Shown here one piece after another: positions 1 through 41,660 of a stretch of DNA of 41,660 nucleotides (within the stretch, counting starts at the first letter, position 1; each line of letters begins with the position of its first letter). Source of the DNA: a virus. The position numbers and the translations under genes are program-made. The stretch lies in IMG/VR virus record IMGVR_UViG_3300046698_000320, positions 1 to 41,660 of that record, one strand, 5' to 3'. The notes under the pieces were generated by a model, which saw only the letters and a list, made by a program, of their open reading frames with translations, was not told where the DNA came from and made no database searches.

Positions 1-2292
1 GTTGTTATAGAGAGAATCTTGACCATTTCCACTGTTAGAGGAGCCTATAGTATTGTCCATGAGAGAATATGCACCATTTGCAGTGTTGTTTGAACCTGTT
101 GTGTTGGAGTTGAGAGCAAAATCGCCATTTGCGGTGTTGTAACCACCTGTGGTGTTGAAGACGAGAGCATAATAACCATTTGCAGTGTTGTTGGAACCTG
201 TCATCGTCAGATTTCCTGCTCTGCCAAAGAAATAATTATTGAGTGTTGTGCTTGCTTCTGCTATTACATAACCGTTGTATTGATAACTTCCACCTGTATT
301 AACTCCAAGAGTATTGACATTTGAAAGAGATTGATTGTTGAGATTCACGTTTGTAGTTGCACCTGTATAAGGAACATACAAAGTTGAAGAAGCAGACGGA
401 ATGAATGGCAATGAAGTGCTGGCAGAAACTAAAAGATACAAAGACGAGCTGGCCGATGGAATATAAGCAAGAGATGTTGAAGCAGATAATGTCAAAAATG
501 TATTATTGACATAAGTCGTGCTTGCATAGGTGGAAGAAGCATAACTGTAAGTCATATAGCTCAAAAGTGTTCCCGAAGTTGCAAATAATGAAGACGATGC
601 TATTGGAATATAAGCCAAACTCGTGCTTGCAGAATTGAGAAGATAAAGAGAACTTGAAGCATAAGGAATGAAAGCGGTGGAAGTTGCTGTGATGTAGTTT
701 GACGGATTGCTATTTAAATAATAAAGAGATGAACTAGCGAACGGAATAAATGCAGTTGAAGTGGCAGTGATGTAGCCGGCTGGGTTTGAATTCAAATAAT
801 ACAAAGATGAAGAAGCAATAGGAATGTATGCCAAAGATGTTGAAGCAGAATTCAAAAGATATAGAGATGAGGATGCTATCGGAACATATGCAAGTGAAGT
901 AGATGCACTATTTAAAAGAAATAATGATGAACTGGCTAAAGGCAAGTAAGTTGAAGTCGCATAAGCAAAAGTCATATAATTTGACAAGTTTACAGAACTT
1001 GATGTCGCAATAACATTTCCATTTGCATCAGTTCCTAAAATTGAATTCTTAATATTTGGAAGTATTAAAGCTAAAGTTGTCGTGGTTGCTATCGTAGTGG
1101 AAGCATTCAAATACAATATTTGGTCAGCTAAACTGACATCCATTACTCCATAAATAATTGAATGTGTCTTATCATTTTGATAACTTCCTGTTTGATTATT
1201 ATTTATGAATAATTCATTTGATGTGTTTGTCGCATAATATCCAGCATAAGAACCTAAAGCTATATTGTATGCTCCCGTACTATGATATAAAGAACTATCA
1301 CCAACCGATGTATTATAATATCCATTTCCAGATTCCAAAGAATTTGAACCAACAGTAGTATTGTGTGAACCAGTTATAACCAAATTTTCAGCATTATATC
1401 CGACAGAGGTATTGTTACTTCCAGTTTGTATTGCGTCTAGATTTGAATATCCGATTGCTGTATTTTGGCTTGCACTACGACTATCATTCATATTATACGC
1501 ACCAATAGAGACATTTTGCGAACCAGTAGTGTTATCGTTAAGAGTTTCCATACCGTAAGCTGTATTTTCTGAACCTGTCGTATTGTTGCTCAAAGAATAC
1601 AAACCTATTCCAAAATTCATTTGTCCTGTCATTGTTTTGTTTCCAGCTCCGTTTGAAAAATAGTTTTGGTTGGAAGTATCAAAAATTCCAATATAATAAC
1701 CATTTAAAATATATGGGATATATTCACTAGTTGCAGTTGCAATAGTTAAATAAGTAGAACTTGCATAGTCATAAGTTGGATAGTTCAATAAACTTGAAGT
1801 TGTTGAACTTATATATCCTGCTGGATTTGAAGCGAGATAGTAAAGTGAAGAAGATGCTAGAGGAATATATGAAAGTGAAGTTGAAGCTGAAAGTGGAATG
1901 AATGTTGCACTCACCCAAGTTGTCGAAGCGTAAGTTGATGAAGCGTAACTAAATGTCATGTAACTGGAAGTTGCATTTGCAATTGAAAGATATGTTGATG
2001 ATGCATCTATTAAAGACAAGTAAGTATTAGCAGCAGTTGTTGTACTTAGTTTGGATAATAATTGGTTCCATAAATCTGTTTGATTAGATAATGTTCCTGT
2101 TATATTTCCCCACATCAAAGTTCCAGAACTACAAGCTGTACTTGAAGCTATATAAAGTCCATTACTGCCAGACATCAAACAATATCCACTTCCTGGAGCA
2201 ATAGGAACTGTTGTTTGTGGATTGCTAGCAATTCCAAAGTTTGGAAGGAATAAGAGTGTTGCCAATATTAATGATGTAATTATTTTTTTCAT
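1..2292 (-). CDS. Exported tail fibre / trimeric adhesin-like protein (3' end cut by window edge)
   Basis: An uninterrupted 764-codon frame runs from an ATG at 2292 to the window edge with no stop, so the C-terminus is missing. Residues 1-23 (MKKIITSLILATLLFLPNFG) look like a Sec signal peptide, which is unusual for a phage fibre. The body is almost all Ser, Thr, Ala, Tyr and Leu. Two blocks of roughly 20-residue repeats (of the type ASTSLAYIPIASSSLYLLN) alternate with two blocks of TGSxNTAxGxxAL-type repeats, the motif of YadA-like left-handed beta-roll heads. The second beta-roll block is still running at the edge. In related fibres an intramolecular chaperone (peptidase S74) often follows; none can be seen here. 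Last gene of the leftward structural run. Alternatively it could be a phage-encoded protein displayed on the host surface. Confidence 0.8.
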   Translation of the reverse strand, partial: MKKIITSLILATLLFLPNFGIASNPQTTVPIAPGSGYCLMSGSNGLYIASSTACSSGTLMWGNITGTLSNQTDLWNQLLSKLSTTTAANTYLSLIDASSTYLSIANATSSYMTFSYASSTYASTTWVSATFIPLSASTSLSYIPLASSSLYYLASNPAGYISSTTSSLLNYPTYDYASSTYLTIATATSEYIPYILNGYYIGIFDTSNQNYFSNGAGNKTMTGQMNFGIGLYSLSNNTTGSENTAYGMETLNDNTTGSQNVSIGAYNMNDSRSASQNTAIGYSNLDAIQTGSNNTSVGYNAENLVITGSHNTTVGSNSLESGNGYYNTSVGDSSLYHSTGAYNIALGSYAGYYATNTSNELFINNNQTGSYQNDKTHSIIYGVMDVSLADQILYLNASTTIATTTTLALILPNIKNSILGTDANGNVIATSSSVNLSNYMTFAYATSTYLPLASSSLFLLNSASTSLAYVPIASSSLYLLNSASTSLAYIPIASSSLYYLNSNPAGYITATSTAFIPFASSSLYYLNSNPSNYITATSTAFIPYASSSLYLLNSASTSLAYIPIASSSLFATSGTLLSYMTYSYASSTYASTTYVNNTFLTLSASTSLAYIPSASSSLYLLVSASTSLPFIPSASSTLYVPYTGATTNVNLNNQSLSNVNTLGVNTGGSYQYNGYVIAEASTTLNNYFFGRAGNLTMTGSNNTANGYYALVFNTTGGYNTANGDFALNSNTTGSNNTANGAYSLMDNTIGSSNSGNGQDSLYNN

Positions 2293-2295
2293 ATA

Positions 2296-2556
2296 TTAAG
2301 CTGTTACATAAATCATGGCTGTTAAAGTACTTTGTGGTGCTGGTGTTGTGGTTGCAGTGAATGTCAATCCATTCCAAGTCCATCTATCATTTTCTTCGTA
2401 GGCACCATTATCTATAATTAAATAAGTTGGTTTTTTATTATCTTGAAAAGTAAAATCTTGATTAGTTCCATCAACCACTCCAGAAGTAATTGACAATGGT
2501 TGAAAGCCACTACCAACTCCACCCTTTGATTTAATTTGTATTCTATTGCTACCCAT
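2296..2556 (-). CDS. Small beta-rich virion protein
   Basis: 86 residues between two other short or fibre-like genes, 3 bp before the fibre start. The pattern is typical of short phage tail accessory proteins: a GTNQDFTF strand, then PTYLIIDNGAYEENDRW and WNGLTFT, ending in a strand with TAMIYV. It probably folds as a small beta sandwich on the virion. No enzymatic motif. Family not recognised with certainty. Confidence 0.65.
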   Translation of the reverse strand: MGSNRIQIKSKGGVGSGFQPLSITSGVVDGTNQDFTFQDNKKPTYLIIDNGAYEENDRWTWNGLTFTATTTPAPQSTLTAMIYVTA

Positions 2557-2560
2557 AATT

Positions 2561-2851
2561 TTAAGATCCTTTCCACCAAGAATAAACTATCACATCTCCT
2601 TGTGTTCCGACCACAACAACATTCTTGACATCTGCAATTACATCTAAGTTATATATTTCATCTGCATGTATGGGTATTCCAATTACAGGACTAAGTGATA
2701 CTGAATTGCCTCCAACAATTATATCTCCTGTATTATTTACATCTGCTCTCAAATCTAATCTGACACAAGGAATAGATCCACTCAAGTTCTGAGGAACTCC
2801 AGTTTCTTGTATAATGCATCTTCCACAATTATTACCACCGTTATTGTACAT
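2561..2851 (-). CDS. Small beta-sandwich virion protein
   Basis: 96 residues. The order of strands (CVRLDLRADVNNTGDIIVGG, then SPVIGIPIHADEIYNLDV, then VVVVGTQGDVIVYSW) matches a common class of short phage structural proteins that read roughly 'x-V-x-N-x-G-x-I-x-V-G ... G-x-x-I ... V-Y-V-x-G'. It has two Cys pairs near the N-terminus (NNCGRC). It sits 5 bp downstream of the portal gene. A decoration or tail accessory role is inferred. Confidence 0.6.
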   Translation of the reverse strand: MYNNGGNNCGRCIIQETGVPQNLSGSIPCVRLDLRADVNNTGDIIVGGNSVSLSPVIGIPIHADEIYNLDVIADVKNVVVVGTQGDVIVYSWWKGS

Positions 2852-2855
2852 TGTT

Positions 2856-5273
2856 TTAATTTTTTACAAAAACACAATATTTAATTCCTCTTTCATCTTT
2901 TAAGGTAACTATTCCTCCATATGATTCAGGTTTATTTTTTGAAAAATTCTTTAAAGACTTTAAGGCTTGATTATAATCATATGTATAAAATAATTCAGAT
3001 AAATTATATTTAACTATGTTTGATTCACTCCAATTTTTAAATATGTTTTTTATATTAATTCTAGCCTTATCGTCTTTAATAAGTTCTCCAAACATAACAG
3101 GACTATCTTTAAATTCATTTTCAGAATCTATTATAGAATCAGGTTGTTTTATATTAGAAGATTTATTTATATTTTTATTCTCAATGAGTGAATTAAATAA
3201 TTTTAAAATCTCAGGAGCACCTTCAAAATATTTTTGAATTGACGAACTTGAATCTTTCCATCTATTTATATCTCCCTTAAATTGATAATCAAATCCAAAT
3301 ATTCTTTTATTTGGAGTTACTATGTATTGGTTTACTCTTCTATCTCCAAGAATTAATTCCTTTTCAATTAACCATAAATTTGCCAAATCTTTTATGGCTT
3401 GATGATAACTATCAGGATCTCTATTCATATCTTTTAATACTAATTGACTATCTAAATTATAACCATATATATAATCACTAACTAAATAATAGTCAAACTT
3501 TCTTGAACCTAGACCTCTAGCTTTCCACTTCTCTGAATCATACTCTGATGTCATGGTAATATATCTTTCAAATTCACATTTAACAGATTCTGATGGTAAT
3601 AAGTTTATGCAATCATTATAATTTACCTTTCTTATAGTGGGAACATTGAGTCCCAACTCACTTAATTTGTTTGATAATTCTATTTCAAGATTTTGACTCA
3701 TCATATTTACTGCAACAGGAGGTTTTATTACAATTCCGTTTTGAGATATTATATTGAAACAGATAAATGGTTGTGAGTATCCTCTATCATCCATCCATGT
3801 CTTATAACCATCAATGGTCATAATAGATTTTTCTATTCTTTGTTCATTATAGTTTTCTTCGTTGCCAACGACAGCATCTTCTTCAGTCTTGCCTTTATCA
3901 ACAACTTCAGGAGTCATTTTTACATAGCCACTTCCTGTCATCAACATTGGTTCATTTGCCCATTCATCAAATGGTAACAACCCCATCTTGTTTCTAACTT
4001 CATTAATAGTCATGGTTCCGTTCTTTAAGGCTGTATCTGTCACCCTTGAGTTCACTTCTGGATCAGTTCTATCGTCAACAAGCCAATCAAATTCTAGGTC
4101 TGTAAAACCAAAATCCTTCCAAATGACTTCTTGATTAAAGACTTCTTTAATGAGATGCAATATTGAACCATATCCTTTTTCTTCAGAAAGACCTACTTGT
4201 GTTTGTGATGTTGCTTTATTCAAATCATCCACTAATCCAATATCCTGTCCCGACAATCCATATGATGCAGCAGCAAGTCTAGCTAGGAATTCTGTATATT
4301 CCATGAACTGCATATCATTATTATTCTGATCTTTTATTTTAATTACTTCAACTTCTCCGCCGGCTGTCATTGCGGGTCTATGGAAAGAACCATTCATTTC
4401 AGAATAAATATATTCTCTTGCAGCTTCAAGATCGCCTTGTGTCATTTGACCTTTGAAATTCAAAAGTGTTGGAGGAAATGATCCTTCTTCAAAATAAGTG
4501 CCATTATAATTATCAGCATTTAAAAGATTTGACACAACAGATAAGATACCTTCAATTGGAGATAAACCATAACCAAATGTTTCCATTGCGCCTTGTGGAT
4601 GCATATGAAAGTATAGAAAATCTTTCTTTGGCCAAGCAGCTACTATCTCTCCAGATTCAGGACCTCCATACATAGAATTATCCATTACTTGAATATATGA
4701 CACAGGTAATTCTATTCTTCCTGTTTTTGTCGATAATGGTATAACTGCATCTTGATTTCCCTTTTCATCAAAGACAGGTCTAACCGTTGCGGCATCTACG
4801 AAATGTAATTCTGCAAGATCTCCATTAGGGTATCTAGTCTTTTCAATAGATACTGAGTCAAGTACAAGAAGATCTTCAAGCATCTTATCTAGAAGAGTTC
4901 TAAATGTTTCATCATTATGATTTGGATGTTTAAATATCTCCTCAAGCTTTTTTACTTGTTCTGGGTCTGGTTCCTTTAAAGGATCAATGCTCTTGATTTG
5001 CCATTTAGTTTTGGTTATCTTTTCTTTAAGAACAGTAATACAAATTCTAATGATTGGTACTGATACAGCTATTCTTCTAAGGGTGTCAAAAGAAACACGT
5101 CCAGGTTTGGACATACCCTTTTCAATCATCTTAGCATTTCTTTGTTTTCTATTGTCAAAAGACAAAGAACGTATTGATGTTGTTTTTTCACTTTTATTAA
5201 AATAAGGAAATGCAGGAAAAGTTACTTTCTTTTCTGTTGCAACCTTTTTTGGAGTTTTTGTTTTTGATGCCAT
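2856..5273 (-). CDS. Portal protein with long C-terminal extension (kinase-fold candidate)
   Basis: 805 residues, about 300 longer than a typical portal. Residues 1 to about 470 are portal-like: a basic Lys/Thr-rich N-terminus, RRIAVSVPIIRICITVLKEKI, a YGLSPIEGILSVVSNLLNAD helix, and the later SYGLSGQDIGLVDD and TINEVRNKMGLLPF segments seen in HK97/SPP1-type portals. It would form the dodecameric DNA gate at the capsid vertex. Residues about 490-805 are not portal sequence. They contain a hinge-like YYLVSDYIYGYNL, then GDRRVNQYIV (D644, N648) and FGFDYQFKGD (D662), an order and spacing reminiscent of the catalytic and metal loops of APH/HipA-type kinase folds. The exact D-to-N spacing is one residue short of the usual, so activity is uncertain. 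The fusion could be a decoration or an injected effector. Confidence 0.8.
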   Translation of the reverse strand: MASKTKTPKKVATEKKVTFPAFPYFNKSEKTTSIRSLSFDNRKQRNAKMIEKGMSKPGRVSFDTLRRIAVSVPIIRICITVLKEKITKTKWQIKSIDPLKEPDPEQVKKLEEIFKHPNHNDETFRTLLDKMLEDLLVLDSVSIEKTRYPNGDLAELHFVDAATVRPVFDEKGNQDAVIPLSTKTGRIELPVSYIQVMDNSMYGGPESGEIVAAWPKKDFLYFHMHPQGAMETFGYGLSPIEGILSVVSNLLNADNYNGTYFEEGSFPPTLLNFKGQMTQGDLEAAREYIYSEMNGSFHRPAMTAGGEVEVIKIKDQNNNDMQFMEYTEFLARLAAASYGLSGQDIGLVDDLNKATSQTQVGLSEEKGYGSILHLIKEVFNQEVIWKDFGFTDLEFDWLVDDRTDPEVNSRVTDTALKNGTMTINEVRNKMGLLPFDEWANEPMLMTGSGYVKMTPEVVDKGKTEEDAVVGNEENYNEQRIEKSIMTIDGYKTWMDDRGYSQPFICFNIISQNGIVIKPPVAVNMMSQNLEIELSNKLSELGLNVPTIRKVNYNDCINLLPSESVKCEFERYITMTSEYDSEKWKARGLGSRKFDYYLVSDYIYGYNLDSQLVLKDMNRDPDSYHQAIKDLANLWLIEKELILGDRRVNQYIVTPNKRIFGFDYQFKGDINRWKDSSSSIQKYFEGAPEILKLFNSLIENKNINKSSNIKQPDSIIDSENEFKDSPVMFGELIKDDKARINIKNIFKNWSESNIVKYNLSELFYTYDYNQALKSLKNFSKNKPESYGGIVTLKDERGIKYCVFVKN

Positions 5274-5310
5274 ATTATATTGTGGTCTGCTATGATTATT
5301 ATAAAGAGAA

Positions 5311-5643
5311 TTATAATTTTTTATCTTTTTTAACTTTATTTCTTAAATGCCCGTATTCTGTATAAAATTTCTTTTTCTTAAGATGAAGTAATGTAATGAT
5401 TTCTTGGCTATTATATCCCATTGATTTAAAAGCCAGGATCAGCGATTGCATTTGACTCATATTAAAGATTTCTAATTGAACGTCGTATGAGGTATATTCC
5501 TCTTCATCTGCAAGTAAATTTTCAAGTAAATATCTATCATGAGGCAAATCAACCTCAGAAACTGATGTCTGATATTCTAAATCATCTATGCAAATATGAT
5601 TACTTAGAGGTATTCTTATTGTTTTGTAAAACTGTTTTACCAT
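5311..5643 (-). CDS. Unknown protein with possible helix-turn-helix
   Basis: 110 residues. The C-terminal half (LILAFKSMGYNSQEIITLLH followed by a Lys-rich tail) has the shape of a sigma-region-4-like or small-terminase-like helix-turn-helix. The N-terminal half is acidic (ADEEEYTSYD). It overlaps the end of the upstream gene by 44 bp. It might regulate late transcription or assist packaging; neither can be shown from sequence. Confidence 0.6.
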   Translation of the reverse strand: MVKQFYKTIRIPLSNHICIDDLEYQTSVSEVDLPHDRYLLENLLADEEEYTSYDVQLEIFNMSQMQSLILAFKSMGYNSQEIITLLHLKKKKFYTEYGHLRNKVKKDKKL

Positions 5644-6196
5644 TATGTTTATGCCATAATTTTATCATTGATATCGTCCAATCATTTAAGAACCAATCAA
5701 CATATGTGCTTGTTGTATCATTTCTTTTAAGAACAATAGCTACAGCAAATGAATCAGCAAAGAATTTTTGTAATGCAAACGCTGTCTCTCTATTACGTGT
5801 TGAGGCAAATACTTCAGAAAGAATAGGTACATTCTTCATTTTCTTAATAATTTTGCCCATATTTGTTTCTCGTCTTTTAAATTTATCTTCTTCCTCTTTA
5901 AGTCTTTTTAGGATATACATAAAGAACTGATCAATCTTTTCTATTTTTATTTGATCTCCTTTGTTTAAATCAATCCAGGCTTTTGTTATTCTATACAATA
6001 AAACCTGAGAAGCAGAAATTGTCCAATCGTGCGGTAAATAAGAAGGAATACCCGGAAGCATTGGTGCACCCTCATCTTTTTCAATTTCATTAATGATACT
6101 CTCTTGAGCTATAACACCTTTCTTTTTAAGAAGTTCATTTGCTATTTTAGCAGCATCACGTAATTGTTGTATTGGTAATCTTCTTTTTTTCTTCAT
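5600..6196 (-). CDS. Unknown helical protein
   Basis: 198 residues, mostly charged helix with a central Lys/Glu-rich stretch (KRLKEEEDKFKRRETNMGK) and a Trp-rich C-terminus (WFLNDWTISMIKLWHKHNG). No family recognised. It lies in the tightly packed leftward run between terminase and portal, overlapping both neighbours by a few bases, so a head or packaging accessory role is possible. Confidence 0.6.
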   Translation of the reverse strand: MKKKRRLPIQQLRDAAKIANELLKKKGVIAQESIINEIEKDEGAPMLPGIPSYLPHDWTISASQVLLYRITKAWIDLNKGDQIKIEKIDQFFMYILKRLKEEEDKFKRRETNMGKIIKKMKNVPILSEVFASTRNRETAFALQKFFADSFAVAIVLKRNDTTSTYVDWFLNDWTISMIKLWHKHNGKTVLQNNKNTSK

Positions 6197-6552
6197 ACTC
6201 TCCTTGTTATTTTAGTTCCTTTACTTTCAAACTCAGGATCATCTGTTGGAATTAACATTCCTTTAAATGCTGCAGGTACAACACTCTTTGGTCTTGTTAA
6301 TTTCTTAACTTTTGGATTTGCAAAGCCAGTAACATCGTCCAAAGAATTTGGATCAATCTTTGGTTTTGTTTCTATGGGTGTTTCTGTTTTTGTATGTACA
6401 AATGTTGGTGTAACTATATTTTCTGTAAGAGGAACAATTTTGAAATGAACTCCTTTCTTTTTAATAATCTCAATACGAACAGTCTCTGATTCATTTTCTG
6501 GTATAAATTCTCCAGTGACTTCACATTTGATATATTTTGTTGCTTTAGCCAT
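6193..6552 (-). CDS. Unknown small protein, disordered middle
   Basis: 119 residues. The N-terminus has a single-Cys beta segment (YIKCEVTGEF), the middle is Thr/Pro/Glu-rich and probably disordered, and the C-terminus is basic (GTKITRRV). Start and stop overlap both neighbours by 1-4 bp, showing translational coupling. No family recognised. Confidence 0.55.
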   Translation of the reverse strand: MAKATKYIKCEVTGEFIPENESETVRIEIIKKKGVHFKIVPLTENIVTPTFVHTKTETPIETKPKIDPNSLDDVTGFANPKVKKLTRPKSVVPAAFKGMLIPTDDPEFESKGTKITRRV

Positions 6553-6785
6553 TATATTGTTATGTTATTCATTAATAATTTTTGGATGATCTTAACCTTT
6601 TCGACATCAGGATATTTACCGCCCATTGGAGGAAATTTTATTAAAGTGTTTAAGGCAACAATATCAGAAGATGGATTTGCTAGATTGTTGAGTTTTTTTG
6701 ATAACCATTGCATAAATTCCATTGTGCCCATATCGACAATTTTCTTTCCATTAATTGTCGTGTTTAATATTTCGTATTCAGTCAT
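6552..6785 (-). CDS. Unknown small protein
   Basis: 77 residues (MTEYEILNTTINGKKIVDMG onward). I chose the internal ATG at 6785 over an upstream one at 6824 because it begins directly after the stop of the preceding gene. Mixed alpha/beta, no recognisable family. Its stop overlaps the next gene's start. Confidence 0.55.
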   Translation of the reverse strand: MTEYEILNTTINGKKIVDMGTMEFMQWLSKKLNNLANPSSDIVALNTLIKFPPMGGKYPDVEKVKIIQKLLMNNITI

Positions 6786-6786
6786 G

Positions 6787-7491
6787 TTATTTATTATCTT
6801 CCATCGCTTGCTTTGTAGCTTCACGATCTTTTTTAATTATTTCATCGACCTCTTTGTCTAATATTGAATATGGTCTTCCTGCATTGTCTAAATATATTCC
6901 ATATCCCTTTTCTGCCATTCTTGCTTCTTTAACCTTATCAATCTTAGCGACCAACATTTCAGAACCTTGTCTAAATCTAATAGCCATATTTTGTAATGCC
7001 TTCTTAGAATTCTTTTCTTTAAGTAAGCCGTCACCTATATCTCGTAATAATGTTGATAGAATATCAGCAAGCATTTCAAAATCAAATCTAATTTGTGATT
7101 TGAATATTCTTGATTCTTTAGTATGTGCACCTTTGCTTGCAAATAATTCCATTAGAAATGAACTATGCTCTCTGCCCTGTTCAAATAAATATTGTGCTAA
7201 TCTAGAATCTTTTTGCTCTTTGGTTAGATTCGAATCTAAAAAGACTTTGCCCAATGCTTTGTCTGTGATGCCTTCTCTAACAATCATTATCTCTTTATTA
7301 TTGATTGTTGCCTTTTCATTTGGCATTGTTCCTAATTTTTTAAGTTTTGTATATGTTGGATCATCTTTAGCTATTTTAGGGCGTTTAGTATCTGTAGTCT
7401 TTGGAAGTTTAACTTCACCGCCAAGAATAGTATCAATTGCTTTTGTAAGTGCCTTACCACATCCATTCAAAGTTTTGATTTTTTTTGTCAT
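6787..7491 (-). CDS. Unknown helical protein in head/packaging region
   Basis: 234 residues. Basic N-terminus, then a long helical region (EQKDSRLAQYLFEQGREHSS and FDFEMLADILSTLLRDIGDG). No catalytic motif. Its ATG overlaps the stop of the glycosyltransferase gene upstream by one base. Position between TerL and portal suggests a structural or assembly factor, by context only. Confidence 0.55.
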   Translation of the reverse strand: MTKKIKTLNGCGKALTKAIDTILGGEVKLPKTTDTKRPKIAKDDPTYTKLKKLGTMPNEKATINNKEIMIVREGITDKALGKVFLDSNLTKEQKDSRLAQYLFEQGREHSSFLMELFASKGAHTKESRIFKSQIRFDFEMLADILSTLLRDIGDGLLKEKNSKKALQNMAIRFRQGSEMLVAKIDKVKEARMAEKGYGIYLDNAGRPYSILDKEVDEIIKKDREATKQAMEDNK

Positions 7492-8435
7492 TATTTTATT
7501 CCAGGATTAAACCCCCATTTTTTGATAAAAGCTTCTTTATCTGTATTAAACATTTCATCTGATTCTAGATATGTCCAATCAATATCAAATGAATATATTG
7601 GAATTCTTTGAGATGTAATAACACCATAGCCATTTCTATACATTCTTTGCCAGATATCTTTTTCTGTAAATCTTTTTGTTTTGATATCACAATCTATTTT
7701 AAGCATATCAGCGCCGGCTCTTGGCATTCCAATAAAATCTATATTCATTGCTTTGTCTTCGTTTGGAAATGAAGCAATATATTCATCAAAAGATTCTGGT
7801 TGTACTTTTTCTTTAACGTCAAAGCCTGACACAATCATAACATCTCCGATGTTTAATCTATTTGCCATCAAATCTATTGAGTGTTCCTGAAGAACAATCC
7901 ATGGGTTAACAACCATAATAAATCTAGCATTCACATCTTCAATTGCTATTGATAATCCTTCATGAATATAATCTGAGTATGATGATCCTTGTGGAACTGC
8001 TGCGCCAATTGAATTACCTGCAAAAGAATTCACACCAATATAGTTTAATATATCTGATGGCAATCTTTTTTCTTCTGCTACAAGTATAATATATAACTCA
8101 TGCGATTGAGAAGTAACACGATTGATAACAGTTTTAAGAACATCCAAATCTAATTGATTGTCTTTAATATCTGACCAATATCCGTAAAGAGGAATAATGA
8201 CAGCAATCTTGCTTTTAGATACGGTTGATATAAAATCATCAAGAGTTCTTTTAAGCATTGATGAATCTGCATCAACAGTTTTTTTAAGAGGCTTTGCTTC
8301 TATAATTCCAAATTCTTTATCTGTTGATTTTTTTACTATTTGTATTGTTTCATCAACAATAATCTTTTCCTCATCTTTAATCTTATGCTTGTTCTGATGT
8401 TGCGATAACTTCTTCTGTACTTTCTGTTTTTTCAT
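7491..8435 (-). CDS. GT-A-like glycosyltransferase with charged N-terminal extension
   Basis: 314 residues. The first 80 or so are Lys/Glu-rich and probably disordered. From about residue 77 a Rossmann-like start appears (KIAVIIPLYGYW), followed by LYIILVAEEKRL, YSDYIHEGLSIAIEDVNARF and FIMVVNPWIVLQ, which together mimic the family 2 GT-A layout (nucleotide loop, acceptor helix, then NPW where DxD is expected). The usual DxD is not clear, so donor binding may be altered or lost. C-terminal part (DIWQRMYRNGYGV) matches the later GT2 helix. One of four sugar-related genes in a row; likely modifies a virion or host glycan. Confidence 0.6.
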   Translation of the reverse strand: MKKQKVQKKLSQHQNKHKIKDEEKIIVDETIQIVKKSTDKEFGIIEAKPLKKTVDADSSMLKRTLDDFISTVSKSKIAVIIPLYGYWSDIKDNQLDLDVLKTVINRVTSQSHELYIILVAEEKRLPSDILNYIGVNSFAGNSIGAAVPQGSSYSDYIHEGLSIAIEDVNARFIMVVNPWIVLQEHSIDLMANRLNIGDVMIVSGFDVKEKVQPESFDEYIASFPNEDKAMNIDFIGMPRAGADMLKIDCDIKTKRFTEKDIWQRMYRNGYGVITSQRIPIYSFDIDWTYLESDEMFNTDKEAFIKKWGFNPGIK

Positions 8436-8583
8436 TTGTTAATTTTTTACCAATCTTATAAAGTAATTGTGCAAGACTTCGACCAGATCCTAATTCAACA
8501 TTTTCCATTCCTTGCTTTGATTCTGCTACTGTCCATTGGTTATCTTTCTTGTATATTGTTAAAACGATATTTGTATAATCCAT
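8383..8583 (-). CDS. Unknown small protein
   Basis: 66 residues starting MDYTNIVLTIYKKDNQWTVA. I chose the ATG at 8583, a few bases after the preceding glycosyltransferase stop, over the upstream ATG at 8679 that would overlap that gene by 92 bp. Begins with a beta hairpin and ends in an acidic tail (ESTEEVIATSEQA). Overlaps the start of the next gene by 53 bp. Function unknown. Confidence 0.5.
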   Translation of the reverse strand: MDYTNIVLTIYKKDNQWTVAESKQGMENVELGSGRSLAQLLYKIGKKLTNEKTESTEEVIATSEQA

Positions 8584-8587
8584 TTTG

Positions 8588-9376
8588 TTATAAATTAAAA
8601 GATGTTTTATAAATTTCTTTTCCTTGCTGTCCTCCCCATTTTCTAATGTAATATTTTCTATTGATTTCAAATTGTGCACTTGGCACTATCTTTGTTCCTA
8701 ATGCTTCATTTTGAGTTCTACTGCCATAATGATAAAACAAAGCTTTTGGTGAATGTATTCTTCTGTATCCTGCTATCTTAATCCTATAAACTGAATCTGC
8801 ATCTTCAAAGTATGCTGGCTTAAAGTTCTCATCAAACATTCCTATCTTCTCATAATACTCTCTACCGACCATAAAGAGAGCATAATCAGTACATTCAGAT
8901 TCTACTACACTCGTACTGTTATCTACATAATCTATAATTTCTCTTGGCTTGTCTAGAATAAGTTTGTGCAAGCCAGAGATAAGTAAAATCTTTTCTTGAT
9001 TGTATTTAGCTACTTCAAATCTATCCACAATGGCATCTATGCATTTGTGATTTAAAATAGTATCATTGTTGAGTATCAAACAGAAATCATAACCATTGTC
9101 AAAAGCATATTTCATTCCATAGTTCCAACTCTTTGCTACACACCATCTTTCCTCATTCCTTTGATATATAAATTTGTTTCTTTTAGGATCTTTAATCATA
9201 TCAATCATCTCTGAAGCGTATAGCATCTCTTTACACTTCTCTTGAGTATTATCAGTTGAAGCATTATCAATAATCATTACATCAACAATGTTCTTTTCAC
9301 TAGCAATTGAAAGAATGCACTGTTCTGTGAATTGATTCCATAAGTTTATTACTGGTATGACTGCTAATATTTTCAT
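8588..9376 (-). CDS. Family 2 glycosyltransferase (rhamnosyltransferase-like)
   Basis: 262 residues, a full-length GT-A fold. Seen: ILAVIPVINLW start, the nucleotide-binding VMIIDNASTDNTQEKCKEM, the WNYGMKYAFDNGYDFCLILN acceptor region leading to the DxD-equivalent NND, and the C-terminal FEDADSVYRIKIAGYRR and FYHYGSRTQN typical of the rhamnosyl-/glycosyl-transfer branch of GT2. It would transfer a sugar from a nucleotide donor to a surface or virion glycan. Neighbours include two further glycosyltransferase-like genes and a methyltransferase, and a GDP-mannose dehydratase a few kb upstream. Confidence 0.85.
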   Translation of the reverse strand: MKILAVIPVINLWNQFTEQCILSIASEKNIVDVMIIDNASTDNTQEKCKEMLYASEMIDMIKDPKRNKFIYQRNEERWCVAKSWNYGMKYAFDNGYDFCLILNNDTILNHKCIDAIVDRFEVAKYNQEKILLISGLHKLILDKPREIIDYVDNSTSVVESECTDYALFMVGREYYEKIGMFDENFKPAYFEDADSVYRIKIAGYRRIHSPKALFYHYGSRTQNEALGTKIVPSAQFEINRKYYIRKWGGQQGKEIYKTSFNL

Positions 9377-9921
9377 ATGTTTGGAGCAAATTCTTTGCCA
9401 TATACTCTAATACGATTTTCAACAAAACATTTCCTTGCTTCTTCTACAGTTTCAAAAGAACCAAGATACTTAGGATATTTATTAACTTTCATTATTGCTT
9501 GGTATGGTCTTGATGAACAATTTCTAGCATTAAATCTAACTCCCATTGGCAATGATGGATCTTTTTTCTTATGAGGTTTATAACAATTTAAATTATTCTG
9601 TGTTTGAGTAACAAATCTTAAATTAGTTTTTCTATTGTCAAGTCCATTTCCATTGATATGGTCTAATTGCTGTTTATATTTTGCTTTCATAATAACTCTG
9701 TGCATAAGATTTCCATTACCAACTGCATATAGATTTCCAATATAACCTCTTGAATCGTGATTATTCATAATCCTCCATGATTGGTCTTCTATTAGTTTTA
9801 TATCTTCTCTGTCTATGATAGCAAATTCTTCTGAATTTGACAATTCAATGTATGCAATATCTCCATCAATTCTTGATATTTTTGCTCCTTTATAATTGTT
9901 GTTATTTTTTCCTGATTGCAT
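9373..9921 (-). CDS. HNH homing endonuclease with AP2-type DNA-binding domain
   Basis: 182 residues from the ATG at 9921, chosen because it starts immediately after the upstream stop (an earlier ATG at 9966 would lie inside that gene). Central HNH motif: MHRVIMKA, then LDHINGNGLDNRKTNLRFVT with the N-rich tail, as in phage free-standing HNH enzymes. C-terminal GVRFNARNCSSRPYQAIMKV and KYLGSFETVEEARKCF form the AP2 three-stranded domain. Inserted between two glycosyltransferase genes, a typical site for a mobile endonuclease. Confidence 0.9.
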   Translation of the reverse strand: MQSGKNNNNYKGAKISRIDGDIAYIELSNSEEFAIIDREDIKLIEDQSWRIMNNHDSRGYIGNLYAVGNGNLMHRVIMKAKYKQQLDHINGNGLDNRKTNLRFVTQTQNNLNCYKPHKKKDPSLPMGVRFNARNCSSRPYQAIMKVNKYPKYLGSFETVEEARKCFVENRIRVYGKEFAPNI

Positions 9922-9922
9922 T

Positions 9923-10567
9923 TTATTTGTTCCATCTTCCTGGTTGATAATAATTAAATAATACATACAAATCAGGTCTGTACACTATTGAGTCTTTGTA
10001 TTCTTTAACAATCTTTTCAGCCATCTCTCCATCACCACAATAACTATTTCTGAATTGAATTGTTCTGAACACCTTTCCTTTATAAATTATTTGTTCAGGA
10101 CCAATATATCCAACTTTCATATTCTCTGGACTAGCTATAAGAGTTGATGTTCCGTGTGGAGCAGCCAAATGTCCATCATACATATATGGTGGTGGTGTTT
10201 TGTCTCCTCTCTTCATAGATATAACTATAATGTCATCATCTTGTTTTCTTATTTCTTCAATCACATTTGATTCATAGGCATCATCATCATTGAGTATCAT
10301 GTAGTAGTCCTCATCATTTATCTCTTGTATATTTATGAAATAGTTTATCTTTGCATAACATTTATCCCATTCCTTTGGTATGTCTGAAATATAAATAGGT
10401 TTTATCCAGCTGTTACCATCTTGTGAAGACTTCTTAAATGTTTCATGCCCATCATTGCATACAGGATGCCATATTACATTTAATGGAAAAAGCATATCAA
10501 TGAGAGTATCTTTTAGATGACTCCTACTAAATGCTGTTATAATGTGTATTGTTTTATTTGATTGCAT
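9923..10567 (-). CDS. GT-A-type glycosyltransferase
   Basis: 214 residues from the ATG at 10567 (MQSNKTIHIITAFSRSHLKD). It has a clear acidic metal motif, YYMILNDDDAYESNVIEEI, in the place of the GT-A DxD loop, and a later GPEQIIYKGKVFR segment. Small for the class but complete. It overlaps the upstream methyltransferase gene by 14 bp, indicating coupling. Donor and acceptor unknown. Confidence 0.7.
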   Translation of the reverse strand: MQSNKTIHIITAFSRSHLKDTLIDMLFPLNVIWHPVCNDGHETFKKSSQDGNSWIKPIYISDIPKEWDKCYAKINYFINIQEINDEDYYMILNDDDAYESNVIEEIRKQDDDIIVISMKRGDKTPPPYMYDGHLAAPHGTSTLIASPENMKVGYIGPEQIIYKGKVFRTIQFRNSYCGDGEMAEKIVKEYKDSIVYRPDLYVLFNYYQPGRWNK

Positions 10568-11093
10568 AAAAGTATATATCAAGTCCATTATCTTCTAAAT
10601 ATAAATCTTTGAATGGCTTTTTACTATTGATTGCATCTATGAATTCTCCAAACTTTCCTTTGCACATATTGTTATAGTAATCAGGACTTGTTCCCCATAA
10701 GTTTCCATCTCCTGTAGTTCTTTTTGTTCCATGTTCTGGTCTAGTTGATCCTGCTGCTGAGATTGCCATGAGTCCTCCATCTTTAAGCATGGCATACATA
10801 TTCATTAAAGATTGAAACCAGAACTCATCGTGTTCAAGCATTTCACCAGAAACTATAGTATCAACAAGATTCAAGCCATTCTCTGCTCTATTTAATTTAT
10901 CTGCTGCTGAAACAATGTCCACATTTGGTCCTGCATGAATATCAATACCCTTGTAGTCTGAATACTCAAACAGATCTTTCAGTGTTCCATTAATATCAAG
11001 GGAACCAAAATCAAGAGCAGAAACACTCTTGAAGTTCTCTGGGAACTTTGCTTTCACCTTTTCAAAAAATTGTCTTTGGGCTGGATGTGCCAT
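10554..11093 (-). CDS. SAM-dependent methyltransferase (class I fold)
   Basis: 179 residues. Motif I SALDFGSLDINGTLKDLF is followed by YKGIDIHAGPNVDIV (motif II, acidic end of beta 2) and VSGEMLEHDEFWFQSLMNMY (motif IV region), then LKDGGLMAISAAGS. This is the layout of small-molecule or sugar methyltransferases found in glycan clusters rather than DNA methyltransferases. First gene of the sugar cassette after the terminase. Confidence 0.75.
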   Translation of the reverse strand: MAHPAQRQFFEKVKAKFPENFKSVSALDFGSLDINGTLKDLFEYSDYKGIDIHAGPNVDIVSAADKLNRAENGLNLVDTIVSGEMLEHDEFWFQSLMNMYAMLKDGGLMAISAAGSTRPEHGTKRTTGDGNLWGTSPDYYNNMCKGKFGEFIDAINSKKPFKDLYLEDNGLDIYFYAIK

Positions 11094-11094
11094 G

Positions 11095-11361
11095 TTATTT
11101 TTTAAAATCTAAATTATCAATATGACTATGGAAATCATGCAACACTTTGTTAAACTCTGGACTAGTAAAGAATTTAACCATATCAATTGGTGCCATATGC
11201 AGACCACAGAGATTGGTAATTCTTAACATCAAATCATCAGTTGTCATTTTTACTGCTATTGCATTATCATTTACTGTCTTGATAGTAGATTTTGATACCT
11301 TTTCTAAGTCATCAATTTTACCTGCCATCTTTATCATTAATTTTTTTTCTTCTTCTGTCAT
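11095..11361 (-). CDS. Unknown small helical protein
   Basis: 88 residues; helical, beginning with an acidic/basic coiled-coil-like stretch (EEEKKLMIKMAGKIDDLEKV). It sits directly between TerL and the methyltransferase with 1-5 bp spacing. No recognised family. Confidence 0.55.
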   Translation of the reverse strand: MTEEEKKLMIKMAGKIDDLEKVSKSTIKTVNDNAIAVKMTTDDLMLRITNLCGLHMAPIDMVKFFTSPEFNKVLHDFHSHIDNLDFKK

Positions 11362-11365
11362 TGTT

Positions 11366-13111
11366 TTATCTTCTTCTCATAAATTGTTTAAATACTTCGA
11401 CCTCATGTTTCTTTTCTAATATGTGAGCTAAATCTGCTTTCTTTTCTTCTATTTTTCTTATCATAGGATCATTTAATTCTTTTGCTGTTTCTACTGGCTT
11501 GTTTTGTATTTTATAATCTCCTGGGATAATTACTCGACCTCCCACTAAATCTCTAACTTCAGAACTTGCAAACCATAATGCCATTAAAATATCTCCAGTA
11601 TGTCCATCAGGAAAAGCTCTCATTTCATTCATTAATCTTGTGATAATTTTTATTGTGCTATGATCTGTTTGATTAAATGGTAAAACTAATTTTCCTTGCT
11701 CAGCCAATATTGCTAAACTATTTACTCCAATTGCTGAGTCATGCTTTTCTCCGCCTGTATGATATCCTCTGATATTTGTAACTTCATGTTCAAGATCTCT
11801 TATAATAGCTTCTTGGTATCCTACTGATTCTACCCTAATTCCATTCGGATGTAAATTGTTAGATACATGTATGATTCCTTTTCTTGTTTCATCAGGACTT
11901 AATTTACCAACTGTTATTTGTCTAATTACTATATCTCCTGCTTTTATGTCTCCGCTTCCATGTTTAACTCTATCAAGTGTAAGTATGACAGTATCATCAT
12001 TATAATCTTTAGTTCCTATAGCTAAGTCGACGCCTGTTGCAGTTATATCATTCATGAATTCAGATCTGATTTCATCTTGCAATTTCATATTAGCCCCTTT
12101 CTTACATGCAAGTTCTAGCCATTCGTCTCTAAATTTTTGTTCAGGTCTGTTTGTCGGATCACATTGTCTCATTCTAGCAAATGAATATGGATTTGCTAAC
12201 CATTCTAAATATAGTTCTTCATATGTAAATCTACTTGGCCAAAGGAGTTGAATTCCTTTATCCATCAAATCTTTATTTTGAGTATAATATTCACTTGCTT
12301 GCTGTTTTCTTTCATTAATGGGGATTTCCTCATTTGTTATCAATTTGGCCCATTCTTGCCATAATTCGGGCCTCTCAGACCATGATTGTATAGCAGGCAG
12401 CTTCTTTTTAAAATCAAATTGTGGATCTTTTAATAAATGAGATACAAGATCTTCTTGATGCCAAGTGTTTCCTAAATATATAAATCTTCCATTAGGTGCT
12501 AAAACAGGCATAACTGTTGTATATATCCAATCAATTATTTTTTGTCGTTGTTCTTCTGTTTGACTGTTCTCTTGGTTCACTACATCGTCGCAAATAATTA
12601 TATCTGCTCTTTTAGAAAGAATTGAGCCAAACAATCCGACTGCGTGTATAGTTGGATCTTTAAGATTAAGAAGTGTTCTATCTATAACTATAGAATCTCC
12701 TGACCAATTTTCCTGAGCCTTTCTGTAATTCTTCATTTTAGGAATTACACCTTTTCTTGAAATCTCAGAATATTTAGCAAATGTCTGATACATCTTATTC
12801 TTCTCTATATGGTTAATTATTTCAGACATGAAACTTTTAGATATAGAGCCAGTGGAGGAGATTAATAGAATTCTTATATTATGATTCTTTGCTATTAACC
12901 ATAATGGGAATCCTATTGATATATGAGTTGATTTTCCATGGCCTCTTGGAAGTGTGATTACAATCTTTTTTAAAGTAATATCAGATAATGCTTGATCTAT
13001 ATCTTCATGAAAGTCTGCGTTTGGCAATCCAATAATATCTTCCATAAAAGAACCAAAACTTGTTTTGGCTATATCACAGACATCTGGCAATAATGTTTTA
13101 TCAATTGGCAT
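11366..13111 (-). CDS. terL: Terminase large subunit
   Basis: 581 residues, normal length. ATPase domain: Walker A LPRGHGKST at residues 54-62, Walker B ADIIICDDVVN near 169-179, and the coupling motif region YLGNTWHQEDLV. Nuclease domain (RNase H fold): TGVDLAIGTKDYNDDTVILT supplies the first catalytic Asp pair, with a later GDILMALWFA segment. It packages DNA into the prohead by ATP-driven translocation and cuts the concatemer. Overlaps the small-subunit-like gene by 11 bp. Confidence 0.95.
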   Translation of the reverse strand: MPIDKTLLPDVCDIAKTSFGSFMEDIIGLPNADFHEDIDQALSDITLKKIVITLPRGHGKSTHISIGFPLWLIAKNHNIRILLISSTGSISKSFMSEIINHIEKNKMYQTFAKYSEISRKGVIPKMKNYRKAQENWSGDSIVIDRTLLNLKDPTIHAVGLFGSILSKRADIIICDDVVNQENSQTEEQRQKIIDWIYTTVMPVLAPNGRFIYLGNTWHQEDLVSHLLKDPQFDFKKKLPAIQSWSERPELWQEWAKLITNEEIPINERKQQASEYYTQNKDLMDKGIQLLWPSRFTYEELYLEWLANPYSFARMRQCDPTNRPEQKFRDEWLELACKKGANMKLQDEIRSEFMNDITATGVDLAIGTKDYNDDTVILTLDRVKHGSGDIKAGDIVIRQITVGKLSPDETRKGIIHVSNNLHPNGIRVESVGYQEAIIRDLEHEVTNIRGYHTGGEKHDSAIGVNSLAILAEQGKLVLPFNQTDHSTIKIITRLMNEMRAFPDGHTGDILMALWFASSEVRDLVGGRVIIPGDYKIQNKPVETAKELNDPMIRKIEEKKADLAHILEKKHEVEVFKQFMRRR

Positions 13112-13619
13112 GTTCTATTATATCTTTACTCTTTTTAGTCGCTATTCTTGCTAATGTTCTTTGTGATATTGTTCTATCTGGATTTTCTGTTATAAAAGTA
13201 TTAAATTGATTGAATATATTTTTTGGATCATTTTCTTCTTCCTCTTCAGTTTTTACTGGCGTGGTTTTTCCTAATAGTCTATCCATTAATGCGTCTGCTG
13301 CTCTCCAATCTCCGCCTTGCTTTATTAAAATATAATCTATCCCTATTTCTTTTTCTTGTAATAATTTTAATATTCTTTCTTCATTCCATACTTTTGTCCA
13401 AGTTGTAATATCATTAACTGTTATTTTTTCTACCATCACCATTGTGCCAACAGCTTCTGCTAAATGTGAGTTGAATATTTTTCCTAATGCTCCTAATATA
13501 GAATTTTCTACTTGTATTTTTGCTGTTCTTCTAAATTGACTTAATTCATGTGGCTCAAGAGGTTTTCTTCCTGATCCAATTCTTTTTCCTCCATGGGTTT
13601 CTTCTTTATGTTCTTTCAT
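13101..13619 (-). CDS. Probable terminase small subunit
   Basis: 172 residues directly upstream of and overlapping TerL. The N-terminal GGKRIGSGRKPLEP matches the GGxRxGxGRPK signature common at the start of small terminases and related DNA-binding phage proteins. The middle contains GDWRAADALMDRLLGKTTPV, which resembles the 'A-x-K-x-L-x-D-R-x-x-G-K-P' helix in these proteins. Expected to recognise the packaging site and stimulate TerL. First gene of the leftward structural run. Confidence 0.7.
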   Translation of the reverse strand: MKEHKEETHGGKRIGSGRKPLEPHELSQFRRTAKIQVENSILGALGKIFNSHLAEAVGTMVMVEKITVNDITTWTKVWNEERILKLLQEKEIGIDYILIKQGGDWRAADALMDRLLGKTTPVKTEEEEENDPKNIFNQFNTFITENPDRTISQRTLARIATKKSKDIIEHAN

Positions 13620-13639
13620 TTTATATTCAAACTTTCAAG

Positions 13640-13673
13640 ATATATTACATAACATTTATATGAATTTGTACAT
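13640..13673 (-). promoter_or_regulatory. Possible late promoter for terminase/structural operon
   Basis: Leftward ATGTAC (read on the minus strand, 13668-13673) lies about 16-17 bp before a TATGTA/TAATAT-like -10. The same ATGTAC hexamer occupies the -35 position in two stronger candidates at 19.75 and 22.95 kb. Here the -10 is poor, so an activator or a weak promoter would be expected. Confidence 0.35.
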
Positions 13674-13685
13674 TATTTATTTTTG

Positions 13686-13757
13686 TTCCAGAGATCTGAA
13701 TCGAACCGATTTCATATTGGTTATGAGCCAATCCAAATGCCTTACCTGCCCTCTGGT
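13686..13757 (-). tRNA. tRNA-like gene, anticodon CAT (Met or Ile-lysidine)
   Basis: On the minus strand a cloverleaf can be drawn. Acceptor ACCAGAG/CTCTGGA has an A-A mismatch at position 1-72. The D arm is CAGG/TTTG with loop TAAGGCA. The anticodon stem is a perfect ATTGG/CCAAT around loop CTCATAA, giving anticodon CAT. The T arm is ATCGG-TTCGATT-CAGAT with one mismatch. The 3' end is not CCA. The normal U8 is G. It is plausible as a phage tRNA but imperfect, possibly decaying. It lies in the gap before the terminase genes. Confidence 0.6.
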
Positions 13758-13794
13758 ATATTTCTTTCAAATCAATAATCAAGTATATTTATAA

Positions 13795-13914
13795 TTATTC
13801 TTGCTTTACTCCTAATACTTCTTCTATACTAACTCCTTTTAATTCATCAATATTTTCAGGACATCCATCATTTGCATTCTCGCTACCTTTTAACCTATAT
13901 ATTATATACTTATA
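13795..13914 (-). other. Short open frame without usual start
   Basis: A 39-codon stretch between stops reads RLKGSENANDGCPENIDELK and ends GVSIEEVLGVKQE. Composition looks protein-like, but there is no ATG, GTG or TTG start in frame. It may be the remnant of a gene cut off by the neighbouring dehydratase, or chance. Nothing else is seen in the 13.76-13.93 kb gap. Confidence 0.25.
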
Positions 13915-13932
13915 TTAAATGATTGTAAACGT

Positions 13933-14958
13933 TTATTCTAATTTTTCTGCCTCTTCTATGGCCTTTATATAATCAGCATTTGCCATGATAGATACTAATT
14001 CTTTAAAGGTTGTTTTAGGTTTCCAATTAAGTTTTTCTTTGGCTTTTTTACTATCTCCTAATAAATAATTTACTTCATTTGGTCTGTAATATACTGGATT
14101 AATCGATATAATAACATTATCGTTTATATCTTTAACAACTTCATTAATACCTTCTCCTTCAAACAAGATATCCATATTTAATTCTCGTGCAGTTTCTATT
14201 ATGAATTCTCTAACAGTATGACTTTCTCCTGTTGCAATTACATAATCTTCTGGTTTATCTTGTTGAAGCATTAACCACATCATTTCTACATAATCTTTTG
14301 AATAACCCCAGTCTCTTTTTGAATCAAGATTTCCTAATTCAAATGATTTTTGAAGACCTGCTTTAATTCTTGACATTGATATTGTGATCTTTCTTGTTAC
14401 AAAATGTTCACCTCTTCTTGGGCTCTCATGATTAAATAAAAAGCCTGAGCATATATATAATCCATATTTTTCTCGATATGCTTCTACAACATGTTTATGG
14501 GCATTTAATTTTGCTTCTCCATATGGAGATACTGGTGAAAATCCAGATAATTCATTTTGTGGCGGCATAATATTTCCAAACATTTCAGAAGTTGATGCTT
14601 GATATATTTTAATTTTTGGATTTTGTTTCATCGCTATATCCACAAGTCTCATTAAGCCATAATAATTTATTTCTGTTGTTTCGTTTGGACATTTAAAAGA
14701 TATTCCAACATCTGATTGAGCAGCTAAATTATATATTTCATCTGGATTTGCTTCATGAATAACTTTTTCTAAAGAATCAATATCACGTAAATTGCCATAT
14801 AATATTTTTATATGATTAACATTTGTTAAACGAATTAATGGATCATTACTAGTTCTTCTAATCATTCCATATACTTCATATCCTTTATTTAATAAAAATT
14901 CTGCAAGATATGATCCATCCTGACCAGAAATTCCTGTTATAAGAGCGCGTTTTTTCAT
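13933..14958 (-). CDS. gmd: GDP-mannose 4,6-dehydratase
   Basis: 341 residues, the normal length. An extended short-chain dehydrogenase: ALITGISGQDGSYLAEFLL is the NADP-binding glycine motif, QASTSEMFGN the Thr/Ser region, SPYGEAKLNAH the catalytic YxxxK, and FLFNHESPRRGEHFVTRKI and LGNLDSKRDWGYSKDYVEMM are GMD-specific substrate segments. It converts GDP-mannose to GDP-4-keto-6-deoxymannose, the precursor of GDP-fucose, GDP-rhamnose or GDP-perosamine. No partner reductase is visible here. With the glycosyltransferases it points to synthesis of a deoxy-sugar decoration. Confidence 0.95.
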   Translation of the reverse strand: MKKRALITGISGQDGSYLAEFLLNKGYEVYGMIRRTSNDPLIRLTNVNHIKILYGNLRDIDSLEKVIHEANPDEIYNLAAQSDVGISFKCPNETTEINYYGLMRLVDIAMKQNPKIKIYQASTSEMFGNIMPPQNELSGFSPVSPYGEAKLNAHKHVVEAYREKYGLYICSGFLFNHESPRRGEHFVTRKITISMSRIKAGLQKSFELGNLDSKRDWGYSKDYVEMMWLMLQQDKPEDYVIATGESHTVREFIIETARELNMDILFEGEGINEVVKDINDNVIISINPVYYRPNEVNYLLGDSKKAKEKLNWKPKTTFKELVSIMANADYIKAIEEAEKLE

Positions 14959-14964
14959 ATAATA

Positions 14965-14993
14965 ATTATATTATATATTAAAATATTTGTAAA
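14965..14993 (-). promoter_or_regulatory. Leftward promoter of gmd
   Basis: TTTACA (14988-14993) and TATAAT (14965-14970), read on the minus strand, are separated by 17 bp, ending 6 bp before the gmd ATG. The same TTTACA plus TATAAT pair occurs twice in the 22.6-22.85 kb control region. The very short leader leaves no room for a ribosome-binding site. Confidence 0.5.
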
Positions 14994-15338
14994 CTATTTA
15001 TATTCCTCCAATGGGAGGTGTTTAAGAGAGGTGAGGAAGTTTTTAATATCTTCAAATATATCAAATATAAAAGCATTTTCGTGTCCAAATTGAACTGCTT
15101 TAGTTGTATATTCAGTTTCTAATTTATCTATCTCCTTCTCAACCCTTTTCAAAAGAGATTGTTCTGATAGGGAGATTTGAGTGTGGAGAAATGATTTAAT
15201 ATCTTTACTGGCGAATTTATGTCCTGAATGTATATCATCACAAGAACACTGACCATAGTCCCAACCACCCTCGCAATTACAACTTGTCCATTTTTTATCA
15301 AACTCCTCATCTATAGATTTGTATTTATTGTCTTTCAT
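14994..15338 (-). CDS. Unknown Cys-containing small protein
   Basis: 114 residues. N-terminal cluster of four Cys and several His/Asp (CNCEGGWDYGQCSCDD then HSGHKF) could bind a metal. The rest is amphipathic helix (ISLSEQSLLKRVEKEIDKLE). Its stop coincides with the -35 of the gmd promoter. Not recognised. Confidence 0.6.
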   Translation of the reverse strand: MKDNKYKSIDEEFDKKWTSCNCEGGWDYGQCSCDDIHSGHKFASKDIKSFLHTQISLSEQSLLKRVEKEIDKLETEYTTKAVQFGHENAFIFDIFEDIKNFLTSLKHLPLEEYK

Positions 15339-15343
15339 AGTGT

Positions 15344-16093
15344 TTATTGTTGGTTATTTAATCTCTCATTGATAATTTTAATATATTCAGGTTCTTTTTC
15401 TATCAAGATAAAGTTTCTATTTAGATTTCTGGCTGCCACTCCTGTGGTTCCTGAACCTGCACAGTTATCTAAAACTAAATCGCCTTCGTTGGTGTAGGTC
15501 TTGATTAGATATTCAAATAGGGCTACTGGTTTTTGGGTGGGGTGATAAACTTCTTCTTTTTCTCTGTGATTTGGAAAATACTGTATTGAAACTGGATATT
15601 TCTTTGACGGGTCATAATCATCTGCGTATTTTATTGCCCCTTTTGGAGTTACCGCCCCGTCTGTTCGGTTTATTTTTTCTTTTTCTTTTCGCTGGTCTCT
15701 TATTTTTCCTATCACATCAGTTTTTTGTGGATTATAATTTCTTCCACCAAATACTAAAATGTTTTCATGTATTTTCAATGGTTGTTTTTTTGCTAGCATT
15801 ATATTGCTTGCTTTATTTTTATTCCAAATCCATTCATACTTAAACATCTTCACATTACTCATCACCAACGCACTGGTAAAAGGTTGTGAGGCAGTTAAAA
15901 CTATCGCACCATTGTCTTTTATTATTCTTTTATATTGTTCCCACAATGGCTCAAAGGGAATTATGGTGTCCCAATGGCACGAAGTCGTTCCATAAGGTAA
16001 ATCACATAAAATCATATCAATACTGTTATCAGGTATCTCTTTCATTACTTCTAAACAGTCGCCTTGTATGATTTGATTTTCTTTCATATCCAT
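15344..16093 (-). CDS. DNA (adenine-N6 or cytosine-N4) methyltransferase
   Basis: 249 residues, beta-class order. The catalytic DLPYGT motif IV (residues 31-36, a DPPY variant) comes first, the target-recognition region follows, and the SAM-binding motif (DNCAGSGTTGVAARNL, near 209-224) is near the C-terminus with FILIEKEPEY. An HPTQKPVALFEYLI segment precedes it, as in many phage M.N6/N4 enzymes. It would methylate phage DNA against host restriction. No cognate nuclease nearby, so a solitary enzyme. The start could also be the Met two codons later. Confidence 0.9.
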   Translation of the reverse strand: MDMKENQIIQGDCLEVMKEIPDNSIDMILCDLPYGTTSCHWDTIIPFEPLWEQYKRIIKDNGAIVLTASQPFTSALVMSNVKMFKYEWIWNKNKASNIMLAKKQPLKIHENILVFGGRNYNPQKTDVIGKIRDQRKEKEKINRTDGAVTPKGAIKYADDYDPSKKYPVSIQYFPNHREKEEVYHPTQKPVALFEYLIKTYTNEGDLVLDNCAGSGTTGVAARNLNRNFILIEKEPEYIKIINERLNNQQ

Positions 16094-16109
16094 TCTTTAT
16101 TCATTATTC

Positions 16110-16133
16110 ATTGTATTACGATTGTACAATGGT
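16110..16133 (-). promoter_or_regulatory. Promoter/operator before DNA methyltransferase
   Basis: Minus strand reads ACCATTGTACAAT, five bases, then TACAAT. The core ATTGTACAAT is a perfect 10-bp palindrome. The same 13-base block, followed by exactly five bases and TATAAT, is at 22864-22886 on the plus strand. A palindrome directly upstream of a -10 is typical of a repressor or activator site. Confidence 0.5.
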
Positions 16134-16159
16134 GCAGATTTTACACTGCGGTTAATAAA

Positions 16160-16363
16160 TTATTTAATAATCTTATCGGCAAATTCTAGTAATTGTTCAA
16201 TCTCTTTTTGTGATTCATCTATCAATTTTTGTTCTTTTCTTATATCGTCATATATTTCTTGTGGCGACATACTACAAGTATTATAAGTTCTTTTTAAGAA
16301 ACGACTATCCTTTCCTGATAGAGGGATATTTGCGTATTTTCTAAAAAATAAATGTAATTCCAT
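16160..16363 (-). CDS. Unknown small helical protein
   Basis: 67 residues ending in an amphipathic helix (DESQKEIEQLLEFADKIIK). One Cys. Not recognised. Precedes the methyltransferase with a 66-bp gap that holds the promoter/operator and a small GCAG/CTGC hairpin. Confidence 0.5.
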   Translation of the reverse strand: MELHLFFRKYANIPLSGKDSRFLKRTYNTCSMSPQEIYDDIRKEQKLIDESQKEIEQLLEFADKIIK

Positions 16364-16436
16364 TTTGTTTATATTTAAGTGGGTTTTCTTTTATATCTTT
16401 CCAATCTCTTGGACAAACTGAATCATCTTCATTCAT
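16341..16436 (-). CDS. Possible 31-residue peptide
   Basis: An ATG at 16436 opens MNEDDSVCPRDWKDIKENPL and 11 further codons, overlapping the next gene by 23 bp. An in-frame GTG at 16457 would add seven residues (RIIIKKM). Protein-like composition and tight fit between neighbours are the only support. Confidence 0.3.
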   Translation of the reverse strand: MNEDDSVCPRDWKDIKENPLKYKQNGITFIF

Positions 16437-16467
16437 CTTTTTTATTATTATACGCACAGTTGATAAA

Positions 16468-17225
16468 TTATTCTGTAATTTTTGCTTTGTAAGTCTTATT
16501 TTCGATAGTTACTGATACTTCTTGCCCAACTAAACTTTCAACTTCTTTTTTCTTTTCTTCTCAATAGGAGTAATTTCATAATCTCCAAGTACATATTGAT
16601 TTTTCCAATAAGTAGTTCCTGTTTTATCTGTAATATCTTTTATTTTTCCTGAATCATCTCCACCGATAAATCTACCTTTAGTATATGAAAATTTACCACA
16701 GACCCAAGCATTACCAGAGACATAAGCATCACCAGAGACTTGAGCATCACCATAGACCTGAGCATTACCACAGACCTGAGCATCACCAGAGACATAAGCA
16801 TCACCACAGACCCAAGCATCACCATAGACCTGAGCATCACCACAGACCCAAGCATTACCAGAGACATAAGCATCACCAGAGACTTGAGCATCACCAGAGA
16901 CCTGAGCATTACCACAGACCTGAGCATTACCACAGACCCAAGCATCACCAGAGACATAAGCATCACCAGAGACTTGAGCATCACCAGAGACCTGAGCATC
17001 ACCATAGACCCAAGCATTACCAGAGACTTGAGCATCACCAGAGACCTGAGCATCACCATAGACCCAAGCATTACCAGAGACCTGAGACAAATTTTCTTCT
17101 TTTTCTATATAACCTCCAAATTCTCCTTTTACAATACTACCAAAACTCTTTTCAGCTTTTATTTGAAACAATGTTTTTCCGAACAATTCTATTTTTTTAT
17201 TTGTTAATACGTATTTCTTTTGCAT
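16468..17225 (-). CDS. Hexapeptide-repeat beta-helix protein with -1 frameshift near its end
   Basis: The zero frame (stop at 16530) encodes 231 residues. The N-terminus (YVLTNKKIELFGKTLFQIKA, then GEFGGYIEKEENLSQ) resembles YdcK-type phage and prophage proteins. It is followed by about 22 six-residue repeats of type [VW]-x-G-[DN]-A-[QWY] that should form a left-handed beta helix. After the repeats come KDITDKTGTTYWKNQYVLG and EKKRKKKLKV. At 16551-16545 the mRNA has the in-frame heptamer A AAA AAG. A -1 shift there replaces LKV by EVESLVGQEVSVTIENKTYK plus AKITE, ending at 16468. That tail closely matches the C-terminus of the adjacent gene (LSLSGKEVTVTLDGKSYTAI), so the longer product is likely genuine or ancestral. 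A lost base in the A run is the alternative. Confidence 0.75.
16545..16551 (-). other. Slippery heptamer A AAA AAG
   Basis: In the zero frame the codons are AGA AAA AAG, so the heptamer has the phase needed for -1 slippage by paired tRNAs, identical to the dnaX site. The -1 frame then stays open for 25 codons into a conserved C-terminal module. I do not see a convincing downstream stem-loop, nor a Shine-Dalgarno element at the usual 10-base distance upstream. Confidence 0.45.
16697..17092 (-). repeat. 18-bp tandem repeat (22 units) inside beta-helix gene
   Basis: Twenty-two contiguous 18-base units without a length break, each varying at a few fixed positions (read on the plus strand as ca[ct/ga]aga-c-[at/cc/tt/ct]-[a/g]agcat-[c/t]ac). 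Each unit encodes one six-residue coil. Because the unit length is a multiple of three and stop-free, several other frames on both strands stay open through it; these are by-products. The last unit is diverged. Confidence 0.9.
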
Positions 17226-17230
17226 AGTGT

Positions 17231-17676
17231 TTATTTAATTATTGCCGTATAAGACTTTCCATCAAGTGTTACAGTTACTTCTTTACCTGAAAGTGATAAT
17301 TCTTCATTTACTTTTATTCCTGTTATTTCAAAAAATATTTCTGGTGTAAAATTTGGAAGTGTCATAAAGAATTTCTTTTGTTCTTCAGTTGCTCTTGCCC
17401 AATATTCTTTCCAAGCATCTTTGTAATCTAAAGTCTTTAACATTCCATCCATATTTTTAGTATCAGTATTCTGTTCACTTTCTGGCAAGTCTTTATAATC
17501 TATCCATTGGCAAGTGTGTAAGTCTGGATATACGATTATATTTTTATTAAATTCTGAATAAGTTATATCACTGTCTTTGTTGAAAAATCTCATCTTTGGC
17601 TCATTAGTATTAAACCAGCCACTGTTGTAGTTGCCACTGTTGTCTATTCCTGTGTTATTTTTTTTTTGTCTGTCAT
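17231..17676 (-). CDS. Phage protein with N-G repeat N-terminus, -1 shift at an A10 run
   Basis: The ATG-initiated zero frame at 17676 stops after ten codons. The downstream frame has an ATG at 17593 (MRFFNKDSDITYSEFN, 120 residues) but is open further upstream, reading NNTGIDNSGNYNSGWFNTNE before it. That is the usual N-terminus of this phage family (N-S-G-x-x-N-S-G repeats, then F-N-x-x-x-P-x-x-R-x-F-N-K). The two frames meet at ten consecutive A residues (17658-17667). One extra A, by transcriptional slippage, or a -1 ribosomal shift would join them into a 148-residue protein beginning MTDKKKNNTG. The C-terminal part (LPNFTPEIFFEITGI) is also characteristic. The last 20 residues form a small beta module shared with the next gene. 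Function unknown. Confidence 0.65.
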
Positions 17677-17708
17677 ATTTTTATTTATCTACTTATAAAG
17701 TTATTTAA

Positions 17709-18623
17709 CTAATTTGCCACTATTGGATTTGGTATTGTATTTGTTCTTGTATTTATTCCATTAACTAAACAATTTTGCATATAAGACAAATACTGGCTTG
17801 GAGTCTGACCTACTATATCGTGTTCTGTATTTATCACATAATCATAAACAATTTGACTTAATGCTGGTGTAGTTTCAATTTTGATCCCATAATTTACTTT
17901 AAAGGAATCATTTGGATTTGCCTGAGAATCTAAAAATGCACCAGATGTTGCCATTGAAGATAGAGGAACTGCTGAAATTACAATCTGGGTTATTTCTGAA
18001 TAATCTTGAATGGTAGTATTACAATTGCCTGACAAAACAAGGCTTATAAGTTGTTGAACTTCTGGTGGTGGATTCCCATAATAGGTTAGTGTTGGAGTAT
18101 TTGTAGCCATAAAAGATGGCTCATCTATGGAACCTACAAACCACCACGCTTGTGAAATATCTGGATTGTTTGGTTCTTGTGGTGTTGGTGCTGAAGCTAT
18201 AACTGGCTGTTGAACTACAGTTGTTTGTTCAGTAATGGCTGTTCCAGTTACACTGGCTTGCTCTTGTGCTATTTGTCCTGCTGTAAGATTGGAACCAGAA
18301 GTATTTGCTCCTGCCGATACAACAACTTCTGTTGTGGTTGGTTGAACAAAAATAGCCACAGGAGTTGCTACAACTGTAGTTATTACAGGAGTGCTTATAG
18401 CACTCGTTGTAGTGGCTTTATTTTGGTTTACAACAGGCTTTGTAACTGTAACCACAGATTTGACTGTTGGCTTTGTTTTTACTACAACTGGCACAATTTT
18501 AGTGGTAGTTGCAACTGATATACTTATTGTTGATGTAGCTTGGGTAGTAGGAACTTTTACAACTTCTTTATGAATTGTAAATATGCCTGATATAAAAACC
18601 CATATAATTAAAAATATTTTCAT
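17709..18623 (-). CDS. Exported Thr/Val-rich protein of unknown function
   Basis: 304 residues. Residues 1-17 (MKIFLIIWVFISGIFTI) are a signal peptide or N-terminal anchor. Residues about 25-150 are low-complexity Thr/Val/Pro/Ala with repeated TTT and VV, probably an extended stalk. Residues about 155-304 look folded (ISQAWWFVGSIDEP, then a hydrophobic YDYVINTEHDIVGQ segment) with two Cys that could form a disulfide. It may sit on the host surface or in the envelope. Similar stalked exported proteins occur in Patescibacteria, a weak hint on the host. Confidence 0.7.
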   Translation of the reverse strand: MKIFLIIWVFISGIFTIHKEVVKVPTTQATSTISISVATTTKIVPVVVKTKPTVKSVVTVTKPVVNQNKATTTSAISTPVITTVVATPVAIFVQPTTTEVVVSAGANTSGSNLTAGQIAQEQASVTGTAITEQTTVVQQPVIASAPTPQEPNNPDISQAWWFVGSIDEPSFMATNTPTLTYYGNPPPEVQQLISLVLSGNCNTTIQDYSEITQIVISAVPLSSMATSGAFLDSQANPNDSFKVNYGIKIETTPALSQIVYDYVINTEHDIVGQTPSQYLSYMQNCLVNGINTRTNTIPNPIVAN

Positions 18624-18627
18624 ATTA

Positions 18628-18831
18628 TTATGGCATTAAACTTATAATAAAGTTCCACAGACTAAATGGAGCTTTTGTAATTCTTTCTTTAAACTCTTTT
18701 GGATTTCCACAAGAACTAAAATCATTTTCAATTATATCTAATATTTGAGCTTTTCTCTTTATTGCTTCCTCATTCCTATTCTTTATGCTCTGCTTGAATA
18801 TTGGATGACTTATTATTTGTTTCTTCGTCAT
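18628..18831 (-). CDS. Unknown small basic protein
   Basis: 67 residues from the ATG at 18831 (MTKKQIISHPIFKQ). A TTG four codons upstream is possible. A separate ATG at 18857 opens a 26-codon frame in another phase (MENSIAQANDEETNN) that overlaps it, so the true N-terminus may also be affected by an indel. Ends with a hydrophobic FSLWNFIISLMP. Confidence 0.45.
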   Translation of the reverse strand: MTKKQIISHPIFKQSIKNRNEEAIKRKAQILDIIENDFSSCGNPKEFKERITKAPFSLWNFIISLMP

Positions 18832-18862
18832 TTGCTTGAGCAATACTATTCTCCATTAATAT

Positions 18863-19081
18863 TTATGGATCTAGCTTGCTATAATTTATAACTGATTCTT
18901 CAAATACTAACTTGTATAAATTCTTTAAGTCTTCTTTCTCTTGTCCTTCAAAACCATTAATTGCTACATAAGTCTCTGCACAGTATTCAGAAGTAGCTTC
19001 TATAGTTTTCTTTATACAAGTAGTCATTGCAAGTTTTGCACATTTCTTTGCATCTTCAATTAACAATTCTTCATTATTCAT
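18863..19081 (-). CDS. Unknown small helical protein
   Basis: 72 residues, helical, with three Cys in the first half (DAKKCAKLAMTTCIKKTIEA, EYCAETYV) and an acidic end. It starts inside the stop of the gene upstream. Not recognised. Confidence 0.5.
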   Translation of the reverse strand: MNNEELLIEDAKKCAKLAMTTCIKKTIEATSEYCAETYVAINGFEGQEKEDLKNLYKLVFEESVINYSKLDP

Positions 19082-19249
19082 TTTCTTGTTTGGTTAAAGT
19101 TTCTAATTTTTTTAAGGATCTTATTCTGGCTGGTATAACTTTCTTTAAGTTACATTTGTCACAACATAATCCATCTCTTCTGCAAGGTACAGGATTGTTC
19201 CCTTCTCCTTCAACTCTTCTTTACATATACAACATGTTTTATTTTTCAT
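19074..19249 (-). pseudogene. Small zinc-ribbon phage protein broken by a -1 indel
   Basis: The ATG at 19249 opens MKNKTCCICKEELKEK, then the frame drifts to an early stop. The -1 frame from the same point reads GEGNNPVPCRRDGLCCDKCN followed by LKKVIPARI and a Lys-rich end. Joined, the two halves give the common small phage protein pattern C-x2-C ... GNNPxP ... CCDxCN-x-x-x-VIPAR. The break falls in an AAGGAGAAGGG stretch, where one base seems to be missing. It is either a sequencing or assembly error or real decay. Stop overlaps the next gene start. Confidence 0.6.
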
Positions 19250-19251
19250 AT

Positions 19252-19374
19252 CTATATAGTTTTATGATATTCTCCACAATCACAATTGCATCCTTCTCTG
19301 CGACAATTAGAAGTGCAACTATGACTACATTCTCTAACTGGCTTATTAGCACAACTTTTTGCACATTTTCTAAC
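19252..19374 (-). other. Cys-rich 40-codon frame lacking a start codon
   Basis: Between stops the minus strand reads KCAKSCANKPVRECSHSC, then TSNCRREGCNCDCGEYHKTI, with eight Cys and three basic patches. The stop lies 2 bp before the next gene's ATG, the spacing of an operon member. There is no ATG, GTG or TTG in frame, so the 5' part may lie in another frame through an indel. Metal binding is plausible. Confidence 0.35.
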
Positions 19375-19390
19375 CTAAATACTACTGTCG

Positions 19391-19723
19391 TTTGTATCGT
19401 GTGCTTCAGGGGAAAGATAACTTATTGGATAGCTTGCCGTCATATCTGTCGGCAAGTCCATTCCGCTTCATAATAGGCGGTTATCAAAGACTAGGTTTCT
19501 TGGGGTAGCTTCGCTTTTTCAAATCAAGTGCGTCTATCTTGCGTTTATGAACTATTTATCTGATTAAGATTTTCCCCCTAAAGAACACGATATTTTATCC
19601 AAAGCACGATACAAAAATTAGACACTTGCCGGATTCCTCCATAGAATCTCATTTGTCGCTTTGGCAGCGAGCCAGTAATTCTAATTCTGTATGGTACTTT
19701 GGATATTATTTTTTTAAAAGAAC
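19391..19723 (-). ncRNA. Candidate structured noncoding RNA
   Basis: About 330 bases, clearly less AT-rich than surroundings and without a coding frame. Long-range helices nest: TTTGTATCGTG (19391-19401) with its exact 11-bp complement at 19605-19615, and GGGGAAA (19409-19415) with TTTCCCC (19571-19577). Local hairpins: CTTGCCG/CGGCAAG (19433-19456), CCGC/GCGG (19463-19480), TCGCT/AGCGA around 19660-19675, enclosed by TAGAAT/ATTCTA. A promoter-like ATGTAC-N17-TATAAT lies immediately upstream on the minus strand, so transcription leftward from about 19723 is expected. I could not match it to RNase P, tmRNA, 6S, SRP, group I intron or a riboswitch. Confidence 0.5.
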
Positions 19724-19729
19724 CTATTA

Positions 19730-19758
19730 ATTATATCATGTATACTAAAAATGTACAT
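19730..19758 (-). promoter_or_regulatory. Leftward promoter of the structured RNA
   Basis: On the minus strand ATGTAC and TATAAT are separated by exactly 17 bp, with TATACATGA directly before the -10. An almost identical arrangement (ATGTAC-N17-TATAAT with TACATGTAG before the -10) precedes the rightward structured leader at 22.98 kb. Confidence 0.5.
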
Positions 19759-19765
19759 AGATAAT

Positions 19766-21400
19766 TTAATATTGCTCTAAAGGCTTTATTTCTGGTATTT
19801 CAATCATTTCTTTTTTTATTCTATTTGATGGCGCAGATAATGTTACTAATGTTTTTGTTGCTTCATCTACAATTTTTGGAGATATTAAATTAATTTGGTT
19901 GTTTACATATTCACCATAAAATGTATATATTTTTCCATTAATTCTGTTTTTTGCAATTTTAAAAGAAAAATATGGAGTATATTCTTCTTCATTAAATTCC
20001 CCACTTATTTTTTTCTTTGGAATTCTATGAATAATAATAGCCCAATTTGAAATACCTCCAATATTTCCAGTTCCTCTAATGTCATAAATATTTGGTGGAT
20101 AATTATTATTTTGTCCAGGTTTTCTAGCATGTGCCATTAGTAAAATCATAATTTTATATTGCGCAGCTAATTTTTTAAGCCTAACTAAGATTGCAGAATC
20201 TTCTCCATTTTTATCTTGGCTTTTTTTATCATTTTCTTGAAGAAAATCAAGAAGATCAAATACTACTATTTTAACACCTAAAGCAACACCATTTATTATA
20301 ATTTCTTCAACCCAATCCATTGTTGCGGTTTTATAAACTTGAGGAACATAAATTGGCATATTTGCAGTAATTCCAAGAACTTGATATTTTTCCCAAAATT
20401 CTGTTGGTGGCATTTCAAATTGAAACCAAAGAACTGGAATATTCTGTTTAATTGCATTTGCTGTAATATGCATTGCAAATAGAGATTTACCTTGACCTGT
20501 ATAACCCGAAATGATTCCAATATGTTCAAGTCTAAATCCTCCATCTAATATTTCATCAAGAGAAGCAACACCTGTTTCTATTTTTTCATGAGATAATGTT
20601 TTAGCATGTTCAATTGCAGAATCAGCTAAAGTAATGACATTCGTAGATAATTTTTCTTCCTCAAATTTTAAGTTTAAATTTCGATTTTGTTGAGCTTGTT
20701 TTATTGCAATATTTTTATATAAAGTTCTAATGACATTTTCATCAAGCGGCGGTGTATTTGCATCATTCCATTTTTTAAACATTTGCCAAACTGTTGTTTC
20801 CCAATCTTCTGGATTTTTAAATGCATTTAATAATTTTCCAATTACTTTTTTTGCTGCATCATTACGTCCGCCTTCTTTAACTCCTTTTGTCAAATCAGCC
20901 CAATCAATTTTTGATTTATCAATAACTTGAAATTTATCTCTTGGAAATTCTGCAAGAGGGCCATCATAAATGATTGTATAATCTCCGCCCTTTTTGTTTG
21001 TGCTATCTTCTGTTTTACAATATGGCGCTAAAACATATCCTCCATCATTTTTAATATCAATATGTTGTTCTCTTAATCCCTGTGATGGAACATTTGCATA
21101 TTTATAATATAAGTGATATCCTCCAGAGCCTGTTCTAACACAAAAAGTTTTTGGAAATGTTTTATAATCAACTGAACCAAGATCCAAGTCAACAACAGTA
21201 ATTCCAGAAATCTCGCCAGTGATAATTCCGATATTTCGATCCCCCTCTTCAAACCACGACATGCACTCCGCCCTTGTCGGCCTTCGAGATTGAAAAGTTT
21301 TCCACTCTTTAATATATTTAGTGTCTGGAAGTTTATTTGTCCCTACTGGCACCAGAGACCTTCCAAGGGCTAATAGGTTTAAACATTGTTGTAATTTCAT
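19766..21400 (-). CDS. Bifunctional primase-polymerase / SF4 helicase
   Basis: 544 residues. N-terminal prim-pol (AEP) domain: VVDLDLG (D71, D73 metal ligands), RTGSGGYHLYYKY (His motif) and DIKNDGGYVLAPY (third acidic motif). C-terminal RecA/DnaB-type ATPase: IGIISGYTGQGKSLFAMHI (Walker A, K305) and IKIVVFDLLDF-like Walker B, then ILLMAHARKPG (sensor/H4-like). It would make primers and unwind DNA at the fork, partnering the family B polymerase encoded in the rightward block. It is transcribed away from that block, with the replisome-organizer-like gene just upstream. Confidence 0.88.
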   Translation of the reverse strand: MKLQQCLNLLALGRSLVPVGTNKLPDTKYIKEWKTFQSRRPTRAECMSWFEEGDRNIGIITGEISGITVVDLDLGSVDYKTFPKTFCVRTGSGGYHLYYKYANVPSQGLREQHIDIKNDGGYVLAPYCKTEDSTNKKGGDYTIIYDGPLAEFPRDKFQVIDKSKIDWADLTKGVKEGGRNDAAKKVIGKLLNAFKNPEDWETTVWQMFKKWNDANTPPLDENVIRTLYKNIAIKQAQQNRNLNLKFEEEKLSTNVITLADSAIEHAKTLSHEKIETGVASLDEILDGGFRLEHIGIISGYTGQGKSLFAMHITANAIKQNIPVLWFQFEMPPTEFWEKYQVLGITANMPIYVPQVYKTATMDWVEEIIINGVALGVKIVVFDLLDFLQENDKKSQDKNGEDSAILVRLKKLAAQYKIMILLMAHARKPGQNNNYPPNIYDIRGTGNIGGISNWAIIIHRIPKKKISGEFNEEEYTPYFSFKIAKNRINGKIYTFYGEYVNNQINLISPKIVDEATKTLVTLSAPSNRIKKEMIEIPEIKPLEQY

Positions 21401-21427
21401 ACGCGATTTTTAATTAATGCCATATTT

Positions 21428-22219
21428 TTAATGATTTATTAAATATTTAAGAACTGTTGATAATCCCCAACTATCTGGATATTTCTCTTTTGCTTGTTGA
21501 AATGCCATATCTAGTTTATCATCTGCATATTTCCCTTTCATAATATCGCTAGCTTCGCGGGAATATCTTTTTATCGCATTGCCAGCTTGTATTTTATTTT
21601 CGCATTTGATATTCTTTTCTGTAAAAAATACTGAAAGTAATCGAATATGATCAGTATCACTTTCTAACATTTTGTTTAGATACGATGGCCAATCAAAAAT
21701 ATCCACAACTTTCTCCGAGCTTGACTCGGATTCTATTATTATATTATCTATTCTATTCTTATCTATTCTAGTGTTATCAATGATAACGGCATCCTTGTTA
21801 TCATTGATAACATTTCTTTGTTTTTTAAAACCTTTATCTTGCAATGCTCGTTTTTTATTTCTACATTTTTTAACCCGTTCATAATTTGTTAAATTTGACC
21901 CTTGTCTTTTCCCAAAATTGCATAGTGTAACAGTGTGTAACAAATTATTGTTATCATTTGTTATCATTTGTATCATCCCCAATTTTACAAATCTTTGAAG
22001 ACACCCTTGCGCATTTTCTATTGGATTTAAGTCATGCATTGGATCATCTGGTATATGACTTAATTGAATGATATTATATTCATTACAATCTTTTATTATT
22101 CCTTGATTTTGAGAAGACAAACATAGTAATGTAATAAAACATAGTCTATCTTCCATTGATAATCCCATGACTTTTAAATCAGTCATCCAATCTAATCCAT
22201 AAAATTTAAACCATTGCAT
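21428..22219 (-). CDS. Replisome organizer-like replication protein
   Basis: 263 residues from the ATG at 22219 (MQWFKFYGLDWMTDLKVMGL), chosen because it starts right after the upstream stop; this opening is typical of phage replisome organizers and DnaD/DnaT-like N-terminal winged helices. The region 70-115 (IIQLSHIPDD, LQRFVKLGMI, LHTVTLCNFGKRQ) fits the winged-helix core. A basic Asn/Lys-rich linker follows, then a C-terminal helical domain (AFQQAKEKYPDSWGLSTVLK) resembling the DnaD-like C-terminal helices. Likely loads the helicase at the origin. Confidence 0.7.
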   Translation of the reverse strand: MQWFKFYGLDWMTDLKVMGLSMEDRLCFITLLCLSSQNQGIIKDCNEYNIIQLSHIPDDPMHDLNPIENAQGCLQRFVKLGMIQMITNDNNNLLHTVTLCNFGKRQGSNLTNYERVKKCRNKKRALQDKGFKKQRNVINDNKDAVIIDNTRIDKNRIDNIIIESESSSEKVVDIFDWPSYLNKMLESDTDHIRLLSVFFTEKNIKCENKIQAGNAIKRYSREASDIMKGKYADDKLDMAFQQAKEKYPDSWGLSTVLKYLINH

Positions 22220-22220
22220 G

Positions 22221-22442
22221 TTATTTATGAGAATTTTTAATAGCCTCAATAAAAAGATCAACTGCTTCATATGGAGTATTTCCACTCATGGCATGTTTAT
22301 CATTTCGACCATATCCACAAACCCATTTATCAATACTAACCTTATAGCGCAATTGCAAACCAAGCCTTTCTAGCTTCATCGGATGCCCAAATGGCACATC
22401 GATAAATGGCGGTAAAGACTCTAACATATTATCTACTGTCAT
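22221..22442 (-). CDS. Unknown small protein
   Basis: 73 residues, first gene of the leftward replication operon (MTVDNMLESLPPFIDVPFGH). Contains YKVSIDKWVCGYGRNDKHAM and ends AVDLFIEAIKNSHK, a pattern seen in many short phage and prophage proteins of unknown role that predict a beta hairpin plus helix. Preceded by a structured leader. Confidence 0.55.
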   Translation of the reverse strand: MTVDNMLESLPPFIDVPFGHPMKLERLGLQLRYKVSIDKWVCGYGRNDKHAMSGNTPYEAVDLFIEAIKNSHK

Positions 22443-22632
22443 ACATTTTTTCTAAATTAAAAAAGACTTTAGTTAAAACAAAACTTTCATTATCTGGCGA
22501 TAATTAAAAAATTTAAGAACTCATACATATGTGGAATTTATAACCACTTTTTTTGTTCTAACTAAAATCCTCTTGCTATTAAATTATTGTACGAGTTCTT
22601 ATATCAAATTCAACTTTTATTTTTCCGCCAGT
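22443..22632 (-). other. Structured 5' leader of the leftward replication operon
   Basis: Three helices nest in this untranslated leader: CTGGCG (22494-22499) with CGCCAG (22626-22631); TAAGAACTC (22514-22522) with GAGTTCTTA (22593-22601), nine perfect pairs; and GTGG/CCAC (22531-22547). A competing local hairpin ATTATC-TGGC-GATAAT uses one arm of the outer helix, so the leader could switch between two forms. Ends just before the first ATG. No known riboswitch recognised. Confidence 0.4.
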
Positions 22633-22639
22633 AACTACA

Positions 22640-22667
22640 ATTATACTACTATTTTTTTATTTGTAAA
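22640..22667 (-). promoter_or_regulatory. Leftward promoter of replication operon
   Basis: TTTACA (22662-22667) and TATAAT (22640-22645) on the minus strand with 16-bp spacing. Transcription would begin near 22633, at the outer helix of the leader. Confidence 0.55.
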
Positions 22668-22692
22668 TAGAAGAGAAAATATCATTAGCTCA

Positions 22693-22731
22693 TATACTTA
22701 AAAGGACCTTGCTCAAAGGTCCCTAAGTATA
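22693..22731 (-). terminator. Strong hairpin, leftward intrinsic terminator
   Basis: GGACCTT (22704-22710) pairs perfectly with AAGGTCC (22716-22722) around a five-base loop, and TATACTTA (22693-22700) pairs with TAAGTATA (22724-22731). Read leftward, the GC part is followed by TTTTAAG. It would stop transcripts from the upstream promoter at 22.82 kb. Confidence 0.6.
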
Positions 22732-22813
22732 AAATAAGAGAATCGCGTTAACTTATTTTAGTTTAAAACGTCAGTAAAATGTCAAACTAACGGAGGAATC
22801 AGAAAGAATCCTC
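22700..22813 (-). ncRNA. Candidate small RNA
   Basis: A leftward promoter (22820-22847) and the hairpin terminator define a transcript of about 110 bases with no coding frame. It contains a GAGGA/TCCTC hairpin at its start and a 7-bp hairpin CGTTAGT/ACTGACG (22769-22792, one G-T pair) in the middle. Could be a regulatory or origin-primer RNA. Inferred from signals only. Confidence 0.4.
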
Positions 22814-22819
22814 ATATAG

Positions 22820-22847
22820 ATTATATCATACTTTTTAGAAATGTAAA
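22820..22847 (-). promoter_or_regulatory. Second leftward promoter
   Basis: TTTACA (22842-22847) and TATAAT (22820-22825) on the minus strand, 16-bp spacing, the same design as the promoter at 22640-22667. Confidence 0.5.
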
Positions 22848-22863
22848 AGAAAATGTCAAAAAA

Positions 22864-22886
22864 CCATTGTACAATAAAGGTATAAT
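22864..22886 (+). promoter_or_regulatory. Rightward promoter/operator with ATTGTACAAT palindrome
   Basis: ACCATTGTACAAT, five bases, then TATAAT. Identical 13-base block and spacing as upstream of the DNA methyltransferase gene. No good -35 hexamer 16-18 bp before the -10, so the palindrome may bind an activator or a repressor that controls both sites. Candidate regulators are the LexA-type helix-turn-helix protein at 27.1 kb and the small one at 29.1 kb. Confidence 0.45.
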
Positions 22887-22947
22887 CTAATGCCTATTTA
22901 CAGCCCCTTAAAATGATGTTGCAATGTATACTATATGTGTATTTACT

Positions 22948-22976
22948 ATGTACAATTCTGGTACATGTAGTATAAT
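22948..22976 (+). promoter_or_regulatory. Rightward early promoter
   Basis: ATGTAC (22948-22953), exactly 17 bp, TATAAT (22971-22976). The -35 hexamer is also half of an inverted repeat ATGTAC-N7-GTACAT, a possible operator overlapping the promoter. It should drive the structured leader and the early genes to its right. Confidence 0.55.
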
Positions 22977-22982
22977 TATCCA

Positions 22983-23252
22983 AGAAGGTTGATGAAGATA
23001 CAGGAACAAAATAATTTAATTATATATCCTCGCTATCATTTAATCAACTCTTAAAAGAATCGCAACTTGAAAGTTAAATAGTAAACGGAAGTAAGCTGGT
23101 TACTTCAAGATTGGATTATCAACTTAAATGTTGATAGTTCAATTCGGTAAATAAGGACCTAAAGTAATATATTATAAAGTATCCATTATTTATCGAATTG
23201 AGCTTCTAATTTAGTCAATTAGAACTCTACTTATAACGTAATAATTCGTAAA
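22983..23252 (+). ncRNA. Long structured leader or stand-alone RNA with consecutive stem-loops
   Basis: About 270 noncoding bases between the promoter and the first early ATG. Helices: GTTGAT/ATCAAC (22988-23048); GAAGTAA/TTACTTC with a 5-base loop (23088-23106); TATCAAC/GTTGATA with a 6-base loop (23117-23136); a 15-bp stem with a single G-T pair (23140-23154 with 23186-23200); and TTCTAATT/AATTAGAA with a 5-base loop (23204-23224). Such density of perfect stems in AT-rich DNA is not expected by chance. Family not recognised. It may control early genes, act as an RNA effector, or mark the origin. Confidence 0.55.
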
Positions 23253-23255
23253 AAT

Positions 23256-23477
23256 ATGGAAAGAGAAAAACAATGTATACAAGCATTTGATATTGAAATA
23301 ATTGAAGTATTATCAAGAATAGTTCATATACAAGCAGTTGATAATAGTGATGCAATTAAAAATGTACAAGCATTACACGAAGATGGTTCAATCGTTTTAG
23401 ATTGGTCTGATTACAATAATATACCAGTGTATCAAGATATCAATAAGATTAATAAATGTTTTAATTGCAATAAATAA
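23256..23477 (+). CDS. DpnD/PcfM-like small protein
   Basis: 73 residues. FDIEIIEVLSRIVHIQAVDN followed by SDAIKNVQALHEDGSIVLDW and SDY matches the DpnD/PcfM family, short proteins found in phages and plasmids, with a beta-strand, a helix (DAIKNV) and a strand (IVLD). Function of the family is unclear. C-terminal CFNCNK is an addition. First gene after the structured leader. Confidence 0.75.
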   Translation: MEREKQCIQAFDIEIIEVLSRIVHIQAVDNSDAIKNVQALHEDGSIVLDWSDYNNIPVYQDINKINKCFNCNK

Positions 23478-23478
23478 T

Positions 23479-23616
23479 ATGATGAGTCAAAAAACAAAAG
23501 AAAAATATAAAATCTTTTTACAATGGTATGGGTTAATCAATTTAATAATGTTAGTTCCAACATTATATTATTCATGGCACTTAAGTAAATTAATAGATCT
23601 TTGTTTAAACAAATAA
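23479..23616 (+). CDS. Small membrane protein
   Basis: 45 residues (MMSQKTKEKYKIFLQWYGLI onward). A positively charged start, then one hydrophobic helix (GLINLIMLVPTLYYSW) and a short tail. Fits exactly between its neighbours. Membrane role, possibly host takeover; unknown family. Confidence 0.6.
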   Translation: MMSQKTKEKYKIFLQWYGLINLIMLVPTLYYSWHLSKLIDLCLNK

Positions 23617-23620
23617 AAAC

Positions 23621-23815
23621 ATGTTAGAAATAAATCAAGAAGTTATTCAACTTACAAATGAAATAAAAAAGATTGCAAAACAATATACAGAATTTGATGA
23701 TTTTTATGTAGATATGAAAGATAAAGATACATCATCAAAATATTTAAAAGTATTTAGAGCAAGAGAGTATGCAAGAATATTACAAGTTGCAGCAATTGAA
23801 GCTAATTTAATTTAG
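23621..23815 (+). CDS. Unknown small helical protein
   Basis: 64 residues, helical with an acidic middle (DFYVDMKDKDTSSKYLKVFR). One base separates its stop from the next ATG. Not recognised. Confidence 0.55.
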   Translation: MLEINQEVIQLTNEIKKIAKQYTEFDDFYVDMKDKDTSSKYLKVFRAREYARILQVAAIEANLI

Positions 23816-23816
23816 T

Positions 23817-24089
23817 ATGAAGCAATTCGAATTGACAGAAGAAGATAAAAAGAATATCAAAAATAATTGTGTTTCCTGTGGTAATGATATTTACATTCCT
23901 GAATATTTGTTACGTGGTAACTATTGTCAATTATGTTGTTTATTGGCTAATGATATGGTTGATCTTAGAAAAACAAAATCAACACGAGAAGATTTTGATA
24001 ACCTTTTTAAAAGATATTGTCGATATGATCTTATAAAAAGTAATGCAAGTCAAAGAATGCTGGCATTAGATTGGCCTAGTAAAAAATAA
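23817..24089 (+). CDS. Small zinc-finger-like protein
   Basis: 90 residues with two Cys pairs: CVSCGND and, 20 residues later, YCQLCC, a C-x2-C...C-x2-C zinc-ribbon arrangement. The C-terminus is helical and basic. May bind nucleic acid or a host protein. Last gene before the terminator pair. Confidence 0.6.
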   Translation: MKQFELTEEDKKNIKNNCVSCGNDIYIPEYLLRGNYCQLCCLLANDMVDLRKTKSTREDFDNLFKRYCRYDLIKSNASQRMLALDWPSKK

Positions 24090-24102
24090 TGTGGATAGTC
24101 TT

Positions 24103-24155
24103 AAGGACAGGTCTTGTCAATTTCCCTGTCCTTTATACTGTCCATATTGGACAGT
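24103..24155 (+). terminator. Double hairpin terminator
   Basis: AAGGACAGG (24103-24111) pairs with CCTGTCCTT (24125-24133); then ACTGTCCA (24137-24144) pairs with TGGACAGT (24148-24155) around a 3-base loop, followed by CTTTTAT. Both stems share the GGACAG core. It separates the small early genes from the hydroxymethylase cassette. Confidence 0.7.
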
Positions 24156-24162
24156 CTTTTAT

Positions 24163-24168
24163 AAGGAG
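24163..24168 (+). promoter_or_regulatory. Strong Shine-Dalgarno of the ThyA-fold gene
   Basis: AAGGAG seven bases before the ATG. A second strong site (TTGGAGG) precedes the following small gene. Almost all other starts in the window lack such a motif, which marks this cassette as different. Confidence 0.7.
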
Positions 24169-24175
24169 TTAGTAA

Positions 24176-24979
24176 ATGAATAACAATATGATCTTTAAAG
24201 ACATGTTTACAAAAGTCATGATGTATGGAAATAAAGTAGCACCTCGTGGATTAGAAATCATTGAGATAGAGAACTTCTCATATACTTTACCGTCGTATGT
24301 TAGATTCATGAATTATCCAGATAGAAAGCTCAATCTTAATTATATTAAGAAAGAATTTCTTTGGTACCTTCATGGAAATAAATTTGATACATCGATTGCA
24401 GAGCATGCATCAATATGGAAAAACTTAATCAACGATGATGGTTCGATTAATTCAAACTATGGCCAATATGTTTTTGGCGAAATAAAACAGTTTGAATATG
24501 TATATCGAACATTAGCAAATGATAAAGATTCAAGACGTGCAAGCATTATGATTCTTAGTAAAGATCATTTGTTATCTGATACTAAAGATATACCTTGCAC
24601 ATATGCAATCAATTTCAGAATTAGAAATAATACTCTGAATATGACTGTACATATGAGATCGCAAGATGCAATCTTTGGTGCCGGAAACGATATACCTGCT
24701 TTTAGTTTTATACATGAAATGATGTATAATTACTTAAAGTTAGTATATCCTGATATTCAATATGGCACTTATCATCATGTTGTTGATTCATTCCATATTT
24801 ACAAGAAACATTATCAAATGGTTGACAATATTTTGAAAGGGCAGGAGAATATGCCTATTGAATGCCCTAAAATATCTGGACCCGAAGAAGTTCATAATTT
24901 ATTGAATTTAGAATTTGATAATGTTCCAGAAAAATATCAATTCACCCGCTGGCTCTTACATCAGCAATTGTTCAACTAA
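24176..24979 (+). CDS. Thymidylate-synthase fold nucleotide hydroxymethylase, probable dCMP hydroxymethylase
   Basis: 267 residues, full-length ThyA fold. Seen: E60 in KKEFLWYLHG (general Glu), R120-R121 in DSRRASIMIL (phosphate-binding Arg pair), catalytic C141 in DIPCTYAINF, R161-S162-x-D164 (RSQDAIFG), and F206-H207-x-Y209 (FHIYKKH). The residue aligned with Asn177 of E. coli ThyA, which recognises the uracil ring, is D172 in GAGNDIPAFSF. Asp at this site is the hallmark of dCMP hydroxymethylases such as T4 gp42 (established knowledge). So conversion of dCMP to 5-hydroxymethyl-dCMP with methylene-tetrahydrofolate is favoured over dTMP synthesis. The enzyme would feed the dNMP kinase and glucosyltransferase encoded 8 kb downstream. 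Enclosed by terminators with strong ribosome-binding sites. Confidence 0.8.
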   Translation: MNNNMIFKDMFTKVMMYGNKVAPRGLEIIEIENFSYTLPSYVRFMNYPDRKLNLNYIKKEFLWYLHGNKFDTSIAEHASIWKNLINDDGSINSNYGQYVFGEIKQFEYVYRTLANDKDSRRASIMILSKDHLLSDTKDIPCTYAINFRIRNNTLNMTVHMRSQDAIFGAGNDIPAFSFIHEMMYNYLKLVYPDIQYGTYHHVVDSFHIYKKHYQMVDNILKGQENMPIECPKISGPEEVHNLLNLEFDNVPEKYQFTRWLLHQQLFN

Positions 24980-24994
24980 CTCGTTGGAGGTAGT

Positions 24995-25183
24995 ATGACC
25001 AAAGCGAATTTAGGATATTATGTTTGAATGGCTGAGGCACGTAAATTACGTTTCCCAGACATGGAAATGGAAATGTGCATCTTCATGACTCTTGAAAATG
25101 CAATGGTTAATCCATTGCCATCAACAATTCAAGAGGTTGTCGATGAAATTGAAAGGAGGAAACAATTAGTTGCTGCAAAGTAG
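24995..25183 (+). CDS. Small protein with in-frame TGA after ten codons
   Basis: The only good ribosome-binding site (TTGGAGG) points to the ATG at 24995, which opens MTKANLGYYV and then meets TGA. The next codon is ATG (25028) and the same frame continues MAEARKLRFPDMEMEMCIFM to a TAG 51 codons later. Possibilities: a 10-residue leader that couples translation to the 51-residue protein, TGA read-through (TGA read as Trp gives YYVWMAEARK), or a point mutation. Acidic/Met-rich start and a C-terminal helix (QEVVDEIERRKQLVAAK). Unknown function; partner of the hydroxymethylase by position. Confidence 0.5.
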
Positions 25184-25191
25184 CTAACACT

Positions 25192-25218
25192 GAGAAGGTC
25201 ACAAGCCTTCTCCATTTT
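25192..25218 (+). terminator. Intrinsic terminator of the hydroxymethylase cassette
   Basis: GAGAAGG (25192-25198) pairs with CCTTCTC (25206-25212) around TCACAAG, followed by CATTTTAT. It closes a cassette that opened with the double hairpin upstream. Confidence 0.75.
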
Positions 25219-25240
25219 ATCATTTAACATATATTTATAT

Positions 25241-25426
25241 ATGCCATTATTTAATAAAAAATTAAAAAATATTGAAGATATAGTCTTTAAAGAAGATCCG
25301 CTGAATGAATATGAAGAAGTTATTTATGATAAAGATACTAATCAATTCATAGGTACAGGAAAAATGATCAAAAGAAAACCTGAGGTCGATCCAGATAGTT
25401 ATAAAGATAATATAGAAGATCGATGA
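25241..25426 (+). CDS. Unknown small acidic protein
   Basis: 61 residues, highly charged (DPLNEYEEVIYDKDTNQFIG), probably a small beta hairpin with flexible ends. One base before the next ATG. Not recognised. Confidence 0.5.
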   Translation: MPLFNKKLKNIEDIVFKEDPLNEYEEVIYDKDTNQFIGTGKMIKRKPEVDPDSYKDNIEDR

Positions 25427-25427
25427 T

Positions 25428-25613
25428 ATGCAAAAACATAATTATTATAAAGTAGCCCCTGAGGTTACTGCATTTATAAAGACTCTTGCATATAAAGATG
25501 ATCTAAATAAACCAGATAATTACAAAATGCAATTAATAGAAGTTCAAAGAAAAAAATCAGAAAAAATAGACATTCAATATTTAGTATCATTAATAAAAGC
25601 AATACTGCCATAA
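25428..25613 (+). CDS. Unknown small protein
   Basis: 61 residues (MQKHNYYKVAPEVTAFIKTL onward), helical, basic centre. Its stop overlaps the next start by one base (TAATG), so translation is coupled. Not recognised. Confidence 0.5.
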   Translation: MQKHNYYKVAPEVTAFIKTLAYKDDLNKPDNYKMQLIEVQRKKSEKIDIQYLVSLIKAILP

Positions 25614-25816
25614 TGAAGCCAGTTAATATAACAAAAGAAAAGTTTGAAGCATTTAAACAAATTCGAGATATGGGTTTGATTAAAGCAAACAACTTCAATG
25701 ATATGCAAATTGTTATTCGAAACATTTGCAAAGTTAGTTTAACAAAAGATGAATGTTTCGATATTTATCGGAAATATTCAGAATATTTAAAAATATATAA
25801 TTTAAAATCGCGATGA
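25613..25816 (+). CDS. Unknown small helical protein
   Basis: 67 residues, helical (KEKFEAFKQIRDMGLIKANN, LTKDECFDIYRKYSEYLKIY). Overlaps the next gene by 4 bp (ATGA). No family recognised. Confidence 0.5.
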   Translation: MKPVNITKEKFEAFKQIRDMGLIKANNFNDMQIVIRNICKVSLTKDECFDIYRKYSEYLKIYNLKSR

Positions 25817-26220
25817 GAGAAGCAAAATTTAATTTCGTTCCTTTTTTGCAAGTCAATGCATTAAATGCGAAAGTAATAGATAAGACAGTAACAGTCAATT
25901 TAAAAACAGGTTGTGTTAGTTTTTCAAAACCATATATTATGGAAAAAGGTCTTGATGGAACTATGATATTGTTTTTTGTTGACGTTGCTAAAAAAGCATT
26001 AGGGTGGAGAAAGATTGAAGGCGAGGGATTAGCAGGTATGAAGGGTGCAAAGAAAGTAACGATATATAAAACAACGACAGGAACAACATGTCAAATAGCA
26101 TGTAAACAAATATTGAAAGCATTTGGATTTAAAGAATTAAAATCTTTTAAAAAAATGCCGATTGAAACTTATAAAAGCAATCCGCTAGATGGCATTGTGG
26201 ATTATGTAATACTTAAATAA
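25813..26220 (+). CDS. Unknown conserved-looking protein
   Basis: 135 residues. Alternating strands (FNFVPFLQVNALNAKVIDKT, TVNLKTGCVSFSKPYIM) then a Gly/Lys-rich segment and KKVTIYKTTTGTTCQIACKQ. Mixed alpha/beta, no catalytic motif. Precedes the immunity-like peptide gene by one base. Confidence 0.55.
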   Translation: MREAKFNFVPFLQVNALNAKVIDKTVTVNLKTGCVSFSKPYIMEKGLDGTMILFFVDVAKKALGWRKIEGEGLAGMKGAKKVTIYKTTTGTTCQIACKQILKAFGFKELKSFKKMPIETYKSNPLDGIVDYVILK

Positions 26221-26221
26221 T

Positions 26222-26389
26222 ATGGGATTCTTAATATTTATTATTGTTGGTTTTATTTATTTTATACCAACATTGATTGCATATAATCATGAACATAAAA
26301 ATAGAGAAGGTATTTTAATTTTAAATATCTTTTGCGGTTGGACATTTCTTGGCTGGGTTGGTGCATTAATATGGGCAAACTTAAAATAA
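26222..26389 (+). CDS. Superinfection immunity (Imm-like) membrane protein
   Basis: 55 residues, MGFLIFIIVGFIYFIPTLIA followed by YNHEHKNREGILILN and IFCGWTFLGWVGALIWANLK. Two hydrophobic helices with a short charged HKN turn and the G-W-T-x-x-G-W-x-x-A-x-x-W-A signature define the superinfection immunity family, to which T4 Imm belongs. Inserted in the inner membrane, Imm blocks DNA entry of a second phage of the same kind. One base lies between it and each neighbour. Confidence 0.85.
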   Translation: MGFLIFIIVGFIYFIPTLIAYNHEHKNREGILILNIFCGWTFLGWVGALIWANLK

Positions 26390-26390
26390 T

Positions 26391-27092
26391 ATGAAAAAAG
26401 AACCAAAAGAAAAGAAAGTACCAAAACTTAAAAAGGAGAAAAAAGAAAAGATAGAAAATAAATTAAATGGATTAGAACAATCATTTAAAAATCCTGCAGG
26501 AACTCTAATCATACTTAAAGACATATTAACAGAAACTGATTGGTGGATTCTTACAAAAGGAAAGCAGCAGTTAACAATGGTTACTCATGATGGTGTAAAA
26601 AAGATAGCGACAGAAGCAGGTATCCTTAGTGATGTTCAATGGACACATATTACTGTTGGTACAAATGATAATCAAATGACAAATGTTTTTCAAGCAAGAA
26701 TAACAGACTCAGCAGGAAGAAGTACAACAGGCATTGGTGAAAGTAGTAGAAATAATTTAGGTACCCGTGGTCGCGGGAATCCAGTTAACATGGCTCAAAA
26801 AAGAGCATATGATCGTGCAGTTTTTGATCATTTAGGAATTCATGGATTACTTGGAGAAGATGAATTGCCAGATGAAGAAGAGGTCACAACACTTATGGAA
26901 AGAATAAAAACAGATGAAGAAAAGAAAGCAATTGCACCATTATGTAATAAAATATGGGCAGCAAAAACAAAAGAAGAATTGATGACAATTAGAGAGAAAG
27001 TTAAATTGGTCGAAGCAAGTTATAGTCCTGAGCAATTAAATGCTATTAAAGGATTATGGAAAAAGCAATTAGCAATATTAGAAAAATTTTAA
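26391..27092 (+). CDS. Candidate recombination protein (single-strand annealing type)
   Basis: 233 residues. Very basic Lys/Glu N-terminus, then a core in which VFQARITDSAGRSTTGIGES is followed by NPVNMAQKRAYDRAVFDHLG. This strand-then-conserved-helix pattern (M-A-x-K-R-A-x-D-R-A) is common in phage single-strand annealing or ssDNA-binding proteins of the Rad52-like sort. C-terminal helical tail (ELMTIREKVKLVEA). The setting supports the guess: a PD-(D/E)XK nuclease and an SSB-like gene follow. The exact family is not certain. Confidence 0.5.
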   Translation: MKKEPKEKKVPKLKKEKKEKIENKLNGLEQSFKNPAGTLIILKDILTETDWWILTKGKQQLTMVTHDGVKKIATEAGILSDVQWTHITVGTNDNQMTNVFQARITDSAGRSTTGIGESSRNNLGTRGRGNPVNMAQKRAYDRAVFDHLGIHGLLGEDELPDEEEVTTLMERIKTDEEKKAIAPLCNKIWAAKTKEELMTIREKVKLVEASYSPEQLNAIKGLWKKQLAILEKF

Positions 27093-27093
27093 G

Positions 27094-27306
27094 ATGCTAC
27101 CACTTACTAAGAAACAGTATGAAACTCTTGAATATTTGAAAGCATATTTTACAGAACATGGATATATGCCGACAAGAAAAGAAATTTCATTGAATTTTAA
27201 GATAGCAACTGGCGGTGCTGTTTTTAGTAGAATACAAATGTTAGTTAAAAAAGGATACATAGAAATAACAGGGGGCCCTAGGGGATATAAAATTATAAAT
27301 CAATGA
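27094..27306 (+). CDS. LexA-type winged-helix DNA-binding protein
   Basis: 70 residues that correspond to the LexA N-terminal domain alone: LTKKQYETLEYLKAYFTEHG, YMPTRKEIS, an AVFSRIQMLVKKGYIEITGG recognition helix and wing. No autoprotease domain. Likely a phage repressor or activator; palindromic ATTGTACAAT sites at 16.12 and 22.87 kb are candidate targets (inference). Overlaps the nuclease gene by 4 bp. Confidence 0.8.
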   Translation: MLPLTKKQYETLEYLKAYFTEHGYMPTRKEISLNFKIATGGAVFSRIQMLVKKGYIEITGGPRGYKIINQ

Positions 27307-28130
27307 GCATTAAATTAGAAAAGATTTCACCATCTTCTTTAATGCAATATGAAAAATGTCCAAGACTATTTTATTATTCGACATTATTAGGATTAAAACT
27401 TCCACAGTCGATGATACATTTAGAATTTGGTACAGGAATTCATGCTGCAATAGATGAGATATATAAAGAAAGAAATTCTGATGGATCTTGGAAACATGAA
27501 GATACTCCAGATAAAGCAAAAGCAATATTTGCAAATCATTTTAGAACAAAGTATTTAGAGACACTAGATAGTATTGAAAGAAATACAATGTTAGAAAAAT
27601 ATAATGAAATGGTTGATGATGGATTAAATATTATTCAAGAATTCTGGGATACAAAAGAAAAGTTCTTAACAGTCGATGGAATAGATATGGTTGATTTTGA
27701 ATTAATTCGAAAGCATATCTTATTTAATCCAGAGACAAAAGAGCCATGGCCAATACCATTAAGTTATAGAATTGATGGTATTGCTAAAAATGATATTGTT
27801 ATAGAATACAAAACATCAAGCAAACCATATGATATTTTTGAAACTAGAGCATCGCTTCAAGCACTATCATATGCACTCGGTAGATACTGTGAGACAGGAA
27901 AAATACCTCTAATTTATTATATTGTTATGATAAAAAAGAGAAAGAAAGATAAAATTCAAATGCTTAGAATTCAATATCAAATATCAGACTTGATGTTGTT
28001 TGATGCAAAGGTGCGGTCGATGCTTAAATCAATTCATGCAGGTGAATTTGATAAACCACTAAAAGGACATGAGTTCTTTTGTGATTGTAAAAAGTATGAA
28101 GAAATGTTAGATTACAAAGATTATATATAA
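27303..28130 (+). CDS. PD-(D/E)XK family nuclease (RecB/Cas4-like)
   Basis: 275 residues. ISPSSLMQYEKCPRLFYYST is the start typical of RecB-like nucleases. Catalytic motifs: RIDGIAKNDIVIEYKTSSK (D, then E-x-K) and RASLQALSYALG (Q-x-x-x-Y). His before the helix (GTGIHAAIDEIY) is also conserved. The N-terminal Cys and the C-terminal FFCDCKKYEEML pair recall an iron-sulfur site, but only three Cys are evident. Probably a 5'-3' exonuclease in phage recombination with the annealing-type and SSB-like neighbours. Confidence 0.88.
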   Translation: MSIKLEKISPSSLMQYEKCPRLFYYSTLLGLKLPQSMIHLEFGTGIHAAIDEIYKERNSDGSWKHEDTPDKAKAIFANHFRTKYLETLDSIERNTMLEKYNEMVDDGLNIIQEFWDTKEKFLTVDGIDMVDFELIRKHILFNPETKEPWPIPLSYRIDGIAKNDIVIEYKTSSKPYDIFETRASLQALSYALGRYCETGKIPLIYYIVMIKKRKKDKIQMLRIQYQISDLMLFDAKVRSMLKSIHAGEFDKPLKGHEFFCDCKKYEEMLDYKDYI

Positions 28131-28140
28131 AAACAAAAAA

Positions 28141-28533
28141 ATGAAATATACAATAGCAGGAGTAAAAAGAACAACACTTCCAAAAAAGGCAGGAGGAACT
28201 TGGGTCAAAACAGAAGTAAAGCTAAAAGAAACTGGAGATCAAATATATGAACTAAATTTTAGTAAGTATATTAAAGATGGTTTAGTGCAAGGTACAATAT
28301 TAAATGGTTACCTTAGTGAAAAAAGCTGGACAGGTCGAAATGGTGTAAGTATTACAAAAGTATTTAATGCAATAGATGCAGAATACTTGTATGATATGAT
28401 ACTTAAAATGAATCCAGCCATTGAAGGTAGTATGTCAGTTGCAAAAGCACCTGTAGAAACTGCTTCTGTAAAGACAGATGTATGGGAAGAAACAGGACCA
28501 GCAGCAGAAGAGACAGCAACAGTAGAATGGTAA
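28141..28533 (+). CDS. Possible single-stranded DNA-binding protein
   Basis: 130 residues. Residues 1-95 have the strand-rich look of an OB fold (IYELNFSKYIKDGLVQGTIL, then WTGRNGVSITKVFNAIDAEY). The C-terminal 30 residues are disordered and acidic (WEETGPAAEETATVEW), like the protein-interaction tail of SSB-type proteins. Position after the nuclease is right for SSB. No aromatic signature that would make it certain. Confidence 0.45.
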   Translation: MKYTIAGVKRTTLPKKAGGTWVKTEVKLKETGDQIYELNFSKYIKDGLVQGTILNGYLSEKSWTGRNGVSITKVFNAIDAEYLYDMILKMNPAIEGSMSVAKAPVETASVKTDVWEETGPAAEETATVEW

Positions 28534-28537
28534 TTAT

Positions 28538-28900
28538 ATGAACATCGATGATATCTATGCTACAATAGATAAAATTATTGCAGCACAAAAAATAGCTCGA
28601 AGGAATAATGATTTTTTAACTTTGCTTACAAATGGTGAAGCATTGTTAGAATATCTTCCAAAAGTCATAGAATATTCTGTAGATCAAGAATCTCAATATA
28701 GAAAGTATGAAGCTAGATTAGCAAATGAAATGACTGATAATAAAAGAAATAGCAGTTCATATTGTGAAACTCAAGCCAAAGCAATAGATGAATATAAAAA
28801 TTGGCAGCGTTCAAAACTCTTTATTGAATTGATGTACGAGATGGTTCAAGTTTCTAAAAAACTTGCAAGTAGTGTAAATACTGAATTCAATGCTTCATAA
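28538..28900 (+). CDS. Unknown helical protein
   Basis: 120 residues, all helical (DDIYATIDKIIAAQKIARRN, RSKLFIELMYEMVQVSKKLA). The last residues KKLASSVNTEFNAS are nearly repeated at the end of the next gene (KKLAGSVNDEFNSSK), suggesting the next gene arrived by insertion with duplication of this tail. Confidence 0.55.
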   Translation: MNIDDIYATIDKIIAAQKIARRNNDFLTLLTNGEALLEYLPKVIEYSVDQESQYRKYEARLANEMTDNKRNSSSYCETQAKAIDEYKNWQRSKLFIELMYEMVQVSKKLASSVNTEFNAS

Positions 28901-29123
28901 TAACTTTTCATTACATAACAAATGTAAAGATTGTCATATTAAACATTTAAAAAGATATGAATGGACATTAATTAAGAATAAAAAATATCTTAAAAAGAAA
29001 GAAAATTTCATTTCATTATGTCCACGATGTCATAAAATATATGATAATACTATGCCGATTAATAGATTTATTAGAAAGAAGTTAGCAGGATCAGTAAATG
29101 ATGAATTTAATAGCAGTAAATAA
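28890..29123 (+). CDS. Small HNH-like protein, probably degenerate
   Basis: 77 residues. CKDCHIKHLKRYEWTLIKNK, then FISLCPRCHKIYD, has the Cys pairs, the EW and the C-x-x-C-H-x-x-Y-D of small phage HNH proteins, but the first catalytic His-containing strand is not canonical. Overlaps the preceding gene by 11 bp and carries a copy of its C-terminal tail. Confidence 0.55.
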   Translation: MLHNNFSLHNKCKDCHIKHLKRYEWTLIKNKKYLKKKENFISLCPRCHKIYDNTMPINRFIRKKLAGSVNDEFNSSK

Positions 29124-29128
29124 AACAT

Positions 29129-29299
29129 ATGAAATTTAATATATCAAAAAATCAAGAAAGAATTATAAAAGCTTATACAAAAATAGCAGCAAAAGGTCAG
29201 ATGCCAACAAGTGCTGCTGTCGCTAAAATTGCAAAAGTGTCAAAAGAAACAGCAAGAGTAAATGTCATTAAGTTGAAATCAGCAAGACTTCTTAAATAA
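29129..29299 (+). CDS. Small winged-helix-type DNA-binding protein
   Basis: 56 residues (MKFNISKNQERIIKAYTKIA onward). Helix, GQMPTSAAVAKIAKVSKETA turn and recognition helix, then RVNVIKLKSARLLK. Reads as a compact helix-turn-helix. Probably a regulator. Missed easily because of its size. Confidence 0.6.
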   Translation: MKFNISKNQERIIKAYTKIAAKGQMPTSAAVAKIAKVSKETARVNVIKLKSARLLK

Positions 29300-29307
29300 T
29301 ATTCAAT

Positions 29308-29973
29308 ATGACAGTATACAAAAAACATGCAGAGAATGAATATTGGTATCCAAGAATTCAATCTGTAATCAATGATTGTATTTTTATTATCAAAACACAA
29401 TTTGATAATTCAAAATATGATAAGTTTATAACTCAATATAGGTATCATGGGCAAAGACATACTGGTTATATTTTGCGTACTGTCGTATTAGAGTATTTAC
29501 AGACAGGCATCTGTACATCAGAAATAAGACAAAATTTTGCAGGTGGTAAACCATTTATTAGAGTTCCAATAATAAAACTAGAAACAATGGATAACGAAGA
29601 TATTGATGTAACATTTCCTATTGTGAAACATTTAAACTTTAGAGAAATATACGATAGACAAATAGAATTTGAAAAGAATTTTTTTAATCCATCTGGTTTA
29701 ACATTAGAACAACAAGTTAGATGGATCAAAGAATTTTGTTTAAGTGCTCATGATGAATTATCAGAAGTTATGAAAGAAGTGCCATGGAAGGAATTTCATA
29801 AATATGATAAGTTATATAACATGGATAAAGCAAAAGAAGAAGCAATTGATGTATTAAAATATTCATTAAATATTTGTATTGCTTTAGGAATGACTGCAGA
29901 CGATGTTATAAATATGTTCAATAAAAAATCAGATTTAGTAGAGCAAAGATTGAATCATGCAAAAGAAAAATAG
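29308..29973 (+). CDS. All-alpha dUTPase/dCTPase-like NTP pyrophosphatase
   Basis: 221 residues. The C-terminal part is the MazG/dimeric-dUTPase fold: E150-x2-E153 in SAHDELSEVMKEVPW and E178-x2-D181 in AKEEAIDVLKYSLNICIALG form the Mg-binding E-x2-E...E-x2-D motif, followed by MTADDVINMFNKKSDLVEQR typical of phage dUTPase. T4 gp56, the dCTP/dUTP pyrophosphatase that removes dCTP in favour of hydroxymethyl-dCTP, belongs to the same superfamily. Residues 1-120 are a separate basic segment of unknown role. Lies directly before the DNA polymerase. Confidence 0.75.
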   Translation: MTVYKKHAENEYWYPRIQSVINDCIFIIKTQFDNSKYDKFITQYRYHGQRHTGYILRTVVLEYLQTGICTSEIRQNFAGGKPFIRVPIIKLETMDNEDIDVTFPIVKHLNFREIYDRQIEFEKNFFNPSGLTLEQQVRWIKEFCLSAHDELSEVMKEVPWKEFHKYDKLYNMDKAKEEAIDVLKYSLNICIALGMTADDVINMFNKKSDLVEQRLNHAKEK

Positions 29974-30002
29974 TCGATTTATTAATTATTAATTAAACAA
30001 AT

Positions 30003-32363
30003 ATGAAAATACTTACAGCATATGACACACGCGATGGAGTTTGTTTAATTATAAAAGAAAATAGAATTAGGAAAGAAAAATACATTATATATAGTGATTG
30101 GTATTTTTATATACTTCTTAGTGATTTTGATAAATCAAAAGAAATCTTAGAAAAATATCAAAAAGGTGGTCTTATTAAAAAAATACTCCCTGGAAAAAAA
30201 TATGTAAGAGTTATGTCTAGATATGATCGTTATGATGAACCATCAATTGATTCTCTTAGATATGATTTGGCTCAAATTAAAACAGAAGTATTTGAATTTG
30301 ATCTTAATAAAACAAAAAGATATATCATAGATACAGAACTACAAATTGAAGATGATCTAAATATTTTATATTTTGATATTGAAACAGATGATAGTCATGA
30401 TGGAATAGAAATAGGTAGAGACAGAATAATATCGTTTGCAGCATGTGATAATGAAAAGACATATTTTAAAACAGGAGATGAAAAAAGTGTATTACAGTCT
30501 TTTGTTAACTTAATTAAAAAATATGATCTTATTACGGGTTGGAATTCTGAGCAGTTTGATTTACCTTATATACAACAACGATGTGCAAAACATAATATTA
30601 AATATAATTGGAAGTCTATATTGCATGTAGATATGTATCAAAGATGTTTTAAAATATTTGGATATGAAGCAAATATTATTGGATTAAAGAATTTTAGTCT
30701 TAATGAAATAGCAAAAGCATTTCTAAATGAAACAAAAACAGAATTATCAGGGATTAAGATTCATAAACTTGAAAAAGAAAATCCTGAATTATTAAAAAAA
30801 TATAATATTCAAGATGCTGTTTTACTTCAAAAGCTTGATAAAAAATTAAGCATTATTCCATTAATGATACAGGAATGTGTATGGACAGGATCATTTCTAA
30901 ATAAATTCTATATCGGCGAATTGTTAGATAACTATATTCTAAGAGAAGCAAAGAAAGCAGGAATGATCTTGCAATCAAGACCATCAGAAGAAGAACATGC
31001 AATCAATGAAGAAATAGATATCGTCGGAGGATATGTATCTGAACCACAAACAGGCTTTTATGATAATGTGCATGTATGCGACTTTAAAAGTCTATATCCT
31101 TCAATTATTGTTGGATGGAATATTGGGATTGACACATTAGACAACGAATTATCTATTAAAGGAGAAAAAGCAATGATAGAATTCTTGAACGGAAGAAAGA
31201 TAGAAGTTCTAACATATATAGAATGGTTCGATTTCTTAATAAAAGAAAAAGCAAGGTTAGACCCAAACAATAAATATGTTCAAACAGCAAATAATGCTTT
31301 CTTTAGAAAGGAGACTAGAAGTTTTATTGGAGGACTTGTTCAACAACTGTTAGATAATCGTGCTGAATATAAGAAGAAATTAAAGATCCTGCAGTTTGAT
31401 ACACCTGAATATAATAATACCTATGCTGCTGAAAGAGTAGTTAAAGAGATGGCAAATTCAATGTTTGGTATAACATGCGATAGACGTTCTAGATACTTTA
31501 ATAAATTTGTATCTGAAGGCATTACATATACTGGTCAATTGCTTAATAAAATGAGTAGTCATGTCGCTAAATCATTTGGATCAACACCAATTTATGGCGA
31601 TACTGATTCCATCTTTTTAACGAATGCTCCAGATATGATTCAACATATTCTTGATATCAATGTAGGATTAAAAGATATATTAGATAACACTTTTGGATTA
31701 TTTAAAAATATTGTTTCTCTTGAGTTTGAAAAGACATTTACTAAATTCATACTGATGAAGAAAAAGAAATATACTGGATTGTTATCAATGAAAGATGGAA
31801 AGAATATAGCTAAAATATTTTCTAGGGGGACAGAAGATGCAAAAAAGACTTCTATTAAATTAAGTAAGCAAACATATTTAGAATTAGTTAATATCATCTT
31901 TACAAACAACTCAGATCAAAATGTTATTGAATATATTGAAAAACTTAGAGATCATATATATAATGATGACATTGATTTAAAAGACATCTTATTAATTACA
32001 AGAGTATCTAAGCCAATTGCATCATATAAATCATTAACATTAGCTGGAAGACTTGCAGATAGATTAATTAAAGAAGGCAAACTTCTTCCAATTGTTGAAA
32101 GTGAAAAGAAAGTAGGAACAAGATTAGAGTATATCGTTACTAAAATCAATGATAAGAATGAAGGAATATTATTAGAAGAAGTAAATAATAATTGGAACAG
32201 AGATTATTATTGGGAAGTACAAATTTTTGCTCCACTAAAAAGAGTATTAGATTGTACCCACCCTCATATTGATTGGTCAAAATATGATATACAAAAAATT
32301 AAAAAGGTAAGAATTAAAAAAAATGATACAACAAAAATTGATACTATTCGAAGGAGCAGATAA
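30003..32363 (+). CDS. Family B DNA polymerase
   Basis: 786 residues with both activities. 3'-5' exonuclease: Exo I FDIETDD (residues 124-130), Exo II WNSEQFDLPYIQQR, Exo III YNIQDAVLLQKL. Polymerase: motif A DFKSLYPSII (D360), motif B VVKEMANSMFGITCD, motif C YGDTDS (D533), and the MKKKKYTGLL template/primer motif. No intein or intron. It replicates the phage genome. Its 3' end overlaps the kinase gene by 41 bp. If the DNA is modified, this enzyme must accept hydroxymethyl-dCTP. Confidence 0.96.
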   Translation: MKILTAYDTRDGVCLIIKENRIRKEKYIIYSDWYFYILLSDFDKSKEILEKYQKGGLIKKILPGKKYVRVMSRYDRYDEPSIDSLRYDLAQIKTEVFEFDLNKTKRYIIDTELQIEDDLNILYFDIETDDSHDGIEIGRDRIISFAACDNEKTYFKTGDEKSVLQSFVNLIKKYDLITGWNSEQFDLPYIQQRCAKHNIKYNWKSILHVDMYQRCFKIFGYEANIIGLKNFSLNEIAKAFLNETKTELSGIKIHKLEKENPELLKKYNIQDAVLLQKLDKKLSIIPLMIQECVWTGSFLNKFYIGELLDNYILREAKKAGMILQSRPSEEEHAINEEIDIVGGYVSEPQTGFYDNVHVCDFKSLYPSIIVGWNIGIDTLDNELSIKGEKAMIEFLNGRKIEVLTYIEWFDFLIKEKARLDPNNKYVQTANNAFFRKETRSFIGGLVQQLLDNRAEYKKKLKILQFDTPEYNNTYAAERVVKEMANSMFGITCDRRSRYFNKFVSEGITYTGQLLNKMSSHVAKSFGSTPIYGDTDSIFLTNAPDMIQHILDINVGLKDILDNTFGLFKNIVSLEFEKTFTKFILMKKKKYTGLLSMKDGKNIAKIFSRGTEDAKKTSIKLSKQTYLELVNIIFTNNSDQNVIEYIEKLRDHIYNDDIDLKDILLITRVSKPIASYKSLTLAGRLADRLIKEGKLLPIVESEKKVGTRLEYIVTKINDKNEGILLEEVNNNWNRDYYWEVQIFAPLKRVLDCTHPHIDWSKYDIQKIKKVRIKKNDTTKIDTIRRSR

Positions 32364-32838
32364 AAGCGGAAAATCAACAATAGCGCAAGCATTATCGAAG
32401 GAACTGAATATACCAATATTCAAAGTACAGAGAAACAAATATTGGTGGGACCCAGCAATTAACCTTCTTTATTTAACTGAAGGTATAACACAATTCATAG
32501 AACAGACAGGAGTATCAGTAATCCTTGATAGATGGATTGGATCAGATTATATGTATAGTAAACTTTTTGATCGAGAGATTAGTTATAATAAAATATTTGA
32601 TATTGATTTTAGATTGTCAAAATTGAATACATTACTTATCATTTGTTACAAACAACCATATGCGTTTATTCATGATATAGAAGATGAACAATTCATTAAT
32701 GAAAAACAATATGAAAAGATGACAGCATTATATAGAGAATATGAAAGAGAATCTTTAATAGATAATGTTCTATTTCTAGATACATCAGATGAAAATTTAG
32801 AAGAACAACTTAACAAAATAATAGCAAAAATAAAATGA
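32323..32838 (+). CDS. Thymidylate kinase-like dNMP kinase
   Basis: 171 residues. P-loop FEGADKSGKSTIAQAL (11-19), then VSVILDRWIGSDYMYSKLF with the D-R-x motif, and LIICYKQPYAFIHD. This is the thymidylate kinase/deoxynucleoside kinase fold, slightly short. In a hydroxymethylcytosine phage a dNMP kinase (T4 gp1 role) must phosphorylate hydroxymethyl-dCMP; this is the only candidate here (inference). Starts inside the polymerase gene, so translation is coupled. Confidence 0.8.
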   Translation: MIQQKLILFEGADKSGKSTIAQALSKELNIPIFKVQRNKYWWDPAINLLYLTEGITQFIEQTGVSVILDRWIGSDYMYSKLFDREISYNKIFDIDFRLSKLNTLLIICYKQPYAFIHDIEDEQFINEKQYEKMTALYREYERESLIDNVLFLDTSDENLEEQLNKIIAKIK

Positions 32839-33008
32839 GATATTTAATTGCAAGTATAAATTTAATAGTAGACATCTTTGTAATAATTATAGGATGCTAC
32901 ATTATACAAAAATCATTAATATTGGGTCTAGTTAATATAATATTAGGAATAATCAATTTAGCATTATTCAAAATTAATTTTAAAAAATATGGAAATAGGA
33001 ATTTATAA
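32835..33008 (+). CDS. Small membrane protein
   Basis: 57 residues (MRYLIASINLIVDIFVIIIG onward), two hydrophobic helices and a basic C-terminus (KINFKKYGNRNL). Overlaps the kinase stop by 4 bp and the glucosyltransferase start by 20 bp, so it sits exactly between them. Unknown function. Confidence 0.6.
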   Translation: MRYLIASINLIVDIFVIIIGCYIIQKSLILGLVNIILGIINLALFKINFKKYGNRNL

Positions 33009-33942
33009 ACCTGGGAAAAAAATCTTCTTCTATAAAAATGAAGAAGATCATGCCTCATGGTCAATAGAAATTACAAGCATTATTAAAATGTTTGCAGAGC
33101 ATGGAGATAATGTATATATACTTTCTGACTCTGATTATATTCAAAACTCAATTCCAAATGTACAGCAAGCAGTTACTCCTGATATAAAATTAGATAAGGT
33201 TATTGTATATTGTGGAGTATTTAATAAAGATATTAATCTGTTTGCTACACTTAAAAAGACATATGAGTGTCCTATAGAAATTATAGTGACTGACTTAGCT
33301 ATTACACCTGAAAATATTTCAGCATATGATACTATATATCTTGAGACAAATAATTCATATGCATATTTTAAAGATCATACTTCTTTAGATATGGTTGAAA
33401 CTACTTATTTGCCAATTGGTAAAAATATATTGATTGGGTTTGATCGCAATTCAATTGACATTGACAAAGTTATAGCAAACAAATCTATTCAATATTATTT
33501 TGGTGGTACAGAAAAAAATAGATTAAATGATTATATAGAATATGTTTATAGACCTGAATGTATTAGTTATGGCAAATCAGCATTCTTTAGTTATAAAAAT
33601 TATATACCATATCATGAGCATTTACAGATGATGGATAGAGCAAAATATAGTATTGTTATCGGAGATGAAAAATACAACAAGATAGGTATGGTTACTCCAA
33701 GATATTATGAGTGTATTATTCATGGTGTTATAGCATTTGTGGATTCTAAATTTGATCCTGATGAATTATATATTAAGCATGATGATTTTAGAAGAGTTAA
33801 GTCTTTTAAAGATCTATATACTAAAATGAAAATCTTAGACGAAAATCAACAACTATATAGATCCATTTTAGCAAGACAATATTCCGAAATATCTGAAGAT
33901 GATTGTAAAGGTGAATCAATTTATACAATATTGTCAAGATGA
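32989..33942 (+). CDS. T4 BGT-like DNA beta-glucosyltransferase
   Basis: 317 residues, GT-B fold, close in length to T4 BGT (351). From memory of the T4 protein, these align: FTDIRLPFSQ with VTDLAITPEN (D102 at catalytic D100); YGGSFRSGQR with FGGTEKNRLN (R178 at R195); LIIGDKNYND with IVIGDEKYNK; FITLRVWETM with MVTPRYYECI (R238 and E241 at R269 and E272, UDP-sugar ligands); MLIDEEFDTK with AFVDSKFDPD. The region of T4 E163 is G144 here. The family transfers glucose from UDP-glucose to 5-hydroxymethylcytosine in DNA. In this phage it fits the hydroxymethylase and kinase genes. The alternative is another GT-B glycosyltransferase of the same fold. Confidence 0.78.
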   Translation: MEIGIYKPGKKIFFYKNEEDHASWSIEITSIIKMFAEHGDNVYILSDSDYIQNSIPNVQQAVTPDIKLDKVIVYCGVFNKDINLFATLKKTYECPIEIIVTDLAITPENISAYDTIYLETNNSYAYFKDHTSLDMVETTYLPIGKNILIGFDRNSIDIDKVIANKSIQYYFGGTEKNRLNDYIEYVYRPECISYGKSAFFSYKNYIPYHEHLQMMDRAKYSIVIGDEKYNKIGMVTPRYYECIIHGVIAFVDSKFDPDELYIKHDDFRRVKSFKDLYTKMKILDENQQLYRSILARQYSEISEDDCKGESIYTILSR

Positions 33943-34520
33943 AAAGATCAGGATTCAAAAAGAAAATCTATACACCAGAAGAATTTAGAGAACTAATGTC
34001 TAAAAAGCATGCACATATTTCTTTTGGTCGAAAACCAATAAGAAGAAGTGCATTAAAAGTTGTAGGAGATAATCCAACAGAAGTACTTAAAACAGAAATA
34101 CAGGCGATTCTTAGGGAATTGGTTACTCTTAGAGATGGCGGCTGTTGGTTACGTTTCTATCCTCAAGCAGGAAAATGTGGTGGATATACTAATGATGGTA
34201 CTCTTATTTTGCAAGCAGAACACTTGCATACTAGAGCTAATGCTGCATCATTCTCAGATAGCAGACTTGTTGTTTGCATTTGTAAGAGACATCATATTTA
34301 TTGGAAACCTCAGCATTCAGCAGAATATAACGGCCTAGCAGAACTATTTATTGGACCTGATAGAACTACTTTATGGAAAAGAGTGCGTGAAGATTATAAA
34401 TCCCATAAAGTTGATCTTAAAATAGAGCTCCTTGGATTGAAGCAAGAACTACTAGAATTAAAGAAAAAGATGCCTTTGGGAGGCCCTAGAAAGGCCCAGG
34501 AGTATACATCTATCATATAG
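33939..34520 (+). CDS. HNH/NinG-like recombination nuclease
   Basis: 193 residues. The basic N-terminus (KRSGFKKKIYTPEEFREL, FGRKPIRRSALK) is followed by LRELVTLRDGGCWLRFYP, LILQAEHLHTRANAASFSDS and VVCICKRHHIYW, the Cys/His pattern of NinG/Rap and related HNH enzymes that cut recombination intermediates. Ends with a Lys/Leu helix. Last gene of the rightward block; overlaps the glucosyltransferase by 4 bp and is followed by a strong hairpin. Confidence 0.7.
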   Translation: MKRSGFKKKIYTPEEFRELMSKKHAHISFGRKPIRRSALKVVGDNPTEVLKTEIQAILRELVTLRDGGCWLRFYPQAGKCGGYTNDGTLILQAEHLHTRANAASFSDSRLVVCICKRHHIYWKPQHSAEYNGLAELFIGPDRTTLWKRVREDYKSHKVDLKIELLGLKQELLELKKKMPLGGPRKAQEYTSII

Positions 34521-34543
34521 ATGAAGGATTCATCATATACAGT

Positions 34544-34568
34544 AAAGCCCTCAGGTGAAGAGGGCTTT
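34544..34568 (+). terminator. Intrinsic terminator of the rightward block
   Basis: AAAGCCCTC (34544-34552) pairs perfectly with GAGGGCTTT (34560-34568) around AGGTGAA. The only short U tract is the TTT in the stem, so it may attenuate rather than fully stop. Confidence 0.7.
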
Positions 34569-34570
34569 GT

Positions 34571-34771
34571 GCTGTTTAAAAACAGCCATCAGTAGCTTTG
34601 CCCAAGCAAAGAAACACTTGAGATTACAGAACACATATCTGTGTGTATTGCCGTTTTGAAAGAACATCGGTGTGATGGTCCGTATCAGAGTTGCACTGAT
34701 TAAGATATTGCCATAGGAACCTCTACGATAATACTCCCTGGTCGGACCAGATGCAGAGAATTAACTCTGCA
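34571..34771 (+). ncRNA. Candidate structured noncoding RNA ending in a terminator
   Basis: About 200 bases, GC-richer than the genome, no coding frame. Hairpins: GCTGTTT/AAACAGC (34571-34586), CTTTG/CAAAG (34596-34611), ACACA/TGTGT (34631-34644). TGGTCCG (34676-34682) pairs with CGGACCA (34743-34749), enclosing TCAG/CTGA (34685-34699). The last hairpin TGCAGAG/CTCTGCA (34752-34771) is followed by TTTTATT. The acceptor-like stem followed by TA and a 4-bp arm recalls a tRNA, but no anticodon or T arm can be drawn. Not recognised. Confidence 0.5.
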
Positions 34772-34778
34772 TTTTATT
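34752..34778 (+). terminator. Intrinsic terminator, possibly bidirectional
   Basis: Perfect 7-bp stem TGCAGAG/CTCTGCA with a 6-base loop, then TTTTATT on the plus strand. Its last bases touch the stop codon of the leftward holin-like gene, so it can also separate the two converging operons. Confidence 0.7.
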
Positions 34779-35082
34779 ATGCTGTTGGATGAACTGTATC
34801 GTAAATCTGATTTATAATTTTTCTTACAAGTCCATAACCTGATATACAAGTACCTACTACCGTTAAAGCTATTGTGGACAAACTTACAATATCATTTACT
34901 ATGCTAGTAAGAGACTCGGATGTAATTGATAAGTGTATGCCAAAAACTGTTGTAACTAATGGCACCAACATCATTATTGTTGGAATAAATGCAATCATCA
35001 AACCTCTCATTGTGAGAGAAACATTCTGTGGATTTTCACTTGAAACTACTATCCATTCTATAACCTTTTTAAATTTTTCCAT
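34777..35082 (-). CDS. Holin-like membrane protein
   Basis: 101 residues. Two hydrophobic helices (MRGLMIAFIPTIMMLVPLVT and SLSTIALTVVGTCISGYGLV), a short positively charged C-terminus (RKIINQIYDT) and a charged N-terminus. It follows the cysteine-peptidase lysin gene by 5 bp, the usual lysis-cassette pairing. It would permit lysin release at the end of infection. Confidence 0.65.
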   Translation of the reverse strand: MEKFKKVIEWIVVSSENPQNVSLTMRGLMIAFIPTIMMLVPLVTTVFGIHLSITSESLTSIVNDIVSLSTIALTVVGTCISGYGLVRKIINQIYDTVHPTA

Positions 35083-35087
35083 AATTT

Positions 35088-36131
35088 TTAATTAAACAAA
35101 CTTAATAATTTTGCTTTTGTGATATCACCCAATATACCGACCGAAGGAGTGATACCATTGGCTACCTGAAACTTTGAACACGCTGCTGTTGATATTGAAC
35201 CCCAGTAGCCAGTGGGAGCAATATTTGAAGGAAAATATTTTAGATACTGCAAACATGATTGTGCGGATTCAATTGAACCATCAAAAACTGGCTTATTTGG
35301 AATTTCATTAAATTGAAATGTGATGGGATATCTAGCAAGTATACATTTTGCTATGAAAAATTCCTTTGTAATATATTTTCTAAAGAAATTTATACTATCT
35401 GCTGACTCTTCTATTACTATATAATTGACTCCATTTATAGTTGTTGTGTCAGTTGCCACAGTTGAATGAACCCAAGGATTATTAGAATTGACAGCTGTTG
35501 GATAATTTGTATAAAAGAATTCTCCTGGACCAAACTTAAACCAAAGCATCATAGGTTTTTTTGTAATTTCAATCGAAGATGCCACAGCTTCAAAACTTCC
35601 ATCATCTAACATATCAACATTAATCCAATTTGGTGGTAATTTGTATTGAGATGCAATTTCAATATCTTGATTTGTAATTTGTAGAGAGTTTATTGCAGTT
35701 TCGGAAAGTCCAAAACTGGGCATGTATGAATCTGGAAGACACCCCTTTGTCGAAGCTATACCAACCAAATTATCAAATATCATGCCTTGTGGATATACAG
35801 GATCATTTTTATTACTTCTTTGAGTATAAAACCAACCTGCAGAAAAAATAGTAATTACTCCTCTAATTAAGTAATTAATTATCATTGCTATTTTACCTGC
35901 ACTAAACGAAACACATCCGGAATCTCCATCTTGATACATATAAGGAAATTGTCTAATTGAACCATCTCCATTAACTCCTTTAAAAGTTGGATATGCAATT
36001 GAAACAACAGCCTCTTTTTGCTGTGAGACTGAATTTGATTGTGCATTAGTTTGTATATCATATTTTGTAATACCAAAATTTCTTTGTGGTTTATTAAATA
36101 TTGATATAATCCAATTTATTATTCTTTTCAT
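35088..36131 (-). CDS. Cysteine-peptidase lysin with peptidoglycan-binding domain
   Basis: 347 residues. A papain-like (C1-type) layout: catalytic Cys in YQDGDSGCVSFSAGKIAM, His in NPWVHSTVATD and the strand NGVNYIVIEESADS where the third residue of the triad is expected. The C-terminal 65 residues (ESAQSCLQYLKYFPS, then YWGSISTAACSKFQVANGI, GDITKAKLLSLF) are a PG_binding_1 domain. N-terminal helix (MKRIINWIISIF) could be a signal anchor. Expected to cut host wall peptides or a proteinaceous surface layer. Whether it acts in lysis or entry is unclear. Confidence 0.75.
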   Translation of the reverse strand: MKRIINWIISIFNKPQRNFGITKYDIQTNAQSNSVSQQKEAVVSIAYPTFKGVNGDGSIRQFPYMYQDGDSGCVSFSAGKIAMIINYLIRGVITIFSAGWFYTQRSNKNDPVYPQGMIFDNLVGIASTKGCLPDSYMPSFGLSETAINSLQITNQDIEIASQYKLPPNWINVDMLDDGSFEAVASSIEITKKPMMLWFKFGPGEFFYTNYPTAVNSNNPWVHSTVATDTTTINGVNYIVIEESADSINFFRKYITKEFFIAKCILARYPITFQFNEIPNKPVFDGSIESAQSCLQYLKYFPSNIAPTGYWGSISTAACSKFQVANGITPSVGILGDITKAKLLSLFN

Positions 36132-36135
36132 AATT

Positions 36136-36708
36136 TTATATTTTGGCTGCTAACCAATAGCAAACCAAAGAACTACCTCCTGTAGCACCCGACAGTGTGC
36201 TAAGTTTTAAATAAATATTAATTGTATCTGGAGCCTGATATTGATAAACAATTGCATTTTGGTCTTCAGTTATAGTTCCACCCGATCCTCCAGATACCGA
36301 AACTGATTTAGTATAATGTCCTGTGTCTTGTGGTAAGGAGCTAACAAATGTAGGCTTAACTCCTAGTCCATGTGGTATTGCTACCCCCGAAGGGGTTATT
36401 GTCTGTATTCCTACTGCAAATTTTGTACTAGATAAAATTGTTCCTCCATATGTATAAGCTATAACCATATCATCTGGATTCGTTTCATCAAATATATCCA
36501 CACGACACTTACTACCAGACTGAACTAACGAAGCATTCATACTTGCAGCAAAAGGTATTGCTTTAATGGTTGTTTGTGGATTGTCCACAAAATAAACATC
36601 TGCAGTATTTGAAGAAATATTTACAGAACTAATTACTGCCTTTTTAAAAGTGGCAGGATTTATGTTCTTTTGAACTTTTTTAACTATTGTATTTATATTT
36701 TGTTTCAT
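36136..36708 (-). CDS. Baseplate or tail-spike-like OB-fold protein
   Basis: 190 residues. N-terminal half reads as an OB-fold (FKKAVISSVNISSNTADVYF, VQSGSKCRVDIFDETNPDDM, VIAYTYGG) like the N-terminal domain of baseplate spike proteins. Second half contains IPHGLGVKPTFVSSLPQDTG, a motif common in phage receptor-binding or tail-fibre ends, and a Gly-rich loop. Between the large tail protein and the lysin. Confidence 0.55.
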   Translation of the reverse strand: MKQNINTIVKKVQKNINPATFKKAVISSVNISSNTADVYFVDNPQTTIKAIPFAASMNASLVQSGSKCRVDIFDETNPDDMVIAYTYGGTILSSTKFAVGIQTITPSGVAIPHGLGVKPTFVSSLPQDTGHYTKSVSVSGGSGGTITEDQNAIVYQYQAPDTINIYLKLSTLSGATGGSSLVCYWLAAKI

Positions 36709-36724
36709 TTTTTATTTAATTAAA

Positions 36725-39700
36725 TCACAGATTACCAGTCTCCATCGCTACTGTATAACCTGTACTTGTGCTTCCTCCACCGACACTTATATTTTGATTG
36801 TATTCTCTTAGATTACCATTTACACCTGATGAATTTGGACCATTATTAATAATTGTAATTGAATCAAATATTTCAGCTCCAACATTTAATTGTATTACAG
36901 GTTGACTTTGGTTATTAAATATATTTGCATTTATAAGTTCGTATTGAGCTCTAGTCAAAGCATCTGCATAGGTAAGTATTTTATAATCTTGGTATATAGA
37001 TTCCCTTATTTTCCCAGTGGAAGAAATTGATGATTGATCTTGTGCTATAGCCATAACACCATTTCCATAAACTGTAACTTCATTTACATATTCTTTGTCT
37101 GAATTATCTGTCACTTGTTGTTGTATTTCATCTTTGTATGTATAGGTTGATGGATCTGATGATTGTAAAAGTATCATATTCATTTGTCCCATCAAATCTG
37201 AATAATTCCAAGATCTCATAATTCCCAAAGCAGATGTAATATCTGAAGACATATCATCGCCAGAATTTATTGAGAAATTATTAACTTGATTATAAAGCAA
37301 AGAAGAAGTCAATCCTCTTATGTGCAAAGTTGAATTTGCACTTGCTCTAAAACCAAAATAACCAGATTGATATGTTTGAGTTGTATTATTATCATTCCAA
37401 GCAACTACCAATTTATTATCAATAAAACCTAAAATGTATTGGTCACTCATTACTAATTTATAAGTGTGCCATTGTGTTAAATCAATACCCAAATTATTAA
37501 AAGTGCCTGAACTCATATAATCTACATCAGAAGAACTTGCTAATAAATATTCAGCAGCTTCCCAATTAATATCAATTCTTGAAGATGTAATTAAATTGTC
37601 TCCAGAAACTTGACTGTTCCAAACATAACTACTCAAAATATCTGAAGTGTTTTGATTTCTAAATAACAAATCAAAACCATAAGCAGAATTTGAAACTGTT
37701 GGAACTATTTTTGCTTGAAAAACAATTTCTCCATTTTTGGAATTTTGATCTGTTTTAACTACATAATTAGTCGGAGCTAATATCAATTCTCTGTTTTCTG
37801 AAGTAAAAGTGCCAGTATATTGGTCTGTTGTAAAAATATTGTCAGCAAAGTCATTTTCTACTTCATAATCAAAAATGGATGCTTGTGTTGCAACTTTTTC
37901 TGTAAGTTCATATATATTTTGAGAAAAATTGTATTGAAATAATTTAAAAGTAGAAAACTTACCAGCACAATTTTCAGTACCAAAGCCAATAGTCCCTGAT
38001 GTAAAATTTGCATAAACTCCATTAAACCAATCACTAAAATCATGATATCCTAGATAGATTGGACTACTTGATGGATCGTAAGCTGCTATATCATTTCCAG
38101 AAGAAGTGGTTGATGAAATTAAAAAACTAAATAAAAATCCACTTTTTTTAATAATAATTGGACAAGGAGCAACTCTTCCTCCAGAAGGGAATGGAAAATT
38201 TCCAGAGCCAACAGTGTTAACACTGCCTCCATAACTAACTTGAATATTATAATTCAATGTTGAACTTGAGCCGTTGCCAATTATTTGTAGTCTAATCCAA
38301 TTTTTTGAATCTTGATAAAATGGGTAAAATATTTGATATATTGAAGAATTTGAATTAGATCCTGGCAAAACAGAAAGTATGTTAAAAACCCAGTTTGGTT
38401 GAGTATTTAATTGACTTGAATACAATAACAAATACTCTATGTCTGTATCATATCCTCCAGGAGATGTTGGAGTTGCAGATTGTGCAGTTGCCCATGTATT
38501 TTGAAATGTTGGATATAATATGTTGTCTGGATTTTGTATCCAGGTTCCAACAGATTGATTCCAATCGGAAACTGTAGTTCCATCAAAGTTATCAGATTCA
38601 TAATCACAACCGATATAATTCATTGTAAATTTACTTACAGTGGTTGAAAGTTGTTTGTTATAATCTCTGCCTGTTATAGTTAAATCATTGGCAGTATTTG
38701 TAACATTTTGTTCAATGTCGTCTATATAAAAAATATTTCTTGGTACTGTTTCTGGAAAACCATTCGCATTATAATAACCCAAATCTAAAAGAATTTTTCT
38801 ATCTTTTGCTATTGCTTGATAACCCACTGATGTAGGAGAAGTGCCAAACCATTGTCCATTCTGATTTCCTATTACAATTGAAATTGAACTTGGATTACCA
38901 CCCTGTTCTTGCGTCGATACTGAAATAATATCACTAGAAACATCTGCAATTATATTATTTTTAATAAATTGCCACACCTGTCCATTACCTGTAATATAGT
39001 AATAATCATTTTGAAAAACAAAAGAGTTGGCAGCTGTATCAGTAAAAGTATATCCATCTTGTAAAGTTATCGGTAAGGGGTATGAAAAATTAATCAAATC
39101 TTTTGATTTTGAAATATAATAATTGGTGGTAGTTGTTACAGCAGAAACTTGAGTTGTTATTGTGTTAACAATTTCTGCATTATAAACCAACCAATAAAAT
39201 TCTCCATCATATCTGATCGTGGGGAAGGTAAAAGTATTTTGATTAAAAGTTGAAGAAGAAAGTGATTCCAAAATATTTCTTGTGCTAGTCCAAATATTAT
39301 TAGAAATTCCATCTTTAACACTTAATGTTGTTGAATATATTCCAAAATTTGTAGAACTTTCAAAATATTGATGATGCCCAGAAAAAACTACAAAATAATA
39401 ATTTCCATCATAAGTTGTATCAATTGAATTTAAAATCCAATCAGAGGTGTCAACTTGATTGGTCCAATTATGTGAAACCCAACTTCCCGTCGTATAATTC
39501 CAAACAGTAATAATAGAAGTTGTATTGGCAAAAAAAGTGCTTTGAGTAACACCATTTATATCTTGATATGATTTTCCTGCAGCAATATAAATATATCCAG
39601 TAGCTGAAATAATTTCTGAACTCCAAGTTATTCCACCATCATTAGAATAACAATGTCTGACAAAATTAGTTACATTTATAAATAAATTATAAACATCAAC

Positions 39701-40135
39701 TCTATAAATTCCATTTATAAATTCTGAAACTGAAATGGAAGTATTTAGTGGAGTTACTCCTGAATTGTTATTTAATATAACAGTTGGCGATATTGACCAT
39801 GCAATTGAAGCATCTGGTATTTTCCAAAATCCAAGATTTCCAGAAGCGTCAATTCCTGCTGCTAAAATATTTCCATCTGGTGCAGTAATAGAAGCTCCAT
39901 TTATTGGATAAACTCCACCTGCTATGATATTGTTTGGTAAAACTTTATCATCAACAATATGACATTGAAAATAAGGTCTTACATTTGGTTGCTGTTGTGC
40001 AGACAACAAAGTTGGAGTTAGCCATTTATATCCAGATGTTTTTAAAGTACAAGAAATAGCAGATGGGTTTGTTTGAGTTGTTATCCCATTTATTCCGTTT
40101 AGTGTTGTGCTATTTAATGTATTGCTATTAATCAT
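36725..40135 (-). CDS. Large tail/baseplate protein with BNR and LamG-like domains
   Basis: 1136 residues. Residues about 60-400 carry a sialidase-like propeller: the Asp-box SNDGGITW is at 164-171. Residues about 400-500 look like a baseplate hub segment (ISVSTQEQGGNPSSISIVIG, DDIEQNVTNTANDLTITGRD). Residues about 510-720 and 760-930 are two beta-sandwich, concanavalin/LamG-like domains (SDNFDGTTVSDWNQ, GEIVFQAKIVPTVSNSAYGF, WHTYKLVMSDQYILGFIDNK). The end carries the hub-like DEIQQQVTDNSDKEYVNEVT. It probably binds or degrades host glycans as part of the tail tip. No full catalytic Arg/Glu set was seen, so binding is more likely than cleavage. Confidence 0.7.
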   Translation of the reverse strand: MINSNTLNSTTLNGINGITTQTNPSAISCTLKTSGYKWLTPTLLSAQQQPNVRPYFQCHIVDDKVLPNNIIAGGVYPINGASITAPDGNILAAGIDASGNLGFWKIPDASIAWSISPTVILNNNSGVTPLNTSISVSEFINGIYRVDVYNLFINVTNFVRHCYSNDGGITWSSEIISATGYIYIAAGKSYQDINGVTQSTFFANTTSIITVWNYTTGSWVSHNWTNQVDTSDWILNSIDTTYDGNYYFVVFSGHHQYFESSTNFGIYSTTLSVKDGISNNIWTSTRNILESLSSSTFNQNTFTFPTIRYDGEFYWLVYNAEIVNTITTQVSAVTTTTNYYISKSKDLINFSYPLPITLQDGYTFTDTAANSFVFQNDYYYITGNGQVWQFIKNNIIADVSSDIISVSTQEQGGNPSSISIVIGNQNGQWFGTSPTSVGYQAIAKDRKILLDLGYYNANGFPETVPRNIFYIDDIEQNVTNTANDLTITGRDYNKQLSTTVSKFTMNYIGCDYESDNFDGTTVSDWNQSVGTWIQNPDNILYPTFQNTWATAQSATPTSPGGYDTDIEYLLLYSSQLNTQPNWVFNILSVLPGSNSNSSIYQIFYPFYQDSKNWIRLQIIGNGSSSTLNYNIQVSYGGSVNTVGSGNFPFPSGGRVAPCPIIIKKSGFLFSFLISSTTSSGNDIAAYDPSSSPIYLGYHDFSDWFNGVYANFTSGTIGFGTENCAGKFSTFKLFQYNFSQNIYELTEKVATQASIFDYEVENDFADNIFTTDQYTGTFTSENRELILAPTNYVVKTDQNSKNGEIVFQAKIVPTVSNSAYGFDLLFRNQNTSDILSSYVWNSQVSGDNLITSSRIDINWEAAEYLLASSSDVDYMSSGTFNNLGIDLTQWHTYKLVMSDQYILGFIDNKLVVAWNDNNTTQTYQSGYFGFRASANSTLHIRGLTSSLLYNQVNNFSINSGDDMSSDITSALGIMRSWNYSDLMGQMNMILLQSSDPSTYTYKDEIQQQVTDNSDKEYVNEVTVYGNGVMAIAQDQSSISSTGKIRESIYQDYKILTYADALTRAQYELINANIFNNQSQPVIQLNVGAEIFDSITIINNGPNSSGVNGNLREYNQNISVGGGSTSTGYTVAMETGNL

Positions 40136-40138
40136 AAA

Positions 40139-41660
40139 TTAAAAGAAATTATTTAGAGCAATTAAATATTGAAGAATTCCACCACCTCCATTTCCTCCTG
40201 CTCCACCTACTCCTCCACCTGCACCACCACCTCCATTTTGACTACCTGCACCACCTCCTGCTGCTCCACCATAAAATGGAGAACCATTTCCACCCTGTCC
40301 ACTTCCACCTCCTCCACCTGCACCACCAACAGCACCTAGTCCTCCAACTGGATTGCTAGGATTGTTAGTTGTACTACCTCCACTACCACCATTACCACCA
40401 GTAGTTGTAATTGTTCCAGAATTGGCTACTAAAACATTATATAAAACTAAACACATACCTGCACCTCCTCCACCTCCACCTCCTCCACCCATTGGAGCTG
40501 CAGCATTACCTCCATTACCTCCATTACTTCCATTTGTAGAAATTGAGCCAGTAAAGTTCCAAGATCCTCCACATTCAATATACAATGCTCCACCACCAGC
40601 TCCTCCTGCTCCACCACTACCTCCACCTCCATAATATCCATCATCTCCTTGTTGTCCTGCACTTCCTCCCGAGCCTGGTGTAATATTTATTATTTTTTTG
40701 TACAAAACATCTGATGTTAAAGTATAAGGAATAATATTAGATGTTGTTGTATATGCAGATCCTCCAGATCCTCCATTTCCATTATGAGTTAATACATCTA
40801 ATATAAAATTTGCATTACCACCAGGATTCATAGTTGGATAAGCAGAACTTGCACCTCCTGCTGCTCCTGCTCCTGTAGTTGATATTCCTGGATTAGTAGA
40901 ACTTATTGTAATTTCTCCTTGACTCTTTATTGCAATAATAGTTCCATTTACATGAGGATTTGAAAATGCCAATTTTGCAGTTCCTGTTATTGAAACAGTA
41001 GAATAATTTTTTTCAAAATATCTTAACCCTCCAAGATTTATAGTTGTTGTTCCTGATGATATATTTAAAACTCCATCAGATCCATTTCCTCCAAATTTAG
41101 GAACTGGTAAAGTTACTGTTGTTAAAGACATTAATTGGAAATATACTCCATCATATTTAACCTCAACCATTTGTCCTGATAAAATATCTCCTGAAACAAG
41201 ATCTGAACTTTTATTTTTCTTTATTGCAACTGCTCCTTTGCCATTTACATTCAAGGTTGATGCTGATGTATTTGTATTTGATGCCTTGAAAACAAAACCC
41301 TGACCAGCAGTGTAAGAAGAAATGGATGGAGAAAGAGTGATTGCATAAGTATTTACTGAACCACTATCAATTGCATAGATATAAGATTCATTTTGAATAT
41401 TAGCAGGTAGAGTTACATCTCTAAAATTTTCAAGATTATTTATTGCAACTTCTGTCTGTAAAATTTCTCCTGCTGTTAAAAGTAATCCAATATTATCTCC
41501 AAAATTGTGTTGTGCTCCAGTTGTATTTTCTTGTCCTCTGACTATGGTATAATTATTTGCAGAAGTTCTTGCTGTAATTTCTACTATCTCAACATTAGGA
41601 TCGGTGTCTGGAGTCAATCCATTTGCTCCCCACATAGTCAAAAATAGAGGATATGTCATT
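40139..41660 (-). CDS. Tail fibre with polyglycine-rich tip (5' end cut by window edge)
   Basis: At least 506 residues. The frame is open to the edge and begins with a domain normally found inside fibres (ITARTSANNYTIVRGQENTT, then GDNIGLLLTAGEI), so the first Met is probably internal. A beta region follows (TAGQGFVFKASNTNTSASTL). The C-terminal 230 residues are Gly-rich: repeats such as GGNGGSGGS and eight to nine Gly in a row, like the polyglycine-II sandwich adhesins of T4-like phages. It likely carries the receptor-binding tip. Followed by the large tail protein. Confidence 0.8.
   Translation of the reverse strand, partial: MTYPLFLTMWGANGLTPDTDPNVEIVEITARTSANNYTIVRGQENTTGAQHNFGDNIGLLLTAGEILQTEVAINNLENFRDVTLPANIQNESYIYAIDSGSVNTYAITLSPSISSYTAGQGFVFKASNTNTSASTLNVNGKGAVAIKKNKSSDLVSGDILSGQMVEVKYDGVYFQLMSLTTVTLPVPKFGGNGSDGVLNISSGTTTINLGGLRYFEKNYSTVSITGTAKLAFSNPHVNGTIIAIKSQGEITISSTNPGISTTGAGAAGGASSAYPTMNPGGNANFILDVLTHNGNGGSGGSAYTTTSNIIPYTLTSDVLYKKIINITPGSGGSAGQQGDDGYYGGGGSGGAGGAGGGALYIECGGSWNFTGSISTNGSNGGNGGNAAAPMGGGGGGGGGAGMCLVLYNVLVANSGTITTTGGNGGSGGSTTNNPSNPVGGLGAVGGAGGGGGSGQGGNGSPFYGGAAGGGAGSQNGGGGAGGGVGGAGGNGGGGILQYLIALNNFF

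Follow-up and report, generated by a model that had tools for sequence, protein, structure and literature searches.

Does a phage that is unlike T4 in its layout encode a T4-like route to glycosylated 5-hydroxymethylcytosine (hmC) in its DNA? The question is raised by the IMG/VR virus record IMGVR_UViG_3300046698_000320, which was analysed in its entirety (41,660 b, hereafter the window). A sequence-only reading had proposed that four genes in one rightward block specify a T4-style hmC and DNA glucosylation pathway in a non-T4 phage. All four were found to be open frames on the plus strand of that block, which extends from about 23.2 to 34.5 kb and holds the recombination and replication genes; a family B DNA polymerase gene sits among them. 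GC content is 31% in the whole window and 29% in the block. The features of the block are as follows.

24176-24979, plus strand: dCMP 5-hydroxymethylase-like ThyA-fold enzyme, 267 aa (PF00303, E 1.2e-22)
24596-24598, plus strand: codon of the aligned catalytic Cys141 of the ThyA-fold enzyme
24689-24691, plus strand: codon of Asp172 of the ThyA-fold enzyme, in the motif GNDIPAF
26391-27092, plus strand: conserved protein, no family match
27303-28130, plus strand: PD-(D/E)XK exonuclease (PF12705, E 8e-17)
28141-28533, plus strand: small possible SSB
29308-29973, plus strand: MazG-type (all-alpha) dCTPase/dUTPase-like protein, 221 aa (PHROG_173, E 3e-9)
30003-32363, plus strand: family B DNA polymerase with 3'-5' exonuclease (PF00136, E 2.6e-50)
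32323-32838, plus strand: P-loop (deoxy)nucleotide kinase, 171 aa (PHROG_761 'thymidylate kinase', E 1e-14; PF01712, E 1e-5)
32989-33942, plus strand: beta-glucosyltransferase (BGT)-like glycosyltransferase, 317 aa (PHROG_7922 'beta-glucosyltransferase', E 4e-10)
33292-33294, plus strand: codon of Asp102 of the glycosyltransferase (T4 Asp100)
33709-33711, plus strand: codon of Glu241 of the glycosyltransferase (T4 Glu272)

The structural genes run leftward, and the arrangement is not T4-like, as the sequence-only reading had also held. The terminase has about 25% identity to terminases of phages with cultured hosts; with the terminase of L002, an uncultivated phage, it shares 50%. The leftward features are these.

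1-2292, leftward: repetitive spike
8588-9376, minus strand: GT2 glycosyltransferase, beside the terminase gene
9923-10588, minus strand: second glycosyltransferase-like protein, recognized by eye
10554-11093, minus strand: methyltransferase, beside the terminase gene
11366-13111, leftward: terminase
13933-14958, minus strand: full-length GDP-mannose 4,6-dehydratase, among structural genes (PF16363, E 1e-119)
15344-16093, minus strand: N6/N4 DNA methyltransferase (PF01555, E 5e-34; type II methyltransferase models up to E 9e-94)
36725-40135, leftward: 1,136-aa protein
leftward: portal (PF04860)

The ThyA-fold enzyme had been said to carry Asp at the dCMP-selecting position, and the alignment agrees: Asp172 falls opposite Asn177 of thymidylate synthase and Asp179 of T4 gp42. 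Of the distinct IMG/VR relatives pooled from two scans (an identical twin contig entering only as one), 32 of 32 have Asp at this position. So do nine relatives encoded by cultured phages as well as gp42 of T4 and 44RR, and the catalytic Cys is conserved along with it in the relatives. Three controls have Asn there, namely the second, ordinary thymidylate synthase of Acinetobacter phage MD-2021a and the enzymes of the hmU phage SP8 and of Vibrio phage K469. When the PDB was searched, the top match was the CMP hydroxymethylase MilA (E 1.5e-22), then T4 dCMP hydroxymethylase (E 2e-19); thymidylate synthases appeared only from E 2e-9. The C-terminal lid of thymidylate synthases is needed for the methylating step; it is present in the ordinary MD-2021a thyA_1 control ('...HPSIKAEVAV') and absent from the window enzyme and the Asp group. 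In view of residue 177, the missing lid and the PDB ranking, we reject an ordinary thymidylate synthase role.

In a phylogenetic tree, the window enzyme lies within a group of 19 members, the others all from uncultivated phages. The neighbouring group is that of Xp15 and the Acinetobacter phages, a placement not firmly resolved because the tree support is 86/89. A two-pattern scan of 84,980 bacterial and archaeal genomes found no Asp-type relatives, and the nearest cultured relatives are 40-43% identical. In MD-2021a and Xp15, the Asp-type enzyme lies two genes from a NodU-type carbamoyltransferase; in Effie and HHU4 an unannotated gene of equal length occupies the carbamoyltransferase position. 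In the MetaGPA study (eLife 2021, PMC8670742), thymidylate-synthase homologues came out at the top of the families whose presence in phage contigs goes with modified cytosine. The study linked this association to Asp177, and an hmC carbamoyltransferase was validated there too. It also found that an Asn177Asp thymidylate synthase produces 5-methyl-dCMP, so Asp177 alone proves the choice of dCMP only. The carbamoyltransferase pairing and the MetaGPA association together therefore leave the hydroxymethylation step well supported for the close kin, with the window enzyme a putative hydroxymethylase.

The gene at 29308-29973 had been read as all-alpha and dUTPase/dCTPase-like, which is borne out. 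T4 gp56 belongs to the same PHROG_173 (E 6e-39), the pairwise similarity between the two proteins being short. PF08761 is matched at E 2e-4, just below the cut-off, and a profile that includes T4 gp56 matches solved dUTPases. Only part of the claim of a dNMP kinase stands: the protein does belong to a kinase family, but T4 gp1 falls in PHROG_139, so the window kinase is outside the gp1 family. PHROG_761 kinases recur in the vicinity of Asp-type enzymes: Enterococcus phage 9183 has one as the next gene, Lactobacillus phage ATCCB has one at a distance of about 5 kb, and the uncultivated L017, L028 and L046 have one as well. It is thus plausible that the window kinase carries out, as a different type of enzyme, the step for which T4 uses gp1, which would make it a candidate hydroxymethyl-dCMP kinase. 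The polymerase encoded directly 3' to the Asp-type enzyme in L002 is 52% identical to the window polymerase.

For the glycosyltransferase, an unbiased profile was made from just two proteins, that of the window and its relative in L017, and so contains no BGT. Against the PDB, this profile matched T4 BGT (E 2.8e-5) and a second BGT entry (E 1.5e-4), with all else at E of at least 1.8. Profile-profile comparison with seven T4-like BGTs gave an end-to-end match (E 6e-15). The C-terminal half, on the sugar-nucleotide side, matched the BGT profile by itself at E 9e-15. The N-terminal half by itself gave P 5e-4 and a probability of 31%; none of 40 column shuffles exceeded 14%, and none of six other glycosyltransferases exceeded 5%. 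The earlier description of this protein as a BGT-like glucosyltransferase is upheld to the extent that T4 BGT, and nothing else, was matched among solved structures.

The roles of the BGT active-site residues are known from BGT structures generally. Residues Glu22, Asp100, Gly188, Arg195, Asp258, Tyr261, Arg269 and Glu272 of T4 BGT are identical in the window enzyme in three alignment modes; one other alignment of the two proteins places Glu22 differently. Both family members, from the window and from L017, keep Asp100 and Glu22 of the N-terminal half, and T4 Arg191 is Lys in the window and Arg in L017. Identity to T4 BGT is about 22%, and the stretch that follows Asp100 in T4, close to the DNA-binding side, is shorter by some ten residues. 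The BGT N-terminal domain PF09198 gave no match at E 1 (window) or 0.1 (L017), with T4 BGT (9e-98) and S16 BGT (3e-62) as controls. The general family Glyco_trans_1_2 matches the window enzyme at E 8e-6, and T4 BGT matches it too. AlphaFold2 models made with few homologues (2 and 8 sequences) had low pLDDT (36 and 45), and the better of these low-confidence models retrieved GT4 enzymes and dehydroquinases with Foldseek. The conserved BGT residues and the unmatched PF09198 together point to a BGT-like working with a diverged acceptor half. By its residues the window enzyme appears to be a divergent BGT relative, probably outside the BGT family proper, with an acceptor-side (N-terminal) half that seems weakly BGT-like. 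Two DNA-motif scans of IMG/VR for further close glycosyltransferases returned L017 and L018 again, plus a chance match to a tail-lysin gene; within these scans the enzyme is rare, with close resemblance in L017 and L018 only.

L017 and L018 are contigs of 58 and 76 kb from two metagenome records and are identical over the 20.9 kb compared. They carry, in the same order as the window, the 26391-27092-like protein, exonuclease, MazG, Asp-type enzyme, polymerase B, kinase and glycosyltransferase. Cassette proteins are about 26-55% identical to those of the window, and the glycosyltransferase 37% over its length. In contrast to the window, the L017/L018 cassette has two insertions, one an additional exonuclease gene and the other a methyltransferase-like gene. 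The recombination genes (26391-28533) hold their position upstream of the cassette, and in both L017 and L028 the order of the 26391-27092 protein and the exonuclease is unchanged. The trio of MazG, Asp-type enzyme and polymerase stays together in L002 and L028. The family matches lie far beyond chance, and an independent contig repeats the gene order of the block. Within 10 kb of the ThyA-fold gene, most relatives lack a glycosyltransferase of the window's family.

We consider that the block probably specifies a T4-like pathway for glycosylated hmC DNA. The MazG-type enzyme would hydrolyse dCTP and dUTP, its presumed substrates, keeping unmodified C out and supplying dCMP. With methylene-tetrahydrofolate, the ThyA-fold enzyme would then convert dCMP to 5-hydroxymethyl-dCMP, Asp172 selecting cytosine and Cys141 attacking the ring. 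The phage kinase, presumably acting on this product, and then host kinases would raise it to the triphosphate, which the phage polymerase would incorporate in place of C. After synthesis, the BGT-like enzyme would put a sugar on the hydroxyl, most likely glucose from host UDP-glucose, and the sugar would be expected to block restriction enzymes and probably some CRISPR nucleases as well. For the first, second, fourth and fifth of these steps the sequence shows the protein family and the key residues, and the gene order is conserved. The two comparisons by which sequence could speak against the proposed pathway, residue 177 and the nearest solved structures, both came out in its favour. The carbamoyltransferase beside the nearest cultured Asp-type relatives counts for this reading, as does the pairing of an Asp-type enzyme with an adjoining true BGT in ATCCB. 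Counting against it are the weak N-terminal half, the lack of a PF09198 match and the shorter stretch after Asp100, together with a kinase that is not of the gp1 type.

The same pathway might deliver a sugar other than glucose, such as a pentose, galactofuranose or a deoxysugar, to give a different hmC glycoside. The 22% identity to T4 BGT and the change of Arg191 to Lys are compatible with this, and UDP-galactopyranose mutase or sugar-epimerase genes lie near related loci, with a GDP-mannose dehydratase at 13933-14958 in the window itself. Two reports describe other sugars on phage hmC, arabinose for RB69 (PMC6024577) and a pentose in Thanatos (PMC12838424). However, the rightward block is without a sugar-nucleotide gene and the UDP-glucose-binding residues of the BGT donor side are mostly retained, and on balance we find a different sugar possible but doubtful.

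Less probable still is that hmC is made but left bare or given another group, the glycosyltransferase not being DNA-modifying. The weak similarity of the acceptor-side half to BGT would fit, as would the lack of this glycosyltransferase family within 10 kb in most ThyA-fold relatives; both family members nevertheless keep Asp100 and Glu22 in that half, and the operon-like order is the same in two unrelated-looking phages, so we think this quite unlikely. It is very unlikely, in our judgement, that 5-methyl-dCMP is what the ThyA-fold enzyme produces, as happens in phage Xp12, and that the glycosyltransferase has some other target, for instance a surface glycan of host or virion, or a protein. 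The Asn177Asp product (PMC8670742) allows the former, since Asp proves dCMP choice only, and the Glyco_trans_1_2 match (E 8e-6) the latter. Yet the closest solved relatives are hydroxymethylases, the methylating enzyme's C-terminal lid is missing, T4 BGT likewise matches Glyco_trans_1_2, the PDB offers no other matching glycosyltransferase, and the cassette is conserved.

The T4-like pathway shares with T4 itself the Asp at the dCMP-selecting position, a dCTPase-like gene in the PHROG of gp56, and the BGT active-site residues. It differs in layout, in the kinase PHROG, in the N-terminal domain unmatched by PF09198 and in sequence: identity to the T4 counterparts is about 22-27% for the ThyA-fold enzyme and the glycosyltransferase, which agrees with the earlier remark that the sequences are far from T4. 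An alpha-glucosyltransferase gene was not seen in the window. BGT has been reported in the Enterococcus siphophages VPE25 and VFW, together with bisulfite-resistant cytosine (mBio 2016, PMC4999554). These, Lactobacillus phage ATCCB and Enterococcus phage nattely are all, like the window phage, non-T4-like with a BGT or BGT-like gene, and hmC glycosylation outside T4-like phages is thus already known. In ATCCB, which also has the PHROG_761 kinase, the BGT next to the Asp-type enzyme shares about 31% identity with T4 BGT and 30% with that of nattely. BGTs of the ATCCB and nattely type match T4's over the full length at about 30% identity; the window enzyme is more divergent, and its match to the ATCCB BGT spans 70 columns only. 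A further close system is that of 5-carbamoyloxymethylcytosine from the MetaGPA study, to be taken together with Xp15 and the Acinetobacter phages. It is there that the closest cultured Asp-type enzymes (40-43%) are found, with a carbamoyltransferase where the window phage carries a glycosyltransferase; Asp177 enzymes in modified metagenomic contigs were reported in 2021 (MetaGPA, PMC8670742). The kind of system is therefore already known, and the window appears to hold a more divergent variant of it, with an unusually divergent sugar-adding enzyme. Phage DNA with glycosylated hmC is protected from restriction enzymes and from some of the CRISPR type, and hmC-glycosylating enzymes serve in hmC mapping; a shorter BGT relative of 22% identity whose acceptor side is altered may prove to have a new specificity.

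Sugar genes of several kinds were found near Asp-type enzymes elsewhere: GT-B-like enzymes in L004, L028, L030 and L050 (some of them weak matches or seen by eye), GT2 enzymes in L029, L034 and L036, NAD-dependent sugar epimerases in L026 and L027, and a weak match to UDP-galactopyranose mutase in L028. This suggests, as a lead and not a result, that the Asp-type hydroxymethylases of uncultivated phages accompany many different sugar genes. Our tentative proposal, which we hold with less than even confidence, is that the window phage is one of a large group of uncultivated phages that share an Asp-type hydroxymethylase and differ in their hmC sugars. The glycosyltransferases of such a group would be unrelated or far diverged, and among them would be a BGT-like lineage whose acceptor half is new and whose sugar is possibly not glucose. 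If this is true, such phages are a reservoir of undescribed cytosine glycosides.

A UDP-galactopyranose mutase gene, putative in L028 (16938-19415, the weak match) and annotated in ATCCB (L151:5162-7392), adjoins a glycosyltransferase gene near the Asp-type hydroxymethylase; the pair gives a hint of galactofuranosyl-hmC DNA. Directly 5' to the Asp-type hydroxymethylase, L029 (7651-9770), L034 (8871-9944) and L036 (7839-8918), on contigs of up to 360 kb, encode GT2 glycosyltransferases with TPR repeats, possibly another class of hmC glycosyltransferase. Polymerase B of L028 (10797-15871) is apparently split by an intein, the second ORF showing a typical intein C-terminus, '...VHN', before 'TDSIF'.

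The GDP-mannose dehydratase of the window could be the source of a deoxysugar for the glycosyltransferases at 7491-10588. Its genome matches are mixed; the best, at 70% identity, lies in an uncultured bin of 7.1 Mb, with several Patescibacteria among those that follow. The genes at 8588-11093 are separate from the hmC block and perhaps serve virion decoration. For the methyltransferase at 15344-16093, a restriction partner was not seen in the window, so a second DNA modification is likely. The spike-like protein (1-2292, minus strand) has Ser/Thr-rich 'ASST' repeats and head-type 'NTTG..N' repeats. In the phylum of a Patescibacteria bin its repeats matched 19 of 287 genomes, and in that of a Roseivirga bin 26 of 297; being present in Patescibacteria and Bacteroidota-type genome sets alike, they are uninformative on the host, and a Patescibacteria host was dropped as a candidate. 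The gene at 16530-17225 (minus strand) consists of near-perfect short repeats (GDAQVSGNAWVYGDA...) resembling a repetitive beta-helix.
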